Source: a virus. From it: 35,854 bases of DNA. The translations under genes were made by a program, and so were the position numbers. The notes beneath the pieces were generated by a model. The model worked only from the letters and a program-made list of their open reading frames with translations. It made no database searches and had not been told where the DNA came from. Location of the stretch: positions 1 through 35,854 of the IMG/VR virus record IMGVR_UViG_3300013306_000035, one strand, 5' to 3'. Positions 1 through 35,854 of the stretch are shown piece by piece (within the stretch, counting starts at the first letter, position 1; each line of letters starts with the position of its first letter).

Positions 1-2355
1 GTCGTGCCGGTCGAGGTGATCACGCAGTACGACAAGGACGACGTGTGGAAGCTGCAATTTGCGCAGAGCGCCGACGTTCTCTACATCGCGCACCCGGACT
101 TCCAGCAGCAGATGCTGTCGCGCTTCTCCGGCTCGACCTTCACGCTCATTCCCTACGTCGGTTACGACGGCCCGTATCTGCCGTCGAACACCACCGGCAC
201 GACGATGACCCCGAGCGGGGTGAGCGGAAACGTCAAGATCACGGCGTCGTCGGTCGTCGGCATCAACGGCAACACCGGCTTCGTCATCTCCGACATCGGC
301 AGGCCGATCACGCTGCAATACTCCAGCAAATGGTATTGGGCGCGCATCACCAGCGTCGGCGTCGCCACCTCGGTCATCACCTTTTCCGCGTCGACGGACA
401 AGGTGACGTGGGCGAACCACGGGCACAATCGCGGCGAGCCGGTCTTTTTCACAACGGGCGGCGGTGTGATCGCCTCGCCGCTGGCTGACGGCGTCACCTA
501 CTATCTGCGTGACGTGACGCCCGGCGACTTCAAGCTGTCGGCAACGCCGATGACGCGCTCGGTCACCAACGAAGGCGACGTCACCATCCAGACTGTGGGC
601 GCCCCCTTTGCCGGGAACCAGTTTTCGTGGGCCTCGCACAAGCTGCATGACGACGACCCCGTCGTCTTTACCGTGATCCCGACCGGGATCAGCGGGCTCA
701 CGCTGGGCACGACCTATTACGCGAGGGTGATCGACGAAGACCGTTTTCAGGTTTACGACAGGGCTGGTGTGGATGGCGTTGCGATCAACGTGGTGGGCCC
801 GCCGGGGCTGGTCAGCACCCTCCACGCGGTGGTCAACGAAGTCTTCACCGACGGCCCGGCCATCAATCTGACAACCGACGGCACCGGCACCACGACGGCC
901 AACCTGACCGGCGGCACCTTCGTCTTTGCCGACGTGTACGGCCTGATCGCGGCGGATGGGTCGGCAGTCGGTGCCTTCCCCGGCACGGGCGCGACCGGCG
1001 GCTGGGCGCTGGGCGCGTGGTCGGAAATGACCGGCTGGCCGGGCTGCGTGACGTTCTACCAGCAGCGGCTGGTCTGGGCGCGCACCGACACGCAGCCGCA
1101 GACGGTATGGTTGAGCAAGGCGGGCGTCCTCGACAACTTCTCCACCACCGAACCGATGCAGGACGACGACGCGCTCACCCTGACGATCCTCGCGGGCGAG
1201 GTGAACGCGATTGCGTGGGTGGCCGAGGGTCAGGACATGATGATCGGCACCTCCGGCGCCATGCGGACCATCGGTCCGGCGGACGCTGGCAAGAATTTCG
1301 GGCCGACCAACTTCACACAAAAAAGACAGAGCACGTTCGGCTCGCTCGATCTCCAGCCGGTGCAGATCGGCGAGGTCGCCATCTACGCCAGCTTCTACGG
1401 TCTCTCGCTGCGCGAGTTCCTCTGGTCTTTCCAGATCAACGGCTACACCTCGCCGGAACTGACCATCCTGTCCGAGCACATGCTGCGCTCCGGGGTGAAG
1501 CAGTTTACCTATGCGCAGGATCGCGACTCGATCATCTGGAACGCGATGGGCAATGGCGAGCTTGTCGGTGTCACCTATGATCGTGACCAGCAGATCGTCG
1601 CCTGCACCCGTCACCGTATCGGCGGCGAGGTGCTTAACTCAGGTATAGTTGACCCCCTCGATCCGGATAACCCGGATACGCCGTATGGCATTGTCGAGAG
1701 TGTCACCACGATCCCGGGAGAAGACCGGTCGGAAGTCTGGGTCTCGGTGCGCCGCACCATCAACGGCACCGACGTGCGTCACATCGAGCGCATGACCGTC
1801 ACCTTCGAGGCGATGCCGAAGGAGGACGCGGTCTTTGTCGACGCCAGCTTCACCTATCGCGGGACGCCCGCCGGGAGCATTGCCGGGGTCAATTGGCTGG
1901 CCAACCAGACAGTCTCGATCCTCGCCGACGGTGCGGTGCTGCCCGACGTGGCGGTCGATGCAAACGGGAGCTTCACGCTGCGCGGCGACAAGGAGGCAGA
2001 GACGCTCACCTTCGGCCTCGCTTATGTGTCGCGGGCAAAGACGCTGCGCATCGCGCAAGGCCAGCCCGACGGTACTGGCATAGGACGGCGCAAGAACATC
2101 ATCACCGCCAACATCGACGTGATGGAGACCGGCTATCTGGAGATCGGGTCGCCGTCGGCGCGCGAACTTCAGGTCAAGGTGGGATTGCGCGGGGTCGACG
2201 ATGCGATGGACACTTCGCCGCCGCTGCACGATGGTGTCTTCGCCTACCGATTCGACCGTTCGTGGCGTGACGGCGGACAGATTGTCATGCAGACCGACAA
2301 ACCCTTGCCTGCTACCATCCGGTCAGTTACGCCGGTCTTTGATGCCGAGCCGTAA
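1..2355 (+). CDS. Tail nozzle/stabilisation-type virion protein with FCCH-like modules, 5' partial
   Basis: This is a structural virion protein of the kind often annotated as phage stabilisation protein or ubiquitin-activating E1 FCCH domain protein, a counterpart of T7 gp12 in the tail nozzle. The reading frame is already open at base 1. The opening residues (DVLYIAHPDF and what follows) match what is normally found about 100 residues into this family, so the true start lies upstream of the window and the GTG at 4 is not the start. Two repeated beta modules are visible at about residues 130-185 (WANHGHNRGEPVFF) and 207-260 (FSWASHKLHDDDPVVF). Both pair a 'low/high, value, Y-Y, D-F' pattern typical of FCCH-like repeats. 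The C-terminal third is a beta-rich domain. It is the first gene of the rightward virion operon seen here. Its place just before the internal virion proteins supports a tail-tube or nozzle role. Family assignment is good; the exact structural role is inferred. Confidence 0.8.
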   Translation, partial: VVPVEVITQYDKDDVWKLQFAQSADVLYIAHPDFQQQMLSRFSGSTFTLIPYVGYDGPYLPSNTTGTTMTPSGVSGNVKITASSVVGINGNTGFVISDIGRPITLQYSSKWYWARITSVGVATSVITFSASTDKVTWANHGHNRGEPVFFTTGGGVIASPLADGVTYYLRDVTPGDFKLSATPMTRSVTNEGDVTIQTVGAPFAGNQFSWASHKLHDDDPVVFTVIPTGISGLTLGTTYYARVIDEDRFQVYDRAGVDGVAINVVGPPGLVSTLHAVVNEVFTDGPAINLTTDGTGTTTANLTGGTFVFADVYGLIAADGSAVGAFPGTGATGGWALGAWSEMTGWPGCVTFYQQRLVWARTDTQPQTVWLSKAGVLDNFSTTEPMQDDDALTLTILAGEVNAIAWVAEGQDMMIGTSGAMRTIGPADAGKNFGPTNFTQKRQSTFGSLDLQPVQIGEVAIYASFYGLSLREFLWSFQINGYTSPELTILSEHMLRSGVKQFTYAQDRDSIIWNAMGNGELVGVTYDRDQQIVACTRHRIGGEVLNSGIVDPLDPDNPDTPYGIVESVTTIPGEDRSEVWVSVRRTINGTDVRHIERMTVTFEAMPKEDAVFVDASFTYRGTPAGSIAGVNWLANQTVSILADGAVLPDVAVDANGSFTLRGDKEAETLTFGLAYVSRAKTLRIAQGQPDGTGIGRRKNIITANIDVMETGYLEIGSPSARELQVKVGLRGVDDAMDTSPPLHDGVFAYRFDRSWRDGGQIVMQTDKPLPATIRSVTPVFDAEP

Positions 2356-2369
2356 AGGGGAACATCAAC

Positions 2370-2852
2370 TTGTGCGTCATGGCCCTCGGGATCATCGGCG
2401 GCATCGTCGGAGCCATCGGCTCCGTGATGGGAGCACAGGCCTCCGCCGCCGCCTCGCGGGCACAAGCTGACGCCTACGCGCGGCAGGCGATGCTGGAACG
2501 CCAGCAGGCCGAGTTCAACGCCAGCCAGCAGCAGGACAAGGCGATCAAGCTGATCTCGACGCAGCGCGCCGGGATGCTGGCATCGGGAGTCTCGCTGGCC
2601 GGAACACCAACCGATGTGCTGATCGACACCACCCGGCAAACCGATCTTGATGTGCAGGCGATCCGCTACAACGGCGAGATCAAGGCGCAGAACTTCGAGA
2701 TGCAGGCGCGGGCGCTGGGCATAAAAGCGCAAGGCCAGCAGCAGGCCGGAATTTTCGGCGCCATCTCGCCGCTGATCAAAGGCTTCGGCGGCGTCAGCGG
2801 CGGCTCCAGCGGCTTCGACTTCGGTGGGTCCTCCAACGTAGACGACGCATGA
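2370..2852 (+). CDS. Small internal virion protein, T7 gp14-like
   Basis: A 160-residue protein with a glycine/alanine-rich hydrophobic N-terminus (about residues 4-30, alternating G, I, A), followed by a long amphipathic helix rich in A, Q, R and K (about 30-125) and a Gly/Ser-rich tail. This layout matches the small ejection proteins (gp14 type) of podoviruses, which leave the capsid at infection and form part of the trans-envelope channel. The TTG at 2370 sits 9 bases after the AAGGGG ribosome site at 2355-2360. The in-frame ATG at 2379 is an alternative start giving 157 residues. The gene lies 14 bases after the tail protein and 1 base before the next virion gene, as expected for the T7 order 12-14-15-16. 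The gp14 assignment rests on architecture and position rather than a sharp motif. Confidence 0.75.
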   Translation: MCVMALGIIGGIVGAIGSVMGAQASAAASRAQADAYARQAMLERQQAEFNASQQQDKAIKLISTQRAGMLASGVSLAGTPTDVLIDTTRQTDLDVQAIRYNGEIKAQNFEMQARALGIKAQGQQQAGIFGAISPLIKGFGGVSGGSSGFDFGGSSNVDDA

Positions 2853-2853
2853 C

Positions 2854-5800
2854 ATGGCGGTCCGCATCCCCGTCTATGAACGGCACGTCCAGCTAGACTC
2901 TGGCGCCCAGACGATTCCGCGCTTCTCCGCATCGACCGAGCTTGGCAAGGCGGTGAAGGAAGCGGGCGGCGCCATGATCAGCGTCGCCGCGCACTGGCGG
3001 GCGAAGCAGGACTCCTTCGACAAGATGCAGATGGCCGCCAACGTCGGCACCTATCACGCGGAAATTCAGCAGATCATCGCCGAGGAGACTGCCAAGTTTA
3101 ATCCGGCAGTCGACCGTCCCGGGGTGCTGCACGACCGCATCATGGAGCGCGTCGCCGTTGCCAACCAGAAATTTCAGTCGACGGCGCCGCCAAGTCTTGC
3201 CAGCGAGTACAAGATCAAGGGCGACGCTTCACAATCACAGACTTCGTACACATCCGCCGGTCACGAGAGCACCATCCGCAACAGTTACGGCAGGTCTTTC
3301 CTTGACAAGCAGGTGGCCGACATTGCCGCGTCGGTGGTGAAGAATCCGGACGCGCATCCCACCGCCATCGCGCAGGTCAAGCAGGCGATCAAGGATGCGG
3401 CGCCAGCCAGCGGTCTTTCTCCGTCGCAACAGCGGGCGCTTGAGGACACCTATCTCGACACCGTCGGCAAGAATGTCATCAAGGGCTACATGGCGACGGG
3501 CCGCGCCGACGATGCGGCGAAGTTCAGGGAGCAATTTGTCAAAGATCGCGAGGCGGAATCGCCCGTGCAGTTTCAGGCGCCGACGGTGGTCAAGCCGCAG
3601 ACGCAATTGCCCGGCGGCGCGACGGGGCCGGTCGAGGGCAAGCTCAACGAGAAGCGCATCGCCGAGATCGACAAGAACCCGACAGTCAAGGCGGCCATTG
3701 AGAAGGCGGCGGCGGAGAACGGTCTCGATCCGCAGGCGCTCAAGGTCTTTGCCTCCATCGAGTCGAGCGGCAATCCGAAGGACGTCACCGGCAGCCACCA
3801 CGGTCTTTTCAACCTGACCAAGGCTGAGTTCGGCATGAACGGCGGCGGCAACATCTATGACGCTGCCGACAATGCCAACGCCGCAGCCAAGGTGCTGGCG
3901 CAGAAGAAAGACCAGTTGACCCAGCAGCTTGGGCGGGAGCCGACATCGGCAGAACTTTACGGTTCGCACAATCAGGGCATGGGCGGCGTGATGGCCCATA
4001 TCCAGAACCCGGACCAGCCCGCGTGGAAGACCATGCTTGCCACCAAGGAAGGGCAGGATCGGATCGAGAGCGACGGGCAGGCAGGCGCCGAGAAATGGGC
4101 GAAGAGCACCGTCAACGCCAACGTACCCAGCGACGTGACCAAGCGGCTATACAACGGCGACGCCAGCCAGATCACCTCGCGCGACTTCATGGCGATCAAT
4201 GCCACGAAGGTGCAGGGCGGCAACATCGACGAGGCAATCACCAACGCGCGCATGGAGCCGAAGCCGGAAGCGCCGCGCACGGTGGTGGCCTCGGCGGACG
4301 GTACTGTTCAGTCTGACACGCGGCCCCCGGCTTATGTCGGCGCCGTCAATGTCGGCGGGGCGCAGCCCGCGCGGACGCTGGCTGGTTACCAGCAGCAGGC
4401 CTCCATCCCGCTCGATGAGGCGGGCGCGCACGGTTACGAGCGCGGCGGCGTGAAGACCGCACCGTGGCTGGTCGACACCGTGCGCAACGCCTCGAAGGTT
4501 TTGCCCGAGGGCTACACGGCAAAGATCATCTCGACCGTCGATCCGCGCTCGACCGGCACCCCGTGGCATCCGTCAGGCCGCGCCATCGACATCCAGATTT
4601 ATGACGACAAGGGCAACAAGGTGCCCAACGTCGGGCCGCCCAGCGTCCCCGGCTGGGACGTCTACGAGAAGATGGGCGCGGCGGCGCGGGCCTATCAGCA
4701 GGAAAAGTATCCTGACCAGCACCTGACATGGGGCGGCCACTTCAACACCGGGACGCCGTACGACCGCATGCACTTTCAGGTCGGCGGCGATCATGCGCGC
4801 GACTTCACGCCGCAGCAGGTCACGCAGGCCGGGGAGGCGCTCAAGGCGTCGCCGATCCAGATCGCGCAGGCCGATGACGGCAGCGGCAGGCCCACGGTCC
4901 CCTCCGGTCTTTCGCGCTGGCAGCAGTGGAACCAGACGCAGACCAACGTGATCAACGGTGGCACCATGAAGGCGGCGGCGATCAATGCGGCGATGAAGGC
5001 GTCACTGGTCCGCACCATCAACAGCGATCTCAATGCCACCAAGGTCAACGGCGATGGCATCAAGCTCACGCCTGACTTGCAGAAATACTACGGCACCGAC
5101 AGCCTGTCCTTCGACTTCATCTCGAACAAGATCGGCACCGGGGCGGCGATCAAGTGGCAGCAGGACAAGGACTTCAACCAGAAGGTCTTTAACGGCGGCG
5201 CGCACATGGAAGAGATGCCACGCGACGTCATGATCGAGCGGCTACAGGCGCTCCAGCCCGATCCCAACTCCCCGGTCTATGATGATCAGGTCAAGGTTTA
5301 CAGCGAGGTGCTCAAGAAGGCGCAAGGCATCGACAAGCTGCGCAATTCCGACCCGGCGGCAGCAGCCGATAAGGACCCGGTGGTGGCGGAAGCGAGGAAG
5401 GCAGCGTACGCCGACCGCGGCAATCAGGAGAAGATGGACAAGCTGATCACTGCGCGCATGAACGCGCAGGAACATCTGGGGATTGCCGACCCGCTGCGGA
5501 CACCACTTACCAACGACGAGGCCAAGGAACTGGCGGCGCCGCTGCTCAACCGGGCGCGGCCCGATCCGGCCAACGCGGCGCAGGAAGTGGCCGTCGAGGT
5601 CATGAAGCGCGTCGGTAGCGCGACCGCCAACGGCGTCCCCGACTTGCAGCAGCGGGCCTTGCAGACGGTGCTCAAGACCCAGCACATCACCCAGCAGCAG
5701 GCGGCGGACACGGCAGCCGCGCTGGCCACGGCGCAGCATCCGACCCCGGCGCCACTGATCGCCAAGGACCGGCAGCCGCCGATCATCTACGACGAGTTCG

Positions 5801-6213
5801 GTGTGGCCGGATACCGGTCAAAGGACGGCTACTTCATGGTGGGGAAACCGGACGGGACGTCGAGCGGCCCGTCGGACGACTACGCCGATCCGCCATCCTT
5901 CGGCTTTGCACCGGGGACGCGGTTCATTCCGGGGCAGCACATCAACGAGCTTCTCAACCACAAGGGCAAGGAGACCGAGCAGGAAGCGTCCGACCTGTTC
6001 GACAGCCACTACGACGCCGGCGCGGCCAAGTATTTCCTCAGTGGCGGCACCAACGCTCCGCCCACACCGCTGCCGCCGGGCAAAGACGTCCTCAACAGCG
6101 AGGCGGAGCAGACACTACCGCCCGCGGCGCTGCCGCAAGAGCAGCTTCCGGGAGTACAGGAAGACCCCTACAAGACCAGCCCGGATGACGACGAATCCAG
6201 CGGAGCGCTGTGA
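2854..6213 (+). CDS. Large ejection protein with lytic transglycosylase and M15 peptidase domains
   Basis: A 1119-residue internal virion protein that carries two predicted peptidoglycan-degrading domains. The first, about residues 280-390, is a soluble lytic transglycosylase (SLT)-like domain: E303 in FASIESSG is the likely catalytic acid, followed by HGLFNLT and, near residue 370, YGSHNQGMGG. The second, about 540-645, is an M15/VanY-type zinc peptidase: H572-x6-D579 in WHPSGRAID, then WGGHF (626-630) and DRMHFQV with H640 as third ligand. The rest is Ala/Gln-rich and probably helical. It starts 1 base after the previous stop, and its stop overlaps the next start by 4 bases. Known relatives (T7 gp15/gp16 type) are ejected into the periplasm to open the cell wall. 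Carrying both a glycan-strand and a peptide-crosslink activity in one ejection protein is notable. Domain calls are confident; cleavage specificity is not known. Confidence 0.85.
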   Translation: MAVRIPVYERHVQLDSGAQTIPRFSASTELGKAVKEAGGAMISVAAHWRAKQDSFDKMQMAANVGTYHAEIQQIIAEETAKFNPAVDRPGVLHDRIMERVAVANQKFQSTAPPSLASEYKIKGDASQSQTSYTSAGHESTIRNSYGRSFLDKQVADIAASVVKNPDAHPTAIAQVKQAIKDAAPASGLSPSQQRALEDTYLDTVGKNVIKGYMATGRADDAAKFREQFVKDREAESPVQFQAPTVVKPQTQLPGGATGPVEGKLNEKRIAEIDKNPTVKAAIEKAAAENGLDPQALKVFASIESSGNPKDVTGSHHGLFNLTKAEFGMNGGGNIYDAADNANAAAKVLAQKKDQLTQQLGREPTSAELYGSHNQGMGGVMAHIQNPDQPAWKTMLATKEGQDRIESDGQAGAEKWAKSTVNANVPSDVTKRLYNGDASQITSRDFMAINATKVQGGNIDEAITNARMEPKPEAPRTVVASADGTVQSDTRPPAYVGAVNVGGAQPARTLAGYQQQASIPLDEAGAHGYERGGVKTAPWLVDTVRNASKVLPEGYTAKIISTVDPRSTGTPWHPSGRAIDIQIYDDKGNKVPNVGPPSVPGWDVYEKMGAAARAYQQEKYPDQHLTWGGHFNTGTPYDRMHFQVGGDHARDFTPQQVTQAGEALKASPIQIAQADDGSGRPTVPSGLSRWQQWNQTQTNVINGGTMKAAAINAAMKASLVRTINSDLNATKVNGDGIKLTPDLQKYYGTDSLSFDFISNKIGTGAAIKWQQDKDFNQKVFNGGAHMEEMPRDVMIERLQALQPDPNSPVYDDQVKVYSEVLKKAQGIDKLRNSDPAAAADKDPVVAEARKAAYADRGNQEKMDKLITARMNAQEHLGIADPLRTPLTNDEAKELAAPLLNRARPDPANAAQEVAVEVMKRVGSATANGVPDLQQRALQTVLKTQHITQQQAADTAAALATAQHPTPAPLIAKDRQPPIIYDEFGVAGYRSKDGYFMVGKPDGTSSGPSDDYADPPSFGFAPGTRFIPGQHINELLNHKGKETEQEASDLFDSHYDAGAAKYFLSGGTNAPPTPLPPGKDVLNSEAEQTLPPAALPQEQLPGVQEDPYKTSPDDDESSGAL

Positions 6214-9200
6214 TGGCGGACGACGAGGTCCCGACCGAGACCCCGGCTGGCGGCACCGGTTTTCAGTTGCCGGACGCGCCCGGCGACTTCAGCGAGACCG
6301 TCCCCAACAAGGCCACGGCGAAGCCGGGAAAAATGGCCGACCCGTTCACGCCGCTCACCCCGGAGCAAGAGCGCACCGAGCGGGCGCGGCTGAATTTTCA
6401 GCAGGGCTTCCGCGGCACACTGGCAGGCTCCGCGCTGGCTGCCGACGCCGCGCGGGGTGCCGAGGGCTTTACCCCCGAAGAGCAGGCCAAGATGCCGGGG
6501 GAGATTGCGGGGGCGCAGGCCGCCATCGGTGCCGAGCTTCCGGCGATTGACAGCGGCGGGATCAACTTCGACGCCGCGCAAGAGACCGCAAAAGACGAGT
6601 TGCAGAAGATTCAGGCCGACCAGATGGCCTACAAGAACATGCCCGCTTACCACGGCGTGGTGGAGGGCGCGTTCTCGCTGGCCGGTCAACTCGGCGGCAT
6701 GTCGCTGTCGCCGGAGAACCTCGTCTTTCCGCAGGCGCGGATCGGCTCGACCGCGTGGCGCGTGGCGCACCCGCTGATCTCCGACATGATCGGCTACGGC
6801 GTGGCGCAGGGCGCCATCCAAGGCGTCGCCAATCCCATCGTGCAGACCAACGAAATACGCGCGGCGCTGCGCAAGGAATTTGATCCGGTCGAGGCATCGC
6901 TGGCGTTCCCCGTCGGGTTTGCCTTCGGCGGCGGGCTGGCGGCGATCACGCACGGCGCCGCCGGGCTGTACCGCTACAGCCGGGACGCGCTGGAAGACTA
7001 CATGATCAAGGGGTTGCGCGGCCCGCAACTCACCCCGGAGGTCAAGCCGTACGTCGCGCCGGAGCCGCCGCGGGCGCCCGCCGACACCTTCGAGCACGGG
7101 ACGCAGTTTGTCCCCGCTGCCCCGCACGAGCCGCTGGCGGTCGGTGTGACGCCGGAAGCCCCCACCGGCAGCGTCCGTCTTTATCGCGCCGAGGGACCGG
7201 GCGACGATCAGGCAAAACACGTCCTGTTCTCGACGACGCAGTTTCCCGGCGCCAACCAGTTCATTGATCTCCCGGCGGAGACCGCGGGCCTGCTGACGCG
7301 GGAGGGCGAGAGCCTTGCCGTGCCGCAAGCCATTGCTGCGATGCGGGAGAAAATGCCCGTGACGCCCGCTGCCCCGGCCCGGGCGCCGGAAGGCCCCAGC
7401 GTCTTCGAGAACCTGACCGACTACGACAAGGCGGTGCGGGTCAAAAAAGGCGAGGAGCCGCAGACCTTTACTGAGTGGGTCCGGTCACAGGGCGGTCTCA
7501 AGTCAGACCCGGAACTGAAGGCGCTCTACGGTCGCACCAAGAGCGACCTCGTGCGCAAGACCGGCAAGTCGCTGGACGAGATTCGCGAAGCCGCGGTGCA
7601 GCAGGGGCGGCTCGACAAGGATGCCGGGATCGACGACGTGCTCCGCCTGCTCAAGGACGAAGACAGCGGCGTCAAGCACTACCATCCGCTGGAGACGGCG
7701 AAGGCGCAGGAGATCGCGGCCAAGCGCGATCCCGAACTGCGCCGCGTCATGGATGAGGTCGACGTCTCGCTGCGCGAGATCGGCGAGCATCCGTCACAGA
7801 TCGGCAACAAGGCCAAGAAGGCCGAGGCCAAGGACATCCGCAACCGGGCCATCGAGATCGCCCACACCGAGGATGTTCATCCCGAGACGGCCATCGAGCG
7901 GGCGATGCAGGAGTATGGCGAACATGAAGCAGGCGCAGCAGGGAAAGCAGGGCGGCTCGTCGAAGAGCACCCCGACATTCCGTTTGACACCGAAGCAACA
8001 CCTAGAGCGGGCGGACGTGCTGGAGAAGCTGAACCCGGAGTCGCACCTGCCGCAAATGCACCGGTCGATGGCGGCGCACATGCTGCGGCGGTCGCGGAAG
8101 GACGCATCGCCAAGCGAGTAAAGGGCATGGCCGGGCAGGGCATTGCTGCCCCGCCCGGGGGAACGCGGCTGGGTGCCGACGTGGCATCCGCCCACTTCAT
8201 CGGCCCGCTGCGCCCGGTCGAGAACCTTCAGGACATGATGCGGCGGGTCTCCAAGGATCTGGAGTTGACCGTCCGCAAGGGCGTCACCGAGAAGGGCGCG
8301 CTGGGTCAGTACGACTTCGAAACGCACATCGCGCGGCTCAATGAGATGGGCCCGGACGGCGTGGTGACGTGGGCGCACGAGGTTGGCCACGACATCGAGA
8401 ACCGCATGGGCAAGCCGGTGGTCGGCCTGATTGCCGCCAACGAGCAGAGCATGCGCGCCTTCGCCGGAGTCATGGGCCGCGGGCTGGAGGGGCGCGAGCT
8501 TCTGTCGGAGGGCTTCGGCGAGTTCATGGCGGCCTACATCACCAACCGCCCGCGCCTCGAACTGATCGACCCGACCTTCACCAAGGCCTTCCGCGAAATG
8601 ATGGCGAAGGAAAACCCGGCGTTGCTCAAGACGCTGGACGACGCCCATTCGTCATACCTGAACTATCAGAACAGCCCGTCCGACAAGGCGGTCGCCTCGA
8701 TGATTGTCACGCACGGCGAGGTGCCTAAGGCCGACCCGAACGACCCGCTGCAACGCGGGGCAACAGGCCGCTGGCTGTCCAATTTCTACTGGAACTACGT
8801 CAACCGCCAGCACCCAATGACCATCGCCTTCCGCTATCTGGCGGAGCAGTACGAGAAAAAGAACGGCAAGCTCCTCGATTTGCGCCCGGATCAGGACCCG
8901 CGGCTGCTGGCGCAGGTGCTCAGTGATTCAGGTTTCCAGAAGACCGTGATGGACCTGACCTACGGCATCCAGAACATGCGCGATCTCACCCCGGAGGGCG
9001 CGTCCTACTTCTCGATCATGCGCCGCGTCACTGCCGACCCCTTGACCGGGACGGAGGTGAAGTCCGAAGCGGAGTTTCTCGAACGGCGCAAGGCCTTCGA
9101 CGCCTATTTGACGTCGCGCTGGCACCTCGAACTGCGCAGGCAAATGTCCAACGGCGAGATCGACCTCACCCGCATGCCGACCGGCATGACCGATGGCGAT

Positions 9201-12197
9201 GCGATGAAGACCGTTGCGAACATGGAGCAACTGCACCCCGAGTGGCAGGGGCTGGCGCAGGAGCTTTACGGCGTCAACAAGCTGATCGGCAAGCTGGAGA
9301 TGGAGAACGGCCTGATCAGCGCCGAGATGTACGCGGAGCGGATGCACCCGCGCAACGAGCGCTACGTTCCGCTTTACCGCGACATGCGCGGCATTTCCGA
9401 GCAGCTTGGTGTCGGCGGCGAGTTTCGCGGTGACAAGAATCTCGAAAACCTTGGTCTTTACAAACGGCAGGGCAGCGGTCGCAACATCCTCTCGCCGACC
9501 GAGACGATCATGACGCGGCTGGCGAGCATCAACGACGCCGCCAATCAGAACATGATCACGCGGGCACTGCGCGATCTTGTGCAGCTTGTCGGCGGCAAGG
9601 AAGGCGCGCTGATCGCCGAGATGATCCCCAACGCGCAACTGCGGGCGCTTGACGTCAACGTCAACGACGCGGTCTACAAGGCGGCGATTGCGCAGGGCTG
9701 GATGCCGGACGATGCCAAGTCTCTGGTGCAGGGCCTCCAGCATGAGCTTGGTCCCGACATCCGCACCAAGCTCTACCGGCAGGAATCCATCAAGGCGGGT
9801 GGCCGACCGATCATCTTCGGCTGGGACAACGGCGAGCGCTTCGCCATGCGGCTGCCGGACGGCGAGTTCGGCAGGCAGCTTGTCGAGGTGATGGACTCGC
9901 TGGGGCCGAAGGGGATGCAGGCGTGGGCACAGGCGGGCGGTCTCGTGGTGGACGCGCTGACGTTCTCGTCCTCGACGCTGCGCGCGGGCGCCACCGGCAC
10001 CCCCACCTTCATGGCGAAGAACCTGCTGCGCGACGCCTTCATGCAGTTCCTTACGGTGCCGGAGGCGGGCGTCGACACGCTGGCAATGGCCAATGCCATC
10101 CGCGGCGGGCGCTCGTACCTGATGGGCGACGAGTTCTACCGCATGTACCTGTCGACCGGCGGCATCCGCGGCGGCGTCGGCGCCGCCGGTCTTTCCCGGT
10201 CTTCGCAGCAGGTGGAGTTCGAGAAAGAAGTCAGGCGCTTCGCCGATGCGGGCATGGACATCTCCAAGAGCAAGTTCAGCCCGAAGGCGTTGCAGAACGC
10301 GCGCGCCGAGATGGCCGACGCGCTGGGCAAGGAAGGCGTCCCCGCGCACCAGCAAATCTGGTTCGGCGACATCAAGGACCTGATGCAGAGGCTGGAGATT
10401 TCCGAGAGTGCTGGTCGCGTCGGTCTTTTCCGCACGGTGTACGACGCCAACCTCGCGATGGGGCGGGACAAGCGCTACGCCATGTACGACGCGGCGGCGA
10501 AGGCGCGCGACTTCATCGACTACGGGCGCATGGGATCGCGCATGGAGATGTGGTCGCGCATGGTGCCGTTCCTCAATGCGAACGTGCAGGGCATCGACAA
10601 GTTCATGCGGACCTATGTCGGTTCGCCGTCGTCGCCCGGCATGTTCTTCAAGCCGTTCACCCAGCAGCAGGCCGACTACCAGAAGGCGCTGCGCACGACG
10701 CTGATGCCACGGGTGGCGGCGCTGGCGGCGATCAGCGCCGGGATCACCTACGCATGGGAAGATGACCCTGTGTACCAGCGGCTGTCGGTGCAACAGCGCT
10801 CGCAAAACTGGATTTTCCGGGTGCCGTGGTTGGCGTCCGGGTCCTACGACATGCTGGGCGGCGGCAACGTCGAATTGCCGGAGGGCATGCAGGGCGCATG
10901 GGTCTTTATTCCCAAGCCGTGGGAGCCGGGGACGCTCTTCAACTTCGCGGAAAAGGCGGTCGAATTTCTCGGGTCGGGCGGTGACACCAGCCATCTCACC
11001 AAGGCGCTGTCCTCGATGCGCTACACCTTCAGCGTTCCTAACCCACTGGAGCTTCCGCTGGTCCGCACGTCGGCGGGGCTGGCCTCGAACTACGACGACT
11101 TCTTCCAGCGCCCGATCATCTCCTCTAGTTTGCAGGGGCTGGCACCGCATCTTCAGGCCAACGAGTACACCAACAAGTTCTACGTCGCGCTGGCGCAGAG
11201 TCTCAACATGGTCTGGAACAGTGAGGACGCGCACACGTGGTTTCGCAAGAACATCCCGGTCGTCGGCTCGATGCTGGCGGCGCCGTGGTCTCCAATGGAG
11301 GCGCAGTACCTGATGCAGGGCGCGTTCGGCGATTGGCCGCGCGAGCTTGGCGGCATCGGCGGCATTGGCCGCTCGCTGCTCAACGGCGAGATGCCCAACG
11401 CGCAGGACATTCCCGCGCTGCGCGCCTTCGTAAAGACCAAGATGGCGATGGGCGAGCCGATGAACGAGCTTTACAACCAGATCGGCCAGAACGGCGGGCG
11501 GCTGACGGTGGCCAACAAGACCTTCAGCCAGCTTGTCAAAAACGGCGATCAGCCCGCGGCGCAGCAATACCTCAATTCGCTCGATGAGACCCAGCGCGAC
11601 TACGTCTACATGCACCAAGTGCAGGCGGGGCCGCTGGCCAACGTGCTGCATCCGCTCGACCGCTCGTCGGCGCTGGCGTCAGTGACGCGCGTCCTGAAAA
11701 ATGGTCTTTTGACCGAGGGCGGGCTGGCGACACTGCGTGATCCCAATGTTCGCATCAAGCTGGAGAACGGCAAGCGCGACGCCATCATCCAAGCGGTCAA
11801 CGAGTACACTGCGACCGAGGCGCGCAACGGGCTGATCGTGCAAGGTGCCGACGGTTTCAAGAACCTGCCGGTCAAGGACACCAAGCCGTATCTCGACATC
11901 ATCAACGCGATCTCGCCGGAGGTGGGAAAAGACCTGAGCGCCCGTCTCGCACAGTCGAAGGTGATGCCGATAGAGACCATCCAGCGCTTCTGGCCCGATG
12001 CGCAGCGCGCGCTTCGTGTAGGATCGTCCGCAGACCCGACTCAGTTGTCCCGCCAGATCAAGGCGATCAGCGAGCGGGCCGCCATCTCGGGCTACGAAGG
12101 GGGTGGTAGAAGGAGCGGACGCGGCGCAGTCGATGTGAGCGGCCAGCAGGTCAAACGCGGCAAGGCGGCACCGGTCGCGCTGCCTGCCGTCCCATAA
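6210..12197 (+). CDS. Giant internal virion protein with HEVGH metallopeptidase motif and LPD38-like region
   Basis: At 1995 residues this is the largest gene, a T7 gp16-like or 'large polyvalent protein' of the virion core. Visible parts are: residues about 320-360, a stretch (RLYRAEG at R326, then LFSTTQF) vaguely like an ADP-ribosyltransferase core, which I treat as weak; residues 570-640, a low-complexity Ala/Gly linker; residues 715-780, a zinc metallopeptidase-like segment with HEVGH at 723-727 and a downstream SEGFGEF (E767/E771) that could give the third ligand; and from about 1440, PFLNANVQGIDKF and what follows, resembling LPD38, with a hydrophobic stretch near 1498-1515. It starts in an ATGA overlap with the previous gene and ends 11 bases before the tail fibre. 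Size and position point to an ejected protein. The peptidase activity is a prediction from motif only. A second frame (7924-8121) is nested in the linker. Confidence 0.8.
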   Translation: MMADDEVPTETPAGGTGFQLPDAPGDFSETVPNKATAKPGKMADPFTPLTPEQERTERARLNFQQGFRGTLAGSALAADAARGAEGFTPEEQAKMPGEIAGAQAAIGAELPAIDSGGINFDAAQETAKDELQKIQADQMAYKNMPAYHGVVEGAFSLAGQLGGMSLSPENLVFPQARIGSTAWRVAHPLISDMIGYGVAQGAIQGVANPIVQTNEIRAALRKEFDPVEASLAFPVGFAFGGGLAAITHGAAGLYRYSRDALEDYMIKGLRGPQLTPEVKPYVAPEPPRAPADTFEHGTQFVPAAPHEPLAVGVTPEAPTGSVRLYRAEGPGDDQAKHVLFSTTQFPGANQFIDLPAETAGLLTREGESLAVPQAIAAMREKMPVTPAAPARAPEGPSVFENLTDYDKAVRVKKGEEPQTFTEWVRSQGGLKSDPELKALYGRTKSDLVRKTGKSLDEIREAAVQQGRLDKDAGIDDVLRLLKDEDSGVKHYHPLETAKAQEIAAKRDPELRRVMDEVDVSLREIGEHPSQIGNKAKKAEAKDIRNRAIEIAHTEDVHPETAIERAMQEYGEHEAGAAGKAGRLVEEHPDIPFDTEATPRAGGRAGEAEPGVAPAANAPVDGGAHAAAVAEGRIAKRVKGMAGQGIAAPPGGTRLGADVASAHFIGPLRPVENLQDMMRRVSKDLELTVRKGVTEKGALGQYDFETHIARLNEMGPDGVVTWAHEVGHDIENRMGKPVVGLIAANEQSMRAFAGVMGRGLEGRELLSEGFGEFMAAYITNRPRLELIDPTFTKAFREMMAKENPALLKTLDDAHSSYLNYQNSPSDKAVASMIVTHGEVPKADPNDPLQRGATGRWLSNFYWNYVNRQHPMTIAFRYLAEQYEKKNGKLLDLRPDQDPRLLAQVLSDSGFQKTVMDLTYGIQNMRDLTPEGASYFSIMRRVTADPLTGTEVKSEAEFLERRKAFDAYLTSRWHLELRRQMSNGEIDLTRMPTGMTDGDAMKTVANMEQLHPEWQGLAQELYGVNKLIGKLEMENGLISAEMYAERMHPRNERYVPLYRDMRGISEQLGVGGEFRGDKNLENLGLYKRQGSGRNILSPTETIMTRLASINDAANQNMITRALRDLVQLVGGKEGALIAEMIPNAQLRALDVNVNDAVYKAAIAQGWMPDDAKSLVQGLQHELGPDIRTKLYRQESIKAGGRPIIFGWDNGERFAMRLPDGEFGRQLVEVMDSLGPKGMQAWAQAGGLVVDALTFSSSTLRAGATGTPTFMAKNLLRDAFMQFLTVPEAGVDTLAMANAIRGGRSYLMGDEFYRMYLSTGGIRGGVGAAGLSRSSQQVEFEKEVRRFADAGMDISKSKFSPKALQNARAEMADALGKEGVPAHQQIWFGDIKDLMQRLEISESAGRVGLFRTVYDANLAMGRDKRYAMYDAAAKARDFIDYGRMGSRMEMWSRMVPFLNANVQGIDKFMRTYVGSPSSPGMFFKPFTQQQADYQKALRTTLMPRVAALAAISAGITYAWEDDPVYQRLSVQQRSQNWIFRVPWLASGSYDMLGGGNVELPEGMQGAWVFIPKPWEPGTLFNFAEKAVEFLGSGGDTSHLTKALSSMRYTFSVPNPLELPLVRTSAGLASNYDDFFQRPIISSSLQGLAPHLQANEYTNKFYVALAQSLNMVWNSEDAHTWFRKNIPVVGSMLAAPWSPMEAQYLMQGAFGDWPRELGGIGGIGRSLLNGEMPNAQDIPALRAFVKTKMAMGEPMNELYNQIGQNGGRLTVANKTFSQLVKNGDQPAAQQYLNSLDETQRDYVYMHQVQAGPLANVLHPLDRSSALASVTRVLKNGLLTEGGLATLRDPNVRIKLENGKRDAIIQAVNEYTATEARNGLIVQGADGFKNLPVKDTKPYLDIINAISPEVGKDLSARLAQSKVMPIETIQRFWPDAQRALRVGSSADPTQLSRQIKAISERAAISGYEGGGRRSGRGAVDVSGQQVKRGKAAPVALPAVP
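7924..8121 (+). CDS. Candidate nested gene in an alternative frame of the giant virion gene
   Basis: A 65-residue frame lies wholly inside the 1995-residue gene, shifted by one base. It begins MKQAQQGKQGG and continues with a charged helical body (RLTPKQHLERADVLEKLN, then an HRSMAAHMLRRSRK segment). Over these codons 56 of 65 third positions are G or C (86%), the normal pattern of this genome. The host frame has only 30 of 66 (45%) and reads as an Ala/Gly/Glu linker. The G+C-third signature moves back to the host frame on both sides of this interval. CAGGAG at 7908-7913 lies 10 bases before the ATG. I do not recognise the product. It could be an overprinted small virion or regulatory protein, or the remnant of a separate gene once present between two genes now fused through the linker. 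Expression is unproven. Confidence 0.55.
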   Translation: MKQAQQGKQGGSSKSTPTFRLTPKQHLERADVLEKLNPESHLPQMHRSMAAHMLRRSRKDASPSE

Positions 12198-12208
12198 AGG
12201 GGGTTTTC

Positions 12209-13726
12209 ATGACGGTTACCGCAGCCGAAGCCAGAATCGAGTACGCCGGAAACGGCGCAACCAAGGTCTTTGCCTATCCGTACCAGTTCTTTCAGGCCGA
12301 CGACCTCGACGTCTGGCTGTTCAACGACGCGACCGGCGAGGGCGTCGAGCAAATTCTGGGCTCCGACTACACCGTGACCGGCGAACTGAACCCGACCGGC
12401 GGCAATGTTGCCTTCACGGTCGCGCCTCCCGCGGGCTACACGGTCATTATCATCAACAACCCCGACATCGTGCAGACGCTGCATTACGTCAACGCCGACG
12501 ACTTCCCGGCAGACAGCCACGAGCAGGGTCTCGACCGGCTGACCAAGATTTGCCAGCGGCTATCGGATCGCGTCGACCGCGCCGTGCGCGCGCCTGATTA
12601 CGCGCCGGAAGACCAAGTGCCGGATGCGGGCTCGCTTCTGTCTCTGGTCGAGGACGCACAGGAAGCGGCGGACGAATCTGCTGTCTCAGCAGCCGCGGCG
12701 GCCTCAAGTGCCGATAGCGCGGATACGTCGGAGGCCAACGCGGCCAGCGCTGCCGATACCGCGACGACGCAGGCCGGTTACGCTGCGGCATCCGCCAGCA
12801 ATGCGCTGAACTTTGCCAGCGCTGCATCGGCATCGGCCAATGATGCCGCCGACTCGGCGGCGCAGGCAAATGTCGACAAGATCGAGTGGCAGGGCCTCTG
12901 GTCTGCCGCGACTCAATACGCGGCCAATGACGCGGTCAGTCTGGCGGGCACGTCGTACATCGCCAAAGTCGCCAACATGAACAACTCGCCGGACACGCAC
13001 CCGACGCTTTGGGACGTGCTGGCGGCAAAGGGCGCGGCGGGTCCGGCTGGCTCTGGTTCCGGCGACATGCTGCGCGCCAACAATCTCAATGACGTGGCCT
13101 CGATCTCGACCTCGCGCAACAATCTTGGCCTCAAGGGCGCGGCGATTCTCGATGTTGGCACAACTGCTGGCACCGTAGCCGCCGGCGACGACGCTCGCAT
13201 CAACGGCGCGGTGCAGCATACCGGCGACACGATGGTCGGTCATCTCGGTCTGCCGACCGGTCCCGCCGCTACGCAAGCCGTGCGCAAGGATTACGTTGAT
13301 GCGGCTGTTGCTGCTGTGCCTGCGCCGCCGGTTGCCGCGACCGCCGCCGAATACGTCGCCAACTCGGCGCCGACCAAGATGCTCACGCCGGGAGCGGTGT
13401 GGGCGGCGGCCGCCGTGCGATCAGACTTGAGCGGCTCGGGTCCGTACACGCCAGACTTTTCAGCGGCGCTTCATTTTTTCATTCCGGTCAACAACGCGGC
13501 TGCAACGCTGAACAATCCGACCGGAGCAAAGGCCGGGCAAAAGGGATTGATTTATCTCCAGCAGATCGGCGGCAGCTCTCAAATCACGTCTTGGGGAAGC
13601 ATGTACAAATTTCCAGGCGGCGTTAAGCCGCCGCTGATTTCAACACCGTCCGCCATCGACGTGATCTCGTTCTCGGTGATGGATGGCGCGACGATCCTGT
13701 GCAGCTACTCGGCGGATTTTAAATAA
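12209..13726 (+). CDS. Tail fibre with T7 gp17-type N-terminal domain
   Basis: A 505-residue fibre. Residues 1-125 match the T7 tail fibre N-terminal domain that anchors the fibre to the tail: an opening ARIEYAGNGATKVFAYPYQF, a beta sandwich, then a helical DSHEQGLDRLTKICQRL segment. Residues 150-225 are an Ala/Ser/Asp-rich heptad-like stalk. Residues about 228-275 (WQGLWSAATQYAANDAV, then TLWDVLA) resemble a CBM5/12-type carbohydrate-binding module. LRANNLNDVASISTSRNNLG at about 290 is a common fibre spacer. The C-terminal 130 residues form a head domain. The ribosome site AAAGGGGG ends 6 bases before ATG. The stop TAA abuts the ATG of the following adhesin gene, so the two are translated together. 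Its role is adsorption, with the host receptor unknown. Confidence 0.9.
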   Translation: MTVTAAEARIEYAGNGATKVFAYPYQFFQADDLDVWLFNDATGEGVEQILGSDYTVTGELNPTGGNVAFTVAPPAGYTVIIINNPDIVQTLHYVNADDFPADSHEQGLDRLTKICQRLSDRVDRAVRAPDYAPEDQVPDAGSLLSLVEDAQEAADESAVSAAAAASSADSADTSEANAASAADTATTQAGYAAASASNALNFASAASASANDAADSAAQANVDKIEWQGLWSAATQYAANDAVSLAGTSYIAKVANMNNSPDTHPTLWDVLAAKGAAGPAGSGSGDMLRANNLNDVASISTSRNNLGLKGAAILDVGTTAGTVAAGDDARINGAVQHTGDTMVGHLGLPTGPAATQAVRKDYVDAAVAAVPAPPVAATAAEYVANSAPTKMLTPGAVWAAAAVRSDLSGSGPYTPDFSAALHFFIPVNNAAATLNNPTGAKAGQKGLIYLQQIGGSSQITSWGSMYKFPGGVKPPLISTPSAIDVISFSVMDGATILCSYSADFK

Positions 13727-16285
13727 ATGCTGCCGGGGATCACACCAGCGTTGTTTGGCGGCAAGGATTTCCTTGCGCCTGCGCAGGCGTTCGGCAACGA
13801 CAGCTACACCGTCAGCCTGTTGCACATGGACAGCCCCGACAACCTGACCGGCGTGGTTGGGATGCAGGGCTTTAAGGACTACGCCTACGGCGCGCCGCTA
13901 TCCCGCCGGGATGCTTGGCAACTGGCCGCCGGGTCTCCGCAGACCGTCGTCTCGTATCCGTTCAATCAGGTTGCCACGTTTCCCGGCGGCACCGCCATCT
14001 CGCTGCCGGATGCGCCCGATCTGGACCTGAAGGGCGACCTCACCATTGACTTCTGGTTTTGCTATGGGGTCACGACAAACGTCGGCGACATCATCAGCAA
14101 GCGCAACAACAGTACCGCGTTCGCCCCGTTCCTATTCCTGCAAAGCAGCACCTCCATCACCTTTTATGCGAGCAGCAACGGCTCAAGCTGGGATATTGCC
14201 AACGGCGTGACTGCCGCCGGGCCGGGCATCGCGGCGGGCACTTGGTATCACTTTGCCTGCGTGAAGCAGGGCAACACCTACAAGTTCTACATCAACGGCG
14301 GCTTGCAGGCGGCAACAGTCACCAGCGCCCTCGTGCCGTGGAAGACCACCATGCCGATGCAAATCGGCGGCGTCGGCGGTGCGTTTTACAACGGCTATCT
14401 GGACGAGGTTCGCGTCAGCAAGATTGCCCGCTGGACCGCCGCCTTCACGCCACCCAATCAGCCGTACTACGCGCGGCTCGATGTCGGCGGTAATGACGTC
14501 GCCACCAAGCTGCTGCTGCATTTCGACCTGAACAACTTTCTGGGCGACAGCGCCTTGGGGTCGATGACAAAAAAGACCATCGTCAACAGTGGCGGGGGAC
14601 AGCTTGGCTCTCCGAACAATCCGGCACTGACGCTCAACGTCGCGCAATACAGCGGCACTCTGCGCACTGCGGCCAGCGCGCCGTGCTCCGAGATTACGCC
14701 CTACCGGGGAAACTTCACCGTCGACTTCATGTACTACCGCCCTGCGTCGGTCGCTGGCGGTTACATTGTCGCCAAACGCGCCACCAACGCGCAGTTCGCT
14801 CCGTTCGTCATCATGGACAACGGCACGGGCGGGGTCAGTCTTCTGATGTCGACCAGCGGGGCGGGGTGGGAGGTCAACGCGACCATTGCAACGGGGCTTG
14901 CGCTCAATACTTGGTATCATCTGGCGCTGGTGCGCGACGGCGCCAACATGCGCTTCTTCGTCAATGGAACGCAGACGTGGACGCAGAATATCGGTGGCGG
15001 CCCCCTCTTCAACAATGCGGCTGTCGAGATGAGCGTCGGGGCGCAGACAGGCGGCGGCACTTCCAGCAATTTCTACATCGACGAACTGCGCTACTCCGAT
15101 GTGGCGCGCTACACCGGACCCTTCACGGCGCCCATTGCGGGCGGTCTTCCTTATGGCCCGAATCCCGCCCCGCCCCAGCCTGCGACGCATTTCTCTGTCT
15201 CGGCACCCGCGACGGCATCAACGGGGGTTGCCTTCAATATCACGGTGACGGCGCTCGATGCCTCCAACACTCCCACGCTTAACTACTCCGGTACGGTGCA
15301 CTTCACTTCGACGAACGGCTCGGCGGTTCTACCCGCCAACAGCACCCTCAGTGGCGGCGTCGGGACCTTTGCAGTGACGCTCAACGCCTCTGGCACCCAC
15401 ACCATTACGGCGACCGACACGGTCACCGGCTCGATCAACGGAACGACCGGCAACGTCGCCGTGACGTCTGTGCCGAAGTCACTGGCGCTGACATCGAGCC
15501 AGACGTGGACCGTGCCAGCCGATTGGAATAGCGCCAACAATTACGTCTATTGCATCGGCGGCGGTGGCGGCGGTGGCACTGGTGGTAATGGCGGCGGCGG
15601 CGGTGGCGGTGGATATGCAAGAAAGAACAACATCGCCCTGACGCCAAGCACGGGCGTTGGCGTTACGGTTGGCGGCGGCGGCGGTGCCGGTAGCGCCGGA
15701 AATGGCGGCGGCGCGGGCGGCAATACTTCGTTTGCTGGTGTTGCCGTGGCGACTGGCGGCGGCGGCGGGACTAGTGGCGGCGGCGGCGGCGGCGGAATGG
15801 CTGCCGGGGACCAAGGCTTTGCTGGCGGCGCTGGCGGTGCTGGCAATGGCACCACTGGCGGCGGCGGTGGCGGCTCTGGCGGCACGGGTGGCGCTGCTGG
15901 TCGCGGTGGCGCAGGCGACGGTTCACAAGGCGCGGGCGGTGGCGGCGGATGTGGCGGCGGAACTGCTGGACAACCGGGGACCGGCAGTGGCTCTGGCGGC
16001 GCTGGCGGCAATAGTCCGTGGCAGGCTGGTGGCGCTGGCGGTACGTTCTCTCCCGGTGGCGCTGGCGGCAATGGCTCCGGCGGCGGTGGCGGTGGCGGTG
16101 GTCAAGGCTCCGGTGGCGCTGGCGGCAATGCACCGGACTATTCCGGCGGCGGCGGCGGCGGCTGTTCTGCGTCGAGCAATCTTGGCGGCAATGGCGGTTT
16201 CTATGGCGCTGGCGGCGGCGGGAGCAACTATCAAGGTGGCTCTGGCGCGCAGGGCATCGTCTATATCTGGTGGCTCCCGGCGTGA
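13727..16285 (+). CDS. LamG/Ig/Gly-rich adhesin, probable receptor-binding tail protein
   Basis: An 852-residue modular surface protein. There are two concanavalin A-like (LamG-type) domains at about residues 25-240 and 245-470, each ending in a YLDEVRVSKIARW or YIDELRYSDVARY signature. An Ig-like beta domain follows at about 490-580 (TASTGVAFNITVTALD). The rest is a glycine-rich domain from about 590 (QTWTVPADW, then long G/N/A runs), closing with QGIVYIWWLP. Such Gly-rich domains form polyglycine sandwich tips in fibre proteins that recognise host receptors. There is no signal peptide. The gene begins directly after the fibre stop codon. Together these suggest a second adhesion protein attached to, or chaperoned with, the fibre. 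The repetitive GGC/GGT coding of 15556-16240 is prone to slippage and recombination. Domain identification is confident; location in the virion is inferred. Confidence 0.8.
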   Translation: MLPGITPALFGGKDFLAPAQAFGNDSYTVSLLHMDSPDNLTGVVGMQGFKDYAYGAPLSRRDAWQLAAGSPQTVVSYPFNQVATFPGGTAISLPDAPDLDLKGDLTIDFWFCYGVTTNVGDIISKRNNSTAFAPFLFLQSSTSITFYASSNGSSWDIANGVTAAGPGIAAGTWYHFACVKQGNTYKFYINGGLQAATVTSALVPWKTTMPMQIGGVGGAFYNGYLDEVRVSKIARWTAAFTPPNQPYYARLDVGGNDVATKLLLHFDLNNFLGDSALGSMTKKTIVNSGGGQLGSPNNPALTLNVAQYSGTLRTAASAPCSEITPYRGNFTVDFMYYRPASVAGGYIVAKRATNAQFAPFVIMDNGTGGVSLLMSTSGAGWEVNATIATGLALNTWYHLALVRDGANMRFFVNGTQTWTQNIGGGPLFNNAAVEMSVGAQTGGGTSSNFYIDELRYSDVARYTGPFTAPIAGGLPYGPNPAPPQPATHFSVSAPATASTGVAFNITVTALDASNTPTLNYSGTVHFTSTNGSAVLPANSTLSGGVGTFAVTLNASGTHTITATDTVTGSINGTTGNVAVTSVPKSLALTSSQTWTVPADWNSANNYVYCIGGGGGGGTGGNGGGGGGGGYARKNNIALTPSTGVGVTVGGGGGAGSAGNGGGAGGNTSFAGVAVATGGGGGTSGGGGGGGMAAGDQGFAGGAGGAGNGTTGGGGGGSGGTGGAAGRGGAGDGSQGAGGGGGCGGGTAGQPGTGSGSGGAGGNSPWQAGGAGGTFSPGGAGGNGSGGGGGGGGQGSGGAGGNAPDYSGGGGGGCSASSNLGGNGGFYGAGGGGSNYQGGSGAQGIVYIWWLPA

Positions 16286-16297
16286 TCGAGGGAACAC

Positions 16298-16525
16298 ATG
16301 GCCATAGAGACCACGGGCAAGGTTGCCGCAGGCGCCATCGACGCCATGAAGTCGACGCCGCTGGCGATTGCCCTGCTCGTGGTCAACATCGGCTTTCTTG
16401 GATTCGCGGCCTATGTGCTGGGTGAGGTCGCCACCAACGCTAGTGAGCGCAACAAGACGCAGATGGAGTTGATCAGTACACTGGTGAAGGACATTCGCGA
16501 TTGCAAACAGGGTCCGAAAACATAG
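16298..16525 (+). CDS. Single-pass small membrane protein, holin-like candidate
   Basis: A 75-residue protein with one hydrophobic segment at about residues 20-42 (PLAIALLVVNIGFLGFAAYV), a short polar N-terminus and a charged C-terminal helix containing one Cys. GAGGGA lies just before the ATG. It opens the lysis cassette, 12 bases after the adhesin and 9 bases before the next small gene. Position and topology fit a holin, antiholin or pinholin-type protein, but no family signature is visible. The two-helix protein at 17996 competes for the same role. Confidence 0.7.
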   Translation: MAIETTGKVAAGAIDAMKSTPLAIALLVVNIGFLGFAAYVLGEVATNASERNKTQMELISTLVKDIRDCKQGPKT

Positions 16526-16534
16526 GAGACCGGC

Positions 16535-16726
16535 ATGGCTGAAGAGACCAGAACCGAAAACAACGCGAAGACCACGACGCCCGGGGAGATCGACGAAATG
16601 GCTTTACGCAATCCGGCGCTGGCGCCGCAGTGCCCGGCGATCCCCAACCAGACCGGGTGGCTCGTGCGACGCCGCTACACGCGCTACCAACGCAGGCAGA
16701 CCTACCACTACCATCACGCGCCATGA
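16535..16726 (+). CDS. Small polar protein of the lysis cassette, unknown function
   Basis: A 63-residue protein with an acidic, Thr/Asn-rich N-terminal half and a basic, aromatic C-terminal end (WLVRRRYTRYQRRQTYHYHH). AGGAG ends about 6 bases before ATG. The stop overlaps the amidase start as ATGA, which supports both starts. No signal peptide, membrane segment or known domain is visible. Translation coupling suggests it helps set endolysin output or acts with it. I do not recognise the family. Confidence 0.65.
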   Translation: MAEETRTENNAKTTTPGEIDEMALRNPALAPQCPAIPNQTGWLVRRRYTRYQRRQTYHYHHAP

Positions 16727-17685
16727 CGCTCGCGGTAAAGGGCAAGGTCTCGTGGTTCGGCGGCCCGGAGGACATGGGCGTGGCGCCGGACGAACCGCTT
16801 GCGTTCATCCACGAGATCGAGCAGGCCCCGCATTTATTCCTGTCCTACCAGCCGGAGGGCACGACCGGGCTGGCGCGGCGGCTCAATCCGCAGGCGCACT
16901 ACATCGCCTGCCGCTGGGATTACGACGAGACGCCCGCCTTCGTGCTGCTGGAGGAGATGGCGCTGGTCCGCTCGATAAAGACCGGCAAGGAGTTGAAGGC
17001 CTATCCCGCGGATTGGGGACCGCACGTCGACACCGACCGGGTTGCCGACATATCGCCCGGGCTGATGGCCGATCTGGGTCTCTCCACCGACGACGAGGTG
17101 GAGGTGATCTTCCCCTTCACGACGCGCGGCTCGACCGCGGCCCGCTACGACCGCATCGTGATCTCGTCAGGCCACGGTCTCTATGTGCGCGGGGCCTCCG
17201 GCGTGATCGACGAGGTCGACGAAGCCCGCCGGGTGGTCGATTGCGTCGCCGACAAGTTGACCGAGGCTGGCGTCTGGGTGGCGGTCTTTCACGACGACAC
17301 CTCGCGCAGCCAGAACGAGAACCTCAACACCATCGTCGACGCGCACAACAGCGAGGAACGCGATCTTGATGTCAGTGTTCACTTCAACGCCTATGTCGAG
17401 ACCACCGCGCCGATGGGAACGGAATGTCTCTACGTCACGCAGGCCACTCTGGCTGGCCATCTTGCTGGTGCTCTTGCTGCTGTGGGTTTTCTGAATCGCG
17501 GCGCCAAGAAGCGCACCGATCTGTTCTTCCTCAACCAGACCCAGATGCCGTCCGTTCTCATCGAGGTTTGCTTCGTCGACAGCAGTGCCGACGCCGAGGT
17601 GTATGCGGCGCGATTCGAGGCGGTCTGCGACGCCATCGCCAATGTTCTGAGCGGCAGAGAGGCCACCGAAGGGAGGGTCGCATGA
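16723..17685 (+). CDS. Endolysin: N-acetylmuramoyl-L-alanine amidase with DPBB-like N-terminal domain
   Basis: A 320-residue enzyme predicted to cut the amide bond between N-acetylmuramic acid and L-alanine. The C-terminal half is an Amidase_3 zinc hydrolase: H151 in IVISSGHG, E164 or E167 in DEVDEARR, H220 in SVHFNAY and the catalytic E281 in SVLIEVCFVDS. Residues 1-130 form a separate domain (KGKVSWFGGPEDMGVAPDE; ADWGPHVDTDRVADISPGL) resembling a double-psi beta-barrel, as in RlpA-like proteins, and may bind peptidoglycan. There is no signal peptide, so export would depend on a holin. I chose the ATG at 16723 because it forms an ATGA overlap with the preceding stop. A longer in-frame start at 16630 would overlap the upstream gene by nearly 100 bases. 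The stop again overlaps the next start. Confidence 0.9.
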   Translation: MTLAVKGKVSWFGGPEDMGVAPDEPLAFIHEIEQAPHLFLSYQPEGTTGLARRLNPQAHYIACRWDYDETPAFVLLEEMALVRSIKTGKELKAYPADWGPHVDTDRVADISPGLMADLGLSTDDEVEVIFPFTTRGSTAARYDRIVISSGHGLYVRGASGVIDEVDEARRVVDCVADKLTEAGVWVAVFHDDTSRSQNENLNTIVDAHNSEERDLDVSVHFNAYVETTAPMGTECLYVTQATLAGHLAGALAAVGFLNRGAKKRTDLFFLNQTQMPSVLIEVCFVDSSADAEVYAARFEAVCDAIANVLSGREATEGRVA

Positions 17686-17984
17686 GACTGTTGTGGATAC
17701 TCGTGGCTTTCACGCTGGCGCTGCCCAGCGTGGCAGACGCCCGGCGGACGCATGTCCGTATCCAGAAGCCGTACTACGCGGCGCGCCCGGTGCAGCCGGT
17801 TGCCGTGCCGGTCGTGGCCATCGTGCCGCTTGGTCTTTTCTATGATCTCGCCCGGCGGACCAACTGTCAGGGCGATGTGCTGGGTCTCGGCGGCCCGGGC
17901 TTTTCCAGCCCGCTCACCCCGGCCACCGGGAACGTCATGACGACGGCGTACATGCGCGGGGAGTGCGCCGCAACACCACGGTAG
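17682..17984 (+). CDS. Small secreted protein of the lysis cassette
   Basis: A 100-residue protein with a clear N-terminal signal peptide (MRLLWILVAFTLALPSVADA, cleavage near residue 20), followed by a basic stretch, a Pro/Val-rich hydrophobic segment (about residues 38-52) and two Cys (C60 and C94). It starts in an ATGA overlap with the amidase stop. Location suggests a periplasmic or outer-membrane role in lysis, for example an outer spanin-like or amidase-helper function. The lipobox of an outer spanin is absent, so that specific role is not supported. No family was recognised. Confidence 0.7.
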   Translation: MRLLWILVAFTLALPSVADARRTHVRIQKPYYAARPVQPVAVPVVAIVPLGLFYDLARRTNCQGDVLGLGGPGFSSPLTPATGNVMTTAYMRGECAATPR

Positions 17985-17995
17985 AGGAGGCGGCA

Positions 17996-18166
17996 ATGAC
18001 ACTTGGTCTCGCGTTCTGGGTCATCATGATTGTCTGGCTGGTCTTCGGCCTGCTCGTCCACTTCGGCATGGTTGGCGGCATCTACGCTGGTGGCAGCACC
18101 CTGCTGCTCTTCGTGCTGTTCATGTTGCTGGGCTGGCAGGTGTTCGGACCCCCGCTGCGCCGATGA
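17996..18166 (+). CDS. Two-helix membrane protein, holin candidate
   Basis: A 56-residue protein made almost entirely of two hydrophobic helices (about residues 3-24 and 30-50) separated by GMVGGIYAGG, with a short basic tail. This is the topology of small class II holins. The GAGGAGG ribosome site ends 5 bases before ATG 17996, which is why I prefer it to an in-frame ATG 33 bases upstream. Its stop overlaps the next ATG. It lies after rather than before the endolysin, so the assignment relative to the 75-residue protein at 16298 stays open. Confidence 0.7.
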   Translation: MTLGLAFWVIMIVWLVFGLLVHFGMVGGIYAGGSTLLLFVLFMLLGWQVFGPPLRR

Positions 18167-18264
18167 TGTGGGACAGCCCGTGGGCGCTGGCTGTCGCGGT
18201 CGCCGTCCTGCTTGCGGTGGTGGCGCTCGGGGTCCATGTCAGCGGTATCTGGAACTGTTGCTGA
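18163..18264 (+). CDS. 33-residue single-pass membrane peptide
   Basis: A very short frame: MMWDSPWALAVAVAVLL, continuing VVALGVHVSGIWNCC. One hydrophobic helix covers about residues 7-25 and two Cys close the chain. The ATG overlaps the preceding stop (ATGA), and a second ATG follows directly. The start/stop coupling, the G/C-rich third positions and the membrane-helix composition support translation. It could be a holin regulator or a small membrane anchor; no function is assigned. Confidence 0.55.
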   Translation: MMWDSPWALAVAVAVLLAVVALGVHVSGIWNCC

Positions 18265-18276
18265 AGGGAGCGTGTC

Positions 18277-18390
18277 ATGGAACTGGACGAAGAGTTGCCG
18301 GGATCAGACGAAGAGCTTGAACGGGCTGCCGATATGCGGTTGCCGGTCAACGCCGCGGCCCCAAGCAAAGACCACGAGAGCGCCTGTTAG
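18277..18390 (+). CDS. 37-residue acidic peptide at the end of the late operon
   Basis: The frame encodes an acidic peptide (MELDEELPGSDEELERAADM, then a Pro/Ala-rich tail ending in Cys). AAGGGAG at 18264-18270 is 6 bases before the ATG, a strong ribosome site. The stop codon TAG at 18388-18390 overlaps the terminase stop codon on the other strand (18387-18389), so the rightward and leftward operons meet without spacer. No function is recognised. Confidence 0.55.
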   Translation: MELDEELPGSDEELERAADMRLPVNAAAPSKDHESAC

Positions 18391-19973
18391 GTCTCTTCCA
18401 GCAGTTTGAAGGGGTCGTCGATCTCGACGGCTTCGGTCTGCTCCTTGTCCTCGAACATCCCGGCCCGCATTGCGCGGCGGCGATAATGCCATGCCATGAT
18501 CACAGCGTCGGCCCGATCCGGCGAGCCGCCCAGCCGGTGCCGTATCTCGTCTTTGTCCTCGACCTGAATGGTGTCGCCCTTCGGTCGCCAACGCGCCGCG
18601 GTCAACTCGGCAGTCAGCCGCTCGTCCGGCGGCAGAGCGACATTCTCGCCATTTGCCGGATCGAGCGCCTCGCGGAATCGCCACAGCATCTCCGTCCGCT
18701 GGTTTGAAAACCGGTACTTGTCGTCCTTGGTGCGCTCGCCGGACTTGGCGTTGAAGATGCAGGACTCGATCTGGATGTTGTTGCTGGCAAGGTGGTCTCT
18801 GGCCGATCCGCCCCAGCCGCCGGTCATGTCGAGCACGATCAGCGCCGAGTCTTTTCGGTGCACCAGTATCTGACCGGCAAGCTCCGGGCCGTTCTTGGCA
18901 TCGACGCCTTGCAGCACGGTGAGCCGGTCGAACCAGTTGCCGAAGAGGGGTGCGATGACGTGCGGGTCATTGGTGCCGCCGCCCGAAATGTCGACGCCCA
19001 TTGTCAGCATCTTCAGGCCCTGCGGCGAGCCCGGCTTCCAGCGGCCCTGCGCTTGACGCACCCACTCGGTCGGGATCACCTGCCACGCATGGTCTTCCCG
19101 CCCGGCAAGGAAGTCGCCCTTGAGGAGCTTCGAGCGCAGTGGCTCCGGCAAGGATTGGATTTGTGCTTTGTACTTGGCGTCGAGGTAGGGGTTATCTTCG
19201 AGCCGTGCCGGTATGAATGTGCGGGTCAGCGGGGTGTACTCTTCCGCCCCTACACGCTGCGTATTGCCGTTCTCGCACCACACCGTGCGCGCGTCGGCGC
19301 CGACGAAGGCCCAGCGTAGCTCGCCCGGCAGTGCCGGGTTGGGGAACATGGGGTCCAGCCACGGCGCAAACCACTCGATCAGCCACTCGCCCTCGCCGCC
19401 AATCGGCGGATTGCTGGCGATGATCATGCGGGTGCGCTGGCCCTTGGTGGTGGTGCGGCACCACGATCCGACGAAGTTGACCTTGTGCGCGGTCAACTGC
19501 GCGCCCTCGTCGAAGCCGATGAAGTCGTGCGGTCGGCCCATCCAATCCATCTCCTGCCCGACGCCGCCCAGCGCGCCGAACTCGACGGTCTTGCCGTCCT
19601 TCTTGAGGATCATGTCTTGGCCGTTGTAGCCCTCGCGCCCGCCCTTGTTGGCGATGGAGAGGACCCGCTCTTCGACGCCGCGCAGGTCCTTGTACTGCGC
19701 GCGGAAGATGACGCTACGCTCGTGTCTAGTCAGTGCCGTGCCACAGAGTAGGTCGGTCTTTCCGCCGCCTGCGGCCCCGCCGTACAGAAGCAGGTCGGCC
19801 CGGCTTTCGTACGCCACCATCTGCGGGATGTTGCGCGGGTCCGGCATCCACAGCGCCGCCATCTCCTTCTTCAGCAGCCTGTCCAGTTCGGCCTTCGACT
19901 TTGGGTCCATTGAGGCGAGCATCGCCCGGTACGGCTCCAGCGGGTCGTGGGTCTTCGAGGAAGGGGTACTCAT
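18387..19973 (-). CDS. Terminase large subunit (ATPase and nuclease)
   Basis: A 528-residue DNA-packaging motor and head-filling nuclease. The N-terminal ATPase has a Walker A at 65-73 (GGAAGGGKT) and a Walker B at 150-156 (DFIGFDE), with SNPP near 187 as coupling motif. The RNase H-like nuclease domain shows D328 in MGVDISGG, D382 in IVLDMTGGWG and D487/D489 in PDRADAVIMAW, the acidic residues expected to hold two metal ions. I chose the ATG at 19973 (MSTPSS) because GAGAGG lies about 10 bases upstream; the frame is open to 20048. Its first 248 bases overlap the RusA reading frame. It is the last gene of the leftward operon and points against the virion genes. The small subunit is about 14 kb away on the other strand. 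Confidence 0.95.
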   Translation of the reverse strand: MSTPSSKTHDPLEPYRAMLASMDPKSKAELDRLLKKEMAALWMPDPRNIPQMVAYESRADLLLYGGAAGGGKTDLLCGTALTRHERSVIFRAQYKDLRGVEERVLSIANKGGREGYNGQDMILKKDGKTVEFGALGGVGQEMDWMGRPHDFIGFDEGAQLTAHKVNFVGSWCRTTTKGQRTRMIIASNPPIGGEGEWLIEWFAPWLDPMFPNPALPGELRWAFVGADARTVWCENGNTQRVGAEEYTPLTRTFIPARLEDNPYLDAKYKAQIQSLPEPLRSKLLKGDFLAGREDHAWQVIPTEWVRQAQGRWKPGSPQGLKMLTMGVDISGGGTNDPHVIAPLFGNWFDRLTVLQGVDAKNGPELAGQILVHRKDSALIVLDMTGGWGGSARDHLASNNIQIESCIFNAKSGERTKDDKYRFSNQRTEMLWRFREALDPANGENVALPPDERLTAELTAARWRPKGDTIQVEDKDEIRHRLGGSPDRADAVIMAWHYRRRAMRAGMFEDKEQTEAVEIDDPFKLLEET

Positions 19974-20403
19974 GGTCTGGTGGCCTCTCGATGGTGACCC
20001 AAGCATAGCCTTGACCTGACATGCCGGGCGGCATGAAGCACTTGGCACAGCGTCCGTAATGCGCGACCTGCTGGTCGTCGACCCACGCGATGCCCTTGAG
20101 GGCGTCCTTGATGTTCTTGATCAGGTTGTCAAGGTCCGGCCTGCTGTCTTTCCAGTGGCGACGCGGCGTCGCCCTTTGCGGATGCGGAAAGACCGCGTTG
20201 AAGCTCAGACTGACCGGCCCCTGCAACGGCGTAAAGATGCCGCGCTCGCGCATGGCGATCTTGCAGATCAGCGCGACCATCTTCTTGTAGGCAACCTGCT
20301 CGGGCGGGTCATGCACCCCGCCGTAGTGGTGCGATGGCCGCATCCAGCCCAGCAGCGGCCCGGGAACACGGAAGACGAAGTCGTCAACCGGCCCGGGTGC
20401 CAT
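19726..20403 (-). CDS. rusA: RusA-family Holliday junction resolvase with read-through tail
   Basis: RusA enzymes are dimeric nucleases that cut four-way junctions, resolving recombination or replication intermediates before packaging. The conserved core is visible: VSLSFNAVFPHPQ, then RPDLDNLIKNIKDALKGIAW and VDDQQVAHYG, with the cluster of Asp residues that bind metal. A normal RusA ends at about 130-140 residues. Here the core ends near WVTIERPP, but the frame has no stop until 19726, giving an 80-residue tail that lies over the start of the terminase gene. In that overlap the G/C-rich third positions belong to the terminase frame. ATG 20403 is preferred over 20409 because AAAGAG lies 7 bases before it. 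Function is confident; the real C-terminus is not. Confidence 0.85.
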   Translation of the reverse strand: MAPGPVDDFVFRVPGPLLGWMRPSHHYGGVHDPPEQVAYKKMVALICKIAMRERGIFTPLQGPVSLSFNAVFPHPQRATPRRHWKDSRPDLDNLIKNIKDALKGIAWVDDQQVAHYGRCAKCFMPPGMSGQGYAWVTIERPPDHEYPFLEDPRPAGAVPGDARLNGPKVEGRTGQAAEEGDGGAVDAGPAQHPADGGVRKPGRPASVRRGRRRRKDRPTLWHGTD

Positions 20404-20683
20404 CAACATACTCTTTCAGGGTGCGGCTGACTGCGCGCATGGCGTCGTGCAGCGAGACGAAGCTGGCTTCGAGGATGTGATCCCCGACACGGGCGTAGAA
20501 GGTGCCGCCGAGTGTGCCGCGCCGTCCGACCTCGTTCTGCTGGTCGGGGGTGCGCCAGACAAAGAGACCATTGCCCAGCCGGTAGTAGAGCCAGCCGATG
20601 CCGCTGACGGTGACCGGCGGTCGGCTGGTCTCTTCTCCAACCGCCGGGTAGAGCGTGATCTCCTTTTCGACGGAGAACTTCAT
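20384..20683 (-). CDS. Hypothetical early protein upstream of rusA
   Basis: A 99-residue soluble protein with alternating beta-type segments (VTVSGIGWLYYRLGNGLFVW; GTFYARVGDHILEASFVSL) and a C-terminal helix (HDAMRAVSRTLKEYV). It starts in an ATGA overlap with the gene before it and overlaps the rusA start by 20 bases. No catalytic motif is visible and I do not recognise the family. Its constant coupling to rusA suggests joint expression in recombination or packaging. Confidence 0.7.
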   Translation of the reverse strand: MKFSVEKEITLYPAVGEETSRPPVTVSGIGWLYYRLGNGLFVWRTPDQQNEVGRRGTLGGTFYARVGDHILEASFVSLHDAMRAVSRTLKEYVDGTRAG

Positions 20684-20964
20684 CGACGCATTGCCTCAGT
20701 CTGTCGCCGAAAGACGGCCAGCCGTTCGGTCTGGTCTTTATCATACAACTCGATTCTGAAGATACGACGACCGGCGCCGACCCGGTTGTCCATCACCACG
20801 CGCAGCCAGTTGTTGCGCAGCGGGAGCCAGATCGCCTCCATGCCCGTAGGCGGCGGCCTGACCACTTTGAGGATCGGAGTTGCGGGAGGAGGGGAAGGGG
20901 GAGGCGCCACGGGCGCCTCCTTGGGAACGAACTTGAGGTCTTTGAGGGTGAGCTTCGGTCTCAT
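20680..20964 (-). CDS. Hypothetical early protein with Pro-rich N-terminus
   Basis: A 94-residue protein with a basic start (MRPKLTLKDLKFVPKEA), a proline/alanine linker (about residues 18-32) and a basic C-terminal half (WLPLRNNWLRVVMDNRVGAG; ELYDKDQTERLAVF). A GGGGGAAAA stretch before the ATG is the ribosome site. Both ends overlap neighbours as ATGA. No known domain. Confidence 0.65.
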   Translation of the reverse strand: MRPKLTLKDLKFVPKEAPVAPPPSPPPATPILKVVRPPPTGMEAIWLPLRNNWLRVVMDNRVGAGRRIFRIELYDKDQTERLAVFRRQTEAMRR

Positions 20965-21440
20965 TTTTTCCCCCGGATCGCCTTGAGCGCATCCTTGCCG
21001 GTGAGCGGCATGTCGGACTTGGCGAACATCGAGCGGCCCCGGCGCTTCTCCTCCATCTCCTCCAGCCGCTTGCGCTTGCGCGCGTCAATGAACGGCTTGT
21101 TGATCATGTCGGACAGCAGCTTCGGCCCGGGCTTGCCCGGCTTTGTTGCTTCCTCCACGCGCCGGAGTTCGGGCGGGATGACCAGATCGTCGACAACCTT
21201 CTGTGCCGCCTGCCCGCGAGCGACGAAGTCAGGCAGAAGACTGTCTGCCCCGAGTGTTGCGACCTGCTCCTTCAGGTCGTGACGTTTGGTCTCCGGCAGG
21301 CCAGCCAGCTTGAGCATGAGGCTGCGCCGCCGCTTCACCAGCTTCTCGATCTTGTTGCTGGCGATCTTGAGCCGTGTGTGCCAGCGGCGCAGGCTCGCCT
21401 CGACGTGGTTGAGTTGCTCGGTCGTGGTCTTCTTCGTCAT
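20961..21440 (-). CDS. Basic coiled-coil early protein, unknown function
   Basis: A 159-residue, strongly charged protein. Residues 5-75 form a probable coiled coil (EQLNHVEASLRRWHTRLKIA, then KIEKLVKRRRSLMLKLAGL), followed by a loop with GKPGPKLLSDM and a Lys/Arg/Glu-rich tail. I start it at ATG 21440 because the coding strand reads GGAGAAAGACCC directly before it, the leader shared by many early genes here. An upstream in-frame ATG at 21476 has no such site. It is the first gene after the hairpin-bearing gap at 21441-21668. The basic coiled coil could bind DNA or act as a scaffold; this is not established. Confidence 0.7.
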   Translation of the reverse strand: MTKKTTTEQLNHVEASLRRWHTRLKIASNKIEKLVKRRRSLMLKLAGLPETKRHDLKEQVATLGADSLLPDFVARGQAAQKVVDDLVIPPELRRVEEATKPGKPGPKLLSDMINKPFIDARKRKRLEEMEEKRRGRSMFAKSDMPLTGKDALKAIRGKK

Positions 21441-21528
21441 GGGTCTTTCTCCGTTTGTTGAAGTGAACGGAGCCACCCTAGCAAATCGACTTTCGGGATT
21501 TTCCGATTCGCGTCAGTGCGCAACGCAG

Positions 21529-21551
21529 AAGTGCCCGTCAAGCGGGCACTT
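21529..21551. repeat. Inverted repeat, 9-bp stem with 5-base loop
   Basis: AAGTGCCCG (21529-21537) and CGGGCACTT (21543-21551) are perfectly complementary around a TCAAG loop. It lies in the 228-base gap upstream of the 159-residue gene. No T-run follows on either strand, so a classical intrinsic terminator is not clear. On the minus strand the loop is part of a TTGACG box. It could be an operator or an attenuator. Confidence 0.6.
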
Positions 21552-21610
21552 GCCTCACGATTTTGCAAAACTTGACACGGTAAATGCAGGGGAGGCGGGG
21601 CGGGAGTTGG

Positions 21611-21640
21611 CTGCCGCAGTGACTTATGTCACTGCGGCAG
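21611..21640. repeat. Perfect inverted repeat, 13-bp stem with TTAT loop
   Basis: CTGCCGCAGTGAC (21611-21623) and GTCACTGCGGCAG (21628-21640) form an exact 13-bp stem around TTAT. It begins 29 bases after the stop of the leftward gene at 21669, so transcripts of the upstream operon would fold here. The absence of a T-run makes it either a processing/attenuation hairpin, a Rho-type end stabiliser, or a protein site. The pairing does not extend beyond 13 bp. Confidence 0.75.
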
Positions 21641-21668
21641 TAGGACAACCGGCTGTAACAAAAAGTTA

Positions 21669-22043
21669 TCAGACCAAGAGCGACGGCGGCAGCGGATGGT
21701 CGAGCCCGACGTTGCGCCACAGGTGCAAACAGTTCGGGTGCACATTCTTGTACTCGGACTTCTTCGGGTGAAACTGGAGCACGGTCTCCTCTTCACCCCA
21801 GAACATATTTTTGACCCAGCACATCTCCTGCCAGTTGGGCGGGAACTTGCCCTTGATGGAGACCGACACATGCTCCCAGCCGGACAGCGGACCAACGTCA
21901 ACGCCGTCGCTGGCGATGATGGTCAACCGCCGACCGCTTGGGCCATGCACCTCAAATGCACCGCAGGTGAACCCGGGCCGTGATCCGTAGTGACCGTGGC
22001 GGATGCGCCCGTCCTCGATGACGGGGTCGAACCGGTCTCTCAT
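21669..22043 (-). CDS. DUF7694-like phage protein
   Basis: A 124-residue protein with a well-known phage pattern: WEHVSVSIKGKFPPNWQEMC, VKNMFWGEEETVLQFHP, SEYKNVHPNCLHLWR and a final proline-rich PLPPSLL. This matches, from memory, the DUF7694 family found in early regions of many tailed phages. Conserved His, Cys and Trp suggest a small structured domain, possibly metal binding, but no activity is known. The start overlaps the stop of the gene before it (ATGA). Confidence 0.75.
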   Translation of the reverse strand: MRDRFDPVIEDGRIRHGHYGSRPGFTCGAFEVHGPSGRRLTIIASDGVDVGPLSGWEHVSVSIKGKFPPNWQEMCWVKNMFWGEEETVLQFHPKKSEYKNVHPNCLHLWRNVGLDHPLPPSLLV

Positions 22044-22360
22044 CGCACGAGGTCCTCGGACAGGACGCTGATCGGCTTGGCGTCGATCAGCTTCTTGCGC
22101 GTCTCCTCGGCATCAAGCTCGGCAGTGTACTTGAGCCGCGCCGCGGCCTTGGCTGCCGCCGTGAACTTGTATCGCAGCCTCTTGAGAATCGTGCGCAGGT
22201 TAAAGCCACTCAGGCCAAGCGACTTGTCCACGGTCGACCACTCGTCGGTCGTCACCTTGCAGCGGAGCTTGACCTTGTGCGAGTAGCTCCAGCGGACCTC
22301 ATGGCCGTCGATGAAGATGCGGCCATAGTCAGAAAGGTGCACGGGTTCGGTGGTGATCAT
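22040..22360 (-). CDS. Hypothetical early protein
   Basis: A 106-residue protein with a beta-rich N-terminal half (RIFIDGHEVRWSYSHKVKLR) and a basic helical C-terminal half (LRTILKRLRYKFTAAAKAAA). Coupled at both ends by ATGA overlaps. The mixture of basic helix and small beta domain could bind nucleic acid. No family recognised. Confidence 0.65.
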   Translation of the reverse strand: MITTEPVHLSDYGRIFIDGHEVRWSYSHKVKLRCKVTTDEWSTVDKSLGLSGFNLRTILKRLRYKFTAAAKAAARLKYTAELDAEETRKKLIDAKPISVLSEDLVR

Positions 22361-22641
22361 GGTTTTTTCTCTCCCATTGTCTTGAGGACGGCTTCAACCG
22401 CCCGCCGTGTTACGGCATGCACCATGTAATTGCAGCCGTTCTTGACGATGTCGGTCTCGTGCCCGCACTCTTCACAGATACCGCTGATGTAGAGCTTGTC
22501 GGGCACGTCCATTGTCTGCTTGGCCCCGCACTTCTCGCAGTTGAACTGCTGGTAAACGTGCAGGCCTTTATTGATCAGGTCGCCCGCTGCGGCGACGACG
22601 TCATTCCACGGGTGCAGTTTCATCACGTGGCGTCTGGTCAT
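22357..22641 (-). CDS. Zinc-ribbon protein
   Basis: A 94-residue protein with two CxxC knuckles, CEKCG and CEECG, about 28 residues apart, the spacing of a zinc ribbon. A basic N-terminus (MTRRHVMKLHPW) and a C-terminal helix flank it. The start at 22641 is chosen because GGAGGG lies 6 bases before the ATG. Longer in-frame starts have no ribosome site and overlap the upstream gene. Zinc-ribbon proteins of this size in phages often contact DNA or RNA polymerase; the target here is unknown. Confidence 0.7.
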   Translation of the reverse strand: MTRRHVMKLHPWNDVVAAAGDLINKGLHVYQQFNCEKCGAKQTMDVPDKLYISGICEECGHETDIVKNGCNYMVHAVTRRAVEAVLKTMGEKKP

Positions 22642-23075
22642 TTTTTCCCTCCGTATGGTCCTGACAGCATCTCGCGTATCTCCTCGAACGTCTCCATGCC
22701 AACGCGCGGCAGCCACTGGTCTTTGATCACCTCGACGGCATCGGTCCAGAATTGCCGGAAGTCGGCCTGATCCATGCTCTCGAAGGCAATCGAGTGCGGG
22801 TTCTCGATCACGCGGCCATCCATCAGGCTGATGTAGTCGAAGCGACCGGTCTCGTACTTGAGCGACAGCAGGATGATCTCGACCGGCTGGCCGACGGCGT
22901 CGGCAATCCGCTGCATGACGGCGAACGCCAGCCGGTGGTGCTCGGGCCAGCGCGCGGTGTGCACCCACACCAGCGCCTTCTTGTCTCCCATCTCCTCGAT
23001 GATGGCGAGCGCGCGGTCGTCTTGCGGGTGCAGGGCATCACCGCCGATGGCGTCAAAGAGACCCTTCGCCTTCAT
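22638..23075 (-). CDS. DUF1367-like protein
   Basis: A 145-residue protein whose centre (VWVHTARWPEHHRLAFAVMQ) resembles the RNxxHH-type motif of DUF1367 (NinX-neighbourhood) proteins of lambdoid phages, followed by a stretch dealing with LKYETGRFDYI and FRQFWTDAVEVI. Function of that family is not firmly known; many members sit in recombination clusters with RusA or NinB, as here. Overlaps neighbours by 4 bases at both ends. Confidence 0.6.
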   Translation of the reverse strand: MKAKGLFDAIGGDALHPQDDRALAIIEEMGDKKALVWVHTARWPEHHRLAFAVMQRIADAVGQPVEIILLSLKYETGRFDYISLMDGRVIENPHSIAFESMDQADFRQFWTDAVEVIKDQWLPRVGMETFEEIREMLSGPYGGKK

Positions 23076-23557
23076 AGCTCAAACCATTCAACCAGTTGCA
23101 GCGGGCAGCAGCAGTTCACCTCGCGGATGCCGGTGTTGGACGGGATGCACGGTTGCTCGTACCAGCTTTCGTGCGTAGTGCGGCGGACCAGCGCCCCGTG
23201 CGTCAGCCTGCGGTTGATCACGACGTAGGCAAAGACCTTGCCGTTCGCCCGTTTCACTGCCGGCGCATTGCTGAAGAACAAATGCGGGTAGGGCCAGTTC
23301 TTCCGGCAGGTAAAGTCGGTCCTGATGCCCTTCACCTCGAAGCGGGTCCGCTTGCCCGGAGTGAGGATGAACAGATCGCCGCTGTCGACAAAGTTGACAT
23401 TGGATGCCGCGTTCGGCGACCTGATCACGGGTGCGATCTCGATGCGAAAGTCCCGCCTGTGCAGGTGCAGCCCGAAGGCAAACACCGCGGCAGACGATCC
23501 GGTCAGGCGCCCGAGAAAGCCCTGATGTTGCTCGTCGTTCCAGAGGGGCCCGGGCAT
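23072..23557 (-). CDS. Possible PD-(D/E)XK nuclease-fold protein
   Basis: A 161-residue protein. The segment VDSGDLFILTPGKRTRFEVK (about residues 57-76) has the order Asp, beta strand, E-V-K of the PD-(D/E)XK nuclease core, followed by FTCRKNWPYPHLFFSNA and a strand VFAYVVINR. Small phage proteins with this pattern are usually Mg-dependent nucleases. The C-terminus holds three consecutive Cys. It is coupled to its neighbours within the recombination operon. Nuclease fold is a motif-level prediction; it could be a degenerate or sensor version. Confidence 0.5.
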   Translation of the reverse strand: MPGPLWNDEQHQGFLGRLTGSSAAVFAFGLHLHRRDFRIEIAPVIRSPNAASNVNFVDSGDLFILTPGKRTRFEVKGIRTDFTCRKNWPYPHLFFSNAPAVKRANGKVFAYVVINRRLTHGALVRRTTHESWYEQPCIPSNTGIREVNCCCPLQLVEWFEL

Positions 23558-23742
23558 TATTCTGTGACCTGCCTCAGTCCGTTCTGCTTCCGCAGCTTCT
23601 TGATGTCCTTGTGCGCTCGCAACACGCGGATGTCGGCAACCGGCTTGCGGTGCTTGCGGGCAATGTACTTTGACGACAGGTTGGTGAACGCCAGATCATA
23701 GAGAAGCTGGCCTATCGGGGTTTTGCCGTACGTCACGGTCAT
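23557..23742 (-). CDS. Small basic helix-turn-helix-like protein
   Basis: A 61-residue protein rich in Lys and Arg. TNLSSKYIARKHRKPVADIR reads like a helix-turn-helix, and a basic C-terminal helix follows. Stop and next start share base 23557, and its own start overlaps the ERF stop as ATGA. Probably a small DNA-binding factor; not identified further. Confidence 0.6.
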   Translation of the reverse strand: MTVTYGKTPIGQLLYDLAFTNLSSKYIARKHRKPVADIRVLRAHKDIKKLRKQNGLRQVTE

Positions 23743-24626
23743 TGCGTCGCCTGCTCAAGTTCCTCGCGCCGGGTCTTCTCGACGTCGGTCACGCGGTCGA
23801 ACACCTGCGATGCCATCTTTGCCAGATCGACCAGTGGCTTCTCATTGGCCTTGGCCCATGCGTCGACCTCCGCAACGCTCTCGCACAGCTTGATCTGCTC
23901 GACGTAACTGCGTCCCCACTCGACGGCCTTGATCCCGGCGGGCCGGGGGATTTCGTGCGGGGCTCTCTTCTCGACCGGTCCAGCCCGCGGCCCGATCATC
24001 TGGTCTTTCGCTGCCGGTTTGATCGGCTCGCGGCGCCCGCCCCGGTCATTGTCGCCGCGGTCGGCGTCGTCCTCGTCGGTGGTCGGTATCTGGAACAGCG
24101 ACAGCAGGAAGTATTTGCGCGCCGACGTGTGGCACTTGTTCAACCCCTTGTCGTCGAACGTCCCCTTGCTCGTGCGCGTGTTCGACACGCCGGTCTGCCG
24201 CTGCGGGAACGGCCACACCTCGCCCGACTTGTGCATGATGGTGAAGTCGTACGTCGCGAAGATGGCGTTGCCGTTGTCCATGAAGCCGCGCTCGACCTCG
24301 GTCTGCATGATGACCACCCCGTTCTTCGCCATCATCGGGGTGAGCCCATTGAGAATGTCCTGCATCCGCGCGTAGCTGTAATTGTGAAAGGCGTTCTTGC
24401 CCTCCTTCTTGATCGGATTCTCCGCAACCTCCTCGGTGATCTTGGCGATGGCCTCGGCCAGCTTGCCGAACGGCGTGATCGGCATGGCCTGAAACGGCTT
24501 GGCCTCCGGCAGCGTCGCGGGCGCGGCAGCAATCTGCTGCGGGGTCAACGCTGGCAGGTTCGGATCGGGCCGGGACGGCGCAATCTCGCCGGTCTCCGCG
24601 TCAACTTGTTCCTTCATCTTGCCCAT
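23739..24626 (-). CDS. erf: ERF-family single-strand annealing recombinase
   Basis: A 295-residue protein. The ERF core is clear at about residues 50-190: NAFHNYSYARMQDILNGLTP, then VVIMQTEVERGF, NAIFATYDFTIMHKSG and a CHTSARKYFLLSLFQIPTTD end. ERF proteins anneal complementary single strands in phage recombination and genome circularisation. A Gly/Arg/Asp linker and a charged C-terminal helix follow. I prefer ATG 24626 because GGAG is 7 bases before it; the ATG at 24632 lies directly on the ribosome site. It follows the YqaJ exonuclease with a short overlap, forming the usual exonuclease plus annealase pair. Confidence 0.9.
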   Translation of the reverse strand: MGKMKEQVDAETGEIAPSRPDPNLPALTPQQIAAAPATLPEAKPFQAMPITPFGKLAEAIAKITEEVAENPIKKEGKNAFHNYSYARMQDILNGLTPMMAKNGVVIMQTEVERGFMDNGNAIFATYDFTIMHKSGEVWPFPQRQTGVSNTRTSKGTFDDKGLNKCHTSARKYFLLSLFQIPTTDEDDADRGDNDRGGRREPIKPAAKDQMIGPRAGPVEKRAPHEIPRPAGIKAVEWGRSYVEQIKLCESVAEVDAWAKANEKPLVDLAKMASQVFDRVTDVEKTRREELEQATQ

Positions 24627-25440
24627 CGTCATTCTCCGGTTTGATTGTGAGTGATCCGTTCTTCGCCCGCTTCACGCGGATGCCGTGGCCGAACGCCTCC
24701 TTGGCATCGACGGGAACCGCGGCCTTGATTTCCTTGGCGGCAAATTCATAGGCCTTGTGCGCTTCGAGGTTTTCCGTCCAGCGCGACGCGGCGGTGGCCC
24801 ACAGGTTGTTGCCGCTCATGTTGACGATGCCGACGTACTCGGGCTTCGGGGGCTTGATGTACGGGTTGGGCACTGGCTCGCGCAGGTCGAATACGCACTT
24901 CATGAAGAGCGCCGCCTGCTCGACAAGCTCGGCCATGTAAAGCTCATTGCGTTTGATAAAGACCGGCGCCGGTTGCTTGGCGCCCGCGATCACGGAGAAC
25001 ATGATCTCTTCGGTGCCGGTGCAGTACATGGTCCAGTGCATCTGGGGCATGTACCGCTCCTCGATCACCGCGCGCCCCTCGAAGCCGCCGACGTGTTTGG
25101 CCTCGACCGCGCAGCCCAGCTTCTTCGCCCAGCCATCGAGCGTGACCAGTGCCCACGGGACGTCCTCGTGTTGGTAGCTCTTGCCGCGCTCGCTGATCTC
25201 GCCAACGCTGCGCGCCAGCCAATCGAGATGCAGCGGCTCGGTGCAGGAGCCCAGCAGGACATGCCACTGGTTGGCGAGGCGCTGGTTTTCCTCTTCGGCC
25301 TTGGCCAGACCCTCGGGATCGCCCGTCAGTTCCAGCCACAGGTCGTACATCTGCTGCGCATCGCCACTCATGATGGCGGCGACGCGGCTACCGGTCAGCT
25401 TGCCCCTGCGGGCGATCTTCTGTCTCTCCGTCAAGGCCAT
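24601..25440 (-). CDS. YqaJ-family viral exonuclease
   Basis: A 279-residue nuclease of the lambda-exonuclease/YqaJ group. The opening LTGSRVAAIMSG matches the first helix of this fold. TLDGW followed by AVEAKHVGGF gives the metal-binding Asp and E-x-K motif, and YMPQMHWTMYCTGTEEI is the conserved QxxHxxx helix region. The enzyme would resect double-stranded ends to produce 3' single strands for the ERF protein encoded next. It is the first gene of the leftward operon and its start faces the switch region with the helix-turn-helix genes, so it is probably under their control. Confidence 0.85.
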   Translation of the reverse strand: MALTERQKIARRGKLTGSRVAAIMSGDAQQMYDLWLELTGDPEGLAKAEEENQRLANQWHVLLGSCTEPLHLDWLARSVGEISERGKSYQHEDVPWALVTLDGWAKKLGCAVEAKHVGGFEGRAVIEERYMPQMHWTMYCTGTEEIMFSVIAGAKQPAPVFIKRNELYMAELVEQAALFMKCVFDLREPVPNPYIKPPKPEYVGIVNMSGNNLWATAASRWTENLEAHKAYEFAAKEIKAAVPVDAKEAFGHGIRVKRAKNGSLTIKPENDDGQDEGTS

Positions 25441-25528
25441 GCTTCACCTCTGTATACCTTGACGAAAACTGCCCTTTCGTATAGAACTTGTCAAGACTAG
25501 ACTTGACAGCGCACACAGGACAGTTGCC
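25441..25528. promoter_or_regulatory. Divergent promoter region of the switch, with palindromic operator at 25489-25508
   Basis: This 88-base gap separates the leftward YqaJ operon from the rightward regulator genes. A near-perfect 20-bp palindrome occupies 25489-25508: TGTCAAG, six bases (ACTAGA), CTTGACA. Each arm is itself a TTGACA-type -35 box, one on each strand. A rightward TTGACG (25459-25464) is followed after 17 bases by TAGAAC, or after 15 by TATAGA. Binding of a repressor at the palindrome would cover both directions. The arrangement is seen directly; the identity of the binding protein (most simply the product of 25529) is inferred. Confidence 0.65.
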
Positions 25529-25744
25529 ATGCCGCGCAGCAAAGAGGCCAAGGCGAAGCGAGCCAAGGGCTTGACCGAACTCCGCAAGCGCAAGGGGTTG
25601 CAGGCGGCCTTGGCCAAGCATCTCGGTGTATCGCGGCAGGCCATCTCGGATTGGCCCGCGGTCCCCATCGACCGGCTCAAGGACGTGGAAGCGTTTACGG
25701 GGATACCGCGCGAAAAGCTGCGGCCTGACATCTTCCAGCGGTGA
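25529..25744 (+). CDS. Cro/YdaS-like helix-turn-helix regulator
   Basis: A 71-residue protein with a basic N-terminus and a Cro-type helix-turn-helix (LAKHLGVSRQAISDWPAVPI), followed by RLKDVEAFTGIPREKLRPDI, the signature end of YdaS/DicC-like regulators. Such proteins repress divergent promoters in phage switches and may also act in toxin-antitoxin pairs. AGGA lies 8 bases before ATG. The stop overlaps the GTG start of the next gene. It faces the YqaJ operon across an operator palindrome, so it is the best candidate for the switch repressor. Confidence 0.8.
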   Translation: MPRSKEAKAKRAKGLTELRKRKGLQAALAKHLGVSRQAISDWPAVPIDRLKDVEAFTGIPREKLRPDIFQR

Positions 25745-26070
25745 GAGCCAAGCCGACATGCCCGCACTGCGGCCAGCGCATGCCGGTCAGACGCTACGGC
25801 GTGATCATGTCGCCGCTCAAGGCCAGCATCCTTGACCTGATTCGCAAGGGCGTCTCCAACGAGGCGATCCACCAGCGTACCGGCCTGTCTCGCGCGACCA
25901 TCAAGGCGCACGTCTGGCAGATCAACGAGATGCTGGCTGGAACGCGATGGGGCAGCACCGACCAAAGTGCTGCCCCGAAACGGAGAAAAACCACCCCCTC
26001 TCAGGGGAGGCAAGCGCACCGTAGTCACCCCGGGCAGGGTGTCAAGTTAGTTCGGAACCCCCCCTTGTAA
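25741..26070 (+). CDS. LuxR-like helix-turn-helix protein with N-terminal zinc knuckle
   Basis: A 109-residue protein starting at GTG 25741 in a GTGA overlap with the gene before. Residues 7-11 (CPHCG) suggest half of a zinc-binding site. SPLKASILDLIRKGVSNEAI followed by TGLSRATIKAHVWQINEML is a GerE/LuxR-type helix-turn-helix. The last 40 residues are basic and low in structure. A 13-base segment shared with the 29.4 kb regulatory region lies in this tail (26034-26046). It probably acts with the Cro-like protein in lysis/lysogeny or early gene control. No partner toxin is recognisable. Confidence 0.75.
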   Translation: MRAKPTCPHCGQRMPVRRYGVIMSPLKASILDLIRKGVSNEAIHQRTGLSRATIKAHVWQINEMLAGTRWGSTDQSAAPKRRKTTPSQGRQAHRSHPGQGVKLVRNPPL

Positions 26071-26101
26071 CGAACCGCAGAGTCGGGGGTGGCCCGCTGT
26101 T

Positions 26102-26117
26102 TGTTTCACGTGAAACA
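26102..26117. promoter_or_regulatory. parS: Exact consensus parS centromere site (ParB binding site)
   Basis: The 16-bp sequence TGTTTCACGTGAAACA is a perfect palindrome and is identical to the consensus parS to which chromosomal ParB (Spo0J) binds in most bacterial phyla. It lies in the 107-base gap between the convergent regulator gene (ends 26070) and a leftward small gene (ends 26178), where no promoter function is needed. By base composition a chance exact match in a window of this size is extremely unlikely. I saw no second copy and no ParA or ParB gene in the window. Confidence 0.85.
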
Positions 26118-26177
26118 GAATGGTGTTGTGGTGGCGTCGTTTCTTCATGTTGTTTGCTCAAGGGCCATATTGGTAAT

Positions 26178-26375
26178 TCAGTCAGAACCCAAAAGCCTGC
26201 CGCGCTGTAGCTTCACGACGCCACGCTCGACCAGCCTCTTGACCGCCGGACGATTCATTCGGTCGCGGACTTCTTCACCTTTGTCCAGAAGCCCCGCAGC
26301 AAGCAGATTGTTGATTTCCGCTTGATCCCGTTTTGAAACCTTCGCGGTCAAGTCGATTGATATGGTCGATCTCAC
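26178..26375 (-). CDS. Small early protein starting at GTG
   Basis: A 65-residue charged protein (AKVSKRDQAEINNLLAAGLL; MNRPAVKRLVERGVVKLQ). The coding strand has AGGAGG 8 bases before the GTG, an excellent ribosome site that decides the start. The sequence reads like a winged-helix fragment: helix, NRPAVKRLVERG, strand. It belongs to the A+T-richer block of small genes. No family is assigned. Confidence 0.65.
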   Translation of the reverse strand: MRSTISIDLTAKVSKRDQAEINNLLAAGLLDKGEEVRDRMNRPAVKRLVERGVVKLQRGRLLGSD

Positions 26376-26421
26376 TTCAAATCCTCCTGTGCGTCATTTC
26401 GCGGCGGTTTCGGTAGGACCA

Positions 26422-26595
26422 TTAGCGACGTTTCTTTTGTTTCGACCCCGTACTGACGAGAACAACTTCATGGGCTACGGGCTTTCGGCGTTTGTCTTGG
26501 GGTTGAATATAAATCATATCGCCCTTTTTCCACCCCACAGACATTGGTGTAAAACCAAAGCTGCGTTTAGTCTTTTTCTTCTTGCGCCCTTTCAT
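26422..26595 (-). CDS. Small very basic protein (57 residues)
   Basis: The frame encodes a Lys/Arg-rich protein: MKGRKKKKTKRSFGFTPMSV, then WKKGDMIYIQPQDKRRKPVA and a basic end. AAGGAG lies 8 bases before ATG 26595, directly after the stop of the upstream gene. The gene lies in the stretch with the lowest G+C of the window (about 42% in 26461-26640 by hand count). The composition suggests nucleic-acid binding; the body looks like a small beta barrel. Not recognised. Confidence 0.65.
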   Translation of the reverse strand: MKGRKKKKTKRSFGFTPMSVGWKKGDMIYIQPQDKRRKPVAHEVVLVSTGSKQKKRR

Positions 26596-26607
26596 TTGAA
26601 ATTCTCC

Positions 26608-26811
26608 TTAGTGTTGTTCAATCCGAAAGTTGATTGAACCACTTTCGGTAAATTCAATTTCGCCTTGGGTTTCGGCTGCGCCGCGCAGTTGATCGGCAGT
26701 TAACTCAACCCCGCATCCATTGTGAAAACGCAATAGCAATGCCTTAGCTATTACGTCCCACATTTCTCTGGCGTCAGTTGGAAAGTCTCGGTGAAACATG
26801 CTATTCCTCAT
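26608..26811 (-). CDS. Small early protein, unknown function
   Basis: A 67-residue protein with a helix (REMWDVIAKALLLRFHNGCG), a short VELTADQLRGAAET helix and a final beta pair (GEIEFTESGSINFRI). The ATG at 26811 overlaps the stop before it as ATGA. An in-frame ATG at 26799 has GAGG 8 bases upstream and is an equal alternative. It is part of the A+T-richer gene block. Function unknown. Confidence 0.65.
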   Translation of the reverse strand: MRNSMFHRDFPTDAREMWDVIAKALLLRFHNGCGVELTADQLRGAAETQGEIEFTESGSINFRIEQH

Positions 26812-26987
26812 TTAGCGGCGGTATTGGCCTCGTCCCATTTTTTAACAAACTCTACTGCAATGGCATGAAGTGCCCGACTTTCTTCCCTATGCGCGGGCGA
26901 CATAGTCGTATAGCCAACTCGGGAGGTCGCGCCCCGGCGATCCGTTGATCGCGAAAGATTGGCACCGGAAGCCCTTGTCGTCTCCAT
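26808..26987 (-). CDS. Small early protein, unknown function
   Basis: A 59-residue frame beginning METTRASGANLSRSTDRRGA and ending in a helix (HAIAVEFVKKWDEANTAAK). I place the start at 26987, one base after the stop of the upstream gene; a longer in-frame start at 27101 would overlap that gene by more than 100 bases. The stop overlaps the next ATG. No domain visible. Confidence 0.55.
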   Translation of the reverse strand: METTRASGANLSRSTDRRGATSRVGYTTMSPAHREESRALHAIAVEFVKKWDEANTAAK

Positions 26988-26988
26988 T

Positions 26989-27390
26989 CTAGCCAACTGC
27001 GCGCAGCGGAAGTTTTCGGTCGTTTCGTTTTTCCCATTGCTCACGGAGCTTGTCGGATTCCTCGCCAACTCCGTGATTGAGCAACCAGCTATTCCGACCA
27101 TCGTGGTTTGCCGGTAGCTGCTCGATTAGTAGCTGTGCCCATTTGATCGGGTCCTGTGCGGCGGTATGCGTGTCAGTCGCTTTTTCAGGGTAACGCGCTC
27201 GATATAGCGTGACGACGCGAGCGGCCCAATCAAGCAATTTGGCCGTTGCTTCATTGGTCTGCGTTGGACCGTCAGCATTCGCGATAGCGTCCATCTTGCG
27301 GATCAGCGCGGCGTGGTCAGTAAGTGTTTGCACCAAATCCCGAGGTGCATTGTCGTCCAGCCGCCTGAGATAATCTTCGTCGTGTTTCAT
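26989..27390 (-). CDS. Helical early protein, unknown function
   Basis: A 133-residue, mostly helical, acidic protein (MKHDEDYLRRLDDNAPRDLV; HAALIRKMDAIANADGPTQT; KLLDWAARVVTLYRARYPEK; DPIKWAQLLIEQLPA). AAAGGA precedes the ATG by about 8 bases, and the ATG overlaps the stop of the 29-residue frame upstream. No motif of known function. Confidence 0.7.
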   Translation of the reverse strand: MKHDEDYLRRLDDNAPRDLVQTLTDHAALIRKMDAIANADGPTQTNEATAKLLDWAARVVTLYRARYPEKATDTHTAAQDPIKWAQLLIEQLPANHDGRNSWLLNHGVGEESDKLREQWEKRNDRKLPLRAVG

Positions 27391-27476
27391 GCTGTCGTTC
27401 CTTTAGCGGCGGCAATGGAGAGTGTGGAGGATTGCAGGCTATCCCTCCATTGCCAATGTTGCGCCCGGTTAGCCAT
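27387..27476 (-). CDS. 29-residue peptide at the head of the A+T-rich block
   Basis: A tiny frame: MANRAQHWQWRDSLQSSTLS, then IAAAKGTTA. GGAGGAATC stands directly before the ATG, a near-ideal ribosome site, and the stop TGA overlaps the next ATG as ATGA. It may be a real micro-protein or a leader peptide that couples translation of the 133-residue gene. The combination of ribosome site and overlap is the only evidence. Confidence 0.5.
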   Translation of the reverse strand: MANRAQHWQWRDSLQSSTLSIAAAKGTTA

Positions 27477-27505
27477 GATTCCTCCGACCGACCATTAGGC
27501 GGCGG

Positions 27506-27784
27506 TCATTGCGGCGCCCGCTGGTAGCGGCTGCCGTCGTCACGCGAGCGACCGATGCGGCGCAACAGATACTTGACGCCGCGTTCGGGGATGCGACCGG
27601 CCAGCAATTCGTCGAAGGCCAGCGCGATATGCGGCGGCGCCCCGCTGACCTGCCAGCGCCAGATCGAGCGCACGTGGTGGTCGAAGATGCGCGCCGCCTT
27701 GTGCGGCTCGGTGTCGAGGTTGAGCGCGGCCAGCGCCATGCGGACCTCGTCGCCGGTCATCGCCGATCCGTGGCGCCGCTTCAT
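27506..27784 (-). CDS. Small helix-turn-helix-like protein
   Basis: A 92-residue protein with EVRMALAALNLDTEPHKAAR, then HVRSIWRWQVSGAPPHIALA, which reads like a Cro/XRE-type DNA-binding helix pair (recognition helix around RSIWRWQ), and a basic C-terminus (KYLLRRIGRSRDDGSRY). Its start overlaps the stop of the upstream gene (ATGA). Likely a small transcription regulator of the early region; the family is not certain. Confidence 0.6.
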   Translation of the reverse strand: MKRRHGSAMTGDEVRMALAALNLDTEPHKAARIFDHHVRSIWRWQVSGAPPHIALAFDELLAGRIPERGVKYLLRRIGRSRDDGSRYQRAPQ

Positions 27785-28293
27785 ATCCATCGGTCTGTCC
27801 GGTCGGGGTTCAGCTTGATGCCGGTGCGCTTGCGGTGCTGCTTGCAGGTGGCGCAGCCGCAGGTGTCGATGAAGCAGTCGCGAAAAAGCCTGCCGGTCAG
27901 CTTCTCGAAGGCGGTGTGGGTGTCGTGCATGGCGTTGTCGATGGCCTCGGGCGCCCGGCCTGCGGCGTTCTCGCTGGCATGGGCGAGAAAGAGACCGGCG
28001 AAGACCAGCGAGTCGAGCGGTATCTTGTCGCCCGGCGCCGCCTCGATGTCGGGCGGATACGTGATGGAGATTGCCAGCGCGAAGAGCGGCGGCTCTGCCG
28101 CGCCGCGCAGGACGTGCAACCGCGACGCATTGCCGAAGCCGCAGTGATCGCACATCGACAGAATCTCGCCGACGATCCCGCCGACGCCGTCGAAGATATG
28201 GTCGTGCAGGCGGCTGGCCCGTCGCATGCGCTTCTCCACGATCTTCTCGGGGTCCATCCCGAACTTGGCCAGCGTCGCATTGGGGTCGCGCAT
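27781..28293 (-). CDS. Cys-containing early protein, unknown function
   Basis: A 170-residue protein with helical N-terminal and central parts, a CDHCG knuckle near residue 48 and a CFIDTCGCATC cluster near residue 145, which could together bind zinc. The leader GAGGAGAAAGACC stands immediately before the ATG. It begins a run of coupled genes. I do not recognise the family; metal binding is inferred from the Cys pattern. Confidence 0.6.
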   Translation of the reverse strand: MRDPNATLAKFGMDPEKIVEKRMRRASRLHDHIFDGVGGIVGEILSMCDHCGFGNASRLHVLRGAAEPPLFALAISITYPPDIEAAPGDKIPLDSLVFAGLFLAHASENAAGRAPEAIDNAMHDTHTAFEKLTGRLFRDCFIDTCGCATCKQHRKRTGIKLNPDRTDRWI

Positions 28294-28353
28294 GGTCTTT
28301 CTCCTCGATTGCAGAATTTTCGTGAGCCTGTTGTTAGGCGGTATTCCGGTACG

Positions 28354-28830
28354 TCACCACGACGCGCGATAGACGACCTCGCGCGACTCCTTGATAGTCT
28401 TGACCGTCTCGACGTCGATCTCTGCCACGACCATGCCGCGGCCCAGCGGGGTCACGTTCTTGGCCATGCGCAGGGCCGCCACGCCCTCCAGCCATTTGAT
28501 GGCCTTGAGGAATATCTCGATGGTTGCCTTGTCTTCGCTGCCGTCGCTGGCGCCGAAGAAAAACCCCTCGGTGTGCGGCAGTTGCCGGTCTTTGATGGCG
28601 GCGATGATCTGGATCATGTTCTCGGCGGTGAGGTTGATCTCCTCGCAATTGTCCAGCCCCCCGGAAAATTCTTTCACGATGTAGCCGTGCAGGTCCGGGT
28701 GCTTGCGCCAGTAGCCAAGCTCTAGCGTGATCTCGCGGACGCGGTAGCCGTCACGTTGCAGGTTGTTCTCCGGCTTGTCCCAATCCGTCCATAGGAAGGC
28801 TTTGCCGTTCAGGTACATATCGAGTCCCAT
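28354..28830 (-). CDS. GLDMYL-type conserved phage protein
   Basis: A 158-residue protein beginning MGLDMYLNGKAF, a start shared by a widespread phage/prophage family sometimes wrongly labelled phosphoglycerate kinase. Further conserved marks are LGYWRKHPDLHGYI, the segment NCEEINLTAENM, and the acidic GFFFGASDGSED. No enzymatic activity is known for this family. The leader GGAGAAAGACCA precedes the ATG at 28830, which rules out the longer in-frame start at 28908. Confidence 0.7.
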   Translation of the reverse strand: MGLDMYLNGKAFLWTDWDKPENNLQRDGYRVREITLELGYWRKHPDLHGYIVKEFSGGLDNCEEINLTAENMIQIIAAIKDRQLPHTEGFFFGASDGSEDKATIEIFLKAIKWLEGVAALRMAKNVTPLGRGMVVAEIDVETVKTIKESREVVYRASW

Positions 28831-28856
28831 TGGTCTTTCTCCTCTTGGTTGCCGAA

Positions 28857-28888
28857 CATGCAGCCCGGGTGGGGTCCCGGGCTGCATG
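28857..28888. repeat. Perfect 13-bp inverted repeat with 6-base loop
   Basis: CATGCAGCCCGGG (28857-28869) and CCCGGGCTGCATG (28876-28888) pair exactly around TGGGGT. It follows the stop of the leftward gene at 28901 by 12 bases. It is a strong RNA hairpin without a following T-run, so it may be a partial terminator or mRNA-end stabiliser between two early genes. Confidence 0.7.
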
Positions 28889-28900
28889 GGCTGCGACCAC

Positions 28901-29326
28901 TCAGGCAAAGAACGACTCGATCACGTCAGACCGGACGCCCGTTGGGCTCGTGATGGCGGTGATGCCGGAGGCGATTCGTTCAATGAATGAGACGTTGGCG
29001 CGCAGCCAATCGAGTGTGACGGTCGGGGCGATGGTCTCGCCCTCTTCGTCGCAACCGAGCACGATGCCGCGCCCGGCCAGCGGCTGGTGGCCGCCCTCGA
29101 TGAAAAAGAAATACTTTTGCGGCTTGAGCAGGCCTTCTTCGTCGACGAAGACACCGTCGCGCTGGTCGTTGATATAGGCCACTTCCACCAGTTCGCAGCC
29201 GATGACTTGGTACATGGTGTCAAGGTTGCCGCGCGAATCGGCGGGCATCTCGATGCGGCTGATCTGCTGCGCCTGCGGGTCGATAAGGAAGCCGTACAGG
29301 GCCGGTTTGATAGGTGATTTGGTCAT
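28901..29326 (-). CDS. DUF3846-like early protein
   Basis: A 141-residue protein: ALYGFLIDPQAQQISRIEMP, then GNLDTMYQVIGCELVEVAYI, VFVDEEGLLKPQKYFF and PLAGRGIVLGCDEEGETIAP. The order 'lipid-like strand, MY-x-IGC, VDEEGLL, G-x-G' fits DUF3846-type proteins found in many phages and plasmids; function unknown. The ATG at 29326 has GGAGAAGAG just before it and a TTGACA/TACTTT promoter 30-55 bases upstream, so it is probably the first gene of a leftward transcript. Confidence 0.7.
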   Translation of the reverse strand: MTKSPIKPALYGFLIDPQAQQISRIEMPADSRGNLDTMYQVIGCELVEVAYINDQRDGVFVDEEGLLKPQKYFFFIEGGHQPLAGRGIVLGCDEEGETIAPTVTLDWLRANVSFIERIASGITAITSPTGVRSDVIESFFA

Positions 29327-29354
29327 GATCTCTTCTCCGTTGTTTGCACACCGC

Positions 29355-29382
29355 AAAGTAGCCCACCTCTCCCAAATGTCAA
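29355..29382 (-). promoter_or_regulatory. Leftward promoter for the DUF3846-like gene
   Basis: Read on the minus strand: TTGACA (29382-29377), a 16-base spacer, TACTTT (29360-29355). The -35 box is a perfect match to consensus and sits in the recurring GGCTTGACA context. The gene start follows about 29 bases after the -10 box. Confidence 0.6.
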
Positions 29383-29395
29383 GCCTAATGGCGTT

Positions 29396-29462
29396 TGTCT
29401 ACAAATTAGACATTGCCAATTACCTCCGCAGGGTGTCAAGCTCGGCCTTGCTAGACTAGCAA
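29396..29462. promoter_or_regulatory. Two inverted repeats upstream of the PEP-CTERM-like gene
   Basis: TGTCTA-caaat-TAGACA (29396-29412) and TTGCTAG-A-CTAGCAA (29448-29462) are both perfect inverted repeats. The second ends 12 bases before the ATG of the rightward gene and abuts its AAGGAG ribosome site, so a bound protein would block transcription or translation. It shares AGACTAG with the operator at 25489-25508. Between them lies a 13-base segment (29428-29440) also found at 26034-26046. I could not find a strong rightward -10/-35 pair. Confidence 0.5.
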
Positions 29463-29474
29463 CAAGGAGAAACC

Positions 29475-30143
29475 ATGAGAAAAACCAGAGGAATACTGGC
29501 AGGGCTCGCCCTGCTGGCGATGGCTGGGGCGGCGCAAACGCCCGCGAAGGCTGCCACCTTCACGCAAAGCGATTTTGCGGGAACTGGCACTTTCGGCACA
29601 GCATCGGCATCCTGCTTGGATGCCTCTTGCGATCAGGTTGGCGTCAACGTCAACATGGACCCCAACATCCTGCTCCAGACAGGCTCGCACTTCCTGTTCA
29701 ACTTGAGCTTGGCTGGAACGGGGTTCATCGACGCAACGTCAATCGACCTCGCACAAGGCACCAACATTCAGGTGCTGACACACACCAGCCCCGCCACTTA
29801 CTCGAACGGGCCGTTCAAGTTCTTTTCGGACGGCATTTCGGCTGACTGCGGTAACGGTGGATCGTCTGGCGGATGCGGAAGCACACTGTCGTTCACTATC
29901 GACAACTTCAGTGGCTTCCTTTTCGCCACCACTCAGTTCAACAACATGAACATCATTGCGGCGGCAGACGCTCTGCTCACCGACTGCACTGGTGGTTGTA
30001 CTGGTCCTGTTGGGTTGACAGGCGATCTGACACCGACACCGTTCGCGGTGCCGACACCTATTGCCGGTTCTGGTCCGTTGTTCATCAGCGGCCTCGCCGG
30101 TCTGTGGGCGCTGATGAGACGCCGGAAAAAGAGACTCAACTAG
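29475..30143 (+). CDS. Secreted protein with PEP-CTERM-like C-terminal sorting signal (moron)
   Basis: A 222-residue protein with a signal peptide (MRKTRGILAGLALLAMAGAA, cleavage near AKA-AT at residue 26), a Thr/Ser/Asn/Gly-rich beta domain with paired Cys (CLDASC; CGNGGSSGGCG; CTGGC), and a C-terminal tripartite tail: VPTPIAGSG, a hydrophobic helix (PLFISGLAGLWALM) and a basic end (RRRKKRLN). That tail matches the proteobacterial VPxPIxG variants of the PEP-CTERM signal, recognised by exosortase (EpsH/Xrt) and linked to exopolysaccharide or surface display. It is on the plus strand between leftward early genes with its own ribosome site AAGGAG, so it is probably expressed from the prophage. 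No phage-replication role is suggested. Confidence 0.75.
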   Translation: MRKTRGILAGLALLAMAGAAQTPAKAATFTQSDFAGTGTFGTASASCLDASCDQVGVNVNMDPNILLQTGSHFLFNLSLAGTGFIDATSIDLAQGTNIQVLTHTSPATYSNGPFKFFSDGISADCGNGGSSGGCGSTLSFTIDNFSGFLFATTQFNNMNIIAAADALLTDCTGGCTGPVGLTGDLTPTPFAVPTPIAGSGPLFISGLAGLWALMRRRKKRLN

Positions 30144-30154
30144 CGGCTGCCTAA

Positions 30155-30358
30155 ATGCGAGGCTACCCCGGCGTGTCGGTGTTCCGTGTCCGGTACACCC
30201 CGCGCCGGGGAAAGCATCGCGGCTGGCAAATCAGATACATTTATTACAAGGCGCGGATCATGATTGATGGCCGCGCCTTTTTTCTTGGGCACTTCGCCAC
30301 GCCTGAAGCGGCGGCGGACGCCTACCGCAAAGCCAAAAGCAAACGCGCGGCGCGCTGA
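30155..30358 (+). CDS. Stand-alone AP2-domain DNA-binding protein
   Basis: A 67-residue protein whose whole length corresponds to one AP2/ERF-like domain: YPGVSVFRVRY (first strand), GWQIRYIYYKARIMIDGRAF (strands 2-3), LGHF and TPEAAADAYRKAKSKRA (helix). In phages and bacteria AP2 domains usually sit beside an HNH nuclease or integrase; here no nuclease is attached. It follows the secreted-protein gene by 11 bases without a clear ribosome site, so it may be translated by coupling. It may be a regulator or a leftover of a homing endonuclease. Its stop lies in the first copy of a 22-bp direct repeat. Confidence 0.65.
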   Translation: MRGYPGVSVFRVRYTPRRGKHRGWQIRYIYYKARIMIDGRAFFLGHFATPEAAADAYRKAKSKRAAR

Positions 30359-30408
30359 ATCCGGCTGCCCGTCTCGATGATCGCCTGCTGAATCCGGCTG
30401 CCCGTCTC
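30354..30408. repeat. 22-bp direct repeat, two copies 33 bp apart
   Basis: GCTGAATCCGGCTGCCCGTC plus TC occurs exactly at 30354-30375 and 30387-30408, with an 11-base spacer. The first copy covers the AP2 stop codon and the second ends at the stop of the leftward gene at 30407. It marks the right boundary of the plus-strand moron cassette. It could be a duplication scar of insertion, a recombination site, or a binding site. Confidence 0.8.
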
Positions 30409-30571
30409 AGCCCTTCGCCCGCATGCGCGCGAGCCAGCCGGCGCAGCGCGGGCAGATTGGCACCGGGCCTAGCACCGGGTGCGGCTCGGTCGCGGTGGCC
30501 GGGTTCTCGCAGTAGAGAAACCAGCGGCAACGGGTCGTGGTCTCGGTCGCAGTCTCGGTCTTCGTGGTCAT
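30407..30571 (-). CDS. Small Cys-pair protein
   Basis: A 54-residue protein with a Thr-rich start (MTTKTETATETTTR), then CRWFLYCENPATATEPHPVL and ICPRCAGWLARMRAKG. The two Cys pairs (C-x5-C and CPRC) give a probable zinc knuckle of a type common in phage early regions. GGAGAAAAGACC directly precedes the ATG at 30571, which decides the start. Upstream, 30588-30604 carries a small hairpin element shared with the gene at 31770. Function unknown. Confidence 0.65.
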   Translation of the reverse strand: MTTKTETATETTTRCRWFLYCENPATATEPHPVLGPVPICPRCAGWLARMRAKG

Positions 30572-30645
30572 GGTCTTTTCTCCGTGTCGTGCGGGAGCGC
30601 ACGTTGCAGCGGCGGGCAAGGCGCCAGCCGCTGCCGCTTGCGCTG

Positions 30646-30915
30646 TTAGCTATGGGTGTAGCCGTCGCGCTCGATCCCCAGCCACATCCCTGCCCATTTG
30701 AGCATCACACAGGTATCGCCGAAGGCGGGCTGCACCCGGGCGCGAAACTGGCGCCACTGGATGGATGGGACGCGGATCAGGGCCTCGCCCGGGACGGCCA
30801 ACGCGGATCGGCGCCGCGTTGGCGTCACGTAGCTAGGGAAGTCCCGCTGGAACACCTTGAAGAGCGCGACACGCTGCGCCCGCGTGAGGACGGTCTTGGC
30901 GTTGACTTTGGTCAT
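30646..30915 (-). CDS. Hypothetical early protein
   Basis: An 89-residue basic protein (MTKVNAKTVLTRAQRVALFK; VFQRDFPSYVTPTRRRSALA; QWRQFRARVQPAFGDTCVML; WAGMWLGIERDGYTHS). GGAGAAAAGACCT lies just before the ATG at 30915. A TTGACC/CATTGT pair with 17-base spacing (30984-30956 on the minus strand) and a hairpin lie upstream. No domain is recognised. Confidence 0.65.
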   Translation of the reverse strand: MTKVNAKTVLTRAQRVALFKVFQRDFPSYVTPTRRRSALAVPGEALIRVPSIQWRQFRARVQPAFGDTCVMLKWAGMWLGIERDGYTHS

Positions 30916-30943
30916 AGGTCTTTTCTCCGTTGTCTGTGTAAAG

Positions 30944-30972
30944 CCTCGCCTTGACACAATGCCAAGGCGAGG
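30944..30972. repeat. 10-bp inverted repeat with 9-base loop
   Basis: CCTCGCCTTG (30944-30953) and CAAGGCGAGG (30963-30972) are exact complements. It lies between the stop of the leftward gene at 30981 and the start of the gene at 30915, and on the minus strand is followed by CTTTACA, a short T-run. It may be a weak terminator. Its plus-strand left arm and loop contain CTTGACA, and the whole overlaps a probable leftward promoter, so an operator role is equally possible. Confidence 0.6.
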
Positions 30973-30980
30973 GGTCTTGG

Positions 30981-31343
30981 TCAAGTCTGCTTCCACTCCC
31001 ACCGCGGGCGCGGGGCGACGCGGTTGCCGGTCGGGTCCAGCGGTCGCGCTTTGAGGCGCCGCAACGTCTCCTCGTGCTGGCGTCGCCATGCGTCCACCTT
31101 GCGTTGCGATTCCCGCCGTTGTTCGGGCGTCGGGATTTTACATTCCACGCTGCACGGTTGCAGCGCTTCACGCATGCGGGCGTCGATGTCGGGGCTGCGC
31201 ATCTGCTCCACGGTCCAGCCCTTGGCCTGTGGCACGGGCGCCAGCGGCTTGGCTGGCGATGCCAGCCAGCCGATGGCAATGGCGGCCAAGGCGGTCCCGG
31301 CAAAGATGCCGCCCGCGATGGCCAATCGGGTATGCTCGTTCAT
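30981..31343 (-). CDS. Single-pass membrane protein, unknown function
   Basis: A 120-residue protein with one N-terminal hydrophobic helix (about residues 7-27, LAIAGGIFAGTALAAIAIGW), a Pro/Ala linker and a charged helical C-terminal domain (IPTPEQRRESQRKVDAWRRQ) with two Cys at CSVEC. The start overlaps the preceding stop as ATGA. With the 54-residue membrane protein before it, it forms a small membrane-protein pair in the early operon, reminiscent of spanin or superinfection-exclusion genes, but without a defining motif. Confidence 0.65.
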   Translation of the reverse strand: MNEHTRLAIAGGIFAGTALAAIAIGWLASPAKPLAPVPQAKGWTVEQMRSPDIDARMREALQPCSVECKIPTPEQRRESQRKVDAWRRQHEETLRRLKARPLDPTGNRVAPRPRWEWKQT

Positions 31344-31504
31344 GAGCGCACCCGCCACAGGGCGACGCCACAGAAAACGAGCGCCGCGGTGACCAGCCAG
31401 CCGGGCAGGGCGGGGCCCTCGCCAAGCCATGCGAAGAATTGCGGCGCCAGCACAAACAAGAAAAGCAAAGCGCTGCCGCCGGTCAAAAATTCGTCTTTGG
31501 TCAT
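31340..31504 (-). CDS. Small two-helix membrane protein
   Basis: A 54-residue protein: a short charged start (MTKDEFLTGG), hydrophobic helix about 8-27 (ALLFLFVLAPQFFAWL), a Gly/Pro turn, and a second helix about 33-50 (GWLVTAALVFCGVALW) with a basic end. Both ends overlap neighbours by 4 bases. It resembles a holin in shape but lies in the early region, away from the endolysin, so it may serve in exclusion or membrane modification. Confidence 0.65.
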   Translation of the reverse strand: MTKDEFLTGGSALLFLFVLAPQFFAWLGEGPALPGWLVTAALVFCGVALWRVRS

Positions 31505-31770
31505 GAGCGTAACCCCGCCTTGGCAACGGTGAAGGCGTCGCGCTCGTCGACACACACCCATGCGGTGGAGCCGTCGGGCAGTCCACCGCCCACCCAATGG
31601 CCGGGCCAATCCAGCCGCAGCGCCAGTTCCTGCGCGGCGGCCTTGTGGTTGGCCTCGGAATTGAGGCGCGAGTCCCAACCGACGGTCAGGCTTCCAGCCT
31701 GCGCCGTCGCCTTGACGCGGGAGCCGCGCACGTTGCCGGGGCCGATGTACTTTGTCCGTATCGCTTGCAT
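31501..31770 (-). CDS. Conserved small phage protein, unknown function
   Basis: An 89-residue protein: MQAIRTKYIGPGNVRGSRVK, then ATAQAGSLTVGWDSRLNSEA, HKAAAQELALRLDWPGHWVG and a final DGSTAWVCV. The YIGPxNxRGSRxKA opening is common to many phage early proteins without known role. GGAGAACGACCAC precedes the ATG at 31770; the upstream hairpin element (31789-31805) is shared with the gene at 30571. Stop overlaps the next start. Confidence 0.7.
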   Translation of the reverse strand: MQAIRTKYIGPGNVRGSRVKATAQAGSLTVGWDSRLNSEANHKAAAQELALRLDWPGHWVGGGLPDGSTAWVCVDERDAFTVAKAGLRS

Positions 31771-31806
31771 GTGGTCGTTCTCCGTTTTCGTGCAGGAGCG
31801 CACGTC

Positions 31807-31831
31807 ACTGGCGCCCACATGGGGCGCCAGT
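31807..31831. repeat. 10-bp inverted repeat with 5-base loop
   Basis: ACTGGCGCCC (31807-31816) and GGGCGCCAGT (31822-31831) pair exactly around ACATG, 11 bases after the stop of the leftward gene at 31843. It may act as a transcript-end hairpin; no T-run follows on the minus strand. Confidence 0.65.
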
Positions 31832-31842
31832 TCCTTGCGCTT

Positions 31843-32685
31843 TCAAGCCGCGGCGGTGGTCGCGGCGTCTAGCTGGTGGATGACCTGCTCCACGCGGGCG
31901 CGGGCGCCCGCCTCGTTGGAGACCTCATGCGAAAGGAAGATTTCGCCCGCCTCGGTGTCGCAATTTTTCACTGAGATGCCCACGCAATCGGAGCGGCGCG
32001 GGGCATGCGCCGCAATCCACTGATGCCCGATAGCGCGGAAAAAGCCCGGCAGCATGACGGAGGATGCCGTGGACAGGTCCAGCGGCATGTCGTGGTTCTT
32101 GACCGTGATGCGACAGGACACCTTGTCGGCGCCCATACCCTTACCGCCAAATCCGACAATCAAGCGGACCATGTAGCCCGCCGCTTCGAGCTTGTCGCAC
32201 AACGCCACGGCGGCGGCGCCGCGCCAGAACAGGACGTCGGGCGATTGGCTTCCGGCGGTGATCATGTTGGCCACAAGATCGACGCGCTGCGGGCCAAAGC
32301 CGGTTTGCCGGGTGGCGCGGGTCCACGCGGTGGCAAAGCGTCCGGCATAGACGTCGCCAATATTGAGATGGTCGCCCATGTCGGCGAGGGTCAACCGGCG
32401 CCGCATATCGCGCGGCGCCAGTTCAATGGTCTCCAGCTTCGACAGGAAGCCGTCCACGCGGGTGCGGCCTTCCTGCCAGCCGTCATTGACCAGTGTCTGC
32501 ACCGCCAGCCCGTTGCGGCATCCGGCGCCAAAGAAAGACGCGCCGAATTGCTGGCCCTTGTCCTCGCGAAAGACCGCGACAATGTCGGCATTGCTGGCGT
32601 TGACCAGCACGGTATTGGCGGCGTCGATAAAGTCCGCCACGGTCTCGTAGGACGCGCGGTCAACCTTCTGCGGGGTGATGCTCAT
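31843..32685 (-). CDS. Partner of the CobS-like ATPase, DUF7192-like
   Basis: A 280-residue protein. VADFIDAANTVLVNASNADI, then LVNDGWQEGRTRVDGFL and FWRGAAAVALCDKLEAAGYM followed by VRLIVGFGGKG give the order of a phage family I associate with DUF7192 (tentative). It resembles the small metal-dependent or VWA-like partners encoded next to MoxR/CobS ATPases: a Rossmann-like strand-helix pattern with an early 'RGAA-L-LEAAGY' helix. It starts in an ATGA overlap with the ATPase gene, so the two are made together. Function is unknown; a substrate-recognition or effector role for the ATPase is the simplest inference. Confidence 0.6.
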   Translation of the reverse strand: MSITPQKVDRASYETVADFIDAANTVLVNASNADIVAVFREDKGQQFGASFFGAGCRNGLAVQTLVNDGWQEGRTRVDGFLSKLETIELAPRDMRRRLTLADMGDHLNIGDVYAGRFATAWTRATRQTGFGPQRVDLVANMITAGSQSPDVLFWRGAAAVALCDKLEAAGYMVRLIVGFGGKGMGADKVSCRITVKNHDMPLDLSTASSVMLPGFFRAIGHQWIAAHAPRRSDCVGISVKNCDTEAGEIFLSHEVSNEAGARARVEQVIHQLDAATTAAA

Positions 32686-33959
32686 GACCGGCCTACTTTC
32701 GCCTTTTCGTCGCGGCTCCAGCCTTCGGTCAAGGTGGTCATGGTGGTCTGCCAGTTGTCGCCCGCGGCCTTCATGATCCCGGCCTTCTGGAAAGACCGGG
32801 TTGAAATGGTGCGGCGCAATTGGGCGGCGCGCACCTTGTCGCGCAACGTCCAAAGTTCGCCCATCTCGGCGGCGGACAGCCCGGCGGCCTTGCCAATGTC
32901 GGCCTCTAGGTCGCGGTCATAGTCGACGGTGACGATAATCCAGCGGTCCATTGTGGCGCCGTCCAGCGCCGCGCGTCCGGCGTACATGGGGTTTGCCCCG
33001 GTGCCGAAGGTGTTGGCGGTGGCCATCAGGCGCACGTCCTTGCCGCGCTTGGTCGACGGCATGTTGCGGCGGTGGGCAATGTGAATATGCCCGTTCGACG
33101 TGGCGCCGTTGACGACCAGCAGCATGTTGGGGTCGAAGGCGTCCATCTCGTCAAAGCAGAAGAGCGAAGAGCCTTTTTCGTAAAGCTCCACAAAGCGCGC
33201 CGGGACGTATTCAAACTTGCCGCCGTCGGAGGGGAGCAGCCAGCCGGTCAGGGCCGATTCCGAGGCGCCCGCGGTGCCGTGGATCGCGCCGTAGTCCGCT
33301 TTGAGCGCACGGGCCATCTGCTCGCACAGGTGCGACTTGCCGCAGCCGGCAGGGCCGACCAGCATGACGTTGGCGCCGTTTCCGACCAGCTTTAAGACGC
33401 GGTCGAAAACGGGGTGGACTCGTTCGTCGATGACCACGCCCGCGGCGCCGTTGACGATGACTTGCACGGGGCGGGGTTTGAGGCCTTTGACCTCGTCGTG
33501 CACAATTTGCCGCACGGCGGCAAAGTCCAACGCCGGGGCCTGCTGCTGCGCGAACAGTTGCGCCAGCATTTCGGCAATGCGGCCAACGTCCGGCGTTCCT
33601 GCCGGCGGGGTGGCGCCGTTGGTCTTGACCTGTGCACCGATGGCCGGGGCCTTGGTCTCTTCGGCAGGCACCAGCAGGAAAGGGGCGTTGTCGTCCGTCC
33701 CGGCAATGGCCTGTGGCAGGTTCATGGCTGGCTGCGCTTCCGGCGTCTGCGCCCGCAGGGCGGCAATCGCCTTGCCGGTGACGTCGTTATAGGCGCCCGA
33801 CAATTCGCGGAAGGTCATGCGGTTGACGTGGAAGGCCTTGAAGCCTTGCGCGGTGAGCCACTTGCGCACGTCCCAGCGGTTTTCCTTGGTGGTCACAAAG
33901 GAACCGCGCGGGCCCAAGATGGCCTCAAGCTCGGCGGTGGTTTTGGTCGCAACTTTCAT
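32682..33959 (-). CDS. CobS/MoxR-type AAA+ ATPase
   Basis: A 425-residue protein. Residues 1-170 are a variable region with an Ala/Pro/Gln-rich linker. The AAA+ domain follows with Walker A GPAGCGKS (202-209), Walker B LFCFDEMD (266-273), sensor-1 ATANTFG near 313-319 and an arginine-finger candidate in GATMDRW (335-340). The closest well-known relatives are CobS of cobaltochelatase and MoxR ATPases, which remodel protein complexes with a dedicated partner; phage members lack any cobalamin link. The start at 33959 has GGAGAAAGACCA in front and a TTGACA promoter about 75 bases upstream, so this gene leads the leftward early operon and should be among the first expressed. Confidence 0.85.
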   Translation of the reverse strand: MKVATKTTAELEAILGPRGSFVTTKENRWDVRKWLTAQGFKAFHVNRMTFRELSGAYNDVTGKAIAALRAQTPEAQPAMNLPQAIAGTDDNAPFLLVPAEETKAPAIGAQVKTNGATPPAGTPDVGRIAEMLAQLFAQQQAPALDFAAVRQIVHDEVKGLKPRPVQVIVNGAAGVVIDERVHPVFDRVLKLVGNGANVMLVGPAGCGKSHLCEQMARALKADYGAIHGTAGASESALTGWLLPSDGGKFEYVPARFVELYEKGSSLFCFDEMDAFDPNMLLVVNGATSNGHIHIAHRRNMPSTKRGKDVRLMATANTFGTGANPMYAGRAALDGATMDRWIIVTVDYDRDLEADIGKAAGLSAAEMGELWTLRDKVRAAQLRRTISTRSFQKAGIMKAAGDNWQTTMTTLTEGWSRDEKAKVGRS

Positions 33960-34396
33960 TGGTCTTTCTCCGTAAAGGTGTGCAGCACAACGCCGCAAAC
34001 GCAGGGCGTTGGTAATGGTCTCTTGAGCACCTGTCAAGCCTACTGTCACCGCACTCCACAGCCACTAGATACGGTGGAGTGTGCACGGGGCGGCCTACCA
34101 GCCCTTGGGGGTATGCTTGCCCCATGATCATACCGGCGGTGGCTGAAAGACACATGAAAAGACTGTGTCTCCAATGGGTTACCGGGCATCGGGCCGAACG
34201 GACTATGGTCCTGTTTTCTGTCAAGCCCCCGTCACAATCGCATAACCGTATGATAAGGCAGGAGAAAAGACCGATTGTATGTGCACAAACAAAACGAATC
34301 AGCGTACGTTCTTAGCTCCTCCTCGGTACAGGAACGGGCGCCGCGGCTCTGGAGCCCGGCAGTTCACAACGGCGGCCCCGCACGGTAAAAGCCCCG
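33960..34396. other. 437-base divergent intergenic region
   Basis: No convincing gene lies here. It separates the leftward ATPase operon from the rightward terminase small-subunit gene. Besides the leftward promoter above, it has a second CTTGACA box on the minus strand (TGTCAAG, 34220-34226), an inverted repeat AGACACA/TGTGTCT (about 34149-34171) and a rightward TATGAT (34249-34254) with no good -35. GGAGAAAAGACC at 34261 resembles the early leader but is followed only by a 37-codon frame starting at TTG that ends at 34388. The packaging initiation (pac) site could lie here, next to terS; this is not shown. Confidence 0.5.
34009..34037 (-). promoter_or_regulatory. Leftward early promoter before the AAA+ ATPase gene
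   Basis: On the minus strand TTGACA (34037-34032) is followed after 17 bases by TACCAA (34014-34009), in the same GGCTTGACA context as the promoter near 29.4 kb. The -35 is perfect and the -10 is weak. The ATPase start lies about 50 bases downstream. Confidence 0.55.
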
Positions 34397-35113
34397 ATGC
34401 CCGACGATCCCTTCCCGGTCGACGTCTCCGCCGCACAGGCCAATTTCGTCGCCCTCAAGCGCAAGGCCAACAAGCGCAAGGCCGATCGCGACAGGCTGCG
34501 CCGCAAAAGACCAGCAAAGCCACGCCCATCGGCGCCACTGGTACGGGTGGCAAGGGCCTACGCGCCGGAAGAGCGCAGCGAATGGTGCAAGCGCCTCTGC
34601 GAGGCCATAGAGGACGGCGGCAGTGTCAACGGGTTCAGCCGTGCCTATCCACAGGGCCCGAACAAGACGCAGTGGTACGAATGGCTGCGCACGGATGCGA
34701 TCTTCGCAGAGATGTACACTCAAGCGCGTGAAGTCAGCGCAGACACGCTTGCTGATGACGTGGTCTCCATTGCCGACGAGGTGAAAGACGCGGGTCACAT
34801 GGACAGCGCTCGTGTCAACGCAGCGCGACTCAGAGTGGACGCGCGCAAGTGGGTCGCAAGCAAGCTCAAGCCGAAAGTGTACGCAGACCGATTAGAGACC
34901 GTGGCAAGCGGTGCCTTGACCGTGAAACACGAGATAACCGACGATGACCGGGCCAAGGTGCTGGCCACATTGCTGGCACGGCAAGCCATCGCAGCAACGC
35001 CGAATATGCTTGCGGCGCAGCGGTTAATTGAAGCCTCGGCGAAGGATGTGACGCCCAAGCAGGAGACGACGGCAAGGCACAGCATGACAGCGACCAGTAA
35101 AGACCAGCCTTGA
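34397..35113 (+). CDS. Terminase small subunit, Sf6 gp1-like
   Basis: A 238-residue DNA-recognition subunit of the packaging motor. After a basic 45-residue N-terminal extension (LKRKANKRKADRDRLRRK), the Sf6-type pattern follows: ICEAIEDG-like CKRLCEAIEDGGSVNGFSRA (helix-turn-helix), TQWYEWLRTDAIFAEMYTQA, REVSADTLADDVVSIADEV, and RLRVDARKWVASKLKPKVYA. In this family the N-terminal part binds the pac site and the ring oligomer regulates TerL. The ATG at 34397 has only a weak ribosome site (GGTAAAAG), so the start is less sure than the identity. The cognate large subunit is not adjacent but at 18387-19973 on the opposite strand. Confidence 0.85.
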   Translation: MPDDPFPVDVSAAQANFVALKRKANKRKADRDRLRRKRPAKPRPSAPLVRVARAYAPEERSEWCKRLCEAIEDGGSVNGFSRAYPQGPNKTQWYEWLRTDAIFAEMYTQAREVSADTLADDVVSIADEVKDAGHMDSARVNAARLRVDARKWVASKLKPKVYADRLETVASGALTVKHEITDDDRAKVLATLLARQAIAATPNMLAAQRLIEASAKDVTPKQETTARHSMTATSKDQP

Positions 35114-35317
35114 CACAGAGACCAAGCCTGCCACCACCACATGCAGTGGCTCATGGGTCCCCTTTCCTACAAGAGGTGGGGAGGGGGGTTTGCCGGACGG
35201 ACGCCGGAGGGGGCTGCCACTGTCACCTGCACAACACCCCGCACACACGATCTTCTCTTCGCACTCGGTCTCGCCATTAAAAAAAATCTCTGGCGCCGTA
35301 TCGCATCAAGCTCTGGC

Positions 35318-35346
35318 TTGACTTGTGTCAAGCGCTGGGATTTGAT
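35318..35346 (+). promoter_or_regulatory. Rightward promoter with overlapping operator-like repeat
   Basis: TTGACT (35318-35323), 17-base spacer, TTTGAT (35341-35346), about 30 bases before the Acb2-like gene. The -35 box is embedded in the inverted repeat CTTGAC-ttgt-GTCAAG (35317-35332), the same half-site as in the switch operator at 25489-25508. The rest of the gap 35114-35376 shows another CTTGACA (35104-35110) and a run of eight A at about 35279, but no gene. Confidence 0.6.
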
Positions 35347-35376
35347 CTTTGCTCTCAGCATGGGAGGAGCGTCCAG

Positions 35377-35682
35377 ATGAACGCGGCGATGTTTGAATTT
35401 TTGCAGCCGAGTGTTGAGCAGATTGACGACATGGCGGTGTGTCGCAAGGCGGCGGCGGAGTACGCGCAGGCTCTGGAGATGCTGGTGCCGGAGGGTCCCG
35501 ACAAGACGTACCTGTTGCGCAAATTGCGCGAGGTGTCGATGTGGGTCAACGTCGCCATCACCCGGCAGGCGGATGGCACCCCGCGCGAGACGGCGACGGC
35601 GGCTGATCCGGAAACGCCTGCTGACAGTTTCGAGCGGCAGTCGGGTGAGGCGGCCCCGCCGGCTGCATCGAGGATCGAGTGA
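35377..35682 (+). CDS. Acb2/Tad1-hairpin-like protein, candidate anti-CBASS nucleotide sponge
   Basis: A 101-residue protein. Residues 15-64 form two helices joined by a PEGPDKT turn: IDDMAVCRKAAAEYAQALEM and LLRKLREVSMWVNVAITRQ. This matches the Acb2 pattern (helix, P-x-(S/G)-x-(D/E)-K/R, then L-x-KL-(R/E)-E-x-MW-x-N-x-AI-x-R). Acb2 proteins of phages form multimers that bind and hide cyclic di- and trinucleotides made by CBASS and related immune systems. The C-terminal 35 residues are a disordered Ala/Pro/Glu tail. GGGAGGAG lies 7 bases before ATG, which fixes the start. It is just after terS and just before the next late gene, as commonly found. Family match is from memory of the motif; ligand binding is not shown. 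Confidence 0.75.
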   Translation: MNAAMFEFLQPSVEQIDDMAVCRKAAAEYAQALEMLVPEGPDKTYLLRKLREVSMWVNVAITRQADGTPRETATAADPETPADSFERQSGEAAPPAASRIE

Positions 35683-35854
35683 TGGCGGAGAGATTTGGCG
35701 ACCAGCCGATGGAAGGAGCGGTGCGCGAGGTGGCCAACCGGCTGGGCCGCTCCATCGGCGGTGCGCTCAGGGAGGCCACGCATGGCGAGTGGGGTTTTTG
35801 CCTGATGATTTTCCCGTTCGAGGGCTTTGACGGGCGCGCCAACTACATTTCCAA
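35682..35854 (+). CDS. Conserved late-region protein, 3' partial
   Basis: The frame begins at ATG 35682, overlapping the previous stop by one base, and runs off the window: MAERFGDQPMEGAVREVANR, then GEWGFCLMIFPFEGF and GRANYISN. The WGFxLMxFPF and ANYISNA pattern belongs to a small phage protein often found next to Acb2-like genes and before the portal. The ATG is coupled to the upstream gene. Function unknown; 57 codons are visible. Confidence 0.7.
   Translation, partial: MAERFGDQPMEGAVREVANRLGRSIGGALREATHGEWGFCLMIFPFEGFDGRANYIS

Follow-up and report, generated by a model that had tools for sequence, protein, structure and literature searches.

A probable overprinted gene in the linker of a giant polyvalent-type phage gene, and unrelated +1 nested frames in other giants

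The question raised by this locus is whether a short +1 reading frame inside the largest gene of a phage is a second, selected gene. The window, that is, the whole stretch of 35,854 nucleotides analysed, derives from a viral record in which this giant gene occupies 1995 codons. The original prediction was that positions 7924–8121 form an overprinted gene, recognizable by G/C-rich third positions, a charged helical translation and an AGGAG ribosome site, and that the giant may have arisen by fusion of two genes across it. The coordinates, frame, ATG and stop proved right on re-checking, the translation of the nested ORF being MKQAQQGKQGGSSKSTPTFRLTPKQHLERADVLEKLNPESHLPQMHRSMAAHMLRRSRKDASPSE. 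The features are as follows:

6210..12197, + strand: host giant gene, 1995 codons, polyvalent type (zincin + LPD38), between an SLT/peptidase gene and a tail-fibre gene
7909..7913, + strand: AGGAG resembling a Shine-Dalgarno sequence, 10 nt ahead of the nested start codon (ATG, 7924), where a ribosome site had been claimed
7924..8121, + strand: probable nested +1-frame gene, 65 codons + TAA; product P0001, a small helical protein without family match
7990..8100, + strand: conserved core of the nested protein (helix 23–36, five-residue turn, helix 42–59), from prediction and alignment
8376..8390, + strand: HEVGH zincin motif of the giant, approximately 85 codons 3′ of the nested gene end
10764..11414, + strand: LPD38 domain of the giant (PF18857), profile match

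The giant is preceded by a phrog_376 tail-protein gene and the SLT/peptidase gene, and followed by the tail-fibre gene. Since it possesses the HEVGH motif, an instance of the HExxH motif common to the giant and its relatives, and an LPD38 domain scoring 67.4 and 72.1 bits, above the curated cut-off of 27, it is classed as a polyvalent-type protein. Polyvalent phage proteins with zincin and LPD domains were described by Iyer et al. 2017 (PMC5512222). The window giant resembles them in being a giant multidomain protein with these two domains, and is kin to giants of isolated podophages; the nested gene would be an added layer, and the word "overlapping" was not found in the text of that paper. 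From its family and gene neighbourhood we infer that the giant is packaged in the virion and injected as an ejection-type protein.

Composition and conservation of the nested frame

The alternative frame is open and is provided with a start and a ribosome site, as is expected of an overprinted gene. Computed GC3 amounts to 0.86 for the nested frame and 0.46 for the main one, in agreement with the hand counts in the original prediction; GC3 of the whole giant gene is 0.85. As a coding signature, the fall in the main frame is informative and the high nested value is not diagnostic: synonymous redraws of the main protein give a nested GC3 of 0.871 ± 0.009, because nested position 3 is main position 1, the composition of which forces a high value. 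Likewise, the lack of nested stops is weak evidence, since a stop arises in only 13% of the redraws. Both properties are explained by the main protein and were discarded as evidence. The actual anomaly is the depressed GC at the main-frame third position (nested position 2), and no other +1 segment of the giant gene scores as high as 7924–8121 in an amino-acid-controlled codon scan (z 9.1, with an open frame and positive log-odds). That main-frame composition largely accounts for nested GC3 and the lack of stops is compatible with there being no nested protein at all, the constraint stemming from the main frame or an RNA element and the +1 ORF being a by-product of a Gly/Ala/Pro/Glu-rich linker in a GC-rich gene.

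Against such a by-product stands the comparison of relatives. The nested family of the window comprises three distinct lineages, namely the window itself (with the nearly identical L002), L003 with L004 (one difference, counted as one lineage), and L005; genome-contig scans found no close relatives. Homologous nested ORFs occur in the same frame and place in L003 (74 aa) and L005 (72 aa), with cores LSPEQHLARAAQLEKWDPEGNAPLARLHRRAAEGSLRRQRK and LSPEQHLARASQLEQWDPENAPLARAHRRAAEAQLRRQRK, respectively, and alignment of the three lineages reveals 22 identical columns in the core. Nested-frame stops were seen in the nested ORF of none of the clade relatives, and relatives yielded no free-standing copy of this protein elsewhere. 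The nested ATG overlaps a conserved main-frame His codon in all lineages, and the codon equivalent to AGGAG carries a purine-rich motif, AGGGAG in L003 and CGGGAA in L005, the nested start of the latter having only a weak Shine-Dalgarno sequence.

Comparison of the two frames in these relatives finds the nested protein conserved beyond two nulls. For the three pairs, nested similarity exceeded independent synonymous redraws with z values of 4.6, 3.8 and 7.3, and redraws matched to the observed codon divergence with z values of 9.2, 13.2 and 7.3, with 0/2000 reaching the observed value in each pair. This is purifying selection on the nested protein beyond main-frame constraint. Conversely, similarity in the main frame lies above what the nested frame alone predicts (z 5.4, 2.4 and 5.6, to which shared ancestry contributes), so that both frames carry constraint. 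Main amino-acid identity in the region is 0.43, 0.39 and 0.58, down from 0.65–0.69, in keeping with the earlier description of a linker, here a poorly conserved one rich in Gly, Ala, Pro and Glu. Codon identity at conserved residues rises in the same region; between the window and L003, it is 0.66 vs 0.51, where main identity is 0.43 vs 0.65 elsewhere.

In the L003–L005 core, identity at main third positions is 0.80 vs 0.55 in the flanks (p = 0.002) and at main first positions, which are the nested third, 0.71; the position pattern is inverted and nested third positions are the most variable. Conserved main residues with free third positions would have spoken for the main frame, and the opposite is seen in this pair. 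In the nested-frame alignment of the same core, changes silent in main and altering nested number 6/39, and the reverse 15/34. The window–L003 and window–L005 pairs have higher third-position identity too, without significance, and in these two pairs neither the SN vs NS site-class counts nor the position tests are decisive.

The predicted product and the joined giant

AlphaFold2 modeling from a four-row alignment yields a helical hairpin (helices 23–36 and 42–59) following a disordered N-terminus, with pLDDT values of 93–94 for residues 21–50 and 81 for residues 51–60. The protein, of approximately 7.4 kDa, is basic, predicted to be soluble, S/T/P/Q-rich at its N-terminus and charged throughout (GRAVY −1.23), which fits the charged helical sequence originally described; it lacks the lipoprotein signal or hydrophobic segment of an Rz1-type spanin. 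The profile search that had been suggested was run and gave no Pfam or PHROG match; sequence, profile and fold searches found no relatives in Pfam, PHROG, PDB or BFVD, the fold searches returning weak generic hairpins only. The confident hairpin, the amino-acid conservation above both nulls and the variability of nested third positions leave little probability that the nested frame yields no protein. The overprinted-gene reading is thus borne out by conservation beyond two nulls, a kept start position and a predicted fold, nothing that the original prediction named as counter-evidence turned up, and on these sequence comparisons 7924–8121 is very probably a selected, protein-coding nested gene.

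The second part of the original prediction, that the giant was joined from two genes over a small third one with its frame kept, is not supported. A search with the LPD38 region yielded 33 loci, distant relatives included. In the scanned relatives the giant is one long ORF, with HExxH in nearly all, and in L017, L025, L028, L040 and L041 the N-terminal region, zincin and LPD38 reside in one polypeptide. The nested family of the window is absent from all five, the L028 linker having an unrelated nested ORF instead. Relatives without the ORF thus already carry the joined protein, and the nested gene accordingly sits in the linker of an already fused giant. Two observations do recall a fusion: the main frame after the nested stop reads AAGGG(C/G)ATGGC in all lineages, resembling an old start, and the middle module (residues 395–572) is limited to the window clade apart from a weak match in L029. 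A split arrangement was, however, not found for the window clade, and given the joined relatives a fusion relic is most improbable.

Directly 3′ of the nested stop, a main-frame ATG (8127–8129, within AAGGGCATGGC) is kept in 3/3 lineages, and might allow the zincin portion to be initiated internally in frame.

Nested frames in other giants

With amino acids held fixed, a scan of 30 giants for open +1 windows with z ≥ 7 and positive log-odds found these only in the window, L005, L025 and L028, in each case in a linker 130–190 codons before HExxH. The L028 nested protein (58 aa) is a confident hairpin, with pLDDT 97–98 from the single sequence; detectable sequence similarity to that of the window was not found. 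A 65-aa candidate in L035/L039 was rejected, the main frame being, by eye, better conserved there. The background scan of non-giant ORFs was contaminated with spurious antisense ORFs.

Phage isolates also possess such frames, at the following loci:

VvAW1/LASTA family: L071, 3001–3321; L072, L073, L075, L076, L077, L078 and L079, approximately 3001; L069, 658–984
BA3/FGH 63-aa nested protein: L062, 3199–3390; L068, 3295–3486
Bocovirus-like site: L058, 1811–1957; L065, L066 and L067, 3283–3429

One family of approximately 105 aa (MNLNNWVSQARxHWKEH...) was matched in the giants of Vibrio phage VvAW1, Klebsiella phages LASTA and SopranoGao, Erwinia phages Pavtok, PEp14 and Stean, Agrobacterium phage Atu_ph08, Pseudomonas phage Itty13, Ochrobactrum phage POI1126 and Microcystis phage Mwe-JY07, and is missing from the annotations of at least nine phages. 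Inspection at the sequence level covered nine, all but Stean; in 9/9 the nested ORF is shifted by +1 relative to a long open frame, and neither frame has a stop. Median identity is 0.43 in the nested frame vs 0.34 in the main frame, with z values against the null of 6.8–19.9 in the pairs tested, and the segment is the top +1 window of the codon scan in LASTA and Atu_ph08. No profile match to this family was found in the window (hhalign probability 0.1), and none to the LASTA family in plasmids.

In Sinorhizobium phage PBC5 (L074, 2733–3306) two ORFs make up a split giant, and the upstream one continues in frame into a VvAW1-type nested protein (orf33, from which phrog_938 seems to derive); the split may reflect a frameshift or local mutation, or a sequencing error. 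The long frame of the Itty13 giant (L075, record 4012–10323) is unannotated and three antisense ORFs are annotated across it, which looks like wrong-strand annotation. At codon ~3897 of the Atu_ph08 giant (L081), a second +1 nested segment is possible (z 4.8, log-odds 12, open).

A nested protein of 63 aa recurs in Thalassomonas phage BA3 and Vibrio phage FGH, at 71% identity and z 10.6. The annotated BA3_0004 overlaps it and starts (3058) 5′ of the conserved stretch. Like the window gene, BA3_0004 occupies the linker of a giant in the +1 frame, and it is annotated there as a nested CDS; its C-terminal 63 aa are those conserved in FGH, and its sequence is unrelated to the window nested protein. 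BA3_0003, annotated just before the BA3 zincin with a TTG start, is without codon support and probably spurious. In four Bocovirus-like phages, a +1 ORF of approximately 48 codons with an open frame lies at giant codon ~600; synonymous differences are 0–1 per 49–50 codons vs 12–20 per 52–57 just downstream, and the main-frame sequence is well conserved; the site would be a nested gene or an RNA element. Achromobacter phage CF418P1 has a 68-aa nested candidate (z 8.5).

Profile comparison, where tested, found no homology among the different nested families. On the sequences compared, +1 nested ORFs unrelated to that of the window are found repeatedly in further DarB-like and polyvalent giants. 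The VvAW1/LASTA family, the BA3/FGH protein and the Bocovirus site count as independent replicates in favour of the window gene. We lean, by a small measure, toward the broader view that the ejection giants of podophages are a recurrent home of overprinted +1 genes, with at least five unrelated families, mostly in interdomain linkers and nearly all unannotated, that would supply dedicated accessory proteins.

Expression, role and known systems

In the mechanism proposed, ribosomes would start internally at ATG 7924 on the mRNA of the giant, guided by AGGAG, and produce a protein with a flexible S/T/P/Q-rich N-terminus followed by an α-helical hairpin. The same DNA would serve the giant as a low-constraint Gly/Ala/Pro/Glu linker just before the zincin domain, and the overlap would be tolerated because so little is demanded of that linker. 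Of ten nested ATGs that are roughly independent of one another, nine are preceded by a Shine-Dalgarno-like motif, as against 14% of the remaining +1 ATGs, an optimistic statistic in that some starts in other phages were picked among nearby ATGs. Programmed +1 frameshifting near 7924 would instead generate an N-terminal fragment of the giant with a helical tail and no separate protein; the nested frame is indeed open well upstream in the window and L005, and in PBC5 the VvAW1-type protein forms the in-frame tail of the upstream half-giant. The PBC5 split may, however, be artefactual or local, as mentioned above, the ATG and Shine-Dalgarno-like motif are conserved, and the ATG has a nested-frame stop 15 nt ahead of it in L003, and directly ahead of it in LASTA, Pavtok and PEp14. 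Frameshifting is therefore improbable, and separate initiation is favoured by the Shine-Dalgarno-like motifs and the in-frame stops just upstream of the ATG; we infer both translation and separate initiation of the nested gene from these sequence features.

That unrelated nested ORFs recur in DarB-like and polyvalent giants suggests that nested protein and giant are functionally linked. Small helper proteins are a component of the phage P1 Dar system, in which an accessory protein is defined by its requirement for loading of the giant into the capsid. By analogy, the foremost candidate role of the nested protein is that of an accessory or packaging cofactor, which would be produced at a constant ratio to the giant; we offer this assignment tentatively.

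Embedded Rz/Rz1 spanin genes and the overlapping genes of phiX174 are known examples of a small phage gene wholly within another in a different frame, as in the present case. Unlike Rz/Rz1, the window nested protein is hydrophilic, without a hydrophobic segment, and is encoded in the linker of a giant late protein rather than in a lysis gene. PMC9144972 and PMC6630229 describe DarB-like giants of PBC5/Bcep22-like podophages, in JC1 as part of the virion protein set, and their passages on DarB make no mention of nested genes. These giants are virion-associated, as the window giant is presumed to be, and several were seen here to carry a +1 nested ORF, but their nested family differs from that of the window, whose giant gave no methylase or helicase match. 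A prior report of nested genes in DarB-like or polyvalent giants was not found in the literature searched, coverage of which was partial.

Viral overlapping genes are best known from small genomes. The present findings would mean that the giants of tailed phages, some of more than 4,000 codons, repeatedly hold hidden selected genes, which annotation pipelines merge into the big ORF. One nested family is conserved in phages whose hosts belong to at least seven genera, and is open to testing in cultured phages. Such genes would supply parts so far lacking from the DarB/polyvalent injection systems, and would mark the linkers of giants as favourable sites for overprinting.

Follow-up and report, generated by a model that had tools for sequence, protein, structure and literature searches.

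The stretch of virus DNA analysed here (the window, an IMG/VR virus record of 35,854 nucleotides) carries an exact consensus chromosomal parS palindrome, TGTTTCACGTGAAACA, at positions 26102-26117. Judged from sequence, this is probably a true parS, at which the chromosomal ParB of the host would load; a phage encoding neither ParA nor ParB would thereby employ the host protein in trans. The site has the same 16-bp consensus as parS of chromosomal ParABS systems (Spo0J/ParB type), matching it at 16 of 16 positions as claimed in the earlier note, and is the sole match at up to three mismatches within the window. Shuffled windows gave 0.06 matches at this tolerance, and from the base composition 1.6e-6 exact copies are expected in a window. 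The site and the surrounding features are as follows:

18387-20048, minus strand: terminase large subunit, BPP-1-like (about 41%)
23739-24632, minus strand: Erf-like single-strand annealing protein (phrog_155, 9.8e-31)
24601-25440, minus strand: RecE-like exonuclease (phrog_434, 1.7e-25)
25529-25744, plus strand: Cro/YdaS-like HTH regulator (Pfam YdaS_toxin 1e-10, P22_Cro 8e-7)
25741-26070, plus strand: ORF of uncertain coding status with weak LuxR-type HTH similarity (GerE 8e-4, below cut-off; passed over by the codon model)
26071-26177, no strand: non-coding gap of 107 bp around parS (ORF ends on either side at 26070 and 26178)
26095-26124, plus strand: 30-nt block common to the window and its relative G006, 27/30 identical (alignment, syntenic place)
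26102-26117, no strand: exact consensus parS palindrome (16/16, identical in the longer record G001)
26178-26375, minus strand: small ORF, convergent to the 25741-26070 ORF, weakly RAMA-like
26178-27430, no strand assigned: A+T-rich block of small minus-strand ORFs (52% G+C in a 63% G+C genome)

The site had been described as lying in a short gap between two convergent genes next to the regulatory switch, and an A+T-rich block had been mentioned; the gap, the minus-strand ORF to its right, and the distinct composition of the block are real, whereas the coding status of the left ORF is uncertain. The gap folds like its shuffles (z 0.11), with no terminator-like hairpin and no Rfam match at the site, so that a transcription terminator or RNA structure was rejected. 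Besides the RecE-like and Erf-like genes, the phage carries RusA-like and NinB-like genes. Neither a CI-type repressor nor a plasmid Rep was recognised in it, and the Cro-like gene alone was seen. We also identified a small secreted-looking protein (29475-30143, plus strand) with a C-terminal tail resembling the VPLPA-CTERM sorting signal (TIGR03370, E 0.06, below cut-off), which is an unusual phage cargo and possibly hints at a proteobacterial host.

The absence of ParA, ParB, and integrase genes noted earlier for the window holds for the complete genome. The longer record G001 (49,435 bp) represents this phage too, with an identity of at least 99.9%; window positions 1-15617 and 15616-35854 match the two ends of G001, so that the window is a circularly permuted part of the phage genome, and G001 contributes 13.6 kb absent from the window (portal, capsid, and other virion genes). 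Profile searches of complete G001 found no match to ParB_N (PF02195), AAA_31/ParA (PF13614), tyrosine integrase (Phage_integrase), or serine recombinase (Resolvase), each search being positive in control bacterial genomes. The possibility that par or integrase genes were hidden in the missing 13.6 kb, where the earlier note had proposed to look for them, is thereby rejected.

With its 49.4 kb, the phage is a distant member of the BPP-1-like podophages, and its terminase matches those of Bordetella, Limnohabitans, Caulobacter, and Acidovorax phages at 41-45%. It resembles Bordetella phage BPP-1 (Rauchvirus) in its terminase, podophage virion module, and gene order. However, integrase, att site, and cI gene are all present in BPP-1, while no integrase was found in the window phage; no parS was found in BPP-1 within three mismatches. 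Among the terminase relatives, Limnohabitans phage DC33 (L148, PQ492659.1) is filed as Inoviridae, but a genome of 39 kb and a 45% match in the terminase large subunit suggest that it is a tailed phage.

Unlike parS of chromosomal ParABS systems, the window parS is located on a phage, lacks parA and parB in cis, and is not at a bacterial origin. Phage P1 and the cluster A mycobacteriophages carry parS on the phage as well, but they encode both ParA and ParB, neither of which was found in G001. In the extrachromosomal prophages of cluster A mycobacteriophages, parS is reportedly accompanied by their own par genes, and to our knowledge the phages with parS reported so far carry par genes of their own. 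No report of a lone host-type parS in phages was found in the open-access literature, which does not prove that none exists, and none of the eight open-access papers containing the 16-mer deals with phage-borne parS in its title or abstract. A further likeness is found in SGI1, whose parS-like sites are bound by the ParB of an IncC plasmid, the element being stabilised by the ParABS of that plasmid (PMC10954446). Both SGI1 and the window phage are mobile elements with parS and no matching parAB of their own; however, SGI1 is an integrative element using a plasmid ParABS, while the window phage is tailed and its site, of putative function, is of the chromosomal type.

A search of relatives at the same locus, as the earlier note had suggested, gave a divided answer. 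G006, a 48.7 kb relative with about 70% nucleotide identity, carries a 15/16 match to parS at the syntenic place (TGTTTCACGGGAAACA on the corresponding strand, TGTTTCCCGTGAAACA on the plus strand of its record), whereas G002, G003, G004, and G005 have no site within three mismatches, and 80 terminase-related prophage loci from bacterial genomes, totalling 1.39 Mb and reaching at most 48% in the best segment, have none at zero or one mismatch. Conservation of the site in all relatives is thus rejected, the G004 lineage and close kin being without it. Its absence from G002-G005 counts against use of the site by host ParB, as do the imperfect and coding copy in G006, the single copy in the window phage, and the immediate flanks in the window, which lack the A...T typical of most viral parS sites. 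Relatives of the G006 initiator gene were searched for in IMG/VR and the gene itself alone was found; at the DNA level, the 107-bp gap gave no more than short, chance-level matches among GenBank phages.

It had been suggested earlier that the site came in with host DNA, and the adjoining A+T-rich block does look foreign. However, host DNA carried into the phage, or pure chance, is a very improbable source of the site: the chance expectation per window is minute, phage genes with G006 homologues flank it on both sides, and G006 holds it in a homologous 30-nt block, which makes a host-DNA origin less likely.

In G006, this block encodes LFVSRETQW inside a replication-initiator family protein (phrog_270, L141:7045-7809), while in the window LFVSRETEW is readable in one frame but belongs to no gene, the initiator gene being gone and the block non-coding. 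The site could accordingly be a remnant of the initiator coding sequence LFVSRET(E/Q)W that resembles parS by coincidence, which we consider improbable. The window has lost the remainder of the gene, yet identity to G006 within the block reaches 90%, compared with 65-77% in conserved coding stretches; with G006 codon usage, the probability that the peptide FVSRETQ is encoded by DNA at most one mismatch away from parS is about 5.6e-4; and the 16-mer is over-represented in unrelated phages, preferentially outside ORFs. The FVSRETQ codons are unusually A/T-ending and belong to one of the two stretches with the lowest third-position G/C in the gene. We read the codon choice at the G006 site as a likely constraint on the DNA, overlapping the initiator gene. 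Phage origins often overlap the initiator gene. Parallels to the G006 case were observed elsewhere: L092 and L109 have exact parS within an ORF bearing a GGGxHAYW motif, and in Dulem virus 194 (PP511345) it lies in a gene annotated as replication initiator.

The exact 16-mer was found in at least 120 IMG/VR stretches, a total that is a lower bound and may include some host sequence, whereas two control palindromes equal to parS in composition, TCTTGTACGTACAAGA and GTTTTCACGTGAAAAC, occur in 1 and 9, respectively. ParB_N occurs in four of the 120 parS-bearing IMG/VR records among the matches listed, one of them below the family cut-off, and 41% of the viral parS sites listed have no overlapping ORF of at least 60 aa, compared with 7% of positions drawn at random from this DNA. 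In INPHARED (GenBank phages), 321 records match the parS query, about 245 of them at 99% or more, the weakest match that could be reported being the 16-mer alone or a 16-base stretch shifted by one. These matches are topped by Listeria, Microbacterium, Arthrobacter, Gordonia, Bacillus, and Lactobacillus phages, with no enterobacterial host among the ten commonest names. The near-neighbour control palindrome has zero exact matches in INPHARED, and its six weak matches are the Gordonia parS loci themselves. Exact parS was present in 13 of 15 phages checked (one to four copies each, often clustered), and ParB_N was absent from all five phage isolates tested. The over-representation of parS in many unrelated viruses suggests that host machinery is borrowed.

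Several parS-bearing records have features of their own. Up to five copies of parS or its core, with no ParB_N, are located within about 1-2 kb in the viral contigs L017 (2657-3444), L044 (10535-11462), and L116, and a 201-kb contig (L069) has two parS, at 4944 and 5819, in identical near-palindromic 46-bp contexts with flanks ttgaca...tgtcaa. Spiroplasma phage 4, a microvirus of 4.4 kb, has an exact parS (L384, 693-708), and more Microviridae are found among the INPHARED matches. The records OR846xxx-OR848xxx ("Listeria phage LM 4-11-1 / LM 4-14-1") are short unannotated contigs that account for many of the parS matches and may be host DNA.

Lytic phages are included among the carriers. In the lytic Harbinvirus (Lactobacillus Herelleviridae; L250, L252, L253, L254), two to three intergenic parS per genome are found at corresponding places, 10 of the 11 copies being exact and one having one mismatch, with aligned flanks 77-94% identical; phage BcoS-136 has four parS within 1 kb. 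The presence of host-type sites in many lytic phages, and their frequent clustering, would suit a role in capturing ParB, by which host ParB/SMC is titrated, or in local silencing, by which ParB spreading dampens the adjoining early genes, and the window parS is close to the Cro-like gene. For the window phage we regard capture or silencing as possible but rather unlikely, since a single site titrates little unless the copy number is high, and TTGACA boxes are not enriched near viral parS. The idea that parS sits by promoters was dropped, such boxes being found near 15% of intergenic-like sites and 14% of controls.

The earlier note gave as one explanation an extrachromosomal prophage, a plasmid lysogen partitioned by host ParABS via the lone parS. 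This is consistent with a complete genome without integrase or resolvase, the adjoining Cro-like regulator, the 80 terminase-related prophage loci lacking the site at up to one mismatch, and the SGI1 precedent, in which a lone parS mimic stabilises an element via the ParABS of another replicon (PMC10954446). However, the reading was not supported: neither a repressor of CI type nor a plasmid replication gene was recognised, parS is conserved in lytic phages too, and an integrase is found in 7 of 36 parS-bearing contigs of at least 30 kb versus 7 of 35 random viral contigs of at least 30 kb. With the latter result, the idea that parS marks phages without integrase was dropped, and the extrachromosomal prophage becomes just one option, which we hold to be unlikely. 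Because integrase is equally common with and without parS and a lytic genus keeps the site, partition of episomal lysogens cannot be the general function, although it may apply to the window phage itself.

Recruitment of host ParB in trans thus appears the best explanation of the window site. ParB-CTP clamps load at parS, spread, and can bring in ParA and SMC. For the phage, we infer both the binding of ParB and all effects that follow from it: once loaded at the phage parS, host ParB-CTP clamps would spread from it over the adjoining phage DNA, and the spread ParB would possibly bring ParA and SMC to that DNA. The benefit may lie in the infection itself, through placing and handling of the genome or through drawing ParB off the host chromosome; we consider this plausible, if somewhat short of an even chance, and rate it above centromere hitchhiking of an episomal lysogen, which seems rather doubtful. 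In a broader view, for which the considerations appear evenly balanced, a lone chromosomal-type parS would be under selection in many unrelated phages, lytic ones included, with host ParB (perhaps also SMC) recruited in a general, so far undescribed strategy of host takeover or genome handling, the window phage being one case.

The sites at which a bacterial chromosome is anchored, segregated, and supplied with SMC are set by ParB and parS. Should it prove common for phages to bear this host centromere tag without the genes, ParB would be a phage-host interface that seemingly nobody has tested. Model phages are at hand in Lactobacillus phage Bacchae, Ruegeria phage DSS3P8, Microbacterium phage OneinaGillian, and Bacillus phage BcoS-136, and, if the reading is true, the effect of ParB recruitment on a lytic phage would be directly testable.
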